From: Craspedostauros australis
Taxonomy: Eukaryota > Bacillariophyta > Bacillariophyceae > Mastogloiales > Achnanthaceae
Length of the DNA: 64,000 nucleotides
Reading direction: 5' to 3'
Assembly: GCA_026770025.1 (NCBI GenBank)
Contig: JAMXDE010000016.1
Span: 1,054,001 to 1,118,000, forward strand
Numbering within the stretch: the first letter of the stretch is position 1; the number at the start of each line of letters is the position of its first letter. The translations under genes and the position numbers were made by a program. Below, piece by piece: positions 1 through 64,000 of the stretch. Below the pieces are notes generated by a model. That model worked only from the letters and a program-made list of their open reading frames with translations, did not search any database and had not been told where the DNA came from.

Positions 1-2
1 AG

Positions 3-752
3 AAGCAGCGCACTAGCAACGGCGCTTCGCCAGCAGGCAAGAACGCGGCAGTCGGCGAAGCCGAGATAGCAACTACGGCCGAGGATGACCAGCGCCGCTT
101 CCGCCCGTACCAGTCCGAGCAATGGGCTGAGAAGTTCGAGGAGCTCCTCGCCTTCAAGAAGGAGCGCGGCCACTGCTGCGTCCCACACACCTTCGAGGAG
201 AACCCCGCTCTCGCTCGCTGGGTCAAGCGCCAGCGATACCAGTACAAGCTCAAGAACGAGTGCAAGCAGTCCACCATGACTGACGACCGCGTCAAGACCC
301 TCGAGAACGTCGGCTTCATCTGGGACTCCCACAGCGCCGCCTGGTTCGACCGCCTCAATGAGCTCGGCGACTACAAGAAGGGACACGGCAACTGCAACGT
401 GCCTAGCAACTACCCAGCCAACCCACAGCTCGCCACCTGGGTCAAGTGCCAGCGCCGCCAGTACAAGCTCTTCTGGGACGGCAAGACCTCCAACATGACC
501 CTGGAGCGCATCTCCGAGCTCGAGAAGCTGGGCTTCGAGTGGGAACTCCGCTCACACAACAAGAACAAGAACAAGGTCGCAGCGGCCCGCCACCAGACCC
601 TCCGCCAACACCAACAGCGCCAGCAGTTGCAGCAACAACAGCAGCACCATCAGCAGCAGCAGCAACTCCACCAACAGCTCATTCTGCAACACCAGCAGCA
701 GCAGCAGCAGCAAAACCTTCTGCTCCTCGCAAGGCACCAGCAGAGCCTCTAA
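3..752 (+). CDS. Helicase-associated (HA) domain protein, 5' truncated by window edge
   Basis: The frame is open from base 3 to the TAA at 750-752, so the gene begins outside the window; the first internal ATG (276) is not the real start. Two tandem HA modules are visible, one spanning roughly bases 108-270 and one 330-545. Each shows the family pattern W..K...L..FK..RGHC.VP, then N..L..WV..QR..YKL, then a helix ending in LE..GF.W. The C-terminus is a Gln/His-rich low-complexity tail (bases 590-720). HA modules (PF03457) are abundant in diatoms, often in stand-alone proteins without a helicase domain; a nucleic-acid-binding role is assumed, not shown. No helicase core is visible in the part present. 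Family call is firm; function is unknown. Confidence 0.8.
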   Translation, partial: KQRTSNGASPAGKNAAVGEAEIATTAEDDQRRFRPYQSEQWAEKFEELLAFKKERGHCCVPHTFEENPALARWVKRQRYQYKLKNECKQSTMTDDRVKTLENVGFIWDSHSAAWFDRLNELGDYKKGHGNCNVPSNYPANPQLATWVKCQRRQYKLFWDGKTSNMTLERISELEKLGFEWELRSHNKNKNKVAAARHQTLRQHQQRQQLQQQQQHHQQQQQLHQQLILQHQQQQQQQNLLLLARHQQSL

Positions 753-1486
753 GCACCGTCATGCCCTGAACATGACATGACCCGCAGGGACTCGAGCTGC
801 CTCGCAGCCAAGTTAACAACACGCACACAAATGGCGAAGCCGAGGCGCCGGCCAGCGGGTCGAACGTTCATGTCGCCTCGACATGATGTGACAGCCAGGA
901 ATGAAACCAAGGGACACGCTCAGGATGGGGCGACACGCCCACCAACAGGAGCAACAAGAACAACGGCCATACATGCCGCAGCTGCTCGCAATCAATTCAA
1001 CCAGGAGCAGCAGCCAGCCACGATAACGCACAGCAACGGCGAACAACAGCAACAACAACACATGCACTGTAGAAATTCATACAATATCAAACTTTTTATT
1101 CGTTCATACGCCATGGGATCTATCCCCCATCCAACTGTCAAACGTTGAGCATCTTTGTACATGTAACAACACAAATGAAAGCAAGAAACTGTTATAGTAC
1201 TCGGTATTCCTCGCGCCGTTACAGTTTGCAATCGCACTGTCGCCGCAAAGATCAAGGCTACATGCGCATTAGCACGCGCATGTGCGTGTAGGTTACCACG
1301 ATCACATGCCACAGAGCAAGGATGCACACTTTTTCCTGGGGCAAGTGCACAAGCCCGAGGTACTCGTAGGCATGTACGGTGCACCAAGGTTGCAAGTCAC
1401 GGCTCGCAGAGGTGCAGTATCAATCCATACCAGTGCTCGAACCAACACAATCATGTCTCCAGAGAGGTATCACGATGAGCGCGTCC
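753..1486. other. Intergenic, no gene seen
   Basis: Convergent 3' ends flank this stretch. It contains CAG/CAA-rich simple sequence (about 1005-1062) continuing the composition of the upstream gene's tail. Open frames on both strands are low-complexity or unconserved in appearance, so none is called. Confidence 0.5.
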
Positions 1487-2440
1487 CTACAGAATGGATG
1501 GGATGAATGCCTTGCGCTCCTTCGGGTAATCCTTGAACTTCTCCCTGTACCAACAGTGCTGCCTGAGGGCTCGTGGGATGAGATTGGCAGCAGTCCAAAC
1601 GGGGAACGACCACGCAGCCCAACATCTTGCTGCGATTGCATAGCCAACCCACTCCAGCATCTCTCCACCAAAATGGGGCGTGCTGACGTGCTCGAACAGA
1701 CCGCCGCGAGGGATCTGGTATCCCTCGTTCAGGGAGCGCAGGCGGCATAACTCACTGTCAGATGTGTAGTTGATGACGAAGCCAAGCGCCATGACGAATA
1801 CTCCCAAGACAAACCGGGGGGAATACTCGTATCGGTCTGGATACGATTGAAACTGGCAGAGGCTCTGTGCTTGCAAGCTGAACGGAACATCGGGTGGATG
1901 GAAGCACGCGGGCAGACAAAGACGCAGGGGATGGGATCAGCGATCGAAGTACTCATAGCGACACAGTGCAGAATCATATCACGCAGTACCATCCCATGAC
2001 ATGTCATGCCATATCCGTGCTTGTGTGACGCGCCGTACTCGTAAGAGTAAAAGAGGGACGTACTATCCGTTGACCGTCGTGTAGCACATGCCAGAAAGCG
2101 TGATTCCGATTGGTGTTTTGCTTTTGGGTGACATCTTGAGGGGATACAGCAACGTCCGGTTGATGTAGTGCAAAGTGAACGCGGCCAATAGAATGCAGTT
2201 CGACATCCGAAAGATCGTCTCGTCACGGTGCAGGTAGCCGTAGACGGACCAAATCAGGTTGGGTGATTCAAAGAGGAACCATGACATGGGTGCGGGGAGC
2301 ATCATCCCGAACCAGGAGTCTTCCGTGCGATGCAACTTTCCATACGTCGATAGTGGGCGCAGCATCAGCCATGCAAATACTACCGGGGCAAGTATGAACA
2401 CGCGGAGCGTCGTTGTATCCAACATCTCCCGTTCTGCCAT
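1487..2440 (-). CDS. 3-oxo-5-alpha-steroid 4-dehydrogenase (SRD5A/DET2 family), two exons
   Basis: Exon 1 is 2440-2064 and exon 2 is 1877-1487, giving 255 aa. The 186-bp intron has a GTACGT donor (2063) and a TTCAG acceptor. Splicing rebuilds the family motif NGYLQ exactly across the junction, which fixes both splice sites. Exon 2 carries the diagnostic C-terminal domain: PRGGLFEHVSTPHFGGEM, EWVGYA, and the terminal WYREKFKDYPKERKAFIP. Length matches SRD5A1/2 and plant DET2 (about 255-265 aa), not the longer polyprenol reductases or enoyl-CoA reductases. Family members are ER membrane enzymes using NADPH to reduce the delta-4 double bond of steroids; the substrate here is unknown. Several hydrophobic segments are visible. 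It is divergently arranged with the plastid protein gene starting at 3054. Confidence 0.88.
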
Positions 2441-3053
2441 GGTGTGCAGGAGTCTGTGTGTGAGTAGGCAGAGCAGTGGTGACGGCTACTACACTCGAGT
2501 TGAGCAGAGAGGAGTAGAGATTGGTTGCGACAGCTGTCTCCTTCGTTCGTTCGTTTGTTCGTCCGTCCCTTGACTTGACTTGATTTGATGGAAGCCTTCG
2601 AGTCTTCAGATGCGTTGGCTTGTGCGTTGGTGTGCTTGTTGGCGGGTCGGCGGAGAATAGATTTATCGGAAGTTCGTGATGGTTTGGATACCTCTCGGCG
2701 AGAGCTCCCTCCAAATCTTGGCGCGAAACATCGATTTTAGTCCATTGAGTCATAGTCACGATCCAGCCGATCACGAATAGGTCTCAATTCGACTTCCGAA
2801 ATTACAGAAGAGCTTTGCCATCACCCAAACGACCCACCAATCATCAACGCGATCCGCACCCAACAAAGGATCAACGTCACCAACACCCACAAGGACGAGC
2901 CGCGCTCCGCTGATGCCAAGCGATATCTATCGGCTTGCCAAACTCAACAACACTGCTCCAATCAAGAACGATCGATACGGAGAGACAATCCATCGATGCT
3001 CGTCCCTTGCAGCGACGGATCATCAAGCACCGCACAAAGTTACCTGCTTCAAG

Positions 3054-3536
3054 ATGGCGATTCTGTCGCAGATCCTCATCATCTGCATGCTGTGCGGTTG
3101 GGGCGTGTCAGCCTTCGCTCTATCCATGCACCATCAAGGTTCTAATAGGTCCACCACACAAGACACTTCATCATCGTCATTGCCATCGGCTGCACGACGT
3201 GCCTTCGTGATTGGTTCCGCTTCCTTCCTTGCTGGCATTGGCACTGCAGCTCCGGCCAACGCTCTGAAGCAACGCAACGAGGCATTGTGCGGGACAGGCT
3301 TCTTCACCAATATTGCTCAATACAAGTGCACAGAGATCGGCGACATATCGGACGAGGGCAAGTCAAAGGCGATGAACCGGAATGACATGCAATCGGTGGA
3401 TAGCCTCCTGTCCAAGTTCGGCAATATCGAAGTCGTTGAAGGGGTCAAGGATACATCAGCGTCGTTATCGTCATCGGCCAAGACGAAGGCCAACGAAAAG
3501 AGTGAAGCTCTTGCGTCGGATCGCAAGGGAAGCTAG
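3054..3536 (+). CDS. Probable thylakoid-lumen protein with tripartite plastid/Tat targeting
   Basis: I start at ATG 3054 (160 aa), since this begins an ideal signal peptide; the frame is open upstream to 2913. Residues 1-25 (MAILSQILIICMLCGWGVSA) are a signal peptide ending at an A|F junction (VSAFAL), the motif for import into diatom plastids. After a Ser/Thr-rich transit-like stretch comes a twin-arginine signal, RRAFVIGSASFLAGIG, ending APANA, a typical lumen cleavage site. The mature part starts LKQRNEALCGTGFFTN and has two Cys, then a Ser/Lys-rich tail. I infer export to the thylakoid lumen by the Tat route. I do not recognise the mature protein. The gene ends 155 bp from the convergent dihydrouridine synthase gene. 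Confidence 0.72.
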   Translation: MAILSQILIICMLCGWGVSAFALSMHHQGSNRSTTQDTSSSSLPSAARRAFVIGSASFLAGIGTAAPANALKQRNEALCGTGFFTNIAQYKCTEIGDISDEGKSKAMNRNDMQSVDSLLSKFGNIEVVEGVKDTSASLSSSAKTKANEKSEALASDRKGS

Positions 3537-3691
3537 AGTAGATTCCAAATCATCGCCAACATCATCCGTATCATATCCCGTTCGTCTGTTCATGATAATA
3601 TGACTACCTCCTCTTCATTCGATTCCATTCTTCATGACATGGCATTCGTCATGCACCCACCTTGAAAGAAAGGAAGCCCAGACGGCTCACT

Positions 3692-5527
3692 TCAAAAGAT
3701 GCTGCGCTGCAAGGGACCGGAACGCTTCGCAAAGTCGTAGCGCTCAATCTCCGAGATGGGTGTATGCTCTCGGATCGACTTCGTCAACGTTTGCGACGGA
3801 ACGTCCATCATTGCAGCCTGTAGCATGGATTGCGCCGTGTACCGTTGTGCCCGTGATCCCAGCTTACGCAATCGTCGTTGGTAGGCATCGTTTCCATCTT
3901 CACCGTACATCAAGTGGAAGGGCGCGCCGATCAGCCTGCGGCGATTGGATTCCATTTGGTCTTGCGTCCATTGCAACGCCTTCCATCGTTCTTCTTCTTT
4001 GGCACAATATTGCATGTACTGTGTCAAGACATCGTCGCGACTTTTCATCACTTGTCGTTGCTGTGTTTGTTGGAGTAGATCATCTCCTTCGACTCTCCAC
4101 AGATCATCCACGCTCGCGAAGGAACACGGATGATTGATGACGGCGCGTCCCACCATCGCTCCCATGCCAGTACCACCCGACGTACGTTGTTGAATGTCAT
4201 TGACGTTCTGAATTCCACCGTTGGTCACGACCTCCAGCTGCGGGAAGTGGGATGCCAACCGCGGCACGACGCCGGGACGCAACGGCGGAATGCTGCGATT
4301 GTCGATGGTGGCCTGACGGGCCCTTCGTTTGGCTTGGTATTGGGCACGCTTGTGATTGATTTTAGGTGGTGCAGAATCGTTGTTGCCGTTCTTGCTGTTG
4401 GCATTGTTCTTGGATGGAACCCACAACGATGACGATTGCTCCAGCGCATCTCCCAACAGAGCGATGCGCGCATGGCACTGCACTCGTCGCACGTCACCAT
4501 TCTTGGTGATGGTGGACACGAAGTGATGACTTTCCTGAAAGGCCTCGTCATCCGATTTGGCACGATCCGCAGCCGCGTCATATGTCGCAATCTCGCGCAC
4601 ACCGAGACGATGCTTGACCGATAGAAAGGTGCCGTTTGGTTCGCAGGACGCGTCTACCATGTCCTGTATCGATCGTGACATTGCTTCGACGCATTGGGCC
4701 ACCAACGATGGTGTCTGCATGAGAGCCGCGCCGCCGGCTCTGCCGGAAACAGCGTTGCTGGGGCAGCCGCAGTTGAGATTGATGGAGTCGTAGCCGTACG
4801 CAGCACCGATGGAGGCGGCCTTGGCAAGCGCCTGCGGATCCTTGCCACCCAGCTGCAGATGAGTGTTGCCGTGCGGGTCATCGAATTGGAGCAATTCGTG
4901 AAGGGCAACGGTTTGCGGGTCGGCGTTGGTATATGAATGCGACGATATCGAGGAGACGACCTCCAGGATGTCATCCGGATGGTACGACACTGCGCCCGTG
5001 CTGCTGTGCTCAGCCGCCGCAAGCTGATACGCCTGGACAATCTGATTGGCCGGTATCATCTCGGTGTACAAATGCGCATGCTGGCTGATGCAGCGGAACA
5101 TGTAGCGGTAATGACGATTGGTGTGTCCCATCATCGGTGCCACGGAGAATAGCTCCTGCGATGTTGGGACACTTGTCGGCATGTGTGTAGGTGCTGCTGA
5201 ATCTGCTGGTGAGTGTGCAGACAATGGCACTGGCAGTGATAGGGACATGACTTGTGCTGGATTGATGAAGAGCAGCATCAGCATGGCTGTCAACGCTTTC
5301 ATCATTCTCGCTGTCGCTGTTGAGAAATCCCGAGCGGTGGATGGAAAGCAACTCGTACTCGTCTTCGTGCTCGTACGTGTTCTGTGAATGTGGCTGGAGT
5401 TAGTATCCGTACCATCATGGTACGAGCAACGGCTTCCACTTGACACAGCGGCCAGACCAGCTGCGCCAGCTGCGATCGTAGCTACAGTCGCAATCGATGT
5501 CGCTGTCCCAGTCGTAGTCGCATTCAT
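3692..5527 (-). CDS. tRNA-dihydrouridine synthase, DusA-like, with N-terminal extension
   Basis: 611 aa from the ATG at 5527; a later in-frame ATG near 5308, which begins a hydrophobic leader (MMKALTAMLMLLFINPAQV), is an alternative start. The FMN-dependent TIM-barrel is clear: VAPMMGHTNRHYRY, LYTEMI, LQLGGKDP, INLNCGCPS (catalytic Cys), VKHRLGV, CHARIALLGDAL, TNGGI and GAMVGRAVINHP. Order and wording follow bacterial DusA, the U20/U20a-type enzyme, rather than Dus1-4 of animals and yeast. I infer a plastid or mitochondrial tRNA target from the leader and bacterial affinity. Oddities are a roughly 50-residue Asn/Lys/Arg-rich insertion between CHAR and the PPL segment, and replacement of the usual DusA Asp in the APMxD motif by Gly. 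No intron was seen. Confidence 0.87.
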   Translation of the reverse strand: MNATTTGTATSIATVATIAAGAAGLAAVSSGSRCSYHDGTDTNSSHIHRTRTSTKTSTSCFPSTARDFSTATARMMKALTAMLMLLFINPAQVMSLSLPVPLSAHSPADSAAPTHMPTSVPTSQELFSVAPMMGHTNRHYRYMFRCISQHAHLYTEMIPANQIVQAYQLAAAEHSSTGAVSYHPDDILEVVSSISSHSYTNADPQTVALHELLQFDDPHGNTHLQLGGKDPQALAKAASIGAAYGYDSINLNCGCPSNAVSGRAGGAALMQTPSLVAQCVEAMSRSIQDMVDASCEPNGTFLSVKHRLGVREIATYDAAADRAKSDDEAFQESHHFVSTITKNGDVRRVQCHARIALLGDALEQSSSLWVPSKNNANSKNGNNDSAPPKINHKRAQYQAKRRARQATIDNRSIPPLRPGVVPRLASHFPQLEVVTNGGIQNVNDIQQRTSGGTGMGAMVGRAVINHPCSFASVDDLWRVEGDDLLQQTQQRQVMKSRDDVLTQYMQYCAKEEERWKALQWTQDQMESNRRRLIGAPFHLMYGEDGNDAYQRRLRKLGSRAQRYTAQSMLQAAMMDVPSQTLTKSIREHTPISEIERYDFAKRSGPLQRSIF

Positions 5528-6067
5528 ACCTTCCAAGAGAGTGCGAGGATGGCGGCGGTGATACCATTGTCACAACCGACGGGCGATACCCTTGCAATCA
5601 GTGTCGTGATGCGTCATGTGTGAGGTCGGATGGACATCTCAGTCATTGGTGGTTGATGGCTCGCTCCACCAACAACGCACTGCGAGGAATCGCGAAGAAC
5701 CGACACGAACAAAAAATGAGCGGCCAGCGATGACACTTCGTCCCCGATGACAGGAATGAGGACTTATGAAGTACCTTTGGATCTGCCATCCCGAGAAAGC
5801 CCAAGGAGATCCAACCAAGAAAAGTGCCACGCATCAAACCCCAACAGAAACCCAGACTCTGATACTGCCAACATCCATCACCAACCATCGACACCCGTCG
5901 CCAACATCCAATGTCCAACGGCAAGCATAAAACTTCTGGGGAAGCATCACGAACGCCTCCCATTTCAACGTGCTCATCTATAATACATACCTCCAGCACC
6001 ACAAGAAGGCATTGTATCAGCACCAACAGAAACGTCAGTAGCAGTAAGTGGTTGCAAAGAACAGAAC
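5528..6067. other. Divergent intergenic region, no gene seen
   Basis: This lies between the dihydrouridine synthase gene (-) and the S49 protease gene (+) and presumably holds both promoters. A minus-strand open frame (6074-5643) overlaps the protease start and has no recognisable domain, so it is not called. Confidence 0.4.
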
Positions 6068-8531
6068 TTGGCAAAGATGAAGGTGCCGTTGATGTTGGCG
6101 CTCGCTTCTCAATGCTGCATCCTCAGCATGATGCCAATCGCAGCATCGTCGTCAGCACGATGGGCCTCGTCCTCACGACGCAACGATGGCCTCGCCTCGC
6201 TCTTTGAACGCTTCAGTCAGGGCGGAAACGCGAATCGCGACGATCGACGTATCGTGGACCTTACGCATCCGTTCCGGTCAGGCATCCTGCGCGCCGACCC
6301 CAGCAACATCCAGGCCTCCACGAGAGCGCGCAAGAAGGATGGCAAGCAAGATGATGACGGCGATCGAAACGACAAGGATGGAGACGACCAACCCACGCCA
6401 CGCAACAAGCGACGTTCTCTGAACTGGCTGGAACGCAGAAAGCCAAACGAGCCAAGGCGCAGCAACAGCAGAAATGACGGCAAGAAGACCGGCACGACCT
6501 CCAACGACAAGGATGGCGCGAACGACGAGGGGCAGCTCAGCGACATCAACTTCGTGAAGGACCAGAAGTTATATTCCAGAGCCGAGGCCCGACGTCAGAA
6601 ACGCAAGAAGGCTCGCGAGGAACGACAGCGCTTGAAGGACGAGAAGGAAGAAAAGAAGCGATTGCAGGAGGAAGACAAGAAGCAACGCAAGAAGGAGAAG
6701 GCTAGCGGCAGCAAAGCAAGAAAAACCGAAGATAGTGAAGGAGAGCAAGGCAAGGATCTGGATGATGGACAGTCTGATGATCTCACTTCTGGTCGCAGGA
6801 ACAAATCCACCCAGTCCATTAAAGACGGCGAGAAGGAGGATGAAGATGATGACGAGCTCGACCAGCTTCGGGAGTTCTTGGGCTCCACTTCATCAACTAA
6901 GGCCAACAACACATCTGCAAACAGCACCAGCAACAGCAAGAACGACAAAGAGAATTCGGAGGCAGAGTCGGACCAGCCACGATGGAGATACCCTCAGCGG
7001 CAACAGCAGCAGCAGCAGCAACAACAACAACAAAGTGGCAGACAGGGCCATTCACAACTGATCATCCTCGGTTCCCCGTCTCAGTCCATGCATCCGCGCT
7101 CGCCGAACGATCCAGATGACCCATCACAAAAGAGCCACCTCAACCAACACGCCACGGCGCAGCTTGTTGCGGAAGTCGCCGTCGCGTTGGTCGGCATCGC
7201 GACAAGAACATGGATCTACTCGTGGATCATCCGCCTCATCACATCGGACCATGAAATCATGGATCCGGCGCAGCACTTCTTCTGGGAGGTCATCAACAAC
7301 AAGTACGACCGCGACGAGGCCATCCTTTCGCGCGCATTCCACAGTCGTCCATCGGGCGTCACCGCCAAGGACTGGAGAAGCTACCACCGGACAGCCAGAC
7401 CTGCCCACAGCCAGCTCCGCGCCGCACTCCCCACGCAAACGTTGGTCGTTGTGGACATCACGCCCGGCGGTGAGATCGATCTGGAGTACATCTCCAACGT
7501 CTGCACCTTTCTCGTCAAACAGCATGCCCGCCAAGCCTTTGGGAAAAAGCTGGAAGTCGTGCTCTTGGTGCAATCTCCCGGCGGCGGGGTCACGCAGTTC
7601 GGACTGGCCGCATCGGAGATTGCCAGACTTCGCAAGAACAACATCAACGTCACGGTCTGCATCGATCAGGTTGCGGCAAGCGGAGGTAAGATCAATCATG
7701 AACAGTCTTGTGCGTGTGCGTGTCATATTTGCATATTTGCTTTGTACTCGCGTTTTACTTCTTGACAATGTTTGAGCAACTGGAAGGCCACAGCATTGCG
7801 ATACATCGTCGTCCGCGAAAGTACCAATTGCAGTCTATGTGTGCCTATGTCTGTGTGTGCATCTTTCATGGATTGCAGCGGTTGCTGCCACCACCGAAAC
7901 ACAACGCTCACTCCAGGGTCCCTCCTGCACTTTGCTTCCCAACTCCGATCTCGCTTATCAAATGGTACACATCACAGGCTACATGATGGCAACTCAGGCA
8001 TCCCGCATCATCGCAGCGCCGTTCGCTTATGTTGGCAGCATCGGCGTCCGCCTGGAGACCTTCAACTTCAACAAGATGCTGGAGAACTACAAGGTCCGCC
8101 CTATCGTCCTGCATGCTGGCAAGAACAAGAACAACCTCTCGATGTTCGGCAAGGTGACCGACGACGGTATCCAAGAGGAACAGAAACGGCTCACCCAGAT
8201 GCACTCTGCCTTCATCCGATGGTGCACGGACCAGCGACCATCCCTCGACCTGTCCATCTGCGACGGTTCTATCCACATCGGGGACGAAGCGCTGGAGACC
8301 GGATTGGTGGACCGCATCCTCACCTCCAGCGAGTACATCCACGAACGCATGCGCGAGGGTGATTACGTCCTCAAACTGCACAAATACAGCAACGTGCATG
8401 TCCAGCAACGCCTCATCAACCTACTTCCGCACGTCAAGAAGAAGGTCAAAGTCATTATCACGCGCGTCGTGCAATCCGGCTTTGTCTTGAATATCGCACG
8501 TCAGATTGTGGCACAGGCGGGGTCGGCATAA
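6068..8531 (+). CDS. SohB-like signal peptide peptidase (peptidase family S49), two exons
   Basis: Exon 1 is 6068-7685 and exon 2 is 7978-8531, giving 723 aa; the 292-bp intron has a GTAAGA donor and a CACAG acceptor. Splicing restores the nucleophile motif VAASGGYMMA. Residue S538 is the catalytic Ser; Lys590 in the AGKNKNNL segment lies 52 residues later, the spacing and context of SohB (AG-x-x-K). VGSIGV and the C-terminal EALETGLVDRI also match. The N-terminus has a hydrophobic leader (residues 4-26), then about 300 residues of charged Lys/Glu/Asp-rich disordered sequence with a Gln run (7005-7033), then a predicted membrane helix near residue 364 (AQLVAEVAVALVGIA) before the protease domain. 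S49 enzymes are membrane-bound serine proteases that degrade cleaved signal peptides; plant members act in plastids. The long charged insert is unusual. Confidence 0.88.
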
Positions 8532-8850
8532 GTGTCAAGGGGGTACTAATGCCAACATGTAAACATGCAAACAAAGGATGCAATAAAGCAAAGAGATATT
8601 GTCTTAAATTACATGTAAGGACCGAAAGTTTGGTAGAGTCACCTTGCCATACGTTCAACCAATTGGCGTAGTCAATCTAGCTTAGATATACTAGCCTGCT
8701 TTGGTGTGGCCATTTTGCGTGATCTTTGTTGGCTGGACGATACGAAAAACACCGTGGCGATGACCACAGAACACTCACAAACCAAACCAAAACGAGCATC
8801 GCGAGCACACACTACGCGCACGCAGATCAACCAATGCAACCACACTCATC
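8532..8850. other. Short intergenic region
   Basis: 3' flank of the protease gene and 5' flank of the pseudouridine synthase gene, both on the + strand. No gene or motif is recognised. Confidence 0.4.
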
Positions 8851-10247
8851 ATGCCCAATCCATCAAGCGAGGATCAGCAACAAAGAAACGTCCAGGCAGA
8901 ACCCAAGGACAGATTCAGTGCGATTCCGCAGCACTTGCAAATAGAGATCATTCACAGCGACGATGACATCATCGTGATCCGCAAACCGAACAACCTGCGA
9001 TCCGTGCCTGGATTTGCTGCCACCAATACGGACGAGGCATCGCCCAAACCATCGGGCAATCGACGCACGGGTCACGAGGCGTGGGTGCTGGCGCTGCAAA
9101 GCTTTCGCAACGACAAGATGCTGCGGTCCGAACAATCTCGCATTGCCAACTGCCTGCGTGCGATGGCCTCCATCCCGGACAACGCGCTGCAATCCATCCC
9201 GCGCAAGCACAAGCCATTCTGCAGATACGTGCAGCGCAATGCGCGCCGGCTCTTCGCAACATCATCCGATCGCCATGACAATGGAGACCATGCACCGCAG
9301 GCGGCGCACGAGAACCAGGAACTCTGCAACCAGGTGTACCAACGCATCAAGCAGCGACAGATCCCACTGATAAATCTCCCACAAGTGACGAAACTGGAAG
9401 ATTCTGCCGTGGGACAGCTCACGTTGCTGGGATACGGCGGAATGCCGGAGGCATTCAACGTCGACAAGTCCATTCATGTTGTGCATCGGTTGGATTGCGA
9501 GGTATGTGCGTCCATGTGTATGAAGACCCATCGCGAATGAGGGGATTGCGACAAGAGTGCTGCGGTTCCTCTCGATGCATCGTGCGACCTGAATCTCTCC
9601 CTTGCTGACGCGCACCAAATGGGATGCATGCTGTACTCTACCCCACTCTACCATTTCTATTTTGCACGCTCTCCATTCCCATCATTGCAATACAGACATC
9701 CGGAGTCATGACGTTCGCCCGCAACAGCGCCGCAGCCTCGTTCCTTTCCAAAGTCTGGCGCGAACGCGATGGTGTCCACAAGACATACATTGCGGAGGTT
9801 TCTGGCTGGCCTCCTTTCGCGGAGAAGCAACAAACGGAGGGAGAGATCCGCACGTTCTTGGCAAAGAGCGAAGAGAGCATCAAGTGGAAAGTTATGTCGA
9901 ACCAACAACAACAACAACAACAACAACAGGAGCAGCAGCAGAGTGATGATGAGCGATGCAAAGAAAGTATCACCAAGTGGGCGTTGCGTGCGTCGTCGTG
10001 CAGCGAATCGATGAAGGACGGTCATATCGTGCTGCGGCTCCATCCTATCACTGGCAGGACGCACCAGCTGAGGGTTCATTGCGCTCACGTTGGCAACGGG
10101 ATCGTAGGCGATTCATTATATGGTGATGACAAAGGGAAATCTGACACAGGCAATCTCCGTCTACATGCTTCGGAGCTTTCATTTCCTCATCCCAAGGACA
10201 AGATTGCTGTTTCTTTCTCTTCTGAACCGTCCTGGTTGCACGCATAA
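8851..10247 (+). CDS. RluA-family RNA pseudouridine synthase, two exons
   Basis: Exon 1 is 8851-9501 and exon 2 is 9696-10247, giving 400 aa; the 194-bp intron has a GTATGT donor and a TACAG acceptor. Splicing joins HRLDCE to TSGVMTFA, rebuilding the RluA signature; Asp215 of HRLD is the catalytic nucleophile. Other family elements are IIVIRKPNNLRSVPG near the N-terminus, K.Y.AEV after the active site, and LHPITGRTHQLRVHCAHVGNGI followed by DSLYG. The enzyme isomerises uridine to pseudouridine in rRNA or tRNA. Compared with bacterial RluA (about 220 aa) it carries a roughly 140-residue insertion between the N-terminal strand and HRLD, and a Gln run encoded at 9903-9945. Target RNA and compartment cannot be read from the sequence. 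Confidence 0.9.
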
Positions 10248-10742
10248 TGGCGATAAGCAATGGAGCAGAGTGCAAGGCTTCGTCGAATGGAGATAACACC
10301 TTCCCAAAACAGAGGGGTTTGTAGCTTGGAGATTACCAAGGGCACAGATGGCGCAGGGACGATGCGAGTGACTTCAACCTGACAGAAAGCTGCTATGATT
10401 GACACGCAAGACACGCTCGCTCACCCGCAAACAGAGGGTCGGCAGCGACTCTGCAGTCTACTGTACCGGTGCAGACATCCCACACCAGTTGGCCAAACGA
10501 TGATATCACGTCACCATCCACATTGGTATGATACAGATGCAAGGTTCAGGTGGCAGGGCAATCGACTAGTGAAATTGATTGATACAAGGCATGCGGACTA
10601 TCAGTCTACGATACTAACGTATTTGTAGTGTGCTCGGTGTGGATCTGACGATCGATGCGTGGACATGAACGCTGGTTCTCACGTTGTACATATGAATGGA
10701 GTGAGAGTGACCGATCATATGCTGACTTCATGTCCTCCAATG
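10248..10742. other. Intergenic, no gene seen
   Basis: 3' flank of the pseudouridine synthase gene. No conserved reading frame was found on either strand. Confidence 0.4.
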
Positions 10743-11015
10743 TCACTCGCCACTCGGCGCTGTATCACCAGATCCTCTCCACCAGCTCGTTTTTGTCCGT
10801 TTGATGGAAGGTCCCTCGTTGAAGCATATGAGGATGCCAAGATGACCCTTCCTCGTTGCGACATCGGCTGCGGTCTCACCTTTATTGTTTCTGATCTCGA
10901 GATCGATGTTCACATGGTCCGATCTAACCAACGCTTTCACCACACGTTGAGAACTGTTCGCACTGGCCAAGTGCAACGGTGTGTCGCCGGACGCCAAAAT
11001 AGCACCACAGCATGT
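10743..11015 (-). pseudogene. Ankyrin-repeat fragment
   Basis: Reading leftward from a stop at 11016-11018, the frame gives an ankyrin repeat: SGDTPLHLASANSSQRVVKAL, with TPLHLA the core motif, then a second one (NNKGETAADVATRKGHLGIL), then a short tail and a stop. There is no ATG start in frame, and I found no matching upstream exon between 11019 and 11900. It could be the last exon of an ankyrin gene whose other exons I failed to see, but a decayed remnant is more likely, since a second degraded ankyrin gene lies on the same strand at 14.2-15.5 kb. Confidence 0.55.
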
Positions 11016-11018
11016 CTA

Positions 11019-11932
11019 TCTCACTGGCTGGGGAATACCGAGAATAGATGCCGCACCAGATAATGACGATCACCATTCACACTTTCATCTACTGCGCATC
11101 GTCGAAACATCATCTACTGTATGGTCGAACTGATTCGCTCGTTTGCAGTCGTGACGACGGCATTGTTGATAGGCACCATCTTGTGTGGAAGCAAGACAGC
11201 CTAAGGATGACGATGTGCGGCACCGTTGTCGGTCTAACGTACGTGTCCTCGTCGCCCTTGCCATGCATATGCGTGTGCCCGTACACGTCTGTCCAAAGAG
11301 CAAACAAACAAGAAGGTGAAGGGGAGAGCTGAGACACGGATGCACGTATTAGTTGCATTGCCAAATCGATGCAACTTCAGGGTGGCATTGGCACGACACC
11401 ATGCGTCTTGTGGACGGTTGCGAGTCTCGATTCGTCCTTGCACATGCCCTACGCACATACAGCATTCTACTCTCGAGACGGAGGTTTTCATTGCACATTA
11501 ACATGTAATAGTAGACTAGAAAGCACGCATCTATGGTAGACTTCGTGAAATTAGGTTGGGCAAGTATGGTACAACTCCGGGTTGTGAAATCTACACATTG
11601 TGAGTCTATTCGAATGCAGAAATAGTACTTCGATTGGGCTAATCACAAGTAGCACAAACCACACTCAACAACACGATTTGTGATCCATTCGAGTGCAAAT
11701 CAACGTCTCAACTCTTTTGTGCTGACATGACGCCACAACCACCCAACAAACCAGAGACGTCTCGCAAAACTGTTTCTCCTTTTCTGCAAACGAGGAGACT
11801 GGCGCCAAAACGTGGAACAGAAAAACGCTCATGGCATCAACATCGACAACATCGACAACATCGTCGTGCTCAAACAGACCTACGTTTAGTAAAATATAAT
11901 ACAGACAGACACACGCGCACACGCAGAGAACC
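11019..11932. other. Intergenic, 5' flank of the helicase gene
   Basis: About 900 bp with no supported gene. The last 250 bp upstream of 11933 are A/C-rich, as expected for a promoter and 5' UTR. No specific regulatory motif is claimed. Confidence 0.35.
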
Positions 11933-14227
11933 ATGGGTAGACGGAAGAGCAAGGGAAGCAGACACAATGGGGAGTCACTGTCCACAAGAACAGCCAAGCA
12001 GATCGCAGTCCTGAATGCGCGGATCAAGGAGGAAACGCCCGCCCGCGGCAGCGCGCCTCCATCCGGCGTCGTCGCATTCGAGTCGATGCCCCTGTCCGAT
12101 CTCACGCTCGGAGGGTTGGCAGCGGCGAACTACACCAGCATGACGGCCATTCAGAGCGCCAGCATCCCGCATGCGTTGGCAGGACGCGACATCCTGGGAG
12201 CGGCAAAGACTGGATCTGGAAAGACGCTGTCATTTGCCATTCCCGTCCTGGAGTGTCTCTTTCGCAACAAGTGGTCGAAGGTGGATGGGCCAGGTGCCAT
12301 CATCCTGTCGCCAACGCGCGAGCTCGCAGGGCAGACCTTCCAGGTGCTGAGGCTGATCGGCTCCAGACACAAGAACCTCTCTGTCGGACTGCTGATCGGT
12401 GGGAAGCGCGACTTTGAGATCGAGCAGCAGCATGTCGGCCAGACCAACATCCTGATCGCAACCCCCGGCCGGCTGCTGCAGCATCTGGAGCAGACACCGT
12501 ACTTTGAGGTCGACAACGTCCACATGCTGGTGTTGGACGAGGCGGACAGGATCCTGGACATGGGCTTCCGTCATCAGCTGGTCCAGATCCTGGACTACCT
12601 CCCGAACGAGCGTCAGACGCTGCTGTTCAGCGCCACGCAGACACGTGATGTCAAGCACCTGGCCACGCTCAGCGTGAAGCGCAACAACGTGGAGTACGTC
12701 GGCGTGCATGACAAGGCCGCGACGGACACACCAGATATGCTGTCGCAATCGTACGTCCTCGTCCCGGTGCAGCACAAGCTGAACTGCGTGTACTCGTTCC
12801 TCAAAACGCACCTGCGATGCAAAACGATCATGTTCTTCGCCACGTGCAGCCAGGTCCGACATGCGTTCGAGATGTTCTGCAGCATCCGTCCTGGGCTGTC
12901 CGTCCTGGCGATCCATGGAAAGATGACGCAGGACAAGCGAACCCAGGCCTACGACAAGTTCACGCGCACACCGCATGCCGTGCTCTTCGCCACCGACATC
13001 GCATCGAGAGGGCTGGACTTCCCCAACGTCGATTGGGTGGTCCAGGTGGATGCACCGGAGGACCAGGCCATGTACGTCCACCGCGTGGGACGAACGGCGA
13101 GGTACAAGAACCGAGGCAACGCGTTGCTGCTGCTGGATCCCAAGGAGGAGAAGCAGACGGTGGGATCATGGTCGCTGAAGCTGCCGATCAAGAAGAAGGC
13201 CATCAATCCGACCAAGACAGCCATCGTGACACAGAGGGCCGCAGCCCTGGTCGCCGAAGATGTGAGCTTGAAGCAGCTGGCCAAGAAGGCCTTCATGAGC
13301 TACCTGCGGTCGTTGGCGTTGCTGCCGAACCAAGATGTGGACTTCAAGGTCCAGGAGCTAGATGTGGAGGAGTTCGCAACATCGCTTGGCCTGGCTTCGA
13401 TGCCCAACCTGCGCTTCCTGGAAGGTGTCACATCTCGGGAAGGCCTGCGGAAGAAGAAGAACGTCAACCGCAAGCTGCAGAAGCTGAAGGATCAGATCAA
13501 GGCCGAGAAGCTGGCGAAGAAGATCGGCAAGCTGAATGCGGAGAAGGTCCTCGAGAAGAAGCGCAAGGCCAAGCACCAATCCGTGGGTGATAGCGACGCT
13601 GATGACAGTGACGAAGATGGATTGCTGGTGGTGAAGGCTCAGCACAGACCTTCCGACATGGTTGATGGCGGAGATGATGTCGAGAATGGAGATGATAGGT
13701 TCAACATCCATGAGGTCACGCAATCTCGCAAGGCCAAGAAGATCCGCGTGGATGCAGGCGCCAGCGGGCAGAACAAGAGAATCGTGTTCAATGACGACGG
13801 CGAGGCAGTCGCGGATGACGTCGTCGAAGCGGCCGCGGCCAACACAGCCTCCACCGGAGAGTCCATCGACAAGGACAAGCTCAAGGACGCAAACGAGATG
13901 TATCTGGAGCAGGTTCAGAAGCGACTCGAGAAGACGAAGGAGCTTGACAAGAAGGAGGAGAAGCAGAGGATTCGGGAGAAGCATCGCAAGAGGCGCATGC
14001 AGGAGAAGGTGTCGAGGGACGATGGGCTGGAGGCCGGTGGCGCACCTATTGCGACCTTGGGTGGCGCCTCTTCTGGTTCGGGAAGCGACGATTCTTCGCA
14101 GAACACCAGTGGCAGCGATAGTGACAGTAGCAGTAGTGGCGATAGCAGCTCAGATGACAGTGCAGATGAGGAGATGGATGTGGCGGCCAATGAGGACCTC
14201 GCATTGTCATTGATCCGTGGCAGATAA
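11933..14227 (+). CDS. DBP4: DEAD-box ATP-dependent RNA helicase, Dbp4/DDX10 type
   Basis: Single exon, 764 aa, start in good context (accATGG). Core motifs occur in order: Q-motif region near residue 55, AAKTGSGKT (Walker A, about residue 89), SPTRELAGQ, TPGRLLQH, DEAD (about 202), SAT, then in domain 2 ATDIASRGLDF and HRVGRTAR (about 383-390). The identity as Dbp4/DDX10, not DDX18 or DDX55, rests on the segment after the core: LPIKKKAINP, then FMSYLRSL and the FATSLGLASMPNLRFL block typical of this subfamily (DUF4217 region). The C-terminal third is Lys/Glu-rich with a Ser/Asp tail. Family members act in the nucleolus, releasing U14 snoRNA from pre-rRNA during small-subunit assembly. The gene's 3' end abuts a degraded ankyrin gene on the other strand. 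Confidence 0.92.
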   Translation: MGRRKSKGSRHNGESLSTRTAKQIAVLNARIKEETPARGSAPPSGVVAFESMPLSDLTLGGLAAANYTSMTAIQSASIPHALAGRDILGAAKTGSGKTLSFAIPVLECLFRNKWSKVDGPGAIILSPTRELAGQTFQVLRLIGSRHKNLSVGLLIGGKRDFEIEQQHVGQTNILIATPGRLLQHLEQTPYFEVDNVHMLVLDEADRILDMGFRHQLVQILDYLPNERQTLLFSATQTRDVKHLATLSVKRNNVEYVGVHDKAATDTPDMLSQSYVLVPVQHKLNCVYSFLKTHLRCKTIMFFATCSQVRHAFEMFCSIRPGLSVLAIHGKMTQDKRTQAYDKFTRTPHAVLFATDIASRGLDFPNVDWVVQVDAPEDQAMYVHRVGRTARYKNRGNALLLLDPKEEKQTVGSWSLKLPIKKKAINPTKTAIVTQRAAALVAEDVSLKQLAKKAFMSYLRSLALLPNQDVDFKVQELDVEEFATSLGLASMPNLRFLEGVTSREGLRKKKNVNRKLQKLKDQIKAEKLAKKIGKLNAEKVLEKKRKAKHQSVGDSDADDSDEDGLLVVKAQHRPSDMVDGGDDVENGDDRFNIHEVTQSRKAKKIRVDAGASGQNKRIVFNDDGEAVADDVVEAAAANTASTGESIDKDKLKDANEMYLEQVQKRLEKTKELDKKEEKQRIREKHRKRRMQEKVSRDDGLEAGGAPIATLGGASSGSGSDDSSQNTSGSDSDSSSSGDSSSDDSADEEMDVAANEDLALSLIRGR

Positions 14228-14229
14228 AG

Positions 14230-15526
14230 ACTAGATCGGTCGCAACAGCCTCTGTCTCCGTCAACAGCACCAGCAACTCCCGCTCATTGCTTCCACTCGC
14301 CATGTGCAGTGCTGTGTTGTCATCAACACGAACACTCGGCCAGTGCTATTGAAGCAGCCTCAGCACGAATTCCCCGCGTGGAAGCTTGAACAACTGATGG
14401 AGCGTTGTGTCACCATCGTTGCTTTTGCGTCGATATCGATGATACCATGGATCATGACTCGGTGTCTTGCCATTGTTGTCTTGGACAGTGGTATCGATGG
14501 CATCCGGATCCAGGGAATGCAGGTACAGCACCACGGAGTGATCTTGATTCAAGCTCATGTGGTGAAGCAGTGTCTAACCCTACTTGTTCCTTCTCGCGAA
14601 GTCCATGGCGGCTTTGCCTGATATCTCCATTTGTGCAACTAGCTGTGCCGGATTGGTATGGCATGCCATCTCAAAAACCGTGCAGTCCTCCTTGGCACAT
14701 ATGTCAAGATCGAGATGATTCGCTCTCAACAAGACCATCATGATGCTCGTATCCTAGCGGCTGCTGACAATATGGAACCGCGTTTATCTTCCTTCATCTT
14801 TACAGTTGATGCCAATTGCCAAACCATGCGTCGCTGACATAGTGAAGTACCGTTTTGCCTTGGTTGTCTGTTGAATCGACAAACGACTTCGACTTGCCCC
14901 AGGTGAATCAAGTACTCCACGATCGACACATTTCCAATCTGCCACGCGAGATGCAGCACTGTGCAGCCCTTACCATCCCGCTTGAAGAGCATCCGGTTGT
15001 CAGGCTTTGCTTCCATGAAGCACTTGGCAACAGGAAGCTGCTGATTGTTGCACGTGATGTGGATCGGAAGATTGCCATCTTCACATGCCTGGAGCGTTTC
15101 GACTAGATGCTTCACCAGCGCTTTTGCTGCTGGTGTGGCAAGCGCAATGAAACAGAGTGCATCCATCTTTGTCCGCGGCTTCTGTGTCAACCCATCCTGG
15201 GTTGGATTCCATCAGGTATTTTCCACGGCCGTCCTTCCCGAGACACATGCTACCATGAGTGGCGTTCTCTTGCGTGCGTTGTGAGAATTGAGGTCCGCCT
15301 TCGTGGGATGTGATCCGATGAGGTACTTGACGACGGAAATGGACCTACCATCACAAGCCCAGTGAAGCGGGGTGTCGCCTTCCACGTCCCGAATGTTGGC
15401 AAGGAGCTTCAACTGATCTGACTCTACCATGGATGGGAGTGTTTGCAGATCGTCGCTTTCGCACGCACGGTGCACGGCAAGGGCAGAATCATCTACTCTG
15501 ACGTCATCGTTGAATAGTCGATCACC
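14230..15526 (-). pseudogene. Degenerate ankyrin-repeat gene with multiple frameshifts
   Basis: Ankyrin-like pieces follow one another in order on the minus strand but switch frame repeatedly. From 15475: GDTPLHWACDGRSISVVKYL and RTPLMVACVS; then, in another frame near 15235-15100, YLMESNPGWVDTEAADKDGC and LFHCACH; then, frame-shifted again, KALVKHLVETLQACEDGN and CTVLHLAWQIGNVSIVEYL (to about 14900); then ICAKEDCTVFEMACH near 14700; then DDNTALHMASGSNERELL near 14320-14280. There is no in-frame ATG before the stop upstream of 15526. The collinear order shows one ancestral gene. Several joints leave no room for an intron, so a pseudogene (or a badly sequenced copy) is the best reading. It ends within a few bases of the helicase stop. 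Confidence 0.62.
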
Positions 15527-16071
15527 TCACATTGAGTCGCCGTTGGATGTGATGTATTGTAACGTATTGTGAACCTGAGAAAAAAGCAAGAGTGTGCAAC
15601 TGGAGTGGAGTGGATTGTTGAGCAGAGTGGTCATGATCGGTTGCGATCGCGTTGTTGTGCGATACTTGTCTGTGAGGGCAAATCGCGTCCTCTGTTGCTG
15701 ATTCGTTGGTTTCGCGCCATGAAAAACACATTTTAACGGTCCCTAACCGTTGGCTTCAGAATTCCACCCAACAATCGGAGAACGGTATCTTTCGGCCGCG
15801 TGTTGCCGCCAAGAACACAAGAGACGAGAGACACGCAAATGCGCACCCACAGAACGACACCATGGCGGCGCCAACCAGTCCAGATGGCATGAGAGCGCAT
15901 TTACTCGGACTCGTACTCTACCTCACTGTCATCCTATCTTCCGATCTGCCCCACCTTGTCACCACTCGTGTTGAAGGCCGATAGTAGCAGTCGGCACCAT
16001 CATCACTGCGGCAACCACAGAGTGCGTGTCAGGTCGGCTGCACCAGCAAGCGCGAAATCGACGGAACCACC
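15527..16071. other. Intergenic, no gene seen
   Basis: Divergent region between the ankyrin remnant (-) and the large WW-like gene (+). It contains the 5' flank of the latter, whose start (16072) sits in a strong accaccATGG context. Confidence 0.4.
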
Positions 16072-19000
16072 ATGGCGCGCCCCATCCCACAGGTGAGAAC
16101 GCGCCGAAAGAAGCGCAAGGCTTTGAATCACATCGACCAAAACGTGGGGCAAGCCAATGCTGACTTGCTGCAGAAGAAGACGAAGCCAAGAGGCATCAGC
16201 TACAGCGCTATCTCGCTTTCGGATAGCCCTTTTGCTTTTGCCACATGGGAGAAGAACCTCCTGGCATCGGCCAAGACCCCGAAGATGAGCAACGTGCAGG
16301 GGCGGGAAACGGAGAAGCGGAAGGCAATAGCCGTCAACGCTGCAACCCAAGTCCTTGACGAAAAAGAGGGAGCAGCCAAACGCGCACCCTTGCTTTCGGC
16401 GTCGAGAACAGACACGATGTCTGCGGAGGGAGCGAAGAAGACCAAGAACGAGACCAAGACCAAGCACATGGCCGATAGACAGGAACAAACATTGCGACCG
16501 CAAGCGGCGGCGATCGTGCAGGTGAAATCGCATCTACGCAGAGGTCAATCAGCGGGAGACACGGAAGACGATGGCTTGGATTTCTGTACAGTGTCACCTC
16601 GCCCCCCTCCAAGTGGTCGTAACGTCACTCACCGACGAAAACGGAATCGGAATCGGAAGCCTTCAGGCAAGGAAGAACGAGATGAGGGCACAGCGCAGAG
16701 TCTGCCTGCGCAGCGCAAGTCTCCGTCACACTCTCAGCAAGCCTCAGATACTGGTGCTGCATCTCGTCCACAAACCGATGTTGAGTTGAAGAAGGGTGCC
16801 GCTGTTGGAGACTGTCGCGCAGCGTCTCATCCCAGCGACAAGGGTCCACAACAGCAAGGTGCGAACAACGCCGACGGGGATACTGGAGATACCGATACCA
16901 AGCATCAAGCTGTGGATGGATCTGGTCCCCTCCCTCCTGATTCCAACTTGGATTCGCACAGCCAACAGAAACAACAGAATGATACAGAGGTGCAAGCAGA
17001 GCAGCATAGTACGACCGCAGCAGAACCTGCTCCATCGGGTGATGGCGCAGGCCACAGAGTGACGGCGGCACAGCTTTCAATAGAGAAGGTGGACATTGAG
17101 AGTGGACAAGGTGTCAAGCACCCCGATGGCCAAACTGATCATGACGCAGCCGGCACACACAGCAACGATGGAGACAGTGAGTGTTCGTCGGATATGGTCA
17201 TCGCATCAAGTGGCAGTTCTTCATGCATGGAGCATGTGGCTGAAGACCTACAACGTGAGGCAGGCGACGGCGACTGCACTGAGTCCGACGCAGATACCAC
17301 GGAATCCATGCAGATTCTCGACAAGACTTCAGGAGAGGATCATCGCAACCACCACTTGCAGCAGATATTTGAACGAAACTGTGCTCATATTCACGTACAA
17401 CGGACGAAATCAGCTCAAAGTCACACCACTCATGAGAGAGCTCAGAGCAATTCCGCCTTTCAATCACTGATCGATCGTTTGAAAACATCAAGCAGCAACG
17501 CTGCTGTCGGCGTCGCATCACAAGCGTGTGATTCGCACAAGAAGAGTGGCATCACCAGCAGTCGATGTCGCGAAGCGATATCATCGGTGCCACTTGGCGA
17601 AGGATGCGTAGGTGCCCGTGGGTCGGAGGCACATGGCAAACGTGGCACTGTTGATGAGAAGGACAACGACGACCACAACTGCAGCAATGAAGAAGAAGAA
17701 GACGATGATGATGCTTCAATCGCCGTTTGGTCTCTCGATGATGACACCAGTATTCCCACCGAGATTCATGTCCAAGGGCGTCGCTTCGTCCACCCGGCAT
17801 TGCCGCCAGGATGGACAGTCCACACATCCAAAACGCGCGATCGTCCATACTACAAACACCCCGACTTCGGAAGCACGTGGCATTGCCCCGTCATTCTCCC
17901 CTTGAAGATGCCAGGTCACCGTAGATCACTGATATCGGTGCGTGACGAAAAGGCTGACATGGAAGACGACAATACCAACGGCGATCGTATGGATGGGGCT
18001 ATCGATGGCATCCGATTGCGGCCAGCCTCGATGACTCAGGGAGGAAAAGTGGGACAGCTGAAACCGATGCATCTCGTGGAACGGCAGAAAGGTGCCTCCC
18101 GACGCACCGCGGCTAGAACGAATGTGTTGGGACAACGAGAGCACTCTCGCGGCGGCCGGCATTCTCCTGCCCAGAGCGACCAATTCGAAAGCTCCATGTC
18201 CGACCTCATCGACACCGTCATCGAAATGAAAGAGCAGCACAATGCGCGCTCCTCTCGAGTGAATCTGCGAGTCGATTCTGCATGTACACCAATAGTGGGC
18301 GCGGCTGCGAATGGGCGATCCAGCATCTTCAGACGTTTGCACCACGCAGATGATGGCACGACGCCACCGTCGGCGTTCGGTGCCACCCAAGCCTCGCGTC
18401 CTCTCCGCTCTTCACTGTCTCCGCTTCAAGGCCAAACTCAAGCACATTCACGGCTGCAGTCTATTGCTGACCCGAATCCTCGACGGGGCCGACATGAGGC
18501 AATCCGAGAACTTGAGCACAACCCTGCGGCATCCACAGCTGTCCACCGCGACGATCGTAACAGCAGGCCTCCGAGTCGCAAGGCCACTATCAACAGCCCG
18601 TTGCGCCAAGCTGCTTCACGTCCCTCAACTTCGATCGCACCTTTGCCCAATGTCCCGAGACCCCGGCGGAGTCTTGGGCCGAGAAGCAGCACGCCGGTTC
18701 ACAACACGAATCCCTCTCGGTCATACATCGGAGCATCGATGAGTAGATCGAAGACTGGCACATCAGGCGCAGAAGCAGGGCGCTTGGGGCTTCAAAGTCA
18801 TCCAGACGAGCAATGCGGCGAGGGCGGCATGTACGATGGCAAGGGCAGTGGGAATGTACAGCAGCAGCGCCTCTGCAACCCGAGAACTACGTCAGTTGAG
18901 CAAAGCGCTAGCCCATGGACTCCCGTCGTGCCAAGATTGATCTTCGGTCAACAGAGTGACAAATCTGCAGCTCCACCGAGATTTCAGACCAAGCTGCGCG

Positions 19001-20358
19001 GCAATGTCCAAGGTCCCGGTGTGTCTGCAACTGCCCCGCGCCACACGCACGACGAAGGACGCGCTGCACGCCAGACAACTGGATCGAGGTCCAACAGCGA
19101 GAAGTTTTCGTTCCAGGCCGTTGGGACGGTTGCCGAACGCTTGAGCAAAAGAATGCTGCGGCCTTCGTCGACGGTAGCTGGGATAGAGCAACCGCACCCC
19201 GTGCCAGCTGTGCGCGGGTTGAATTGGAAGCCATCAGTCATCGCCCACGTCGCCGCAGCGAATCAACGTTTTCTCGTAGCCGATGGCGGTGCATACCAAG
19301 CTCGCCCCAGGGTTCGGAATGAGGCAAACACTGCAACGGTCGACGATCTCTCCGCAGCGCTTGCTAAGGTCGCAATTTCGCCGGCTCTCGATGTCAGTGC
19401 TGGTGGTGTGTTACATCCGGGCGATGTTGACAGCTCACCGCATGTTTCTGAATATCAAAATAAAGACGACAAGAAGCAGCATCAGAGTGAGGACGGCCAC
19501 CCCCTCCGTGATCATGATGTTCATGGTCATGCAACGCCTGATCTTGATGGTGGTGCCACTGATGACGATGACGCAGTTGGGATTATTGGTCAAGATGAGC
19601 AACTTTCGTCGAGAGCTGAGGAGGAGCTGATGAAAGCAGGTAGCGACGGGTCGCCCGAGGATGACTTGGACCTGGATGCAATTTCTTCGCCAATGCAACA
19701 CACAACGGATGGGCCTCGTGTCGGCCGTGGCCGGTTGAGCGCAAACGACGACCCGGGCACTGTTCCACCTGTGAGCGACGCTGGCCACAAGGGCGGCGGC
19801 CCGACATCTCCGCCAAAACGTACAGTAGAGATGCAAGACGGCCCAAAGCGACAAGATGGTAGGGAGAAAGCCGCTGCAGCACCCCAGTCACCCTCGCAGT
19901 CTCCTTCGGCATTGGCGCGGCGAGCATCACTGCTGCCGTTGCCTGCGTCTGTCGACTCGAAGGAGAACGATGTTTTCTTCGACTCCATGGGTGGAGACAG
20001 TCCACTCAGTATCGATTGCGGCAACCGCCACGATCATCAAGGCAATGACACAGATTTTGACTATGATGCGGTGTCAAACAGTTGTGGCGGCCACTCTGGC
20101 ACGCATCGCCTTGCCAAACGCAGATCTAACGCAACCAAATCGTCGATGAAGACCAAATCCAAACAAGTCAGCGAATACGTGCTGCGGCAAAAGGACCCGC
20201 TCTGTCCGCTGCAACGCTTGGATACGATCGTCGACGAACGAGGACGAAGGCGCAAGCGAGACCGTTCGGCCCGGACGCTGGCTGATTACTTCACTCATGT
20301 CTTCTACCGGCCACCCCCGCGTTCCAAACGCCCAGGTAAACGCTCTTCAAACAAGTAG
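16072..20358 (+). CDS. Large disordered protein with a WW-like domain, unknown function
   Basis: One uninterrupted 1428-codon frame with a strong start context and a TAG stop at 20356-20358. Most of it is low-complexity: Ser, Gln, Asp, His and Arg rich, with an acidic run (EEEEDDDD) near residue 545. The one domain-like element is at about residues 577-610: LPPGWTVHTSKTRDRPYYKH, then TWHCP. The first Trp, the YY pair and the second Trp are spaced as in a WW domain, which binds proline-rich peptides. The last 75 residues are very basic and look more conserved in style (QKDPLCPLQRLDTIVDERGR, LADYFTHVFYRPPP), possibly a nucleic-acid or nuclear-localisation tail. I do not recognise an orthologue. 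The length of the open frame on a balanced-composition background supports real coding. Confidence 0.75.
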   Translation: MARPIPQVRTRRKKRKALNHIDQNVGQANADLLQKKTKPRGISYSAISLSDSPFAFATWEKNLLASAKTPKMSNVQGRETEKRKAIAVNAATQVLDEKEGAAKRAPLLSASRTDTMSAEGAKKTKNETKTKHMADRQEQTLRPQAAAIVQVKSHLRRGQSAGDTEDDGLDFCTVSPRPPPSGRNVTHRRKRNRNRKPSGKEERDEGTAQSLPAQRKSPSHSQQASDTGAASRPQTDVELKKGAAVGDCRAASHPSDKGPQQQGANNADGDTGDTDTKHQAVDGSGPLPPDSNLDSHSQQKQQNDTEVQAEQHSTTAAEPAPSGDGAGHRVTAAQLSIEKVDIESGQGVKHPDGQTDHDAAGTHSNDGDSECSSDMVIASSGSSSCMEHVAEDLQREAGDGDCTESDADTTESMQILDKTSGEDHRNHHLQQIFERNCAHIHVQRTKSAQSHTTHERAQSNSAFQSLIDRLKTSSSNAAVGVASQACDSHKKSGITSSRCREAISSVPLGEGCVGARGSEAHGKRGTVDEKDNDDHNCSNEEEEDDDDASIAVWSLDDDTSIPTEIHVQGRRFVHPALPPGWTVHTSKTRDRPYYKHPDFGSTWHCPVILPLKMPGHRRSLISVRDEKADMEDDNTNGDRMDGAIDGIRLRPASMTQGGKVGQLKPMHLVERQKGASRRTAARTNVLGQREHSRGGRHSPAQSDQFESSMSDLIDTVIEMKEQHNARSSRVNLRVDSACTPIVGAAANGRSSIFRRLHHADDGTTPPSAFGATQASRPLRSSLSPLQGQTQAHSRLQSIADPNPRRGRHEAIRELEHNPAASTAVHRDDRNSRPPSRKATINSPLRQAASRPSTSIAPLPNVPRPRRSLGPRSSTPVHNTNPSRSYIGASMSRSKTGTSGAEAGRLGLQSHPDEQCGEGGMYDGKGSGNVQQQRLCNPRTTSVEQSASPWTPVVPRLIFGQQSDKSAAPPRFQTKLRGNVQGPGVSATAPRHTHDEGRAARQTTGSRSNSEKFSFQAVGTVAERLSKRMLRPSSTVAGIEQPHPVPAVRGLNWKPSVIAHVAAANQRFLVADGGAYQARPRVRNEANTATVDDLSAALAKVAISPALDVSAGGVLHPGDVDSSPHVSEYQNKDDKKQHQSEDGHPLRDHDVHGHATPDLDGGATDDDDAVGIIGQDEQLSSRAEEELMKAGSDGSPEDDLDLDAISSPMQHTTDGPRVGRGRLSANDDPGTVPPVSDAGHKGGGPTSPPKRTVEMQDGPKRQDGREKAAAAPQSPSQSPSALARRASLLPLPASVDSKENDVFFDSMGGDSPLSIDCGNRHDHQGNDTDFDYDAVSNSCGGHSGTHRLAKRRSNATKSSMKTKSKQVSEYVLRQKDPLCPLQRLDTIVDERGRRRKRDRSARTLADYFTHVFYRPPPRSKRPGKRSSNK

Positions 20359-20590
20359 GAGGATTACCCATATCCGTACATTTGGTATAGGTGTCTGAAT
20401 GCTCGCAATGCACTTTTCTGTTGTTGTTGTTTTCGCATATGCTCACTGTGGTCGAGAACGCTTGCAGTCATGCGAGGCTGCAGCCATCGTCAAGCAACGG
20501 TCATTGCGAAGCAGATGGTTCGTTGTCCAAAGGAGAGATAGAAGGTTCTACTATTCACTCGTACAGCATGGTGGCGTCACCAAGCTTCTT

Positions 20591-21459
20591 CTAGTAGCCA
20601 ATGATTTGTGTCACCTGATCTGCCGTCAGATCCAGCCGGAGAGGAACCGCCACCACCGGAATAGATCCCGCCCTTGGTGTCTTGTCTGTCTCCTGTATTT
20701 GTGCCAGGACATAATCCAACTTCATGATTCCGCAGTTGTGATGGACACAAGAGGAGTGAGAGTGAGAGTAGGGGGCAGACGAAGAGCCACAAGCATTGTC
20801 AGCAAGTACAATAGGTCGAGTACTTGTACATATGGCACATGCATGGCGGTGGAGGATAGAATAGAATAGAAAAGTAGAGCAGAGCATACAGATACTCGTA
20901 CACTCACCTGATCATACTTTTGCAAGATTTCCACCACGGCCTGTAGATGGCAGAGGTAGTCCAATTCTGTTTCATGTCTGAATCTGCGTCCCTCCAGATG
21001 ATACGGCATCACATTGAGGTACATCTTGCGAAAGCCGAAGCTGTCCACCCGGTTGAAATCGACATCGTAGCATTTCCCCCACTTGCCGAGGATGGCGTCG
21101 CGAAGTCCGTACCCATCGAAGTCGCCATCATCATTTGCAGACGCAGACGCAGTCGCCGTCGCTACCTCTGCTTCCGACGCACGTTGCGATGAGCCTAGCG
21201 ATGAACTTTGCAGTTGCTCCGCTTTCCTCTTCTGGAAAGCCGACATGTCCAGCTCTCCCTCTTCAGCAGACACATCTCTGCTGCTGGCATCTTCATCGCT
21301 CGTGTCTTTGTTCGTATTCCAGAAACCCAGCGCGGATCTTGTCCTGCGACCTGCGCTTTTCGATGTCACGGGCAGCCGATCGTGCTGGATGACGAAAGCC
21401 GCGAGGACCTGGCATGACACAATCGCCGTCAAGCAAGCGAGCGCGGTAGCTGGCTTCAT
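20591..21459 (-). CDS. Plastid DUF3067 protein, two exons
   Basis: Exon 1 is 21459-20908 and exon 2 is 20719-20591, giving 226 aa; the intron (20907-20720) has a GTGAGT donor and a GAAG acceptor, phase 0. I start at the ATG at 21459, which opens a signal peptide (MKPATALACLTAIVSCQVLA) ending at an A|F site (LAAFVIQ), the diatom plastid import motif. The conserved domain occupies the C-terminal half: LRDAILGKWGKCYDVDF, KMYLNVMPYHLEGRRF, ELDYLCHLQAVVEIL; across the splice it continues LDYVLAQIQETDKTPRAGS and VAVPLRLDL. This matches DUF3067, a family of cyanobacteria and plastid-bearing eukaryotes with no established biochemical role. The disordered, Ser/Ala-rich linker after the signal is typical of transit regions. 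Confidence 0.82.
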
Positions 21460-21477
21460 GTTGTGGCAGAAAGAGTA

Positions 21478-21530
21478 TGAACGATGAACGATGGACGATG
21501 AACGATGCACAATGGGCGATGGACAGGGAG
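21478..21530. repeat. Short tandem repeat upstream of the DUF3067 gene
   Basis: About six imperfect copies of an 8-9 bp unit resembling ACGATGGA/ACGATGAA. It lies directly 5' of the DUF3067 start codon, in its leader or promoter. Confidence 0.6.
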
Positions 21531-21705
21531 GAGGTGCTTGCTGGGTGTTGTGGTGTTGTCCATTGTTGCGGTGAGATACCGACAACATGCCCGTTTGAAA
21601 CGACCGTTCATATTTCTGACGACGGTCCAACGGCCATTCTCAGTCTTGTATTCGATGTGCACGAGCTGTGTGACCGTTGCGAAAGATACCGCCTTGTTGG
21701 ATCAT

Positions 21706-21728
21706 TAGAGAGTTATCGCATGTAACTT
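21706..21728 (+). repeat. Left terminal inverted repeat of the 6.8 kb element
   Basis: Begins TAGAGAGTTATCGC and ends GTAACTT; the reverse complement at 28460-28482 differs at two positions. Confidence 0.82.
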
Positions 21729-22354
21729 CAATGAGTCCCGGGGTACAAAATAACCTGATAGAGATATTTTTCGGGGGGTACGGGCGAGCCAGCCACTCCT
21801 TAGATTTACATGCCATGCGTTTTGAAGCTTTTATTTTACATGCCATGTAACTCCAACAGTCCCGCCAAATGAGAACTCCACGCGGAAGTAAAGTGAATTG
21901 ACAATTTGTTACCCAATCATAGTCGCACACTTCTGGTCTATTCGCATCTTCATTGTTCTCGAGTTTGCCTTGTTTCTTTTTTAGATTAGCGTCAATGTGA
22001 ACGGTTCGACCCAATTTTCGTGGTCGAAGGGATCGTGTTTCTCCGCACGTCCTTCGTTGCGTCTGTTGGTGCAGCTGCCGCAAAAGCGCGGGCAGATGGC
22101 GCGAAACTGACGAATGCCACTTACGTCATTCGAAGATGCAGCACAACAGCAGGCAGCCACCATCAGCACCATGCCAGAAAAAAAACAAACAAAACAACAA
22201 CAAGCCGGTCACCGATTTGTGTTGAGAGAAAAACTGATGTGTTCGAACAGAGCGAGATCCCTCTTCATCCACACCCAAACAACAATCATCTTCCCCACAC
22301 ATCCATCTTGTTCACACACCCTTCATCGCTCATCCATTGAGATACTATGCCATC

Positions 22355-23839
22355 ATGTCCTCCCCTCTCCAGTCGGACCACCCACATTGGCTTCCTTCCG
22401 ATGGAAGTGAAATCGATGACGAGAACAGCACTCACAGCAGCGCCATGAGCATTCGCTCCATCACCGCCAAATCTATTCCTGCAAATGCAACCCCAGCCTC
22501 CATTCGTGACGACGCCGCTGACGTTGATCCACCTGCTGCAGGTCCCTCTGACGAGGTCGTCGTCCTCCCAGATGGCCTTGTTGATGAAGGTATGGCCACC
22601 TCCGACGAGGAGATTGACACTGCAACGATGAAGATCCTCTCCATCCCAACCACAAAGCGCGTCAACCGGTCGACGGCGAGGGCTCTGCGTGCTGTTCAGG
22701 CCGCCAAGTCAGCCACCAAGTACCTCAAGGTCAAGAAGGAGAAGACCGACAACACCATCCCCTCATCGTTGCAGGTGAAGATCAAGAAGGAGAAGACTGA
22801 TGACAGCATCCCCTCGTCATCCTCAAAGGCTGCAAAAGCATCACGTACTTCCAAGCAGAAGGGCACGGCCCGAGGACACACTCACATGATGTACTCGATG
22901 GAGTACCCCCCAGTGTACCCCTGGATCGAGATGCCGCGCCCCATTGATGTATCCATGATGATGTACGTGTGGGCCAACGACCCCAAGCCTTGGGAGTCCG
23001 TTTCTCTGCATTATTGGAAGGCATGCAGTCAGCATCTCTTCAAGTCAAAGGCATTGGGGTTGAACAAGGTGCCTCGCGCAAGAGGTCTTGCCGAGCGGTT
23101 CGAATACCTGATGGTGTTTGTGGACTACTACATTCAAGACCAAGATCACAGGACAGGTGGCAACGAGTCCTATCCGGACTACTTGAAGAAGCTCACCGAG
23201 ATCCGAGAGCTCCGACATTTGTTCTCCTCGAAGAAGAACAACACAGTGGAGCAACAACAGGAGGAGAAGCGGGTTATTGAGAATATGTTGGATCGGATGC
23301 TGGGGAAGCGTCCTCCCATTCTCATCTGCAGCTCCTCAAAAGGGAAAGCGAAGAAGGGTGGCAACAGCGGCAACAGTGCCCAGTCCTCGGATGACTCATC
23401 AAAAAAGAAGGCATCAAAGAAAACAAGAACTTCTGTACATGATGTGAAGGAAGAGCACAAACAAACTCTCCTGCTCGCAACTGCATTGGAGAAGGCTCAG
23501 GAAAAAATCTGTGAGCGGATTGACAAAAAGAAGAAAAGATCCAATCCACCTCCAATCAAGGTGGTGGACATCAACTGCATTGCTGCCACTACCTCTCCAG
23601 GCACTGCAGCCACAGATTGCAATTCTCTCACCAGCTCCGCAACATTGCCACTTTTGCATGCTCTGCACCAGCAGCAAGAGCTGCTTCAAGACATGAAGCA
23701 CAAGCAACAGCAACAGCACGAGCGCGCTGAGCAACATCATCATGAGGTGTTCGCTCAGCAGGCAAGCATTGCCACCAGCTTGAAGGAGCTTGTTGGCATC
23801 CTTGGCAAGCAACAATCGAATGGCACTCAATCACCATGA
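22355..23839 (+). CDS. Transposon accessory protein, possibly Myb/trihelix-like
   Basis: 494 aa from the ATG at 22355, single exon. An acidic Ser-rich N-terminus is followed by a Lys-rich segment holding a duplicated 17-residue unit (KVKKEKTDNTIPSS then KIKKEKTDDSIPSS), which looks like a nuclear localisation or SUMO-type patch. The only folded-looking region is residues about 180-300: spaced aromatics (PWIEMPRP, PKPWESVSLHYWK, FEYLMVFVDYYI), consistent with but not proof of a trihelix/Myb-SANT DNA-binding fold. The C-terminus is a Gln/His-rich coiled coil ending SIATSLKELVGILGKQ, suggestive of oligomerisation. It lies inside the inverted repeats and faces the transposase, so I infer it is the element's second protein. 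No enzymatic motif is seen. Confidence 0.7.
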   Translation: MSSPLQSDHPHWLPSDGSEIDDENSTHSSAMSIRSITAKSIPANATPASIRDDAADVDPPAAGPSDEVVVLPDGLVDEGMATSDEEIDTATMKILSIPTTKRVNRSTARALRAVQAAKSATKYLKVKKEKTDNTIPSSLQVKIKKEKTDDSIPSSSSKAAKASRTSKQKGTARGHTHMMYSMEYPPVYPWIEMPRPIDVSMMMYVWANDPKPWESVSLHYWKACSQHLFKSKALGLNKVPRARGLAERFEYLMVFVDYYIQDQDHRTGGNESYPDYLKKLTEIRELRHLFSSKKNNTVEQQQEEKRVIENMLDRMLGKRPPILICSSSKGKAKKGGNSGNSAQSSDDSSKKKASKKTRTSVHDVKEEHKQTLLLATALEKAQEKICERIDKKKKRSNPPPIKVVDINCIAATTSPGTAATDCNSLTSSATLPLLHALHQQQELLQDMKHKQQQQHERAEQHHHEVFAQQASIATSLKELVGILGKQQSNGTQSP

Positions 23840-24812
23840 GCAATCCTTCAAAAAATTGCTGCTGTGTTTTCTCACACCTTCTCCTTCCCTTCCATGACAG
23901 CTGCATTCCGTTTCTCCTCCATTTCATTCTTATGTCCCATTCATGATACACACTTGCACTGCCCCCATCACACCCAACCACCAAATGGATAGCAATATCA
24001 CACTACAGCAAAAAGGACTGATGCATCACCCCATTCCCTATGCTGCCACATCCACGATCCACACCTTGATGCATTCCAGAGTCCATCGGCCTATCCATGG
24101 ATTTGTGCATTTTGCCTCCACCTGCCACACCATCGTTTCCTCTTCTACCGTCAACATTGGACATCTGCAAAGTGACAGATGTCCAATGTTTGCTTCAATC
24201 CATCAATCTTTGGATGCAGCCACAACAACAACCCTCAAGCAAAGCGGAGTAAGTCTCAATAGTGAACCCGTTTCCTATACAGAGTACTCAATTTGCAGTC
24301 TTCATGCAACGTCCTGTCTTCTCATGTTCAACCTGCACGCCCAATCGCATCCTTCGTGCACACATACGATGGTATCCGCGGCGCAAACTGCTCGTGTGCA
24401 ATTCTAATCCATCGTCGTCATCCTCGTCATCCTCATCATCCTCGCCGCCATGCCTGTGAACGTCCGGTTCATGCTTTCCAAGATGCACGGAGGAGGGCAC
24501 GAGCATTCCTCCAACCAGTCCATGGTACTCCCCATCGTCACTAGCAGCAGCATCCGCGCGCAACACGCCAACTTATTCTCTTGATGGCCATGGTCACGGC
24601 AACCACCATCGCCACCACTGCCATCAACATCGTCACAACATCGGCTGCTTGTGCAATCGATGGCTGGTGGAATGGAAAAATTATGCGCGGATTTGACGCT
24701 AGAATCCTCTGTCCTTTGCTGTCCATGAAATGATCATCATCCCCGTTGCAACACACAATGACAGCCTGCGCCGATCAAGGGTGGATTGAAACACACGCGC
24801 CCCTCTTCGCAT
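23840..24812. other. Element-internal spacer, no gene seen
   Basis: 3' flank of the accessory gene up to the minisatellite. It includes a short TCATCC/TCGTCA simple-sequence tract at about 24408-24450. Short open frames here lack recognisable features. Confidence 0.4.
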
Positions 24813-26776
24813 ACCATCATCAGCAACGCCATCATCAGCAACGCCATCATTTGCGACGCCATCATCAGCGATGCCATCATCAGTGACGCCATAACTTGCG
24901 ACGCCGTCATCAGCAATGCCATCATCAGTGACGCCATCATCAGTGACGCCATCATTTGCGACGCCATCATTTGCGACGCCATCATCAGTGACGCCATCAT
25001 CAGGGACGCCATAACTTGCGATGCCATCATCAGCGATGCCATCATCAGTGACGCCATCATTTGCGACGCCATCATCAGCAATGCCATCATCAGCAATGCC
25101 ATCATCAGCAATGCCATCATCAGCAATGCCATCATCAGCAATGCCATCATCAGCAACGCCATCATCAGCGACGCCATAATTTGCGACGCCATCATCAGCG
25201 ACTCCATCATCCGCACCGCCATCATCCGCAACACCATCATCCGCAACACCATCATCCGCGACGCCATAATTTGCGACGCCATCATCAGCGATGCCAGCAT
25301 CAGCGACGCCATAATTTGCGGCGCCATCATCACCGATGCCATCATCAGTGACGCCATCATCAGCGTTGCCATCATCACCAACGCCATCATTTGCGACATT
25401 ATTATCAGCGATGCCATCATCAGCAACGCCATCATCAGTGACGCCATAACTTGCGACGCCATCATCAGCGATGCCATCATTTGCGACGCCATCATTTGCA
25501 ACGCCATCATCAGCAATGCCATCATCAGTGACGCCATCATTTGCGACGCCATCATTTGCGACGCCATCATCAGCAATGCCATCATCAGCAACGCCATTAT
25601 CAGCGACGCCATCATCAGCGACGCCATCATCAGCGATGCCATCATCCGCAACGCCATCATCAGCAACGCCATCATCAGTGACGCCATCAACAGTGACGCC
25701 ATCATTAGCAACGCCATCATCCGCGATGCCATAATTTGCGACGCCATCATCAGCAACGCCATCATTTGCGACGCTATCATCAGTGACGCCATCATCCGCA
25801 ACACCATCATCCGCAACGCCATCATCCGCGACGCCATAATTTGCGACGCCATCATCAGCAACGCCATAATTTGCGACGCCATCATCAGCGACGCCATCAT
25901 CAGCAACGCCATCATCAGCGATGCCATCATCAGCAACGCCATCATCAGCAACGCCATCATCAGTGACGCCATCAACAGTGACGCCATCATTTGCGACGCC
26001 ATCATCAGTGACGATATCATCAGCGACGCCACAGCAACTCCATCATTTGCGACGTTATTGTCAGCGACGCCATCATCAGCAACGCCATCATCCGCAACGC
26101 CATCATCCGCAACGCCATCATCCGCGACGCCATCATCCGCAACGCCATCATCAGCAACGCCATAATTTGCGACGCCATCATCAGCGACGCCATAATTTGC
26201 GATGCCATCATCAGCAACGCCATCATCAGCAACGCCATCAACAGTGACGCCATAATTTGCGACGCCATAATTTGCGACGCCATCATCAGCAACGCCATCA
26301 TCAGCAACGCCATCATCAGCGACGTCATAATTTGCGACGCCATCAATTGCAACGCCATCATCAGCGACGCCGCAGCGACTCCATCATTTGCGACGTTATT
26401 GTCAGCGACGCCATCATCCGCAACGCCATCATCAGCGATGCCATCATCCGTGAAGCCATCATCCGTGAAGCCATAATTTGCAACGCCATCATCAGCGATG
26501 CCATCATCAGCAACGCCATAATTTGCGACGCCATCATCATCAACGCCATCATCAGTGACGCCATCATCAGCGACGCCATAACTTGCGACGCCATCATCAG
26601 CGATGCCATCATCCGTGAAGCCATCATCCGTGAAGCCATCATTTGCAACGCCATCATCAGCGATGCCATCATCAGCGATGCCATCATCAGCAACGCCATC
26701 ATCAGCGATGCCATCATTTGCGACGGTATCATTTGTGACAATATCATCAGCGACGCCATCATTTGCAACGCCATCA
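24813..26776. repeat. 15-bp minisatellite, about 130 copies
   Basis: Tandem copies of a unit close to GACGCCATCATCAGC run for about 1.96 kb with only scattered substitutions. Frequent variants change CAGC to TTGC or CCGC, and G/A at the first base. The phase is almost never broken. Because 15 is a multiple of three and the unit has no stop, five-residue periodic open frames exist on both strands (459 and 431 codons); I treat these as by-products. The array lies between the convergent 3' ends of the two transposon genes. Confidence 0.95.
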
Positions 26777-26876
26777 CATGCGCCACGAACGCGATGTAAC
26801 TAGGACATAGTAACAGTTGATTATGTATGGCACTATCGAAAGTGCACAGTATTGAAATGAACGACAGCCAATTGGA

Positions 26877-28139
26877 TCATGGAATCAAGCTGATATACTC
26901 CTCCATGGACAGCTTTTCAGATGTGTATCGTGATGATTGCTCATTGCCATAGAGTGTGCAACGAAGGTTGGTGAAAAATGCCGCAATGTACTGCATGTGG
27001 GTGAGCGGATTCCAATACATCTTGAGCTGATTCTTCACCCCCAGCAATGGGAAGTTCCTGCCGATCTCCATGAACTCCCACTCAACACAGATTCGTGCAC
27101 TAGACATGTCCTTGTTGCACAGAGCTTCAGAAGAACCCCGAGTGGTGTTGCGAAATGCACCAAGGATGTATGCTGTTGTTTGGTACGCCGGATCGCCATA
27201 CAAACAATACAGCGGATCGTGACCAGGCAACGGCATCAATTGGCGCAAGTGATCCTCAACTTCACTCTCACGCAGCATGTGCATGTCATGACAGGCACCC
27301 AGGATGGGCCCATAGTAATGAAGAATCAATCCATCTGCACCAACAATCCCTTGAAACTTCACTCCATGCAGATGCTTGTGTCCAGAATACGCCAATTCTT
27401 GGTTGTAGGTTGGTCGGCACGTCGCAGAGAACGTCCCGTCAACGAAGCCGATGACATTGTTGACCAATTGTTTTGTGAGCTTGCAGACATTGCCAGCGTA
27501 CTGCTGAAAGCGAGGGTAGAACAGCCCAATGTCACTCAGGTATGGAGCCGCGATTTCATAGAAGTAAAGAAAGAAGGTGGAACAGATACAAGAAAGCCTG
27601 TTGACATCCATATCGAAGCGATCCTCCATGTCAATCAATCGATCTCGATGAGCCAATCGATACAGCATGATCAGAACACCGACCTCGAAGGACACAGCCA
27701 AGCGATTCTTCACCTGTATAGATCTGGGATCGGCCTCGCCAGACACAGCGTTGAATTTTGGCCAAAGCGCGACGAGGATTCGACGCAGGTGGTCCTTCCG
27801 AAACCGGAAGTGTTTCAGAGCATCCCTCTCTGACAGCTGACGAATTGTGACACCACGATTGCTATGAATCCGTGGAGGATCCAGTGGAAGAAGGTATTGA
27901 TGCTGTAGTTGCAGGGTGTGCACGCCAAGGGCAAGCACATTGCGGAAGTGCAGAAGGAGATCCTCCATGTCGTCATCGTCAAGATCATCTATTGGAAGCT
28001 GAGCTAGCCATGTAGCGGCACGCACGAATCTGGCCCTTGCCTCTGCGCAGGCCTCGCGCTCGGGCAAGCAATTCCACACGCGTTGAGACATCTTTGGGAG
28101 AAGTCCATTGTGGGAACATATGCGAGGCAAGTGGTGCAT
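26877..28139 (-). CDS. PIF/Harbinger-type DDE transposase (DDE_Tnp_4)
   Basis: The frame is open and intact over about 420 codons; I give the outer ATG (28139), but the ATG at 28091 has a better context (aaagATG) and may be the true start. The RNase-H-fold catalytic residues are present: Asp in GFVDGT (27432-27446), Asp in YGDPAY (27183-27200) and Glu in ICVEWEF (near 27081). The end (QLKMYWNPLTHMQYIAAFF, then LRCTLYGN, then SMEEYISL) matches the version of this transposase common in fungi and oomycetes. An upstream helical region with RKDHLRRIL and FEVGVLIMLYRLAHRDRL resembles the family's N-terminal HTH. The protein cuts and re-joins element ends. It lies within 23-bp inverted repeats, and no disabling mutation is seen. 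Confidence 0.9.
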   Translation of the reverse strand: MHHLPRICSHNGLLPKMSQRVWNCLPEREACAEARARFVRAATWLAQLPIDDLDDDDMEDLLLHFRNVLALGVHTLQLQHQYLLPLDPPRIHSNRGVTIRQLSERDALKHFRFRKDHLRRILVALWPKFNAVSGEADPRSIQVKNRLAVSFEVGVLIMLYRLAHRDRLIDMEDRFDMDVNRLSCICSTFFLYFYEIAAPYLSDIGLFYPRFQQYAGNVCKLTKQLVNNVIGFVDGTFSATCRPTYNQELAYSGHKHLHGVKFQGIVGADGLILHYYGPILGACHDMHMLRESEVEDHLRQLMPLPGHDPLYCLYGDPAYQTTAYILGAFRNTTRGSSEALCNKDMSSARICVEWEFMEIGRNFPLLGVKNQLKMYWNPLTHMQYIAAFFTNLRCTLYGNEQSSRYTSEKLSMEEYISLIP

Positions 28140-28459
28140 ATGACCAACATGGCAGAGACACTGAAACGGAAGAGGAGGCAAAGATACGAACAAGCACGAA
28201 CATGCAGGTGGAAGAGCTGAACATTATTTTTTGTTCGTTGTGAACGGAAACGACAAGTGGAGAGGAACGAACTTCCTCTTGTGAGAATCTCGCGCCAAAG
28301 CAGGCTACTCGAAAACATGGATAAGGCTAGACAACCTTGATGACGTCATCGTATGATTACTTTGATTTACGTCAGTCCTTCCAAGATTCAATGTCACAGC
28401 GAACCTTGGGGGGAGGCGTCCCAAATCGCGTCACATCGACAGTTTCAGGGGATGGCTTA

Positions 28460-28482
28460 AAGTTACCAGCGATAACTCTCTA
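28460..28482 (-). repeat. Right terminal inverted repeat of the 6.8 kb element
   Basis: Inverted copy of 21706-21728 with two mismatches. Host sequence resumes after it, 296 bp before the next gene's start codon. Confidence 0.82.
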
Positions 28483-28778
28483 TTGGGAATGGTTCGCGTT
28501 TGCAAGTTCTCCAAGACGGTAGCTGACGCAGTACAAATGCTCAGAAGATCGAGTTTCAACCACCCACAGGAACAAGTGCACGAAGTTCGGTCAGATTTTT
28601 TCCCAGGTTCGTCATCCCTCCACTGCGCAGCGATCTGCTGCGAGTCCAGGCAGCTTCCCGAAGCAATCCTCCGATTGGTACATCATCTCAGCTCCGTTCG
28701 GTCCTCGATTTTAACCAAGTCGCATCACATCACATCAAATCACATCACATCGCGATCGAAGAGACGACGACAAGCATC

Positions 28779-29306
28779 ATGGACGGCCCTACAGTTCCCT
28801 GGACGATGGCGGATGTCAGCAAGTTGGGTGGCAACAAGGCCTTCTTGCTGTACCACGTGATGGGCTCCGGGTGCAGCTACATGACGCCGCTGGGCTGCGC
28901 GCTGGGTGCTGCCATACTCCCGACGTTCGGAACCACCCTCGGTGGTGGCAAGCCTCTCACCACGTTGCAGGCAGCCGGTGTGGGTGGCATGGCTGGCGGC
29001 GCCCTCGGTGGCACCTTGGGCATGATGGCCATGATCAAGGCGAGCCACAGCAACAATCCCAACATGCCCTGGACCGATGACGGCATCCAAATGCGCGTGG
29101 ATGGCCTGTCACACAACTACATGGTGCGGGCGTTGGACTTGGGCATGTGGTTGGGTGCCGCAGCTGCCGGCGGCGCTCTGCTGGCGTACGGCGGTCCCCA
29201 GAAGCTGGGACTTTCGAGCGGTACCCTGGGTGGTCTGCAAGCCATCGCGTTGGGATCAGCCGTGGGATCCGTCTCCGCGATGGGTGTCATCTCCGTAACG
29301 AAATGA
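28779..29306 (+). CDS. Small Gly-rich multi-pass membrane protein (Tim17-like in style)
   Basis: 175 aa, single exon, start in caagcatcATGG context. Four hydrophobic Gly/Ala-rich stretches are visible: about residues 28-50, 60-84, 115-140 and 148-172, with GxxxG-type spacing (GVGGMAGGALGGTLGMMAMI and LGAAAAGGALLAYGG). Between helices 2 and 3 is a polar loop, PWTDDGIQMRVDGLSHNYMV. Length, four helices and glycine zippers resemble the Tim17/22/23-PMP24 superfamily of inner-membrane proteins, but I cannot match a specific member, so this is only a style-based suggestion. The gene sits in a 4.3 kb host island between two transposons. Confidence 0.62.
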   Translation: MDGPTVPWTMADVSKLGGNKAFLLYHVMGSGCSYMTPLGCALGAAILPTFGTTLGGGKPLTTLQAAGVGGMAGGALGGTLGMMAMIKASHSNNPNMPWTDDGIQMRVDGLSHNYMVRALDLGMWLGAAAAGGALLAYGGPQKLGLSSGTLGGLQAIALGSAVGSVSAMGVISVTK

Positions 29307-30026
29307 GAGGCGGCTCGTACGGTGCCACATACTACCATGCACAGGCAGATGGGATGATTGGATACCAACACGCGAGAGGGACAAGGTGTGGCACAGTCGT
29401 GATGCAGTCGCGATCGCACTTGCAGCGATGCTTGTGACCAGACCTCCGTTCTATTCCGTTCCCTTCCCGTCTGTTAGATTCCTTTTTGCATTATTTAGAT
29501 ACACATTGAGAATGTGGAGTATTATGAAGGTATCCGCACAGCGGCGGGCGGTGCGATAACTTAGCGACGAGCACTTGTAGCGAGCAGCTCTGGCTCTTGG
29601 CATTGTACGCGACCCATTCGCTTTGAAATCGATGCAACCCCGCACCCATGCATCGGCAACACCAAACCCTGCTTCTGCCCCTGGTGTGCGCGTAGGTGTT
29701 TTGCGACGATCGAGCCGAAATACATGTTCTGCTCTCTTTTCTTGTCAAGAACACAGAGTTCCTCAGGCGCTGCCAAAAGTTGTGATGCCGCTACATGTCT
29801 GCCCGGAGAGGAGAGTATCATCGTGCATAAATACACGCATGGTATGGTACTCATTGGAATGACGTACGCGATCATCCTCTGTTCTCTCATTCTTCGTGCG
29901 CCAAGCAGTTCAGACAACCAGAGTTCAAACGCGACGAATTCTGGTGGACCATGCCGATGCTCGACTCGGCGCCGCCGACTGTACCCCATCGATGTAACGC
30001 AATGCACTTAAAAGTGTATGTCCCAA
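29307..30026. other. Convergent intergenic region, no gene seen
   Basis: 720 bp between the membrane protein gene (+) and the CRAL-TRIO gene (-). Overlapping open frames exist on both strands near 29560-30010, but none shows a domain or compositional sign of coding. Confidence 0.4.
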
Positions 30027-32312
30027 TTAGACTTCGGCCATATCCAGCATATGCAGCAGCTCTTGTCCATCCAGCAGATCAAATGAATCCTTCCTCGACA
30101 ATTCCGGCATGAATGACATCGTCTGTATGGGCTCCATGTCGTCGAAGGCGCCGATGTCATCGGTCCTGCATGCGCTGTTGCTTCCGACGATGCCAACTCC
30201 GCCGTATTCCTGGACTGTATCCGGAGGAGACAACGGTGGCGTGACCGTCGGTTCGAGCGGCCTAGAAAGATTGGCCGAAGATGATACCGGGGAGACTGTC
30301 GTCGGTGGTGTGAATGAGGTGGGAACAACGGCCGGCTTGGCCAATGGCGGATCCAATTCCTTTCGAAGCACCGTGTTGTTGCGGAAGGCGTGGCTGACCT
30401 TCTCGCGAGCCTTCTCAGGCATGACCTCGATCCAGAACTCGGGCTCGTCATCTTCCTGCTGCTTCGTCTTGCTCTTCGTCCCGCCAGCGTCCTTCTTACC
30501 CTTCTTCTGCTGCTTCGATTGGTCCTTCTTCAGGAAGCGAAATCCTTCGCTGTTGATCTGCTTAACGATCTCAATCGTCAACATCTGCTTCTCCTTCATC
30601 CTGCTCTGCTGGTACTGCTCCCAGTGCTGATCGACGATCTCGGCAAGCCGCAGATTGCCTGGATACTCCTGGTACGGACGCCCCCGCCCGAGCAGGACGT
30701 CTCCGATCTTCGGGATTTCGATGTTGGAGACGCCGATGTCATGACATCTTTGCTGTCGCTGCTGCGCCTCTATCTGCTGTCGCTCCTTGAGCCACTGCTG
30801 GAATGGTTCTGCCAGGACGCGGCCTGTCTCCTTGTCGACTGGGAAATTCTTGACCTTGATGCCGAATGTCATCAACGTGTACAAACTTTCGAGAAGTGAG
30901 CCTATGCATTGAGCATGAAATGAAATGACGTGGCATGATGTGTGGCATGGTATGGCAGATACGGATAGTTTTGGTGCGAGGTGGGCATAGGTAGATCGAT
31001 AAGGGGGCGCGAGGGATCGAGAAGAGAGGTTAGAGTGAAGGCATGGATGTCAAAATTGTCGAATTATGGTGCAATTGCGCGACTTCACGCGCTGGCACGA
31101 GTACTTGCCGCCACCACAACTGCCGCGCTTGTTGCAGCCAAGCACCTGGCGTGTCTCGGTTCGAGATGCGGCGCAATCTCAGAACAGCCCTCTGGATACA
31201 CGAAGGTAGGCGGGCAGGCAGGGGATGTCCACAGACAGACAGTCAGGAGGAGCAGTAGAACAGAGCATTGCATGGAATTGCAACTTACCGTTGTGAGCGC
31301 GATACCGAACCCGACCGCGGCGACCGATGATGTGCTGGACGGCCGCCATGGGCGCTGCGAGCTTTGGATTGTCGAAGCAGAAATGAACGGCCGTGGTTGC
31401 CAGGGGATGGCAGGCCAGGAATCTGGAACCGTAGCGGACGAAGCCCATGTCCTTGTATTGGCGGAAGAGCTCCGACTCCTGCTGGCAGTCGGTGGCGATG
31501 CCGGCGTCGTACATGAGCAGCACCACGCCATGCTTCGAGGCGTCCGGGTGGCCCAGGCCGACATCGAAGAGGTACCAGTAGACCCGCGCGACTGTCTGGA
31601 TGGTCTTGTACACGGCTCGCTTGCGTGAGAATGCCACGATGACGGGGCGTCCGATGTGATCCCGTCCCAGCCACTGCACGCGGCCGGTATCAAGGTACTT
31701 CTTGTCGTCGTCGAGCAGATCATCGTAGGTGATGGTGCTGCAGAGCTTCTCCAGACCGAAGAGCTCCAGCTTGAGTTCGAAGTAATCGACGATGCGTCGC
31801 GCTGTCCGCTTGGGGTGGAAGTCCTCGGCGCGCAGGAAGTGGATGCAGAAGTCGAGGGAGGTGAACTTCTTTGGTCTGAGGAAGGTGGCCTTGTAGTAGG
31901 CAGGGCGCTGCTTGATCTTGCGGATTTCGGCGTGGAGCTGCTGCATGCTGGTGCGGAGGACCTCTGGCGTTTCCTTGATCTTGTCCGAAATGCCGTGGAT
32001 GTCCTCGTACACCCGCTGCCTCTCGTGGATGGTGAGGGAGTTGAGCTCCTGCACCAGCATGGCCTCCGCCTTGGCCTCGTTCTTGCGGATCTCATCCGAT
32101 GGCTGCATCCATTGCAGGGCACTGTTGCCGTTGCTGCCACCGTTGCTGTTGCCATTGCTGTTGCCATTGCTGTTCGCGCCTCCTCCGCCTCCGCCACTGC
32201 CGAACAGAGTGAAGCATCCTGGGGTGCTGCTGTTGCTGGATGGATCAGATACGCAGGAGCTGCCTCCGCTGCTGACGTAGCCTTCGTCGATGAGGTGCTT
32301 GCGCTTGCCCAT
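30027..32312 (-). CDS. CRAL-TRIO (Sec14-like) protein with C-terminal DUF6824, two exons
   Basis: Exon 1 is 32312-31289 and exon 2 is 30901-30027, giving 632 aa; the 387-bp intron has a GTAAGT donor and an ATAG acceptor. These look like two separate genes until spliced: the join gives RAHNGSLLESLYTLMTFGI, the end of the CRAL-TRIO domain. The N-terminus is Ser/Gly/Asn-rich. Next come LDFCIHFLRAEDFHPKRTAR (CRAL-TRIO N-terminal helix), then YLDTGRVQWLGRDHIGRPVI and KHGVVLLMYDAG in the lipid-binding core. Exon 2 continues to DUF6824: IGDVLLGRGRPYQEYPGNLR, then FWIEVMPEKAREKVSHAFR. Sec14-type domains bind lipids such as phosphoinositides; DUF6824 is a stramenopile-rich domain of unknown role. The 12.7 kb transposon begins 521 bp upstream of the start codon. 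Confidence 0.85.
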
Positions 32313-32832
32313 GGTTCTTTGTGCTGTTGCTGTTGCTGTTGATGCTACTGTTGCTGTTGTCTGTAGTCGTTGTTCGTTTGCGATACTGGGTGTACTCGTA
32401 TTGCTGATCAGAGTGGAGTGGAGTGGAGCAGGGAACGTGTGATTCTTGGTTGTTCTTTGTTCACGTGGATTTGAACTTGCGATGTGGAGATGCTTGTGTT
32501 GCTTTTCGTTGGCTTTCGTTTTGTTTGATAGGAATGTGTTTTTATGGACGCTTCCGCAGGTACGGTGGTCGACGATTGTGTTCGAGAACGCTGTTGGTTT
32601 TGATGAGGTTGGTGCTGACGACAGCAGCGGCGATGGGCAGCGCCAAGGAGACAAAACTCGTCGTGACTGGCCTTGACAGATCGATCCTGCATGCTCCTTG
32701 CACTTGTTCCATGTGTGTCTCAGCGACGACAGCCTTCGGTTTTGTGCCTCCTCCTCGGTTGTGGTCCCATTTTAGGGGCGGAAGCAGTCCGATTGGCCCC
32801 TCCGCACACAGCGCAGACGAACAGAGTTCGCA
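32313..32832. other. 5' flank of the CRAL-TRIO gene
   Basis: Promoter and leader region, ending at the boundary of the large transposon. CAACAG/CAAC simple sequence on the coding strand lies just before the start codon (32313-32360). Confidence 0.4.
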
Positions 32833-32865
32833 CCCAGGGAGGGGAAGGGAAAACGGCGTTTTTTT
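32833..32865 (+). repeat. Left terminal inverted repeat of the 12.7 kb element
   Basis: Starts CCCAGGGAGGGG and ends CGTTTTTTT; inverted copy at 45522-45554 with 32 of 33 positions equal. Confidence 0.88.
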
Positions 32866-34340
32866 GTAAAAGCGACTCAGAAAGAATAGAAAGTGGGTCC
32901 ATTGTTGCTATTTTCCAAATTTTCCTGCTGTTCGTTGGAATCAGTCATTTCACAGGTTTCGCTGTTGCTTTCCTCGTGTATTTGTGACTTGCTTTGGGTT
33001 TGGGACAACAAGTCCATTGGTCATCGCGACTTCGTCCGCAACTCGAAGGCACACATTGCCACGACCCTCCCTGTACCGACTAATGGCACACCAACCTACC
33101 ATGGTGACATTGCAACCTGCTTCTCTCCTCCTCCCCATGCATGCTATGCACAGTTCTTGTTATGTTGTTGTTGTTGTACCATATAGACTATAGTCTATAA
33201 CTGTGAGCTGGTGGCGCTGTTGTACCGCCTCGTTTATTCCACATGAGACCTGCATTGGGCACAGATACTGTAAGCAGGTCTTGTCTTGCCGTGTGATTGC
33301 ATGCAATCGTGTATGCCAGCATATGTATAGTGCACGCACAGGCGGAACACGTGGTGGCACTGGCCGCTCCCACAGTGGATCGGGTGAAGCGTGCTGGACA
33401 TGTGGTTGAGTGTCAGGATGTTGGATGCAGATGGTGCACAGTGCATCCATGCTAGCTACTCTGGAGGAACCATGGTCTCAACATGCGGCATGCCATGTGT
33501 CATGGCTAGAAGCCGTACTGCTCTGCTTGGATCGGTTTCCAGTAGGTTCTGGGCAAGGTGATGGAGGTGGGGAGGTATGGGCATTTGTGGTAGCTCTAAT
33601 ATGGCTTCACAACGATTCCTTGCACTTGGACAACATGCCATGCTTGGCTTCTTCCCAGAGCTTGTGATTTCGGCCGGACCCTTGTTGTAGTGCCATGTGT
33701 TGGAGCTCGTAAGTCGCTTTGGTTTGCCAGTTCATGTCCTTGTGGTGGTGCAATCTTCATGGAGATATGTGACTGTGCTTTCTGTACTCTATTGACCGTG
33801 CACCCCATATCATCCCGTCCAGGCCGTCTCCGTGCTGGGCGTCCATGATGGTGGTGGTTGTCATGTGCCTGATTCCTTTTGGCGGAGTGCTGCTTTTGCG
33901 TTTCAGGATGTGGAGAGCTTGGACGAGCAGGCCACCTCTCCAAGCATGAACCTTGGGGAGCATGATGATGTCCCAGACTAGTTCAATGCAGGAGTCCCAA
34001 AATTATCTGCCTGCATGCACTGTTGTTGTTCTTATGCTACACAAGCAACTCCTTGTTGCTCTGTCATGTGTTCACAAACAACACAATCATTATTGTGTTC
34101 AAAGTGTTTTATGCTCCTATTGCTCCTCTTGCTTCTCTTTGTTTTCTTTGTTCTTTCCTCTACCTTCAGAGACCTGGATTGCTCCTCCAGTCCAATTTGG
34201 TTCAGCCTGGGTTACTTCCTTGGTTGGCACAGCCAACTGAAGTTTTTTCAGCAGTCTTTGCGACGAATAGATTGAAAAGTGGTTGTTGTTATTGCTATTT
34301 CTAATTTTGTTGGTTTATTGCATGTGAGTATTGCTTATTC
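32866..34340. other. Element-internal left arm, no gene supported
   Basis: About 1.5 kb between the left terminus and the transposase stop. It holds a perfect 18-bp palindrome, TATAGACTATAGTCTATA (33182-33199), and GT-rich sequence. Open frames near 33410-33940 on both strands are short and unrecognised. Subterminal transposase-binding sites would be expected here but cannot be defined. Confidence 0.4.
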
Positions 34341-35389
34341 TTACGGTTCCACCAGGGAATCCAACCAATCATCCATCTCTTGGATGGTCCGCATTGTTCG
34401 GTTGAGGTTAAACAGTGGATTTGTATGTTTCAGTTCCAATTGCGTGATTGTGGCAACCGAGTACATTGTGTACTGGTGCTTCTCCAGCAAGTGCCGCCAT
34501 TTTTGCTTCAGGCACTTCCAGTTCTTGAACCTTTTATGCACAGTTTCATGCCGTGCACGAATCACGCCATTGCGTCGTGTGCGATCCAAGCAGCAGCTTT
34601 GCTCACCTCTGTACCCACGGTCTGCAATGACCTGTTCATTCGGATCCAATGCATGCAGTAGCTTCTCACGATAAATCTTGATGTCTGGCCACTCCCCACA
34701 AGGATATGGTCCGTCCACCCACACAAGGTGCCCTGTCACAATGGAGATACAAGTTTCATATCGAAGCCCTGCAGCTTGGAATTTGTGGGAATACCAGCCT
34801 GGATCATACAATGCAGGCTCCATGATGAGGAAGTCAGTACCGTCTACGGATGCCATTGTTGTTGTTCCTGGTGGACAGCCAATTTTCCGATCTTCAAAGC
34901 ATATCTGGGATAAGATCAACACATGTGAACATTGGCAAAGGCAGAGATTGTGAGAGATATGGCACACAATTCATCAATTGCAGCATACAGATTGCGGTTC
35001 CTCTGTTGATGTTCCCAAGTTGTGTCACTTACAAGTTCTCGGCTAAGGAGAGCCAATGCACGAAGGATAATCCAGGTCCACTTCTGTACAGTTTTCACAT
35101 CCTTTCCCATTCGTCCTGCCAGCACACCCCATGTTGGATATTGTTTGAGAAACATGAGAGCGCATAGCAGGTGCTCCATTGTTGTATTCCATGGCAGTAA
35201 GTCTTCCTCATTCAGTCCATCCCATGCCATGGCAGCCACTTTGGTGTGGGTTCCGAAGTTGCTTCGGAAACATGATTGCACGCCGTACGATGGTGAAGTC
35301 TGGAGTGTAGGATCAAACGTTTGTCCCAGAAGCTTCATGCCCTTGCATGCAATGGTTGTCTCAGTTGTTTCTGTGGTTTCAGATGCCAT
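34341..35389 (-). CDS. IS5/DDE_Tnp_4-like transposase, two exons
   Basis: Exon 1 is 35389-35033 and exon 2 is 34904-34341, giving 306 aa; the 128-bp intron has a GTAAGT donor and a CCCAG acceptor, phase 0. Exon 1 encodes an N-terminal helical region with a helix-turn-helix look (MEHLLCALMFLKQYPTWGVL, then KDVKTVQKWTWIILRAL). Exon 2 holds the catalytic core: Asp in VDGTDF (about residue 140), Asp in VIADRGY (about 214) and Glu in RARHETVHKRF (about 239), the last being the IS5-family signature. YSHKF and GLRYE between them are also typical. This clearly differs from the transposase at 27 kb, so the two elements are not copies of one family. No inactivating change is seen. Confidence 0.88.
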
Positions 35390-35619
35390 TCTGATGTATC
35401 TTGGTATGCCAACAGGATGGAGGACAAAATTGTGACATCCACTAGTGCAATATTCAATTCAGCAACAGAGAGGAACACAGACAGGACAAGCACTGCCATT
35501 GTCCTTTGAGCTGAACATACAATAACATGGAAACTTCAGCATGTTGTTTGGCTCGTTGATCTTGGCTGTCTGTGGAGGTTTGGCTTGGCACAAAAACGAC
35601 AATTCTAACAAGACGGCCG

Positions 35620-38600
35620 TACAGAGACATGGAAGAGGATTGGACATGTTGGATGTGATTGTTCGCGAGTAATTCGCACATGCGATGTTGTTGATATCGT
35701 GTATGTCGTGTCTGTCATGTCCGTGCAGTGTTGTTGCAACAAACCGGGTACGGAGTCATCGAACACACAGGGTCTGGTCGTGGTGTTTTGTTAACCGTGC
35801 AACACGAGCAAAACAGACAGGCAACACCATCATGAACCAAACATGACCAGCATCGACAGACAGAGACAGAGGAGGATTGGACATGTTGGGTCTGATTGTT
35901 CCTGGACCTTTTTGTACATGCGATGTTGTTCACATTGTGTCTGTCGTGTCTGTCATGTCTGTGCAGTGTTGTCGCAACAAACCGGGTACGGAGTCATCGA
36001 ACACACAGGGTCTGGTTGTGGTATTTTGGCCACCGCACAACACCAGCCAAACACACAGGCACAATCATCACGAACCAAACATGACCAGTGCAAACAGAGA
36101 CATGGAAGAGGATTGGACATGTTGGATGTGATTGTTCGCGAGTAATTCGCACATGCGATGTTGTTGATATCGTGTATGTCGTGTCTGTCATGTCCGCGCA
36201 GTGTCGCCGCAACAAACCGGGTACGGAGTCATCGAACACACAGGGTCTGGTCGTGGTGTTTTGTCAACTGTGCAACCCAAGCAAAACAAACAGGCACAAT
36301 CATCATGAACCAAACATGACGATTGTCGACAAGCAGAGACAGAGGAGGATTGGGCATGTTGGTTCTGATTGTTCCTGGACCTTTTTGTACATGCGATGTT
36401 GTTCACATTGTGTCTGTCGTGTCTGTTATGTCCGTGCAGTGTTATCGCAACAAACCGGGTACGGAGTCATCGAACACACAGGGTCTGGTTGTGGTATTTT
36501 GGCAACCGTGCAACACCAGCCAAACACACAGGCACAATCATCACGAACCAAACACAACCGCTGTCAACAGACAGAGACAGAGACGAAGAACAGGAGGACC
36601 CTGTCTGTCTGTGTACGAATATTTATGCATGTACAATGTTGTTGTTATTGTCAATGTTGCTATTTAGCTTGTCTCTGTGCAGGACTATTGCAACCAACCA
36701 GCACCGGAGAGTCATCGAACACACAGGGTCTTGTTATGGTATTTTGGCAACCGCACAACACCAGCCAAACACACAGGCACAATCATCACGAACCAAACAC
36801 AACCGCTGTCAACAGAGAGAGACAGAGACGAAGAACAGGAGGACCGTGTCTGTCTGTGTGCGAGTATTTATGCACATGTGATGTTGTTGTTATCGTCAAT
36901 GTTGCTATTTAGCCTGTCTCTGTGCAGGACCATTGCGACCAACCAGCAGTGGAGAGTCATCGAACACACAGGGTCTGGTTGTCGTACTTTTTCGATCGCG
37001 CAACATCAGCCAAACACACAGGCGAAATCATCACGAACCAAACATGACCAGCACCCACAGACAGAGACAGAGAGACGAAGAACAGGAGGACTGTGTCTGT
37101 CTGTGTGCGAATAATTATGCACATGTGATGTTGTTGTTATTGTCAATGTTGCTATTTAGCCTGTCTCTGTGCAGGACCATTGCAACCAACCAGCACCGGA
37201 GAGTCATCGAACACACAGGGTCTGCTTGTCGTACTTTTTCGATCGCGCAACACCAGCCAAACACACAGGCGAAATCATCACGAACCAAACATGACCAGCA
37301 CCCACAGACAGAGACAGAGAGACGAAGAACAGGAGGACCGTGTCTGTCTGTGTGCGAATAATTATGCACATGTGATGTTGTTGTTATTGTCAATGTTGCT
37401 ATTTAGCCTGTCTCTGTGCAGGACCATTGCAACCAACCAGCACCGAAGAGTTATGGAACACACAGGGTCTGCTTGTCGTACTTTTCTGACCACACAACAC
37501 CAGCCAAACACACAGGCGAAATCATCACGAACCAAACATGACCAGCATCGACAGACAGAGAGACAGAGACGAAGAACAGGAGGACCGTGTCTGTCTGTGT
37601 GCGAGCATTTATGCACATGTGATGTTGTTGTTATTGTCAATGTTGCTATTTAGCCTGTCTCTGTGCAGGACCATTGCAACCAACCAGCACCGGAGAGTCA
37701 TCGAACACACAGGGTCTGGTTGTCGTACTTTTTCGATCGCGCAACACCAGCCAAACACACAGGCGAAATCATCACGAACCAAACATGACCAGCATCGACA
37801 GACAGAGAGACAGAGACGAAGAACAGGAGGACCGTGTCTGTCTGTGTGCGAGCATTTATGCACATGTGATGTTGTTGTTATTGTCAATGTTGCTATTTAG
37901 CCTGTCTCTGTGCAGGACTATTGCAACCAACCAGCACCGGAGAGTCATCGAACACACAGGGTCTGGTTGTCGTACTTTTTCGATCGCGCAACACCAGCCA
38001 AACACACAGGCGAAATCATCACGAACCAAACATGACCAGCATCGACAGACAGAGAGACAGAGACGAAGAACAGGAGGACCGTGTCTGTCTGTGTGCGAGC
38101 ATTTATGCACATGTGATGTTGTTGTTATTGTCAATGTTGCTATTTAGCCTGTCTCTGTGCAGGACTATTGCAACCAACCAGCACCGGAGAGTCATCGAAC
38201 ACACAGGGTCTGGTTGTCGTACTTTTTCGATCGCGCAACACCAGCCAAACACACAGGCGAAATCATCACGAACCAAACATGACCAGCATCGACAGACAGA
38301 GAGAGACAGAGACGAAGAACAAGAGGACCATGTCTGTCTGTGTGCGAATAATTATGCACGTGTGATGTTGTTGTTATTGCCAATGTTGCTATTTAGCCTG
38401 TTTCTGTGCAGGACTATTGCAACCAACCAGCACCAGAGAGTCATCGAACACACAGGGTCTGGTTGTCGTACTTTTTCGATCGCGCAACACCAGCCAAACA
38501 CACAGGCGAAATCATCACGAACCAAACATGACCAGCATCGACAGACACAGAGGAGGATTGGACGGGCTGGGTTGGATTGTCCTCAATCCATTTTGTGCGT

Positions 38601-38770
38601 ACATGTTGTGTCCATGTACTACCATCCCAACAAACCGGGTACAGAGTGTTGAGAATCAGGACTAATCGTAGTAAGTCATCAAGCACGCAACACAAGCAAA
38701 ACAGACAGGCTAATTTGTGACGAACCGAACATCACCATCAGACCCAGACACAGAGACGAAGGTCGGGAGT
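35620..38770. repeat. 247-bp satellite array in two subfamilies, about 13 units
   Basis: Using GAACACACAGGGTCT as an anchor, copies occur at 35761, 35999, 36234, 36472, 36717, 36962, 37209, 37456 (variant), 37703, 37950, 38197 and 38446. Spacing is 235-238 bp for the first units (A type, with GTACGGAGTCATC), then 245-249 bp, settling at exactly 247 (B type, with GCACCGGAGAGTC). A diverged A-type unit closes the array (about 38540-38770). The 247-bp period is not a multiple of three, yet long frames cross it; these are artefacts of low stop density. The array lies in the divergent 5' region of the transposon's genes. Confidence 0.92.
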
Positions 38771-39796
38771 ATTTTGTCACAAGTGCCATGTTTGACTGGG
38801 CATGTTTCCCTCGGACGTTGATATTGTTTGTTGCATTTCGCCCTGGATCCGTGGAACACATTCTTCTTTTTGTCGTCTCGTCCTCGCTTTCCGCATAGAG
38901 CCAGTGTTTTTCCTGTATCGCCTTGGGCCCATTCGCCCGACATGTTGGTTGGTTCGTCTGTACACTGCAGTTTTAAACGGTCTGCTCCATGTGGCACGAT
39001 GTGCCAGGAATATTGCCGTGGTTGTTGCAGTTTTGAACTGACACATTCAGGAGGAATGGTGCAATCAATACCATTTGGGCATTTGTTAGTCCCTTTTCAG
39101 TACTGGTTGACGTGCTTTTGAGACTAATTTATGCCTTCGTGTCCATTCCGACGATAAAAAACATTATTTAGACCCATTTGTGTCGCCTGTTGTGCGTCAT
39201 GTGACAAAATTGGGACTATGTGAGTCCTTGAGATGACCGATTTGGACCGAAATACCTTGATTTTGGACCACTGTGATGCCATTTGGTGTGTTTATCTACT
39301 GTGACATTGATACGTATCCGTATCCACTAGGTCGTATTCAACCACCCCAATGGATTGTCCGATCGTGCATGGACTGTTTGCGACATTCCAAGACACTCGC
39401 CACCAACACCGAGGAATGGGGCATTTCGATTCGCTTGTCGTCGATTCACCAGGTTGTACTCGACCACACAGGCTAATTGTCCGATACTGATTCGTCTTTT
39501 TGCGGTAACACGGGAAGGTATTGGCATCACAGCGAACTCACGATCGTGCTTGTTTCGTTTTCGCACGAAGTCGTAACGGGAGAAACCAAACATGCCATGC
39601 CAACGGACCAGGACGCCCACACACACAACACACACAACACAGAGAGAGAGAGAGAGAGGTGTTGGAAAACGATGGCAACATTTGCACCATCAACCCACAT
39701 GCCCACATGTTCCCCCCAAAACAAATCAATGTGGCCATAAAAACAAAATCGCAACACTCACACACACACACTCACCCACACACCAACGAATCGGTG
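38771..39796. other. Element-internal spacer between arrays
   Basis: About 1 kb of non-repetitive sequence apart from a GA-rich tract (39641-39658) and CA-rich tracts (39610-39637, 39755-39785). No gene is recognised. Confidence 0.4.
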
Positions 39797-41990
39797 CATT
39801 GGCACATCAACACATCCAAACATTGGCGCATCCTCGCATCAACACATCTGAACATTGGCGCATTCACTCGTCCTCTCATCAACACATCCAAACATTGGCA
39901 CGTCCACACATCAACACATCTGCACATTTGAACATTGGTGCATTCACTCGTCGTCGCATCAACACATCTGCACACTGGCGCATCCAGTCGTCGTCACATC
40001 AACACATCCGAACATTGGCACATTCACTCGTCGTCGCATCAACACATCCGAACATTGGTGCATCCGATCATCCCAACATTGGTGCATCCGATCATCCCAA
40101 CATTGGCGCGTCCACGCGTTGTCGCATGAACACATCCAAACATTGGCACATCCACTCATCCTCTCATCAACACATCCGAACATTGGCGCATCCACTCGTC
40201 GTCACATCAACACATCCAAACATTGGCGCATTCACTCGTCCTCGCATCAACACATCTGCACACTGGCGCATCCACTCGTCGTCGCATCAACACATCCAAA
40301 CATCGTCGCATCAACACATCCGAACATTGGTGCATCCGACCATCCCAACATTGGCGCATCCGATCATCCCAACATTGGCGCGTCCACGCGTTGTCGCATG
40401 AACACATCCAAACATTGGCACATCCACTCATCCTCTCATCAACACATCTGAACATTGGCGCATCCACTCGTCGTCACATCAACACATCCAAACATTGGCG
40501 CATTCACTCGTCCTCGCATCAACACATCTGCACACTGGCGCATCCACTCGTCGTCGCATCAACACATCCAAACATCGTCGCATCCGATCATCCCAACATT
40601 GGCGCATCCGATCATCCCAACATTGGCGCATCCGATCATCCCAACATTGGCGCATCCGATCATCCCAACATTGGCGCGTCCACGCGTTGTCGCATGAACA
40701 CATCCAAACATTGGCACATCCACTCGTCCTCTCATCAACACATCCGAACATTGGCGCATTCACTCATCCTTGCATCAACACATCCAAACATTGGCGCATT
40801 CACTCGTCCTCGCATCAACACATCCGACCATTGGCGCATCCACACATCCCCGCATCAACACATCCGAACATTGGCGCGTCCACACATCAACACATCTGCA
40901 CATCCGAATTGGCGCATTCACTCATCCTCCCATCAACACATCCGAACCTTGGCGCATCCACTCATCCTCGCATCAACACATCCAAACATTGGCGCGTCCA
41001 CTCATCCTCACATCAACACATCCTAACATTGGCGCATTCACTCGTCCTCTCATCAACACATCCAAACATTGGCACGTCCACACATCAACACATCTGCACA
41101 TCCGAACATTAGCGCATTCACTCGTCCTTGCATCAACACATCTGAACATTGGCGCATCCACTCATCCGAACATTGGCACGTCCACGCACGTTCACACCAA
41201 CACATCCAAACATTGGCACGTCCACTCATCCTCGCATAAACACATCCAAACATTGGCGCATTCACTCATCCTCGTATCAACACATCCGAACATTGACACG
41301 TCCACTCATCCTTGCATCAACACATCCAAACATTGGCGCGTCCACACATCAACCCATCTGCACATCCAAACATTAGCGCATTCACTCGTTTTTGCATCAA
41401 CACATCCGAACACTGGCACATCCACTCATCCTCGCATCAACACATCCGAACATTGGCGCGTCCACGCGTTGTCGCATCAACACATCCAAACATTGGCGCA
41501 TCCACTCATCCTCGCATCAACACATCCGAACACTGGCACATCGACTCATCGTTGCATCAACACATCCGAACATTGGCACATCCACGCGTTATCGCATCAA
41601 CACATCCAAACATTGGCGCATCCACTCATCCTTGCATCAACACATCCGAACATTGGCGCGTCCACACATCAACACATCTGCACATCCGAATTGGCGCATT
41701 CACTCATCCTCCCATCAACACATCCGAACCTTGGCGCATCCACTTGTCGTCGCATCAACACATCCAAACATTGGCGCATTCACTCGTCCTCGCATCAACG
41801 CATCTGAACATTGGCGCGTCCACTCATCCTCCCATCAACACATCCGAACCTTGGTGCATCCACTCATCCTCGCATCAACACATCCGAACATTGGCGCATC
41901 CACGCGTTCTCACATCAACACATCAACACATCAACGCATTCACACATCAATGCATGGGCACATTGGCGCATCAACACATTTGCACATTGA
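39797..41990. repeat. 40-bp minisatellite with higher-order repeats
   Basis: The basic unit is about 40 bp, of the form AACACATCCRAACATTGG followed by CGCATCCACTCGTCSTCGCATC. It recurs about 50 times with variants. A 24-bp short form (CATCCCAACATTGG plus CGCATCCGAT) is amplified four to five times at 40580-40675 and occurs in smaller blocks at 40070-40110 and 40340-40380. Larger blocks repeat with a period near 272 bp (for example around 40223 and 40495). The array ends about 40 bp before the accessory gene's start codon, so it forms that gene's immediate upstream region. Confidence 0.93.
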
Positions 41991-42029
41991 CCCAACAACT
42001 CAACAGCACAACATTGGAGACATTTCACA

Positions 42030-45000
42030 ATGGTGGGCACCGATCCACGTTTCTACAAGAATGGGCCTGATGCCAATGAGCTCATGAAGGCATTCTTGGC
42101 TGATCCCACGAAATGGCACTGGGAGGCAGCACCTTTGCGTCTGCAACATTCGTTCTTACTCAAGTATGATGCAAAGAAGTTCGTTCGGACTCTACGTGAG
42201 TTCAAACGGACATTGGTGAAGAAGGGTTTGTTTCACCGTAAGTACTGCATGCCCAGCCACACAATCAAAGCTCCATCATGAACTCTTCTGCTTGTATTCA
42301 GGTGCCTTCTCATCTATTTTTCTATCTTTCCTATGACTCCAACCTTTGGCATTCATCTCTTCATCATCCATTGCAGAGGATGGCAAGCGAAACAAGGTCT
42401 CGATACATAGGCTTGGTGCCAACCTCCGTCCTGTGGATGTACCAGAAGCCAATAATGCTGAGTTGGAACCAACGAATCACGATGCCAACTCTTCCACCAG
42501 TCATAACACCACCAACAGCCATGCCAACAACACCAGGAGCGGAACCAGCAGGAACAACACACGCAGAAACAGCACCAACAGACGAAGCACACGGGGCCGT
42601 ATGTACGAAGCATCACATGAAGGTGACACTGCCCGCCCTCATGGAATCAACAGCACAAATGAGAGCAGCAGCAGCAGCAGCAGCAGCACATCCGATGGGT
42701 TATCTGAATCATCAGATGATGTGGAGGGCACAGATTCTGACAATGACATGGAATACCTTGGCACTACCAACCAACCAGGCCAATGTGGATCTACGAGCAC
42801 GCCCTATGACCCCATCTCTGCAAGATTCGGCCACTTTTTTGAGCTATCAGAATCCCAACGAGTTGCAAAGTTTCGAAAGCTGAGCCGCACCATCGAGGTC
42901 TTCCACACAACTCAGGTGTGGAGACCTCGTGGTGAAAGGTACCGCATGGTTGGTGTCGACTTTCACATGCCTGCGTGCACCACCCGGGATGATGCGACAG
43001 TGACCATCCAAAGTCGGAAGGTGGATGGAGTACCTCGGATGTTCCTGGTGTTGCTATACAAGCCACCAACGGCTTTTGGAAAGGACGGCAGCATCGTGGA
43101 CATCCTCATTGACAAGTTGGGTCATCCTTTCTCTGATGCAGGGCAGAAACGTTCTGCCCATGTGCAACAGTTCCGGAACGAAGACTTTGCAGAGTCCTTC
43201 CGTTCGGAAATGCTTGTACCCATGCCATTTCCTATCGATTCCATCTTCTGTGACACACCATGCCGAAGATTGGGAGGAGTGGTCTGGTTACGTCATGCTG
43301 TGAAGGACAATGATGGTGCAACCCACAACATGCTTACAATAACGGTACGTTTGAAGGAAGCAACCAATGTTGGGGTGACCCGGCACTTTTCTGTGTGCCA
43401 TGGTCTGGGCTTTGCAGATGGTGACGGAAGCCATCCTGATGTTAGTGACCAAGTCACTAACACACCGAACTGCACCACTGACGTTGCCACCCACAACATC
43501 AACAACAATGTGACAAGCACAAGGAACATGACGGTCGGCACCGCAGCTGCCATGGCTGGCAACAGCATGACACCATCAACACCCCAACCCACAATCCACC
43601 TAGGAGGTCGTCGCCCCACCCCAGCAGCGGACAGTCACCACAACAACAACAGACAACTACCATCAACAACGCAGCCAAGGCTGCATGACCAACAAGCCAC
43701 ACCCACGGTTTCTGCCATCAGTCATCAGACAGCAACCCAGACTGCCACCGACGACACCATGTCAGTTTTTACAGACAGTACTGAAATAATGCGAGATCGT
43801 ATTGAAATCAAGCGGGCAACGCTTGAGATGATGGAGGCTGAGCTGGCTCTCAAGGTGGAGGAAAAGCGTGCAAAGCGGGCACGGGAGGACACCTTGCAAG
43901 AGAGACCCAGATTGTTTGCAGATGCAACTGAAGAAAGCCAAGCAACAAAGAAGCCTCGTGCTCTCACACAAGTGCCCATGGCAGGTGGCCCCAACGTCAA
44001 TGTGGACGTCTCCCAACATGCCAACAGATGGTGGGAGCACGAGGATATCTCCCTCGATGCGGCGTTGGTTGATGCTGCTGGCCAGTTGGCAAGCAGATCA
44101 GGTGGTGAACCTCCAGCAGCAGCAGCAGCAGCAGCAGGTGTGAGAGCCAGTACAGATCAGTACACGCGCCGTCGCACTGCTATGGATGAAAGAAGCCAGA
44201 ACAGTCGCATTCACCCATCACTCCAACGGATTCTACCAGCCCAGCCAAGCGATGCACATCGCAGAACACGAACAGACACGCAGGCAATGCCACCACCAAG
44301 ATCACCAGCACAAGCATTGGTGGAAGGCTCAGACAGTGGAGGAGGAGGGGCACAAGAAGAGGCGATTGCTGTAGTGGAATCACTTGTGCGGATCCTACCA
44401 GCCCAGGCGGGCGATGCACATCACAGAACACGAACAGACACACAGGCAATGCCACCACCAAGATCACCAGCACGAGCATTGGTGGAAAGCTCAGACAGTG
44501 GAGGGGGACAGGCACAGCAAAAGGGGGTTGCTGTGGTGGGATCGCCCCAAGAGATCCCAACAGCCCAGGCAGGCGGTGTGCATCATACAACAGGAACAGA
44601 TGCCCAATCCGAGGTGGCGATTTTGCCAACACCACCACAATCACCAGCAGCCAGACGTTCCAAAGTCTCAGAAATTGGAAGAATAAGGGCATGGCCAGAC
44701 GAGATGGCAACAGCAGGATCGCCCCAATGGATCGTGCCATCCCAGGCAGGCGGTGCGCAGCATACAACACGAACAGATGCACAAACAGAGGTGGCGATCT
44801 TGCCATCACCACCATCACCGGCATCAACAAGAGGAGCCGAAACAGCTGGAGTCCGGATGCCATCGCCAAGCGCAACTTTGGCATCAACCGAATCGGTCGC
44901 AAAAGATGATGCAAGAGGAGAGACAGCAGAAGGAAGTATCCAACAGCCGCCGCAGGTTGCAACAGTGCCCACAACAACGGCGGAAGCAACCACGAATAAT

Positions 45001-45144
45001 TCCACAATGGCAGAACAAGCAATAGGAGACAAACAATCACAGCACCAGCATGATGACCAAGAGAAAGAACAAAGAAAGCCGACTACTACTGGGATGAGGA
45101 CCCGTGGGAGGTCAGCACGACAACGCCGTGGTGATGCAACTTAA
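42030..45144 (+). CDS. 991-aa transposon accessory protein, unknown function, two exons
   Basis: Exon 1 is 42030-42237 and exon 2 is 42377-45144; the 139-bp intron has a GTAAGT donor and a TTGCAG acceptor. The N-terminal 70 residues form a compact unit (DPTKWHWEAAPLRLQHSFLL, KKFVRTLREFKRTLVKKG) reminiscent of a helical DNA-binding or HSF-like fold; this is only an impression. A Ser/Asn/Thr-rich linker follows. A folded-looking domain (bases about 42840-43400) contains YRMVGVDFHMPACTT, RMFLVLLYKPPTAFGKDG and DTPCRRLGGVVWLRHAV. A coiled coil near 43785-43890 and four tandem C-terminal repeats come after, then a basic tail (GMRTRGRSARQRRG). It lies inside the 33-bp inverted repeats. I recognise no family; a DNA-binding partner of the transposase is inferred from position. 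Confidence 0.72.
44227..44830 (+). repeat. Four in-frame tandem repeats in the accessory protein
   Basis: Units start at 44227, 44389, 44551 and 44728 (162, 162 and 177 bp apart). Each begins with a hydrophobic Pro segment, then AQxxxAHxxTxTDxQ, then a Pro-rich stretch. The first two are nearly identical; the later two diverge (TDAQSEVAILPTPPQSP). Confidence 0.88.
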
Positions 45145-45521
45145 CCGCCTCAGCAAGGCAAAGGAGAATACCATAAATAGTGGGGTCAGAATGTACAATG
45201 TTTGCTTGTTGTAACTAGACGAATCCTGCTGATGGAATGCAACAAGTCAACTGGCAAGAGAGCCACAACAACATCCGCAACCCCCATTCGAAGAGAGGGG
45301 AACATGCTGGCTCTGTGGCTGTCGAATGTGTGGAATCGCATGAAGAGGCGAAGGATCCGTGGACCAGAATGAAAAAAGCCAAAAAACAACAAGATGCAGT
45401 CCGTGCACAACATGATAATGAGCAAAAAAGCCACAAGTAGGTTTTGAAAATACGCAAGAATTTTTCGCCATTTGGTGGCCCGCATCCCTTTTCGACTTTC
45501 GTTTTCCTTCGTCGCAATTTT

Positions 45522-45554
45522 AAAAAAACGCCGTTTTCCCTTCCCCTCCCAGGG
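45522..45554 (-). repeat. Right terminal inverted repeat of the 12.7 kb element
   Basis: Inverted copy of 32833-32865. Between the accessory gene's stop (45144) and this end are about 380 bp of gene-free subterminal sequence. Confidence 0.88.
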
Positions 45555-48500
45555 AGTCCGGTGATAGCACGGCGTATTTGCGGAGGGAGACAGGCGTGGC
45601 GTTATGTAATACCGCCCATTGTCCGTTTTCGTGTGCCCTTTTTGTCGTTCCTGCCGACTTTGTCAGAGGATGATCCACACAACACAGAGACGTGCTAACT
45701 TGCGGCGTTGCCGTGGCATGAACTTAGGTGATGGTTGAACCAGACACAGGTCCTGCGACAAGCGATGGACAGAGCGCGACACAGAAAGGTTGGTCTCGCA
45801 AGGGAGAGTAGAGCGGAGTCGAGTGGAGCCTGGTCGTGGGGGAGGAGCTACGACTACTCATGTGATGTCCACACAGGTGAAGCGGAGAAGAAGTTGCAAA
45901 GTGATCACCACTGTTGGGGATGCTGTCGAAACATCGCCGCTCCTGTTCCTCGCTGTTCGCGCTCACTTTCTTCACCATGTCCAAAGTCCCAAACGATCCC
46001 TTGATACGACCAGCAGAAAGCGCAGTACCTGCCGAGTTGGAGCGCTCTGCTCGTCTCTCTGCTCCGTCCGAACTCTATCTGCAATCGGATGCGCCCAGAC
46101 ACAATGATGAGTCCAAGGGTATCGTGCAAGGACCAACTCAAACAAGACGGAAGCTGTCTCCTCGGCAATTTCCTCGCTCATGGTGGACGTTGTGGTCGAT
46201 TGGACTTATTTGCCGCTGGGTTTGTGTTACCTTGAAGTAGAGACGGAGAGAGCAACAAACCAAGCGACAGAGACGGAGAGATCAACAGGGAGGCGGATGG
46301 CCAGGGCAAAGCTCGATCTTGGGGCAGAGCACAAATCGAAAACTCCAGAGCGAAGCGCAATCTGAACAGGATCCTTCCACTCTGTTGCGTCGTACCGTGT
46401 TCCATCCGAAGGAACCTCTCACTACTACCCGTCGTACGAACAGAGAGAAGCGCGTCGGCACTTGAAGCTCTAAACGTGGCACTTGCATTGGTCTAAGTAT
46501 TGCTCTCTCTTCTTTCTCTGGAGGGGGAGAGAATGCAAACAGAGAATGCTTGTTCCTGAAAGGTTCACTGATCAAGACTCCTACTGCTTGTGGCTGTTGG
46601 TTATTGGACATCAAGAGCTACCGCTGAGTCGTGCAGTCAGCTCCAGGAACACAGATGAAGACCACGTTGTTCATCCATCGTTGATGTTGTCATGTTGTCA
46701 TGGTAACGAGGATGTGGATGAGGTTGGATGCGTGTGAAGGTGGTAGAGAACATACGAAAGGATAGAGACTCGTAGCTCGTACTCGTACATAAAATAGGTC
46801 TCACGCAGAAGAACCTCGTTACCTTGTTGCTCAAACCAGGGGAGGGTGTCTATCGTACGAGTATGGGCGGAATGAGATGGAATGTCGAAACCTGTTTCTT
46901 GAGTGGCCCCTGCAACTGCTACCGCGTTCACGGTGCTCAAGGATCATTTGTATCTTTGGAACGGCTCACCGCGAGGAGCAAAAAGTCCATTTGAGTACTC
47001 GTATTCGCATTTCCGCAAGAACAATCGTTGCGAACCACTCTATTCTTTGCGCGGCGTGACCACCGCGCAAATGGTAACGCCAGAAACGAAGGCGATTCGT
47101 TGAACGCCAAAACAGCTTCTCGCCGTTTCGACGCATCCATGATCAACAAACGAACCATCACACGGACATGATCCTCGATTTGTCCTGCTTGTCCGACAAA
47201 GCCATCAGTTGTTGCCAACCACGTCTGCCCACGTGCACGTCCCATCATGACACGATTTGGAACTTCGTCGAACCATCGACAACAAAGGTCGCCTTCGGAC
47301 GAGTTCACAATTTCGAATTTGGGTGGGAGCGACCACGTCCAGCGCTGGCGCCGATGCATTTTCGCCACGACGCACACGAAACCGAAGTGGATGGAAGGGG
47401 TGTGATGTGAGAAGTGATTCCACTCAGAGAAGTGGATCGGAACAGCAACCATCCTGGCTGGATTGAGGACGAATCGTACCAAATCATGCGAGACAACCCA
47501 TCAGCAGAATCATCAAGAACGTCAGAACGCCACCGATTCTTCGGTGGCTGGGGCGGCGGTCGATACGATGGAGAGGATGCAAGGACAACACGTCTGAGGC
47601 ACATGTCCTCGCACGAGTACTGACACGGATGTCCCGACAACATGCTTCTTTGTTTTGGAATGTCCCCCTCTCACCTGCTTCTGTGCCAATGCCGCGCTGA
47701 GATTCACAGTCGCTCGACTGCAGTCGAATCAGAAGGAGGCAAACGCGACGCAGGGATTTGGCATCATTCCAAGGAGGGAGGAGCACCCCATGAATGAGCA
47801 GGTCGCACGATCAGAACATCACAGCAAATCCCATCGCAGATGAGCGGCACGGCGCTTCATGCAGAGGAAGCAGCTGTGAAAGCGTGTTTACCAATACGTT
47901 ACGCACGATCACCATACTCGTACCATACTCATGTTGCGGCATCCAACAGAAACGTCCAATCTGCATCAGGCCTCCGCGGACGTTCTTTCTTGTCCTCTTC
48001 TTGATGTTCCGCTAGTACCAAAACGATCTTGCGAAAGCATGTTGCACTCTGGTATCATGCTCCGAACAAGCACCAAAGTTGCCATGGCAGACTTCTCTTC
48101 TACGTGAGCAAGGAGCAAGCTTGCTGTCTGCCACACCTTGTCATGCCAGACCACTGTGTGCTGCGTTCCGTACTCGCAAGGCCACGCGCGGCACCATCCA
48201 AGCAATTGCTTGGCGCCAATCCTCCTCGTCCAAACGAAAAACAACATTTGTCGGCCGTGTCCAAAGAACCGCCTTCACGTCGTCAGTGTGGTGGAAGTTG
48301 ATGGGACTGACAATGTCTTCTTTCTGCGCTGTCCACTTCTCGGACAGGAACGCCGATGGGCTTGCTCGCGGCTGTGCTGGTTTCTAAATACTCGGTCGAA
48401 TCAAAGAAGGAAATGCGAATTGTTGTTCCCGTTTACACACCATCATCGTGACTCAGGAAGTATCAATCGTGCATCCGGTTTGATTTTTGAAACGATCGGT

Positions 48501-49117
48501 TTGTCACACACTTTGCCATCACACCATTGTTATGTGACACTTCTGTACGTATGTCTCATGTGAGTCGTATCAATGTCGTAGTTGGAGCCAAATCTAAACA
48601 AGATCTTTTCTGCGACAAAGTAGCGACAAATTGATGTTGGATTGCACAGTTCACAAAATGTGAAGAAAGATTCGATCGCGGTTTGTGTTGTGTTTCCTGG
48701 TGTGGTTGTGTGCGAGCAATCCCTTTTGTGTGTCCCATTTGCGCGAGCGTGGTTTTTGTGTGTGACGGAGATGTGCGAGAGAGCGGGTGGCCAAGAAGCA
48801 CGCGCAGCATCACAAACACGTACCAACCAATGCGCCTCTTGACGCCAACTGTATCCGCACAGTCCTCTTCCGTTGTGATGGAGTTCTCAACAAACGCAGC
48901 ACAACACGCATCCCTCCCCTTCTGCTCCCACTCGCAACAAAACAACACACCCGACAACCGCATCAATCGCATCAATCGCATCAATCGCAACCTCCCAATC
49001 ACAATCACACTATTAGTCGCAGCATCCGAGTGGGGAGAGACAAACTTGACACCAACCAACGCTGAAATCAAAGAGCACAACGCATCACTCATCAAGCATA
49101 GCTCGCAGAGAACAAAG
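45555..49117. other. 3.5 kb with no supported gene
   Basis: This stretch follows the transposon's right end. Many short open frames overlap on both strands. The longest clean one on the minus strand (47452-46937, about 171 codons from ATG) has balanced composition but no recognisable motif, and its plus-strand overlap is also partly open, so neither is called. The frame of the chitinase-like gene is open for 145 codons before its chosen start. Given how gene-dense the host parts of this window are, this gap is notable; an intron-rich gene or a non-coding RNA could be hidden here. Confidence 0.35.
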
Positions 49118-51481
49118 ATGAGGATCGGAATCAGCCATGCCGGAGCCGCCTGCACGCTGGTACTCACCAGCCTATCCCACAACAGACTCGTGAGTGCGCA
49201 GGACAACACCAACGAGGCAATCAACAAGCAGATCATGGAGTTCCTTCTGGATCCATACACAGAAGGGATCATGGACGCCTTCGTCCTCATATCCAAGCTG
49301 CCGCTGCTCACTGGCGGCGTCTCTCTCTACCAATCCAGGGAGTACAGGTGGAAGGACTTCGTCAGTGCGTACGACATCACGGCATCGCAAGGCTTCGATG
49401 GCGACAAGTTCATCATCGGGGACTCCATGGAGACCGCGGTCGTCAACATCGCCCTCTTCCTGGGCCAGTCTCGTCACGAGAGCATCAGCACGGATTCTTG
49501 CGATGAGAACAACTACAGCGGAGCCCCCCTATCCTACCCGCTCTCAGCGGCATGCGGTCAGATCCAGCAGGACTACCAGGGCCCAGCCTACCGATGCGAC
49601 GGAAATGGTCGTGAGCACATGGAATGTCCAGTGGACCCCAACATGGTCTCCAAGGCACGCACGAAGGCGCTCTGGCTGGGTGCCCCACCTCCGCTCATGT
49701 GTGCGCCGACTTCAATGACCGGGCCCGGCACGCCGCGTTGGAATACGATCGGCGATTTCTGCGGACCGGCTGGGCAGGACGACGTACCCGAATTCCCACA
49801 ACCCTACATCAACGAATCCGTGAAGGAGAATATCGACCAGCCAGTTTGCAATGCCTACTTCGGCCAGACGCAAGGATGGTTCACGTACGACTCCTGCGAT
49901 GAGGAGGTCGGTTGCTTCAATGCGCCCAACAATACATCGGTCAGATACAGCAACGTCGAGGGGTGCTGCTGGTGGGGCCGCGGAGTGGTGCAGACGACCG
50001 GACCGTGCAACATCGGCCAGCTCAATTACTACCTCACGGGCACACGGTACGACAACGGGCAAGCCAGCAAGGACTCCGCCGTCAACGCGGCGTTCCCAGA
50101 TTTGAACTTGTGCGAGCAGCCGGGAAACATCTGCGATGGACCACCTGAGATCAAGTGGCTCTCCGGTCTGTTCTTCTGGGTGCGGAGCATGCAAAACTTT
50201 GTCGGCAACTTCAATTTGGAGCAGGAGCTCAAGACGACGGCCGCGCAGATCTTTGAAGACCCCACAAGCGAAGTGTCCGAGGCGCTCAACTTGAAAGTCA
50301 GCGGCATCCTCAACCGTGGCTGTCCAGCAGCTACATGCTCAGGCGTTCCCGTGTCCGGGACAGAAGAACGCTTCGATTACTTCGTCGAATCCATGGCATT
50401 CTTCAAGCATGCCCTGGATCCGCTGACCAACCCAATCCCCGACGGCAAAGAACCCGCTCCCATCCTCCGAGAATGGTTCGACCCGTCGGTCGTTTGCAAG
50501 GCCTGCAATGGTGGCGATTTCGGAAACTGCGCAGCAGCGGTCTCGTCAATCGAGGAACCATTCTGTCTCAACGTCATCGATCAAGCCCAGTGCCAGGAGT
50601 TTGGCGGCCCCGTTGCCTACATTTGTGATGACGTCACTGACTTTCCCTCCGCATCACCGCTGAAGATCATCACCAACGAGCCGTCATCGTCGCCGACCTC
50701 CGTACCGACGCAGAGTCCTTCAGGGACTCCATCAGACGTCCCGTCCTCCAACCCGACAACAGCTGCTCCTACCAACAGCGCTGCGCCCACGTTCAATGGG
50801 ACGTTCTCGCCAACCTCGCAGCCAACCCCGTTGGAGTCCAGCACACCGACCCTCCTCCCGACGCCAGAACGGACGTCTGAACCATCCTACTCGGTCGACA
50901 ACTCGGTGGTCTTCGAACAGTGCAGAGGCTGCTACCGCAACACGACGGGCTGGTGCATCCAGATATCTTCACGAATTTGCGAGGACTACGTTGATGCCGA
51001 AGCCAGGCAGTGTTCCGATAAGTTCTATCCTTGCGTTCGGGGCACAGCATCGCCGAGCGATCCCATCTCCGAACGACCATCCGAGGCTCCGAGTCTGCCG
51101 ACCAGCATGCCCACCTTCACTCTGCCGGAGAACTGCACGCTGTGCGAGGATAACACGATAGGCCCATGCCAATCTCCCAACGGAAAATGCGAGCAATACG
51201 ACGATGTCGTGGACCGACTCTGCCCGCTCAACACTATCGACTGTTCGCCGATCACCCGATATCCAAGCGCGTCCCCATCCGGCATCCCCAGCTTCCAACC
51301 AAGCAAAATCCCATCGCATGGCCCGACAACGTCCGGCACTGAGATGCCATCTGCCATTCCCAGCTCCCTCCCCACCTCGCGTCCCACCACTGCGCGCAGA
51401 TCGAGCGCCATGTCCGGGCAGCAGCTCAGCATTGCATCTCTCGTCACCAGCCTCCTGGCTGGATTGGCGGTCCTCATGTAA
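49118..51481 (+). CDS. Secreted GH19 chitinase-like protein with Cys-rich modules and anchor
   Basis: 787 aa from the ATG at 49118, chosen because it begins a signal peptide (MRIGISHAGAACTLVLTSLS, cleavage near SAQD). The catalytic region resembles glycoside hydrolase 19: FLGQSRHES (about residue 120) carries the first catalytic Glu in the family's HE motif, and CCWWGRGVVQTTGPCNIGQL (about 282) matches the conserved chitinase Gly/Arg/Gln segment. A diatom-style Pro/Thr/Ser linker follows (residues 508-595), then two related six-Cys-like modules, CRGCYRNTTGWCIQ and CTLCEDNTIGPCQSP, separated by a second PTS linker. The C-terminus is hydrophobic (QQLSIASLVTSLLAGLAVLM), suiting a GPI or membrane anchor. 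I infer a cell-surface role in chitin turnover, fitting a chitin-producing diatom. Confidence 0.85.
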   Translation: MRIGISHAGAACTLVLTSLSHNRLVSAQDNTNEAINKQIMEFLLDPYTEGIMDAFVLISKLPLLTGGVSLYQSREYRWKDFVSAYDITASQGFDGDKFIIGDSMETAVVNIALFLGQSRHESISTDSCDENNYSGAPLSYPLSAACGQIQQDYQGPAYRCDGNGREHMECPVDPNMVSKARTKALWLGAPPPLMCAPTSMTGPGTPRWNTIGDFCGPAGQDDVPEFPQPYINESVKENIDQPVCNAYFGQTQGWFTYDSCDEEVGCFNAPNNTSVRYSNVEGCCWWGRGVVQTTGPCNIGQLNYYLTGTRYDNGQASKDSAVNAAFPDLNLCEQPGNICDGPPEIKWLSGLFFWVRSMQNFVGNFNLEQELKTTAAQIFEDPTSEVSEALNLKVSGILNRGCPAATCSGVPVSGTEERFDYFVESMAFFKHALDPLTNPIPDGKEPAPILREWFDPSVVCKACNGGDFGNCAAAVSSIEEPFCLNVIDQAQCQEFGGPVAYICDDVTDFPSASPLKIITNEPSSSPTSVPTQSPSGTPSDVPSSNPTTAAPTNSAAPTFNGTFSPTSQPTPLESSTPTLLPTPERTSEPSYSVDNSVVFEQCRGCYRNTTGWCIQISSRICEDYVDAEARQCSDKFYPCVRGTASPSDPISERPSEAPSLPTSMPTFTLPENCTLCEDNTIGPCQSPNGKCEQYDDVVDRLCPLNTIDCSPITRYPSASPSGIPSFQPSKIPSHGPTTSGTEMPSAIPSSLPTSRPTTARRSSAMSGQQLSIASLVTSLLAGLAVLM

Positions 51482-52016
51482 TATACAATGCTATTCGTAG
51501 AGTACGTAATAATCGCGCTCCACAAGCGCTAAAGCTATGATTGTGGAGGAAGTCGAATGATACATTTGGGGATAGCAGAGAATAGTATTATGCACGTGGT
51601 AGAATAACACTGTGTGTAGCGAAGACTGTGACACAAGTCTTACGAAGCATCAGTTGTGACTGATCCACTCGTGGTGCAGCTCGTAGATGAGCTCACCGTA
51701 ATGAAGCTACCAATACGGTGCGGTACAACGTACTGTCTCATTCTTCCCAGTTTGCTCTACACTTCTCTACTCTGCCAAGACTCTATCCATTTATGCTGCA
51801 CGCCGTTTCAGCATGGAACTTATTTGATGCCACTGAATTGCGTGGCTTTGGATGCGCTCCCCTCCCCTCCCAAGAATCTTGCGCTGTGGATCTGCAGTTC
51901 CCATAATCGGGTGCTGTCCATCTTCCAACAAATGACGAGGAACCTCGAAGGTGCAACAAAGCATCAACCTCGGCGTATCGCATTGCACAGGACTGCATTG
52001 TCAAGATCGGTTTCGA
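51482..52016. other. Convergent intergenic region, no gene seen
   Basis: 535 bp between the chitinase-like gene (+) and the transporter gene (-). No feature is recognised. Confidence 0.4.
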
Positions 52017-53708
52017 TCACGTGAACGCCGGCAACAGGCTAGTGCGTTCTGCTTGTTTATTACCGTCACCATTTGACGCGGAGGCATCCTCCATCTCTGT
52101 GTGCGTCTGGTTAGTTGCGGTCGTTTCTCCTATGACTCCTCCCAACGCCTTGCCGCTGGTCTCTGGTAATCCTCCCACGATGTATGCTGTCACGGCGCTG
52201 ACAACGAACATGATGATGCCGATGCGCGATGGGTCGATCCCTGGTGTAATGATGTAGGGCGAGAAGAATGCCCCAAGGCGCCCTACTGAATTGGCAATAC
52301 TATGCCCGGTCGATCGGATTTCGGTCGTCAGGATCTCCGCGATGAAGACGCAGGCTGTGCAGTTCCCGGCCATCATGAACATGCGGGACAGGAAGGCGAA
52401 GCCAATCAACACGCTGCGTGAAGCATTTCCTGATTCGTACAGGAAGCCCAGGATGAGGATCGCCGTTCCACCCACGAGGAGCATGACCACTTGCGTCCTG
52501 ATCCGGCCGAACCTGTCGATGGTGAGGAGAGAGACGGTGAGTCCCAGCACCTCCGATGATCCGCTGACGAAGATGGCGTCGTAATCAAAGTCGTACGATC
52601 GCTCAGCACCACCGTCGTCTCCGCCATTCGCCAGCGTATCCCTGTCACCACCTGAATGTTCGATGGTGGAAAACAAGAGGGTGGGCAGGAGGATGGATCC
52701 GTAGTAAAGGAAGAAAACTCCGAAAAACACAACGCACAGCCGAATGGTAGTCTTGAACCATTTGGGAGACAGCAACTTGGTGCAAGCTCCATCATCTGAC
52801 ACTTCCGTTTCGCTCTGAGTAATCTTGACACCATCTGGAAACAGAGCCATGCCGTCCTTGCCATTCATATTGGCCGCGTGTCTTAGATTAGCGACGGCCT
52901 CCGCCTGTCGACCTTGCGTCAGCAGCCAACGAGGAGATTCGGGAACGAAAGCGATACCAATGATGGTCGAGATGATGCAAGGGATGGCGCAGCAAACGAC
53001 GAACCATCTCCATGAATTGTCGCCACCGTTGCCCATCGTCCACTTGGCGAGGAGTGGGACGAGCAGAGATCCTGCAGTCCAGAAGAACTCGATGTTGAGG
53101 AGGTTCGTTCCGCGATGGGACACTGGGATGAACTCCGCAAGCATGTCAAATGGAATCGTCAATCCGCCCACGCCAAACCCAACGATGAAGCGGACGGCGT
53201 AGAACCACTCGATGGTTTGGACGAAGGCAGTCAAAAGTCCAAACACCGCGATGATAGAGGCGGTTGCCACGAACAGCGGCTTGCGGCCCATGCGATCGGC
53301 GAGCGGTCCGAGGCAGAGGGTTCCGAGGATCTCGCCGACGAAGACGATGGATATCACAGTGTCCATGTCGCGCTCCGAAAGATCCCACTCAGCTGCCAGG
53401 ACGACCCCCAGAAAGGAGAGCAGCAGCACCTCGATGCCGTCCGACACAAAGCACAGACCAGCCGCGAACAGCATGTGCAGCTGAAAGCGCCCCATGCCAA
53501 TCATCTCGATGGCATCATCGACGTCGATCTCGTGACCGTCGGCGAAGTTGTGCACCTTGTTCGTGGCATGATGACCATCATGTTCGCGGTGGCCATTGCT
53601 TGCGACAGCATCAGTACGATCGAAGCTCTTCTGCGTCCCGCCGCCCGAAATGCTGTTGAAGCTTCGTGGGGACGTCGCCGACAGTCCTGTTTGTTCAGAT
53701 GAGCTCAT
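52017..53708 (-). CDS. MFS transporter, SV2/sugar-organic ion type, 12 TM
   Basis: 563 aa, single exon, ATG at 53708. After a Ser/His-rich cytosolic N-terminus (about 65 residues) come twelve predicted membrane helices. Family marks are GRFQLHMLFAAGLCFVSDGI at helix 1, the loop 2-3 motif GPLADRMGRKPLF, the mid-protein PESPRWLLTQGR after helix 6, and DRFGRIRTQV in the second half. Together these indicate the SV2/SVOP-like and organic-ion branch of the major facilitator superfamily; the substrate cannot be told. An acidic, Gly/Asp-rich loop lies after helix 7 (SGGDRDTLANGGDDGG). The C-terminal tail is polar. It is divergently arranged with POLE, 708 bp apart. Confidence 0.88.
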   Translation of the reverse strand: MSSSEQTGLSATSPRSFNSISGGGTQKSFDRTDAVASNGHREHDGHHATNKVHNFADGHEIDVDDAIEMIGMGRFQLHMLFAAGLCFVSDGIEVLLLSFLGVVLAAEWDLSERDMDTVISIVFVGEILGTLCLGPLADRMGRKPLFVATASIIAVFGLLTAFVQTIEWFYAVRFIVGFGVGGLTIPFDMLAEFIPVSHRGTNLLNIEFFWTAGSLLVPLLAKWTMGNGGDNSWRWFVVCCAIPCIISTIIGIAFVPESPRWLLTQGRQAEAVANLRHAANMNGKDGMALFPDGVKITQSETEVSDDGACTKLLSPKWFKTTIRLCVVFFGVFFLYYGSILLPTLLFSTIEHSGGDRDTLANGGDDGGAERSYDFDYDAIFVSGSSEVLGLTVSLLTIDRFGRIRTQVVMLLVGGTAILILGFLYESGNASRSVLIGFAFLSRMFMMAGNCTACVFIAEILTTEIRSTGHSIANSVGRLGAFFSPYIITPGIDPSRIGIIMFVVSAVTAYIVGGLPETSGKALGGVIGETTATNQTHTEMEDASASNGDGNKQAERTSLLPAFT

Positions 53709-54416
53709 CTTTTGGCAAGTGCGGAACCACTTTGCACTTGTGCACCTTTGATGGCGAGAGCGGTGCTTGTGAGAGCAAAGATGGTGGCATCAATGATGCC
53801 GATGGCCGAACATGTCGTTGCGATGTGTGAAATGAGAAATGACACATCGGAAGTGGGTGGGTGGTTCGTCGCTGCGCCTTTCCGTGTCGTTGTTGGCACA
53901 GAAAATTTCTTGGGACAAGACCAAGGTGTTCGCACTGTCGACTCGCGTGACTAATCCAGTGCCAACAAGCGAAGCGCGAGAATTGGGGTCAAAAACGATT
54001 CATCGAAAAGGGCGTAACACTAACATTTCAACCCAAACAAAGGTAAAAAAGTGCGACATTCATTATCAAAGCGCTAAAAACAGGTCAACGCAACATTTGA
54101 ATTCAAAAAATGGCGCGGAGTGTTGGGGTGTCCTTGTGTTGGCATGGGGACGAGATGTGCCAATGCTCATTCTGTGCCGACACCACACTCGCCCGCACAT
54201 GACACGCACAAAACCACAGATCCACCCTGATGTCATTTTGAGCACGTTGGGGGACTTCGAGAGCATCGGACTGAAGCGTGTGGCATTGGCAACAACGACA
54301 ATAGGAATAGCACTATCAACAAGAGCGCTGGCAACAGGAATAGGCATTGCCGCAGTCACAGCAACGATTACGAGGAGAGGAGGAGCTTTGGGCTTGAACA
54401 GCTTATCCGTTGCAAC
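53709..54416. other. Divergent region between the transporter and POLE genes
   Basis: Likely shared promoter region. A plus-strand frame running through here into POLE exon 1 is in a different frame from POLE and is not called. Confidence 0.4.
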
Positions 54417-57400
54417 ATGGCGAAAGACCAGGAAGGCCAACGCCGTGTCTTTGGGCAGACGATGCGCAAGAAGGGCTCGTCGCGTGGCAGTCGGTACCAG
54501 CGACAGTTTGGACAAAACCAACGGTCGTCCCATTCCCGCATCGCGTACGATGATGACGACGCTCACGAGCGCCAACAGTCGGAAGCTGCAGCGCAGGCGG
54601 CGAGGAAGCGTCTGAGGCAAGAGCAGGGCGAAGAGATTGACGTCCGGTTTGGTTACACCCGACTGGAGGATCAGATCGCTGGCAGTGACTCAACGGAGAT
54701 GGTGGTGCGACGTGGTTGGTTGTTTCACATGTTGCCGACGACGGTACGTTCTTCTCCTGTGGGGTGATGGGTGACCATTTTATGCAGTCTATCAGGCAAC
54801 GTTTCCATGCATTGGCGAATCGATGCACCGATGTGTCAGTGTGTCAATGTATCAATGTATCCATGTATCAATGAATGGATCGATGAAGTGAGGAATGAAT
54901 CACGGCACAGCACTGCATGCCACATTGAATGAGTCAGGCGCGCAGCTTCCGTTGCAGTGATTCGCTCATGCTTATCCGGATACCAAACAGACTATTCATC
55001 AGCACGCACACAGAATCTCACCTTCTGATCAACATCTATGTTATTTACTTTCCATACATATCGCGCCGTTCGATTCTGGTGCCATTCCGCGTGGTGGACT
55101 CCATTTCGGTTTGTTGCATGTTGTCACCACGCAATGGTCTCATGCAATCTTCATGAACGTTCCATAACACGCTGCACTTCTCGAACCAACTCATTCGTGC
55201 TCTGCTGGATCATATCCGCGCAGAGGATCGACAAGAGCACGGGAGTGGAATGCGCCGGCATTGATTTGTACTTCCTGGGTGCGCAAGGCACCAACAACTT
55301 CAAAACTACCGTCCTGCATCGGCCGTACTTCTACCTGTGCACAGACAACAGCATGGGAGGGAACCTGTCCATGTCAGCGGGGGGAGGTGACGGTCGAGGC
55401 CATGTCGACGGCAGCGGCGACTATGATGACGACATGGAGGATGATTGGTCTCTCAACAATTGGCTAATGAAGAAGTACGGATCCATGGGATTGGCGGCTG
55501 CGCAAGCTGTGCAGATGGTCGATCTAGACCAGCCGAATCATCTGTCTCCCAGCTCAGCCACGCGAACGGTATGGAAGCTGCTGTTTGACAACGTCTCGCA
55601 GTTGATGGAGGTGCGCAAATCGTTGCAGAGGCTCATCAAGGAACAGAAGCAGAAGAAAGAAGGCAAGGTGGGGATGGATTGGTCGTTCGTTTCAGATGGT
55701 CAGGGGGTCTCGCATCCATCATCTACGACACCATTCGCATCGACCGTCGCCGCCAAACAGACCGAACCAATGTCGCAGTGTTCAGAACTGCGCGAGTATG
55801 ACGTCCGATATGTGGAACGCGTTTGCATGGACATGGACATCCGCGCTGGTTCGTGGTACACCGTCACGCTGGATCCAACAGAGCTCGCGCCACATCCAAC
55901 CCTCTCGGACCACGACATCGAAACGAAGGCAGATCCCAAATTCTTGGCCTTTGATATCGAATGTGCCAAAGCACCGCTCAAATTTCCAGCTCCGGATCGC
56001 GATGAGATCTACATGATCTCCTACATGATCAATGTTCCCGGCAGCGATCCGCAGGGCTACCTCATCATCTCCCGCAGCATCGTCTCGGAAGATATTGAAG
56101 ACTTCGATTACACGCCGAAACCGTCGTATCCTGGTGCCTTCAAGATCTTCAATGAAAAAGACGAGCAGGCATTGCTGCGTCGCTTCGTGGCAGAGTACCA
56201 AATGCACAAACCCCAAATTGTCGTCACGTACAACGGAGACGGCTTCGATTGGCCCTACGTCAACACGAGAGCGAAGACGTACAACATCGACATCTGGAAG
56301 GAGCTTGGAATCACCGTCCTCGGTGGCGGCGACAGCTCCATGGACACGGAGGTCCGCGGTCGCTGCTGCGTCCATCTCGACGCATTCTGCTGGGTGCAAC
56401 GTGACTCCTACTTGCCGCAGGGAGCCCAGGGTCTCAAGGCCGTCACAAAGTACAAGCTCGGGTACGAGCCGGTGGACATCGACGCAGAGGATATGCTTCC
56501 ATTCGCGAAGGATCGGCCAGTGTACATGGCGCAGTACTCCGTGTCTGATGCCGTCGCGACCTTCTACCTGTACCAAAAGTACGTGCATCTCTTCATCTTC
56601 AGTCTCTGCACGTTGATCCCCATGAGTCCCGAAGACGTCCTCCGCAAAGGGTCAGGAACGCTGTGCGAGGCATTGCTCATGGTGCAGGCCACGGAGAAAA
56701 AAGTGCTGTGCCCGAACAAGCAGGTCGATGCGTTGGCCAAGTTCCACCAAGGCCATTTGTTGGAAAGCGAGACCTACATCGGCGGCAAAGTGGAGTGCTT
56801 GGAAACGGGCGTCTATCGTAGCGACTTCGAATACGACTTCGATCTGAAGCCGTCAGCGTTCCAGCAGCTGATCGACAACATCGACCGCGACCTCACATTC
56901 GCCATCGAGGTGGAGGCCGGCATGGAACGGAAGAACGTGACGAATTACGACGAAATCAAGGCACAAATCGTGATGCAGCTGGAGATGCTCCGCGATCGTC
57001 CCAAACGTCGCGAACGACCCTACGTGTATCACTTGGACGTCGGTGCGATGTACCCCAACATCATCTTGACCAACCGTCTTCAACCAAGCGCGATGGTGGA
57101 CGACGCCACGTGTGCTGCGTGCGACTTCAACCAGGTCAAGAACAATTGCAAGCGGCGCATGGATTGGGTGTGGCGCGGCGATTACACTCCATCGACGAAA
57201 GCAGAATACGAGCGAACCAAGGATCAAGTGTCGCGGCAGTTGCTGCCTGATGGGAGGAAGTTCCAAGACCTCACCGACAAGGAACAGGCCAAGAAGATTT
57301 CCGACACGCTCAAGCTCTACTCGCGCAATGCATACCGGAAGACCAAGATCACGGAAGAGATCACGCGCAAAAACGTCGTGTGCATGCGCGAGAACGATTT

Positions 57401-60400
57401 CTACGTTGCCACAGTGCGTCGTTTCCGCGACCGAAGGTACGATTACAAGAAGCTGACCAAGTCCTGGAAGAAGAAGATCGGTTCGGCCAAGGACGCTGCC
57501 TCCAAGAAGGAGGCCGAAGACAAGGCGCTTGTGTACGACAGTTTGCAGGTTGCGCACAAATGCATCCTCAACTCCTTCTACGGTTACGTCATGCGGAAGG
57601 GCGCACGGTGGCGGTCCATGGAGATGGCGGGGATCGTCACCAAGACAGGTGCTGATCTGATCACGCAAGCACGTGTTCTGGTGGAGCAGATCGGCCGCCC
57701 GCTTGAGCTCGACACCGACGGTATTTGGTGCATCCTCCCCAAGAGCTTCCCTGATGAGTACTTGTTCAAAACTCATGACGGATCGAAGATCAAGCTGGAG
57801 TATCCGTGCGTCATGTTGAATGCAGATGTGTACGACAACTTCACCAACCATCAGTACCAAACGTTGACCAACCCCAAACGCGGGACGTACGAGAGCCGCA
57901 GTGAATGCTCCATCTTCTTCGAGGTCGACGGTCCGTACAAGTGCATGGTGCTACCAGCCGGTACAGAGGAAGGGCAGCTGCTGAAGAAGCGCTACGCCGT
58001 GTTCAACTTCGATGGGTCGCTGGCAGAATTGAAGGGCTTCGAACTGAAACGTCGAGGAGAGCTGGAGCTGATCAAGAAGTTCCAGTCCGAGGTGTTCGAG
58101 AAGTTCTTAGACGGAACGAGCTTGGAAACATGCTACGCCAGCGTTGCAGAGGTCGCGAATCGCTGGGTGAAGGTCATTCAAGAAAAGGGAGCAGGGCTCA
58201 CAGAGGAGCAGCTGATCGAACTCATCAGCGAGAATCGCAGCATGAGCAAGCGATTGGAAGACTACGGGGACCAGAAGGGAACATCGCAGACCACGGCCAG
58301 AAGACTGCAGGAGTTCCTTGGCGACGAAATCACGAAGGACAAAGGATTGAACTGCAGGTTCATCGTCTCTGCAAAACCCTTCGGAGCTCCCGTAACCGAC
58401 CGTGCCATCCCGACCACCATCTGGATGACACCACCCGAGACTCAGAAGAAGTTTCTCTGCAAGTGGTTAAAGTCACCCGGCCTCGAAGGTGACGACCTCA
58501 AGATCGGCAACATCTTGGACTGGGGTTATTACCTTCAGCGATTCGGAAAAACGATCCAAAAGATCATCACAATCCCGGCCGCGTTGCAGAAAGTTGAGAA
58601 TCCCGTCCCAAGCATCGCACATCCAGACTGGTTGCAATCCAAGGTCCAGGAGTTGAATGACACGTTCCAACAGCAGGACATCCGCGGCATGTTTGCGCCC
58701 AAATCGAAGGCGGACTCATCCAAGACGCCGTCGTCATTGCAGAAAGGCAAAGCAGGAGCAAAATCGGCCGACATGGAAGATATGTTCGGATCCGGAGGTG
58801 TCTCACGAGGTGGTGGCGCAAAACGACCAATGGTGCACAGCCGTAAACGTCGTCCCACGATTGCCGTCGATGACGGAGCTGCGAGCTCGGCCGCCGACCC
58901 AAAATCGACGTCTCGACGAAATCGCGACTCCACCACTGGCGCTGTCACGGACGTTCAGGGTGAGACCGAGGGAGCTATTGCTGTGCGAGACGAGCCTCGC
59001 ATCAAGCTTGGGAACGGCAACTTCAACAGCTGGCTGAAGCAGAAGAAGGCTCGATGGAAGAGCATGCGATCAGGGAGGAAGAGACAGTTCGAAGAAGAGG
59101 AAGCAACGAATGACTCATCGACATCCGGTCGCAACCGGGCGGCATCCGTCAAGAGGGCACGCAAGAATATAGCGAGTCTGGAGGGATTTGTTCGGGACGC
59201 AGCACACGACCTGGTCAATTCGGAATGGCAGATCGTCGAAATCCGTGAGAAGGGCTACCAGGAGGATGCGGATGCTGCTGCGCCTGCCCGAACGTCAGGC
59301 GATTTCGTGGTTTGGGCTTTGGTTGGTGGCGATTCGCTTCGCAAGGTCCAGGTGACTGTGCCGCGCATTGTCTACATCACGAGTCTCTACGAGCTGCGCT
59401 GCCACAATTCCGACATCTTTTCCTTCAAAAAGGTGGACAAGCACCTGCCACACAACAAGAAAGCCAACTTCACGTACGAGGTGTCCATGCCTGAGTACAT
59501 TTACCGCAACAACACGTGGGTGAAATCGTTGCAACCATTCTCCGTTATCAGCAAGGGCAAGGACGGCCTGCTGCAGTCGATGTACGAGAGCGGAACCCCG
59601 CTCGTTGTCCGTGCGCTGACAGAGCTGGGCTGCGTGTCCAAGCTGAACAAGAGCAGAGCGATGCGCAAGCAACAATCGAAGAAGAATGCCTACCTCTTGA
59701 CGGACATGAAGCGTGTCGATAGACCAAAAGACGGGGCCTACTTGAACAGCGCGATGTCGTACAGACGATCGTTCCTCTATGTCCGGCTGGAAGGTCATAG
59801 AACCACAGGAATTGTGGCGTTGTTCACCATGGAGCAAGCCCCGCAGAACAGCTCTAGCGCTGGAGATGGCGCCAACAACGTCGATGTGAGCGCCAGGTGC
59901 CACATTTGGATCATCAAGCCGGACTCAGGGAGGGGCAGCAACGCCAACAGGAGATCAGATACCACCAGGTCGGAACCCGCCAGTGCCAACAACGGTAATA
60001 CGCAAACGAGCGGCATCCGACGGCAATGCGAAGAGGTGTTTTCAGGCCTCCTCACGATGATCCAGGAAGGGGCCGATCCAGATTCCGAATACGCCAGCAT
60101 CTCTCACGGCAGCAGATGCACCATCTCTGATCTTGATTTCGTGAACGAGGATGTCGCGTACTCTGATGTCAACAAATCCATCATGGCTCTGTCGAAGTCT
60201 GGCCAAGGCCCCACGTTCCTCGTCTTGAACAGCAACAGGTCGACGGAGCAGCTCAGACGGCATGTCCCAGCCTTGAATGCATTGCCCGTTGTCCCTGTCC
60301 CGTTCCCACCAGGACCGGATCATAACCCGTCAAAATCCGTCATGCAGTCTTTGGGTTGGGAACAACCGGCGGCACAGCTGGCGTTGGAGGCGTACCTGTA

Positions 60401-62372
60401 CATGGTCATCATCTCGTATCCCAAGCGGGTGGAGTACGCGCAGTATGGAAACATCCCCATCGGCAACGTCGGACATGACGAGATCTCATCGGTCTTCGAT
60501 GTGAGCCTCCTGCGAACCATCAAACAGAATCGCGCACTTTCGTGGGCCAGCGTCTACACAGGCCGGCCAGATCTTGGCGTAGAGTTCCACGCATCCGCTC
60601 ACAAGTCCGGCTTCGTCCCGTCGTTCGAATCACAGGTCGACATGGTGTCGCAGGATGAGATCTGGGGCGACGACGACGACCTCATCAGCCCCATCGTGCG
60701 ACGGCCCGGGTGCTACCGATCGCTTTGCGTCGACATCGACCTGCAAGACCTTGCAATTGCGGCATTGACAGAAGCCGTTGGATACACGTTCACCACGGCA
60801 TTCCAGCTAAAGACGAGCGGCGCAGCAGCGAAGACGAACGAGCTCGACACAACGCCGACAAGCGTCGCACACATCGATGGAATTGAAGGAACAGCTAGCA
60901 CGACGACGAAATCATTCGAACCTCTCGGAGATGAGATGTCGATGTTGATCGCTCTGCCGATGATCCGATCGCTGGTCGGGATCTGGCTGCGCGATGCGTT
61001 CAACCTGAACAGCAAGGTCGCGGATACCTTGCTGCATCACATTTACCGATTGGTGTCCAGCCAGGGATCGCTGTTACACGACCCGGCTCTCCATCGTGTG
61101 ATCCATTCATTGATGAAAGCCACATTCTCGAGATTGCTCACCGAACTCCAGCGGTTGGGATGCTCTATCGTCCAGGCCACGTTCAACAAGATCACTGTCG
61201 CGACCAAGAAAACGACTCTCGCGGATGCGGAGGAGTACATCAACTTCGTGATTTCCACCATCTGCTCGACCAGCGCCGACAACAGCGCACAGTATGGATC
61301 CCTCTCGCGGCTATCGCTGCGGCCTCGACAATTCCACACGCACTATGTGTTTCTTGACGAATACAACTACGGCACGATGCACCTGGAACGTGTTCCATCA
61401 GACCAAGCCGCGGAGATGTACATCGTACAGGGCGCTGCGAGCGATGGCCAGGGAACGGTCGTCGCCAACGTGGTCACCGCATGGAATATCATGAACTACT
61501 TGGGAAGTGCCACCGCGCAGGAGTACTTCCGCCTGATCATTGCGCGCTTCTCAAAGGACGTACTTCGGAAGCAGCTCGAATGCAAGGCCAAAGAGGAGGA
61601 GGAGCTGGACTGCTTGTCCATCTTCTCCAAGCAGGTCAATCAGCAAGTGATGGGGTACAAGAAGAAGATGGTCTCAAAGCACTTCTCGGCCTATCTGACC
61701 CGCGCTGTTGGGGAAATCCTGAAAGACGACTCCGGCAATAATCAAATGGATGCTGGCGGTGGCGCCTCGTTCCAGGGTGGTCAGTTCCGCAGCACGATGC
61801 GACCTGCACTGGAATTCATCAATTCCATCATCGTCGTGTTGCAGCTGGACAGGGATGTGGAGAAGGAGCTGAACGTGCTGAAGAAGAGTCTGCTGTCGCA
61901 AATCGGAGTGGCTGAATATTCAGACCTAGCCGTGTGGAAGAACCCGTGCCCGAAGTTCATGCTCTCAGATGTGTTCTGCGCCGAATGCCAGGAAAGCCAT
62001 GATGTTAACCTTTGCTACCTCCCACCGACGGAGGACGATGACGAGGCGACGGCTCAAACAAGCTGGTTCTGCGAAGAGTGCGGCATACCATATGACGCTG
62101 ATGATATACAGGACCGCCTCGTCGCGCACGTCAATCGCAAGCTCATGCGTTACCAGCTGCAGGACATTCGATGTTCCAAGACCCAACAGGTTGCAACAAA
62201 CTCCATGTCGAAGGTTTCGCAATGTTCCGCGCCCATGAAATTGGATATGACGCAGCAGCAAACCATGGATGAGTTCTTCGTCCTGCAAGGGATCGCGAGG
62301 AAGCACGGTCTCGATGAGCTGCTGTTGCACATTGACAACATCCTCGGAGGTTTCCACGCAGTTCGCACATAA
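54417..62372 (+). CDS. POLE: DNA polymerase epsilon catalytic subunit, two exons
   Basis: Exon 1 is 54417-54743 (109 aa) and exon 2 is 55224-62372, giving 2491 aa; the 480-bp intron has a GTACGT donor and a CGCAG acceptor, phase 0. Exon 1 supplies the conserved start of the fold (DVRFGYTRLEDQ, then RRGWLFHMLPTT). The proofreading exonuclease is intact: FDIECAKAP (Exo I, about residue 351), VTYNGDGFDWPYV (Exo II), YSVSDAVATFYLY (Exo III). Polymerase motifs follow: YHLDVGAMYPNIILTNRLQP (about 711), NSFYGYVMRKGARW and ELDTDGIW (about 935). The C-terminal half is the inactive second B-family polymerase module. CysA is complete (CAECQ near 2360, then CEECG). CysB near 2424 is altered: CSKT and QCSAP replace the usual CxKC and CxC. 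The enzyme makes the leading strand in the nucleus. The protein exceeds human and yeast (about 2200-2290 aa) through acidic and Lys/Arg-rich insertions. Confidence 0.95.
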
Positions 62373-62632
62373 TAATTGGTCTATAATCCACGATTCTTTG
62401 AAATAGGAGTCGGAATGGAAGTAGAAAGTGATTAATCAGAGAAAGGAAAGGGGGCGCAGGATGGACGAATAGTCCTGGAGTTGCTTCCACACGTTGGATC
62501 ATTCTACTGATATGGAGAGTAAAGTTAGTGTATTGTGACGAGCAAGTGTCAGTCCATGTTTTATGGTGTACGATCTATGCGCATACCAATTAGTGTGGGA
62601 CGTAGGACTCAATCGATGCATGAACCAATCGA

Positions 62633-63835
62633 CTATTCGTCACCATCGTCGTCGTCGTCGTCGGCGTCGAAGCTCCTCAGATTGGACAGTGCCTCCAAGT
62701 AGTCCATATCATCATTCGTGAATTCCGATGCACCTTCGTCTGCCATGTCGCTCATTCTTGTCAACTGCTGGTAGGGTGGAATGGCGATGTCCGAGTCCTG
62801 GTATGCCTTCGACACATCCAAGATATCCCGCAAACTCCGTTCCAGCACATCGATGACGAAGGCGCATTCGAAGGGCTCCAACATACCAACCGCATAATCC
62901 AACTCGTCGATGGCTTCCTGCGCATCCGCAAAGGCGCCGCAGTGTCTCCAAGCGCAACTGGACCACCCGAATCCAATTTCCTGTCGTGCCTCCGGCCCGA
63001 GATACTCTTTGGCCGATTGCAGCAGAGCGCACGATTTTTGCAGCTGCTCTTGCAAAAGGGGATCTCGCACACGTTGCCGCAATTCCTCCCATTCGTAGTC
63101 TTGCGCCAATAGCTTGCAATCCAGCACTAATATCAACGCACGTTGGATAGTGGCGACGGAGGCCTGGACAGTACCTTCGGTGATCGAGGAAGCCTCGATA
63201 TTCCATTGCGTTACGCGCTGTTGTCGGTGCTGAAGCATGATCTCGTTGTAGGACCGTATGGATCGTGCAGAGGATGGTTCAATATCTTCGAGAATGTCGC
63301 GGTTTCGTTCGGTTGTGCCGAATCCCATTCCGCGCAATGTTGAGGCGCCGAAGGTTGGTGAAGTTGGGATTGCTGATGATACTATCGGCGGGCGGAACCG
63401 GTTTCTTTCAAAGACCTCCTCAGTTTTGCTATCGCTACCACCACCACCACCGTCGTCGTCGCCGTCGCCGTCATCAATGCTGGGACTCATTTCGACACGA
63501 TTTATCTGCGTTCTCATGGGATGGACCATGCTCACTTCTTCCCATGATATCAAGGCTATGGATGCTGCTATGGAAACGACGATGAGTTTCACGGCCTCGA
63601 GCAAATTCTCAGTGAAGAGCTCCTCAGAGGTGCTGTCGCCTGTCCGACGCTTCCTGTTGCCTGCGAAGATGGGTGCAGAGTCTGTCGACTCCATGGGATC
63701 CGTCGTCTTCGTTGGTGGCAATGACTGCAACGATGATGACGGTATCAATTCAGATCTTTCGTTTGGAACGTGGCTTGCTCTTTGTGTCGATGCATGTATT
63801 CGCTGTAATATTGGCGTTTGCATCGATCGCAACAT
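62633..63835 (-). CDS. Conserved-looking one-TM protein, unknown; 5' end uncertain
   Basis: The minus-strand frame is open from the window edge to the stop at 62633. I give the first ATG inside (63835, 400 aa), but the real start may be spliced or outside the window. An Arg/Ser/Gln-rich N-terminus (MLRSMQTPILQRIHASTQRA) could be an organelle presequence. One membrane helix is clear (LLEAVKLIVVSIAASIALIS), followed by a Gly/Asp-rich linker. The C-terminal half is helical and looks like a conserved domain: LLAQDYEWEELRQRV, then CAWRHCGAFADAQEAIDELD and LEPFECAFVIDVLERSLRDI. The tail is acidic (poly-Asp). I believe similar domains occur in plant proteins but cannot name the family. It converges on POLE, 260 bp away. 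Confidence 0.65.
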   Translation of the reverse strand: MLRSMQTPILQRIHASTQRASHVPNERSELIPSSSLQSLPPTKTTDPMESTDSAPIFAGNRKRRTGDSTSEELFTENLLEAVKLIVVSIAASIALISWEEVSMVHPMRTQINRVEMSPSIDDGDGDDDGGGGGSDSKTEEVFERNRFRPPIVSSAIPTSPTFGASTLRGMGFGTTERNRDILEDIEPSSARSIRSYNEIMLQHRQQRVTQWNIEASSITEGTVQASVATIQRALILVLDCKLLAQDYEWEELRQRVRDPLLQEQLQKSCALLQSAKEYLGPEARQEIGFGWSSCAWRHCGAFADAQEAIDELDYAVGMLEPFECAFVIDVLERSLRDILDVSKAYQDSDIAIPPYQQLTRMSDMADEGASEFTNDDMDYLEALSNLRSFDADDDDDDGDE

Positions 63836-64000
63836 TCGCGGACACGACGAATACGACGAAAGCTGAGGCGCTGATTGAATCGATGGTCTTGCTCCACGAG
63901 AATGTGCATTTGCTGTGCACCGTCGTATCGACAATGCATCACAGAAAGAATGACGCTGCTGGATCCACCACGCCGAGAGGATGAGGCAGTTCAATAGCCG

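Follow-up and report, generated by a model that had tools for sequence, protein, structure and literature searches.

Tandem arrays between the divergent genes of a putative Harbinger-like transposon family in the diatom Craspedostauros australis

Transposons with internal tandem repeats are already known. The locus described here raises the question of what such repeats mean when they separate two divergent genes. In a window of 64,000 nucleotides from contig JAMXDE010000016.1 of the diatom Craspedostauros australis, an earlier note described a 12.7-kb transposon with two large, unrelated satellites between the start codons of its genes, and suggested that they might be transposase-binding or promoter repeats or expand by slippage during transposition. 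Do element and satellites belong together, and are the satellites selected or carried along?

A complete element and its relatives in the genome

Positions 32838-45549 of the window (12,712 bp) form a single complete transposon, a copy of a recently active cut-and-paste family (Table 1). Its end sequence, searched with up to two mismatches, occurs 59 times in the 74.8-Mb assembly (reversed control: 0), and a perfect 3-bp target duplication, expected by chance about once in 63 per site, flanks 11/11 complete copies fetched. These represent ten independent sites, two copies having common flanks, with the duplications CAG, CAA, AAA (3 sites), CAT, CTG, AAG, ATG and CCA. The end matches and duplications bear out the earlier note's view of a single contiguous mobile element and show that it has many further copies, and the genome search that it proposed returned ends, genes and arrays in one order at many differently duplicated sites. 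The 33-bp inverted repeat with one mismatch that it reported is confirmed as a repeat but shrinks to a perfect 28 bp, because the longer figure had included the duplication and two flank bases that match by chance. Complete gene-bearing copies without large nested insertions measure 9.2-13.9 kb, and four copies at four sites are identical over 2,100 bp of the right end. The search of the assembly revealed no empty site: all other matches to the left flank are about 100 bp long or shorter. The clade-1 end repeat (up to five errors) was absent from the clade-2 and clade-3 stretches, one copy each, which need not reach the element ends.

Both genes proposed earlier, for a spliced DDE transposase and a spliced 991-aa protein, held up: matches to related copies break at the exon borders in most cases. 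The transposase (324 aa) matches Pfam PF13359 with an E value of 1.4e-6 (28.5 bits; cut-off 24.8), and because of this DDE_Tnp_4 domain we assign the element, as a classification predicted from the protein, to the Harbinger-like (PHIS) superfamily. At 59 of 62 second-protein places, drawn from 73 matches, a transposase match lies upstream on the opposite strand. The whole-gene dN/dS of the transposase is 0.19-0.21 (window against C4a, C74 and C11b) and that of the middle domain of the second protein 0.04 (window against C11b); judged by these ratios, both genes appear to be kept by purifying selection. Searches with exon 1, exon 2 and both conserved domains of the second protein gave no convincing relative in Pfam or PDB, neither a Myb/SANT domain nor a YqaJ match was found in it by Pfam, and patterns of its middle domain matched no stretch of viral contigs. 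The 1.5 kb that follow the transposase on its 3' side showed no clear third gene when window frames of at least 60 aa were compared by tblastn with C11b, C3, C2b and C27; the matches were mostly 35-70% identical pieces, many with stops, though a few short frames were stop-free. Rfam gave no match at gathering scores in window positions 32000-46500. The window also holds a second transposon, whose genes run tail to tail and which has an ATT duplication.

Table 1. Features of the transposon, in window positions
Feature	Positions	Strand	Remark
Left target-site duplication, CAG	32835..32837		Matches 45550-45552
Left terminal inverted repeat, 28 bp, perfect	32838..32865	+	Begins GG
Non-coding region 3' of transposase	32866..34340		Outer 200 bp conserved between subfamilies; without tandem arrays
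Transposase exon 2, DDE_Tnp_4 domain, stop included	34341..34891	-	Pfam PF13359
Transposase exon 1, start codon at 35389	34966..35389	-	Break at same place in related copies
Array A, 12 counted units of about 235-249 bp (about 247 bp)	35621..38551
Spacer between arrays A and B	38552..39804		About one copy of 122-bp unit
Array B, 40-bp units built on 8-bp skeleton	39805..41924
Second protein exon 1, conserved N-terminal domain of about 69 aa	42030..42237	+	Break at same place in related copies
Second protein exon 2, conserved middle domain, residues about 222-420	42377..45144	+	Copy comparison
162-bp repeat in second-protein coding sequence, multiple of 3	44217..44600	+
Right terminal inverted repeat, 28 bp	45522..45549	-	Perfect partner of 32838-32865
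Right target-site duplication, CAG	45550..45552		Pairs with 32835-32837

Position, length and turnover of the arrays

Arrays A and B together occupy 5,051 of the 6,641 bp between the start codons (76%) and 40% of the element, in agreement with the earlier estimate of most of the interval and over a third of the element. The arrangement recurs throughout the family: arrays lie in the start-to-start interval in all nine gene-bearing clade-1 copies read to both ends, and likewise in the single clade-2 copy and the single clade-3 copy read. They make up 45-80% of this interval in eight of the nine clade-1 copies and 11% in C27, where it spans about 12.8 kb. The transposase and its 3' region hold 0 bp of array in all nine, and the flanks of the clade-1 copies 146 of 14,190 bp. 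The arrays are nevertheless not strictly confined to the interval, because repeats of 162 or 174 bp occur within the second gene in four of nine copies. In the window and in C11b, the plus strand of array B is rich in C; the measured clade-2 and clade-3 arrays are not, and strand skew was rejected as a common array property.

While the position is constant, the units turn over. They differ between lineages, and unit sequences are unshared between clades, with one marginal exception. Middle units are homogenised and group by copy or subfamily, end units are orthologous, and array A persists as an array from one subfamily to another, its units having been homogenised. The 122-bp unit that is roughly single in the window's spacer is amplified in C27, C2b and C3.

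Array length varies between copies in whole-unit steps, as the earlier note had led one to expect. C34 and the copy at C2:3.59 Mb lie at different sites and are identical over 2,010/2,010 bp of the right end, yet one array holds 12.9 units of 80 bp in the first and 24.9 in the second, 12 whole units apart. C74 and C4a are 99.6-99.8% identical in their unique parts, but C4a exceeds C74 in length by 249 bp on the side of array A and by 752 bp on that of array B. Judged by such pairs, array length appears to evolve far more rapidly than the other parts of the element. Resizing does not accompany every jump, since in four copies that sit at four sites and share identical right ends, the array sides agree to within 3 and 8 bp. 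The suggestion that the arrays expand during transposition does not describe the rule, and in the pair that differs by 12 units the change may have come during or after transposition. A comparison of C74 with C4b was rejected as a test of in-place change, with 176 gap openings against 35 mismatches, since the end of contig C4 looks unpolished. The arrays of single copies may have been collapsed or expanded in the assembly.

Tolerated spacer or selected function

On balance, we regard this as probably a two-gene Harbinger-like family in which the arrays are a carried, slippage-prone and mainly tolerated gene spacer. Selection appears to keep the head-to-head genes for a DDE transposase and a large accessory protein, and the tandem arrays between their start codons move with the element. 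We infer that unequal exchange or replication slippage causes the variation: segments of the interval would be amplified, made uniform and exchanged for others, which would give each lineage its own satellites and change array length by whole units. The arrays would then be mainly a tolerated spacer free in length, perhaps with a secondary regulatory role, and not sites required for transposition.

But could the arrays be a modular divergent promoter, selected as repeated promoter or enhancer units for both genes? We think this unlikely, though it has several observations on its side. All gene-bearing copies read have arrays between the start codons, across three clades with unshared units, and this common position may point to a selected function instead of tolerance; the 1.5 kb of non-coding sequence 3' of the transposase has none, and array A is retained as an array despite the homogenisation of its units. 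There is also a precedent for units that are lost and replaced: the monomers of the mouse L1 5'UTR vary in number between copies and have measured promoter activity, according to the cited passages (PMC9022269, PMC6454616). However, array lengths range widely, and a promoter-only reading is weakened because in the second window transposon an array of 1,963 bp separates two convergent genes, a position at which one would expect no promoter. A regulatory word common to the clades was sought and rejected, as in five of six comparisons between clades the number of shared 11-mers did not leave the range given by 30 shuffles. The remaining comparison, of C3 with clade 3, yielded 24 shared 11-mers where the shuffle maximum was 23, several of them low-complexity CACAGACAG-type words; within a clade, the window and C11b shared 133 against a maximum of 47. 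A bolder proposal, to which we give limited credence, is a selected 'satellite promoter': each clade would keep arrays as modular promoter or insulating units and repeatedly replace the unit sequence. The result would be a DNA transposon with rapidly evolving repeat promoters, comparable to the monomers of mouse L1; it would form a separate PHIS group whose 3-bp targets are relaxed and whose accessory protein is new.

That the arrays are cis sites, which bind the transposase or second protein and raise transposition efficiency, seems quite improbable to us. Such a role has been proposed for Galileo, whose repeats hold transposase-binding sites in the cited accounts (PMC4079207, PMC3688188). 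The earlier idea of transposase-binding repeats finds little in the ends: array B has no 10-mer in common with the terminal 250 bp (0 against a shuffle mean of 2.7), and array A has only one 11-bp word, present in eight array places and once near the left end. Its 16 ten-mer hits exceed the shuffle mean of 3.9 and were reached by 0/50 shuffles because this one word counts anew with each unit; a shuffled sequence loses its tandem arrangement, and the test therefore overstates a single chance word. Array-free deletion derivatives also keep both ends, namely 1.95-kb copies on C2 with perfect duplications and a copy of about 0.3 kb on C9 with, in our reading, an AAA duplication, although deletion in place after insertion would look alike. 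Finally, an assembly or chance artefact, with host satellites beside unrelated transposon ends, is hardly credible: tandem arrays are easily misassembled and the end of contig C4 carries a noisy duplicate of the C74 copy, but ends, genes and arrays keep their order at many sites with different duplications, and 86/86 scored array A unit matches lie inside element copies.

Comparison with known transposons

The family offers, in one genome, dozens of copies in three related lineages; all gene-bearing copies read have their arrays at the same position between the genes, with units that the lineages do not share. Copy pairs identical outside the arrays and whole units apart could serve to measure the rate of satellite growth and homogenisation, and the family could be used to ask whether repeats in a divergent promoter alter transposon expression.

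Merlin elements (PMC8101967) are likewise DNA transposons whose internal tandem repeats vary from copy to copy; they belong to another superfamily, and the cited passages do not tie their repeats to one divergent-gene interval across clades. The Drosophila foldback elements Tetris and Galileo (PMC4079207, PMC3688188) also carry internal tandem repeats in variable number, there described within the long terminal inverted repeats, unlike the diatom arrays. Mouse L1 monomers (PMC9022269, PMC6454616) share with the diatom arrays variable-number repeats in a promoter region, which is putative in the diatom, and subfamily-specific units, but are described from a retrotransposon with measured promoter activity.

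A close likeness is to PHIS elements as the cited part of PMC4482050 describes them: a DDE_Tnp_4-type transposase, a 3-bp duplication as in most groups, a short inverted repeat beginning GG (usually A or G there) and two genes. The diatom family differs from the groups described there, whose mean lengths are about 3.5-4.8 kb, in its 9.2-13.9 kb and its large arrays. The second gene of PIF/Harbinger, NuwaI and NuwaII encodes a Myb/SANT protein; in the second protein of the diatom family the searches found no Myb/SANT or YqaJ domain. Its targets match none of the six groups as defined in that part and set it apart by duplication pattern. The TWA of PIF/Harbinger proper, the ANT of Pangu and the TNA within CTNAG of NuwaII each occur at 0/10 independent sites, and the CWG of NuwaI at 2/10 (CAG, CTG), which is not that group's pattern. 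ISL2EU, with an AT duplication and a YqaJ second protein, does not fit 3-bp duplications without a fixed AT and a protein without a YqaJ match in Pfam, nor does Spy, which makes no target duplication, fit duplications in 11/11 complete copies. A two-gene Harbinger in a photosynthetic stramenopile has a counterpart in the brown alga Ectocarpus, whose autonomous elements are, in the cited passages, all tail to tail with ANT or TNA duplications (PMC12477816). The second transposon of the window fits this description, whereas the array-bearing diatom family is arranged head to head.

A two-gene mobile element under selection

The earlier note had proposed a single element bracketed by a 33-bp inverted repeat with one mismatch; one element it is, a 12,712-bp transposon with a CAG duplication on each side, but its terminal inverted repeats are 28 bp long and perfect. 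The proposed spliced DDE transposase and spliced 991-aa protein were borne out: the transposase, 324 aa long and encoded with a single 74-bp intron, has a DDE_Tnp_4 match (E 1.4e-6), and the second gene, lying head-to-head with it, also has a single intron. A Pfam search matched the second protein to no family, and Pfam and PDB searches with its N-terminal and middle domains returned no convincing relative. Compared with copy C11b (copies are named by contig), dN/dS is 0.20 for the transposase, 0.10 for the N-terminal domain, 0.04 for the middle domain and 0.64 for the remainder of the second protein; stops interrupt the second gene in copies C11a, C5, C27, C2b and C3.

Further copies, for which the earlier note had suggested a search, are plentiful. 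Across the assembly (74.8 Mb, 90 contigs, the window element on contig C14), the terminal pattern occurs 59 times, versus 0 for the reversed control. An 801-bp left-end query and a right-end query each have at least 44 matches, both lower bounds because only 40 of 58 left and 40 of 50 right candidates were scored. A perfect 3-bp duplication flanks each of the 11 complete copies in our sample, which also includes one copy truncated by a contig end: CAG, CAA, AAA, AAA, AAA, CAT, CTG, AAA, AAG, ATG and CCA. Two AAA copies have common flanks and thus represent one insertion, leaving 10 independent sites. Right ends are identical over 2,100 bp in four copies (C10, C11, C36 and C66) whose flanks all differ, which indicates very recent movement of this lineage (clade 1). 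What the window holds is a mobile element with two genes, kept by selection, and with arrays in the interval between them.

On contig C2, two 1.95-kb deletion derivatives (stretches L044 and L045) keep both ends without genes or arrays; with their common flanks, they look like a single insertion inside a duplicated segment. Contig C9 holds a MITE-like derivative (table), and stretch L043, at the end of contig C4, apparently duplicates the C74 copy in unpolished form, down to an identical insertion flank. Elsewhere in the host genome, the light-harvesting family has 61 matches, and for one of its proteins the similar solved structures are light-harvesting proteins, fucoxanthin chlorophyll proteins among them. 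This marks the host as a photosynthetic alga, probably one whose antenna is diatom-like. In stretch L062, the match to small-subunit ribosomal RNA comes in pieces and is drawn out, with 1,051 bp for 434 model positions followed by a gap of ~450 bp, as insertions within the gene might cause.

Array position and a possible promoter role

Counting arrays of at least 100 bp with a score of at least 100, tandem arrays lie between both start codons in all nine gene-bearing clade-1 copies read end to end, filling 45-80% of this interval in eight and 11% in C27, whose interval spans ~12.8 kb. The transposase and its 3' region hold 0 bp of array in all nine, and the flanks 146 of 14,190 bp; the second gene itself holds a 162- or 174-bp repeat in 4 of 9. 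Outside the element, arrays cover 1,963 of 51,288 bp of the window, entirely within a second transposon. When one unit of array A, on the transposase side, served as query, 86 of 86 scored matches fell within element copies.

A middle-domain search of the assembly gave 73 matches, of which 62 were analysed, 11 partial or secondary pieces being left out. Identity to the window is 75-100% for 24 and 46-51% for the other 38, whose identity and matched span separate them into two groups, clades 2 and 3. With 61 of 141 transposase rows used for pairing, an upstream transposase match on the other strand accompanies 59 of the 62 second-protein places. A few pairs are widely separated, consistent with nested insertions, and the pairing at C57:137200 catches a transposase that belongs to a nested clade-2 element. 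Judged by coordinates only, a clade-1 element on this contig appears to contain a clade-2 element (table). The apparent mobility of clades 2 and 3 rests on dispersed copies; the clade-1 end repeat is absent from the stretches of both clades examined, which need not reach element ends. One clade-2 copy carries 60-, 61- and 48-bp arrays in its interval (916 of 2,612 bp) and one clade-3 copy 74-, 126- and 33-bp arrays (2,320 of 5,642 bp); outside the interval, these stretches, each part of its element, hold no arrays of counted size. Intervals of different clades have no 11-mers in common beyond shuffles in five of six comparisons, the sixth being marginal.

Could the arrays act in a promoter role? 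This is possible, as they occupy the gene interval in three clades and the non-coding side of the element is array-free. The second transposon speaks against it: here, a 1,963-bp array of 15-bp units lies between convergent genes, the transposase and a 500-aa frame. In this genome, Harbinger-like elements may accordingly collect inter-gene arrays regardless of gene orientation, with a single element as the convergent case.

Coordinates of elements and loci (window positions unless a contig or stretch is named)
Feature	Position	Strand	Details
Element under study	32838-45549		
Second Harbinger-like transposon	21707-28481		6,775 bp; ends AGAGAGTTATCGC; TSD ATT
Its transposase	26877-28193	minus	DDE_Tnp_4, E 1.1e-17
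Its 500-aa ORF	22337-23839	plus	function unassigned
Clade-1 element, apparently with nested clade-2 element	C57, 111112-140269		
MITE-like derivative	C9, L037, ~1497-1815		roughly 0.3 kb; both ends present; probable AAA duplication
Small-subunit ribosomal RNA match	L062, 1362-3017		

Turnover of units and array length

The comparison of array lengths across copies that the earlier note had advised revealed a marked difference in one pair. C34 and the C2:3.59 Mb copy have right ends identical over 2,010 bp and equal array A sides (2,341 bp each), whereas the side of array B, next to the second gene, measures 1,892 versus 2,855 bp, with 12.9 versus 24.9 repeats of a single 80-bp unit. C74 and C4a, 99.6-99.8% identical in their unique parts, are unequal in length by 249 bp (A side) and 752 bp (B side). 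In clade 2, the gene-to-gene distance is exactly 3,900 bp in five copies and off by ~60 or 121 bp in some others; part of this spread may be located in the second gene. The suggestion of expansion by slippage during transposition does not hold generally: length changes by whole units, but the copies on C10, C11, C36 and C66, whose right ends are identical, spread over just 3 bp (A side) and 8 bp (B side). Together, these comparisons indicate that the arrays resize fast and in whole units, though not with every transposition, assembly error being possible for a single array.

The units themselves also differ. Array A units of the window, C4a and C74 are ~247 bp long, those of C11a and C5 228-244 bp, those of C11b 214 bp and those of C27, C2b and C3 ~193 bp; a 122-bp segment is amplified in the last three and about single copy in the window. 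On the second-gene side, the leading period is 40 bp in the window and C11a, 48 bp in C11b and 80 bp in the C2:3.59 Mb copy; in every one of these arrays, the eight best lags are all multiples of 8. When 55 array A units drawn from nine copies were placed in a tree, end or near-end units were seen to cluster with those of equal position in other copies, and middle units mostly by copy or subfamily; some C4a, C74 and C11b units are missing because inter-anchor stretches outside 150-300 bp were excluded. The window's final unit shares 99.6% identity with C4a's final unit and 80% with the window's middle units, whose mutual identity is 93.8%. Orthologous ends with a homogenised middle form a concerted-evolution pattern, as exchange within arrays would produce. 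Slippage or unequal exchange probably resizes the arrays, and the start-to-start interval would tolerate any length.

Comparison with known elements

In excerpts of PMC4482050, PHIS groups are defined by their duplications (TWA, AT, none, ANT, CWG and TNA), and autonomous elements average about 3.5-4.8 kb. The 10 independent sites of the window family include CWG in 2 and TWA, ANT and TNA in 0 each, and its duplications fit no group pattern in those excerpts. Among the matches listed in open-access literature on transposons, repeats and mouse L1, no Harbinger-like family with inter-gene arrays was found. Internal tandem repeats are known, from excerpts, in Merlin (PMC8101967) and Tetris (PMC4079207). 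The Harbinger elements of Ectocarpus are tail-to-tail in the excerpted text of PMC12477816; the second window transposon is alike, whereas the element under study differs.
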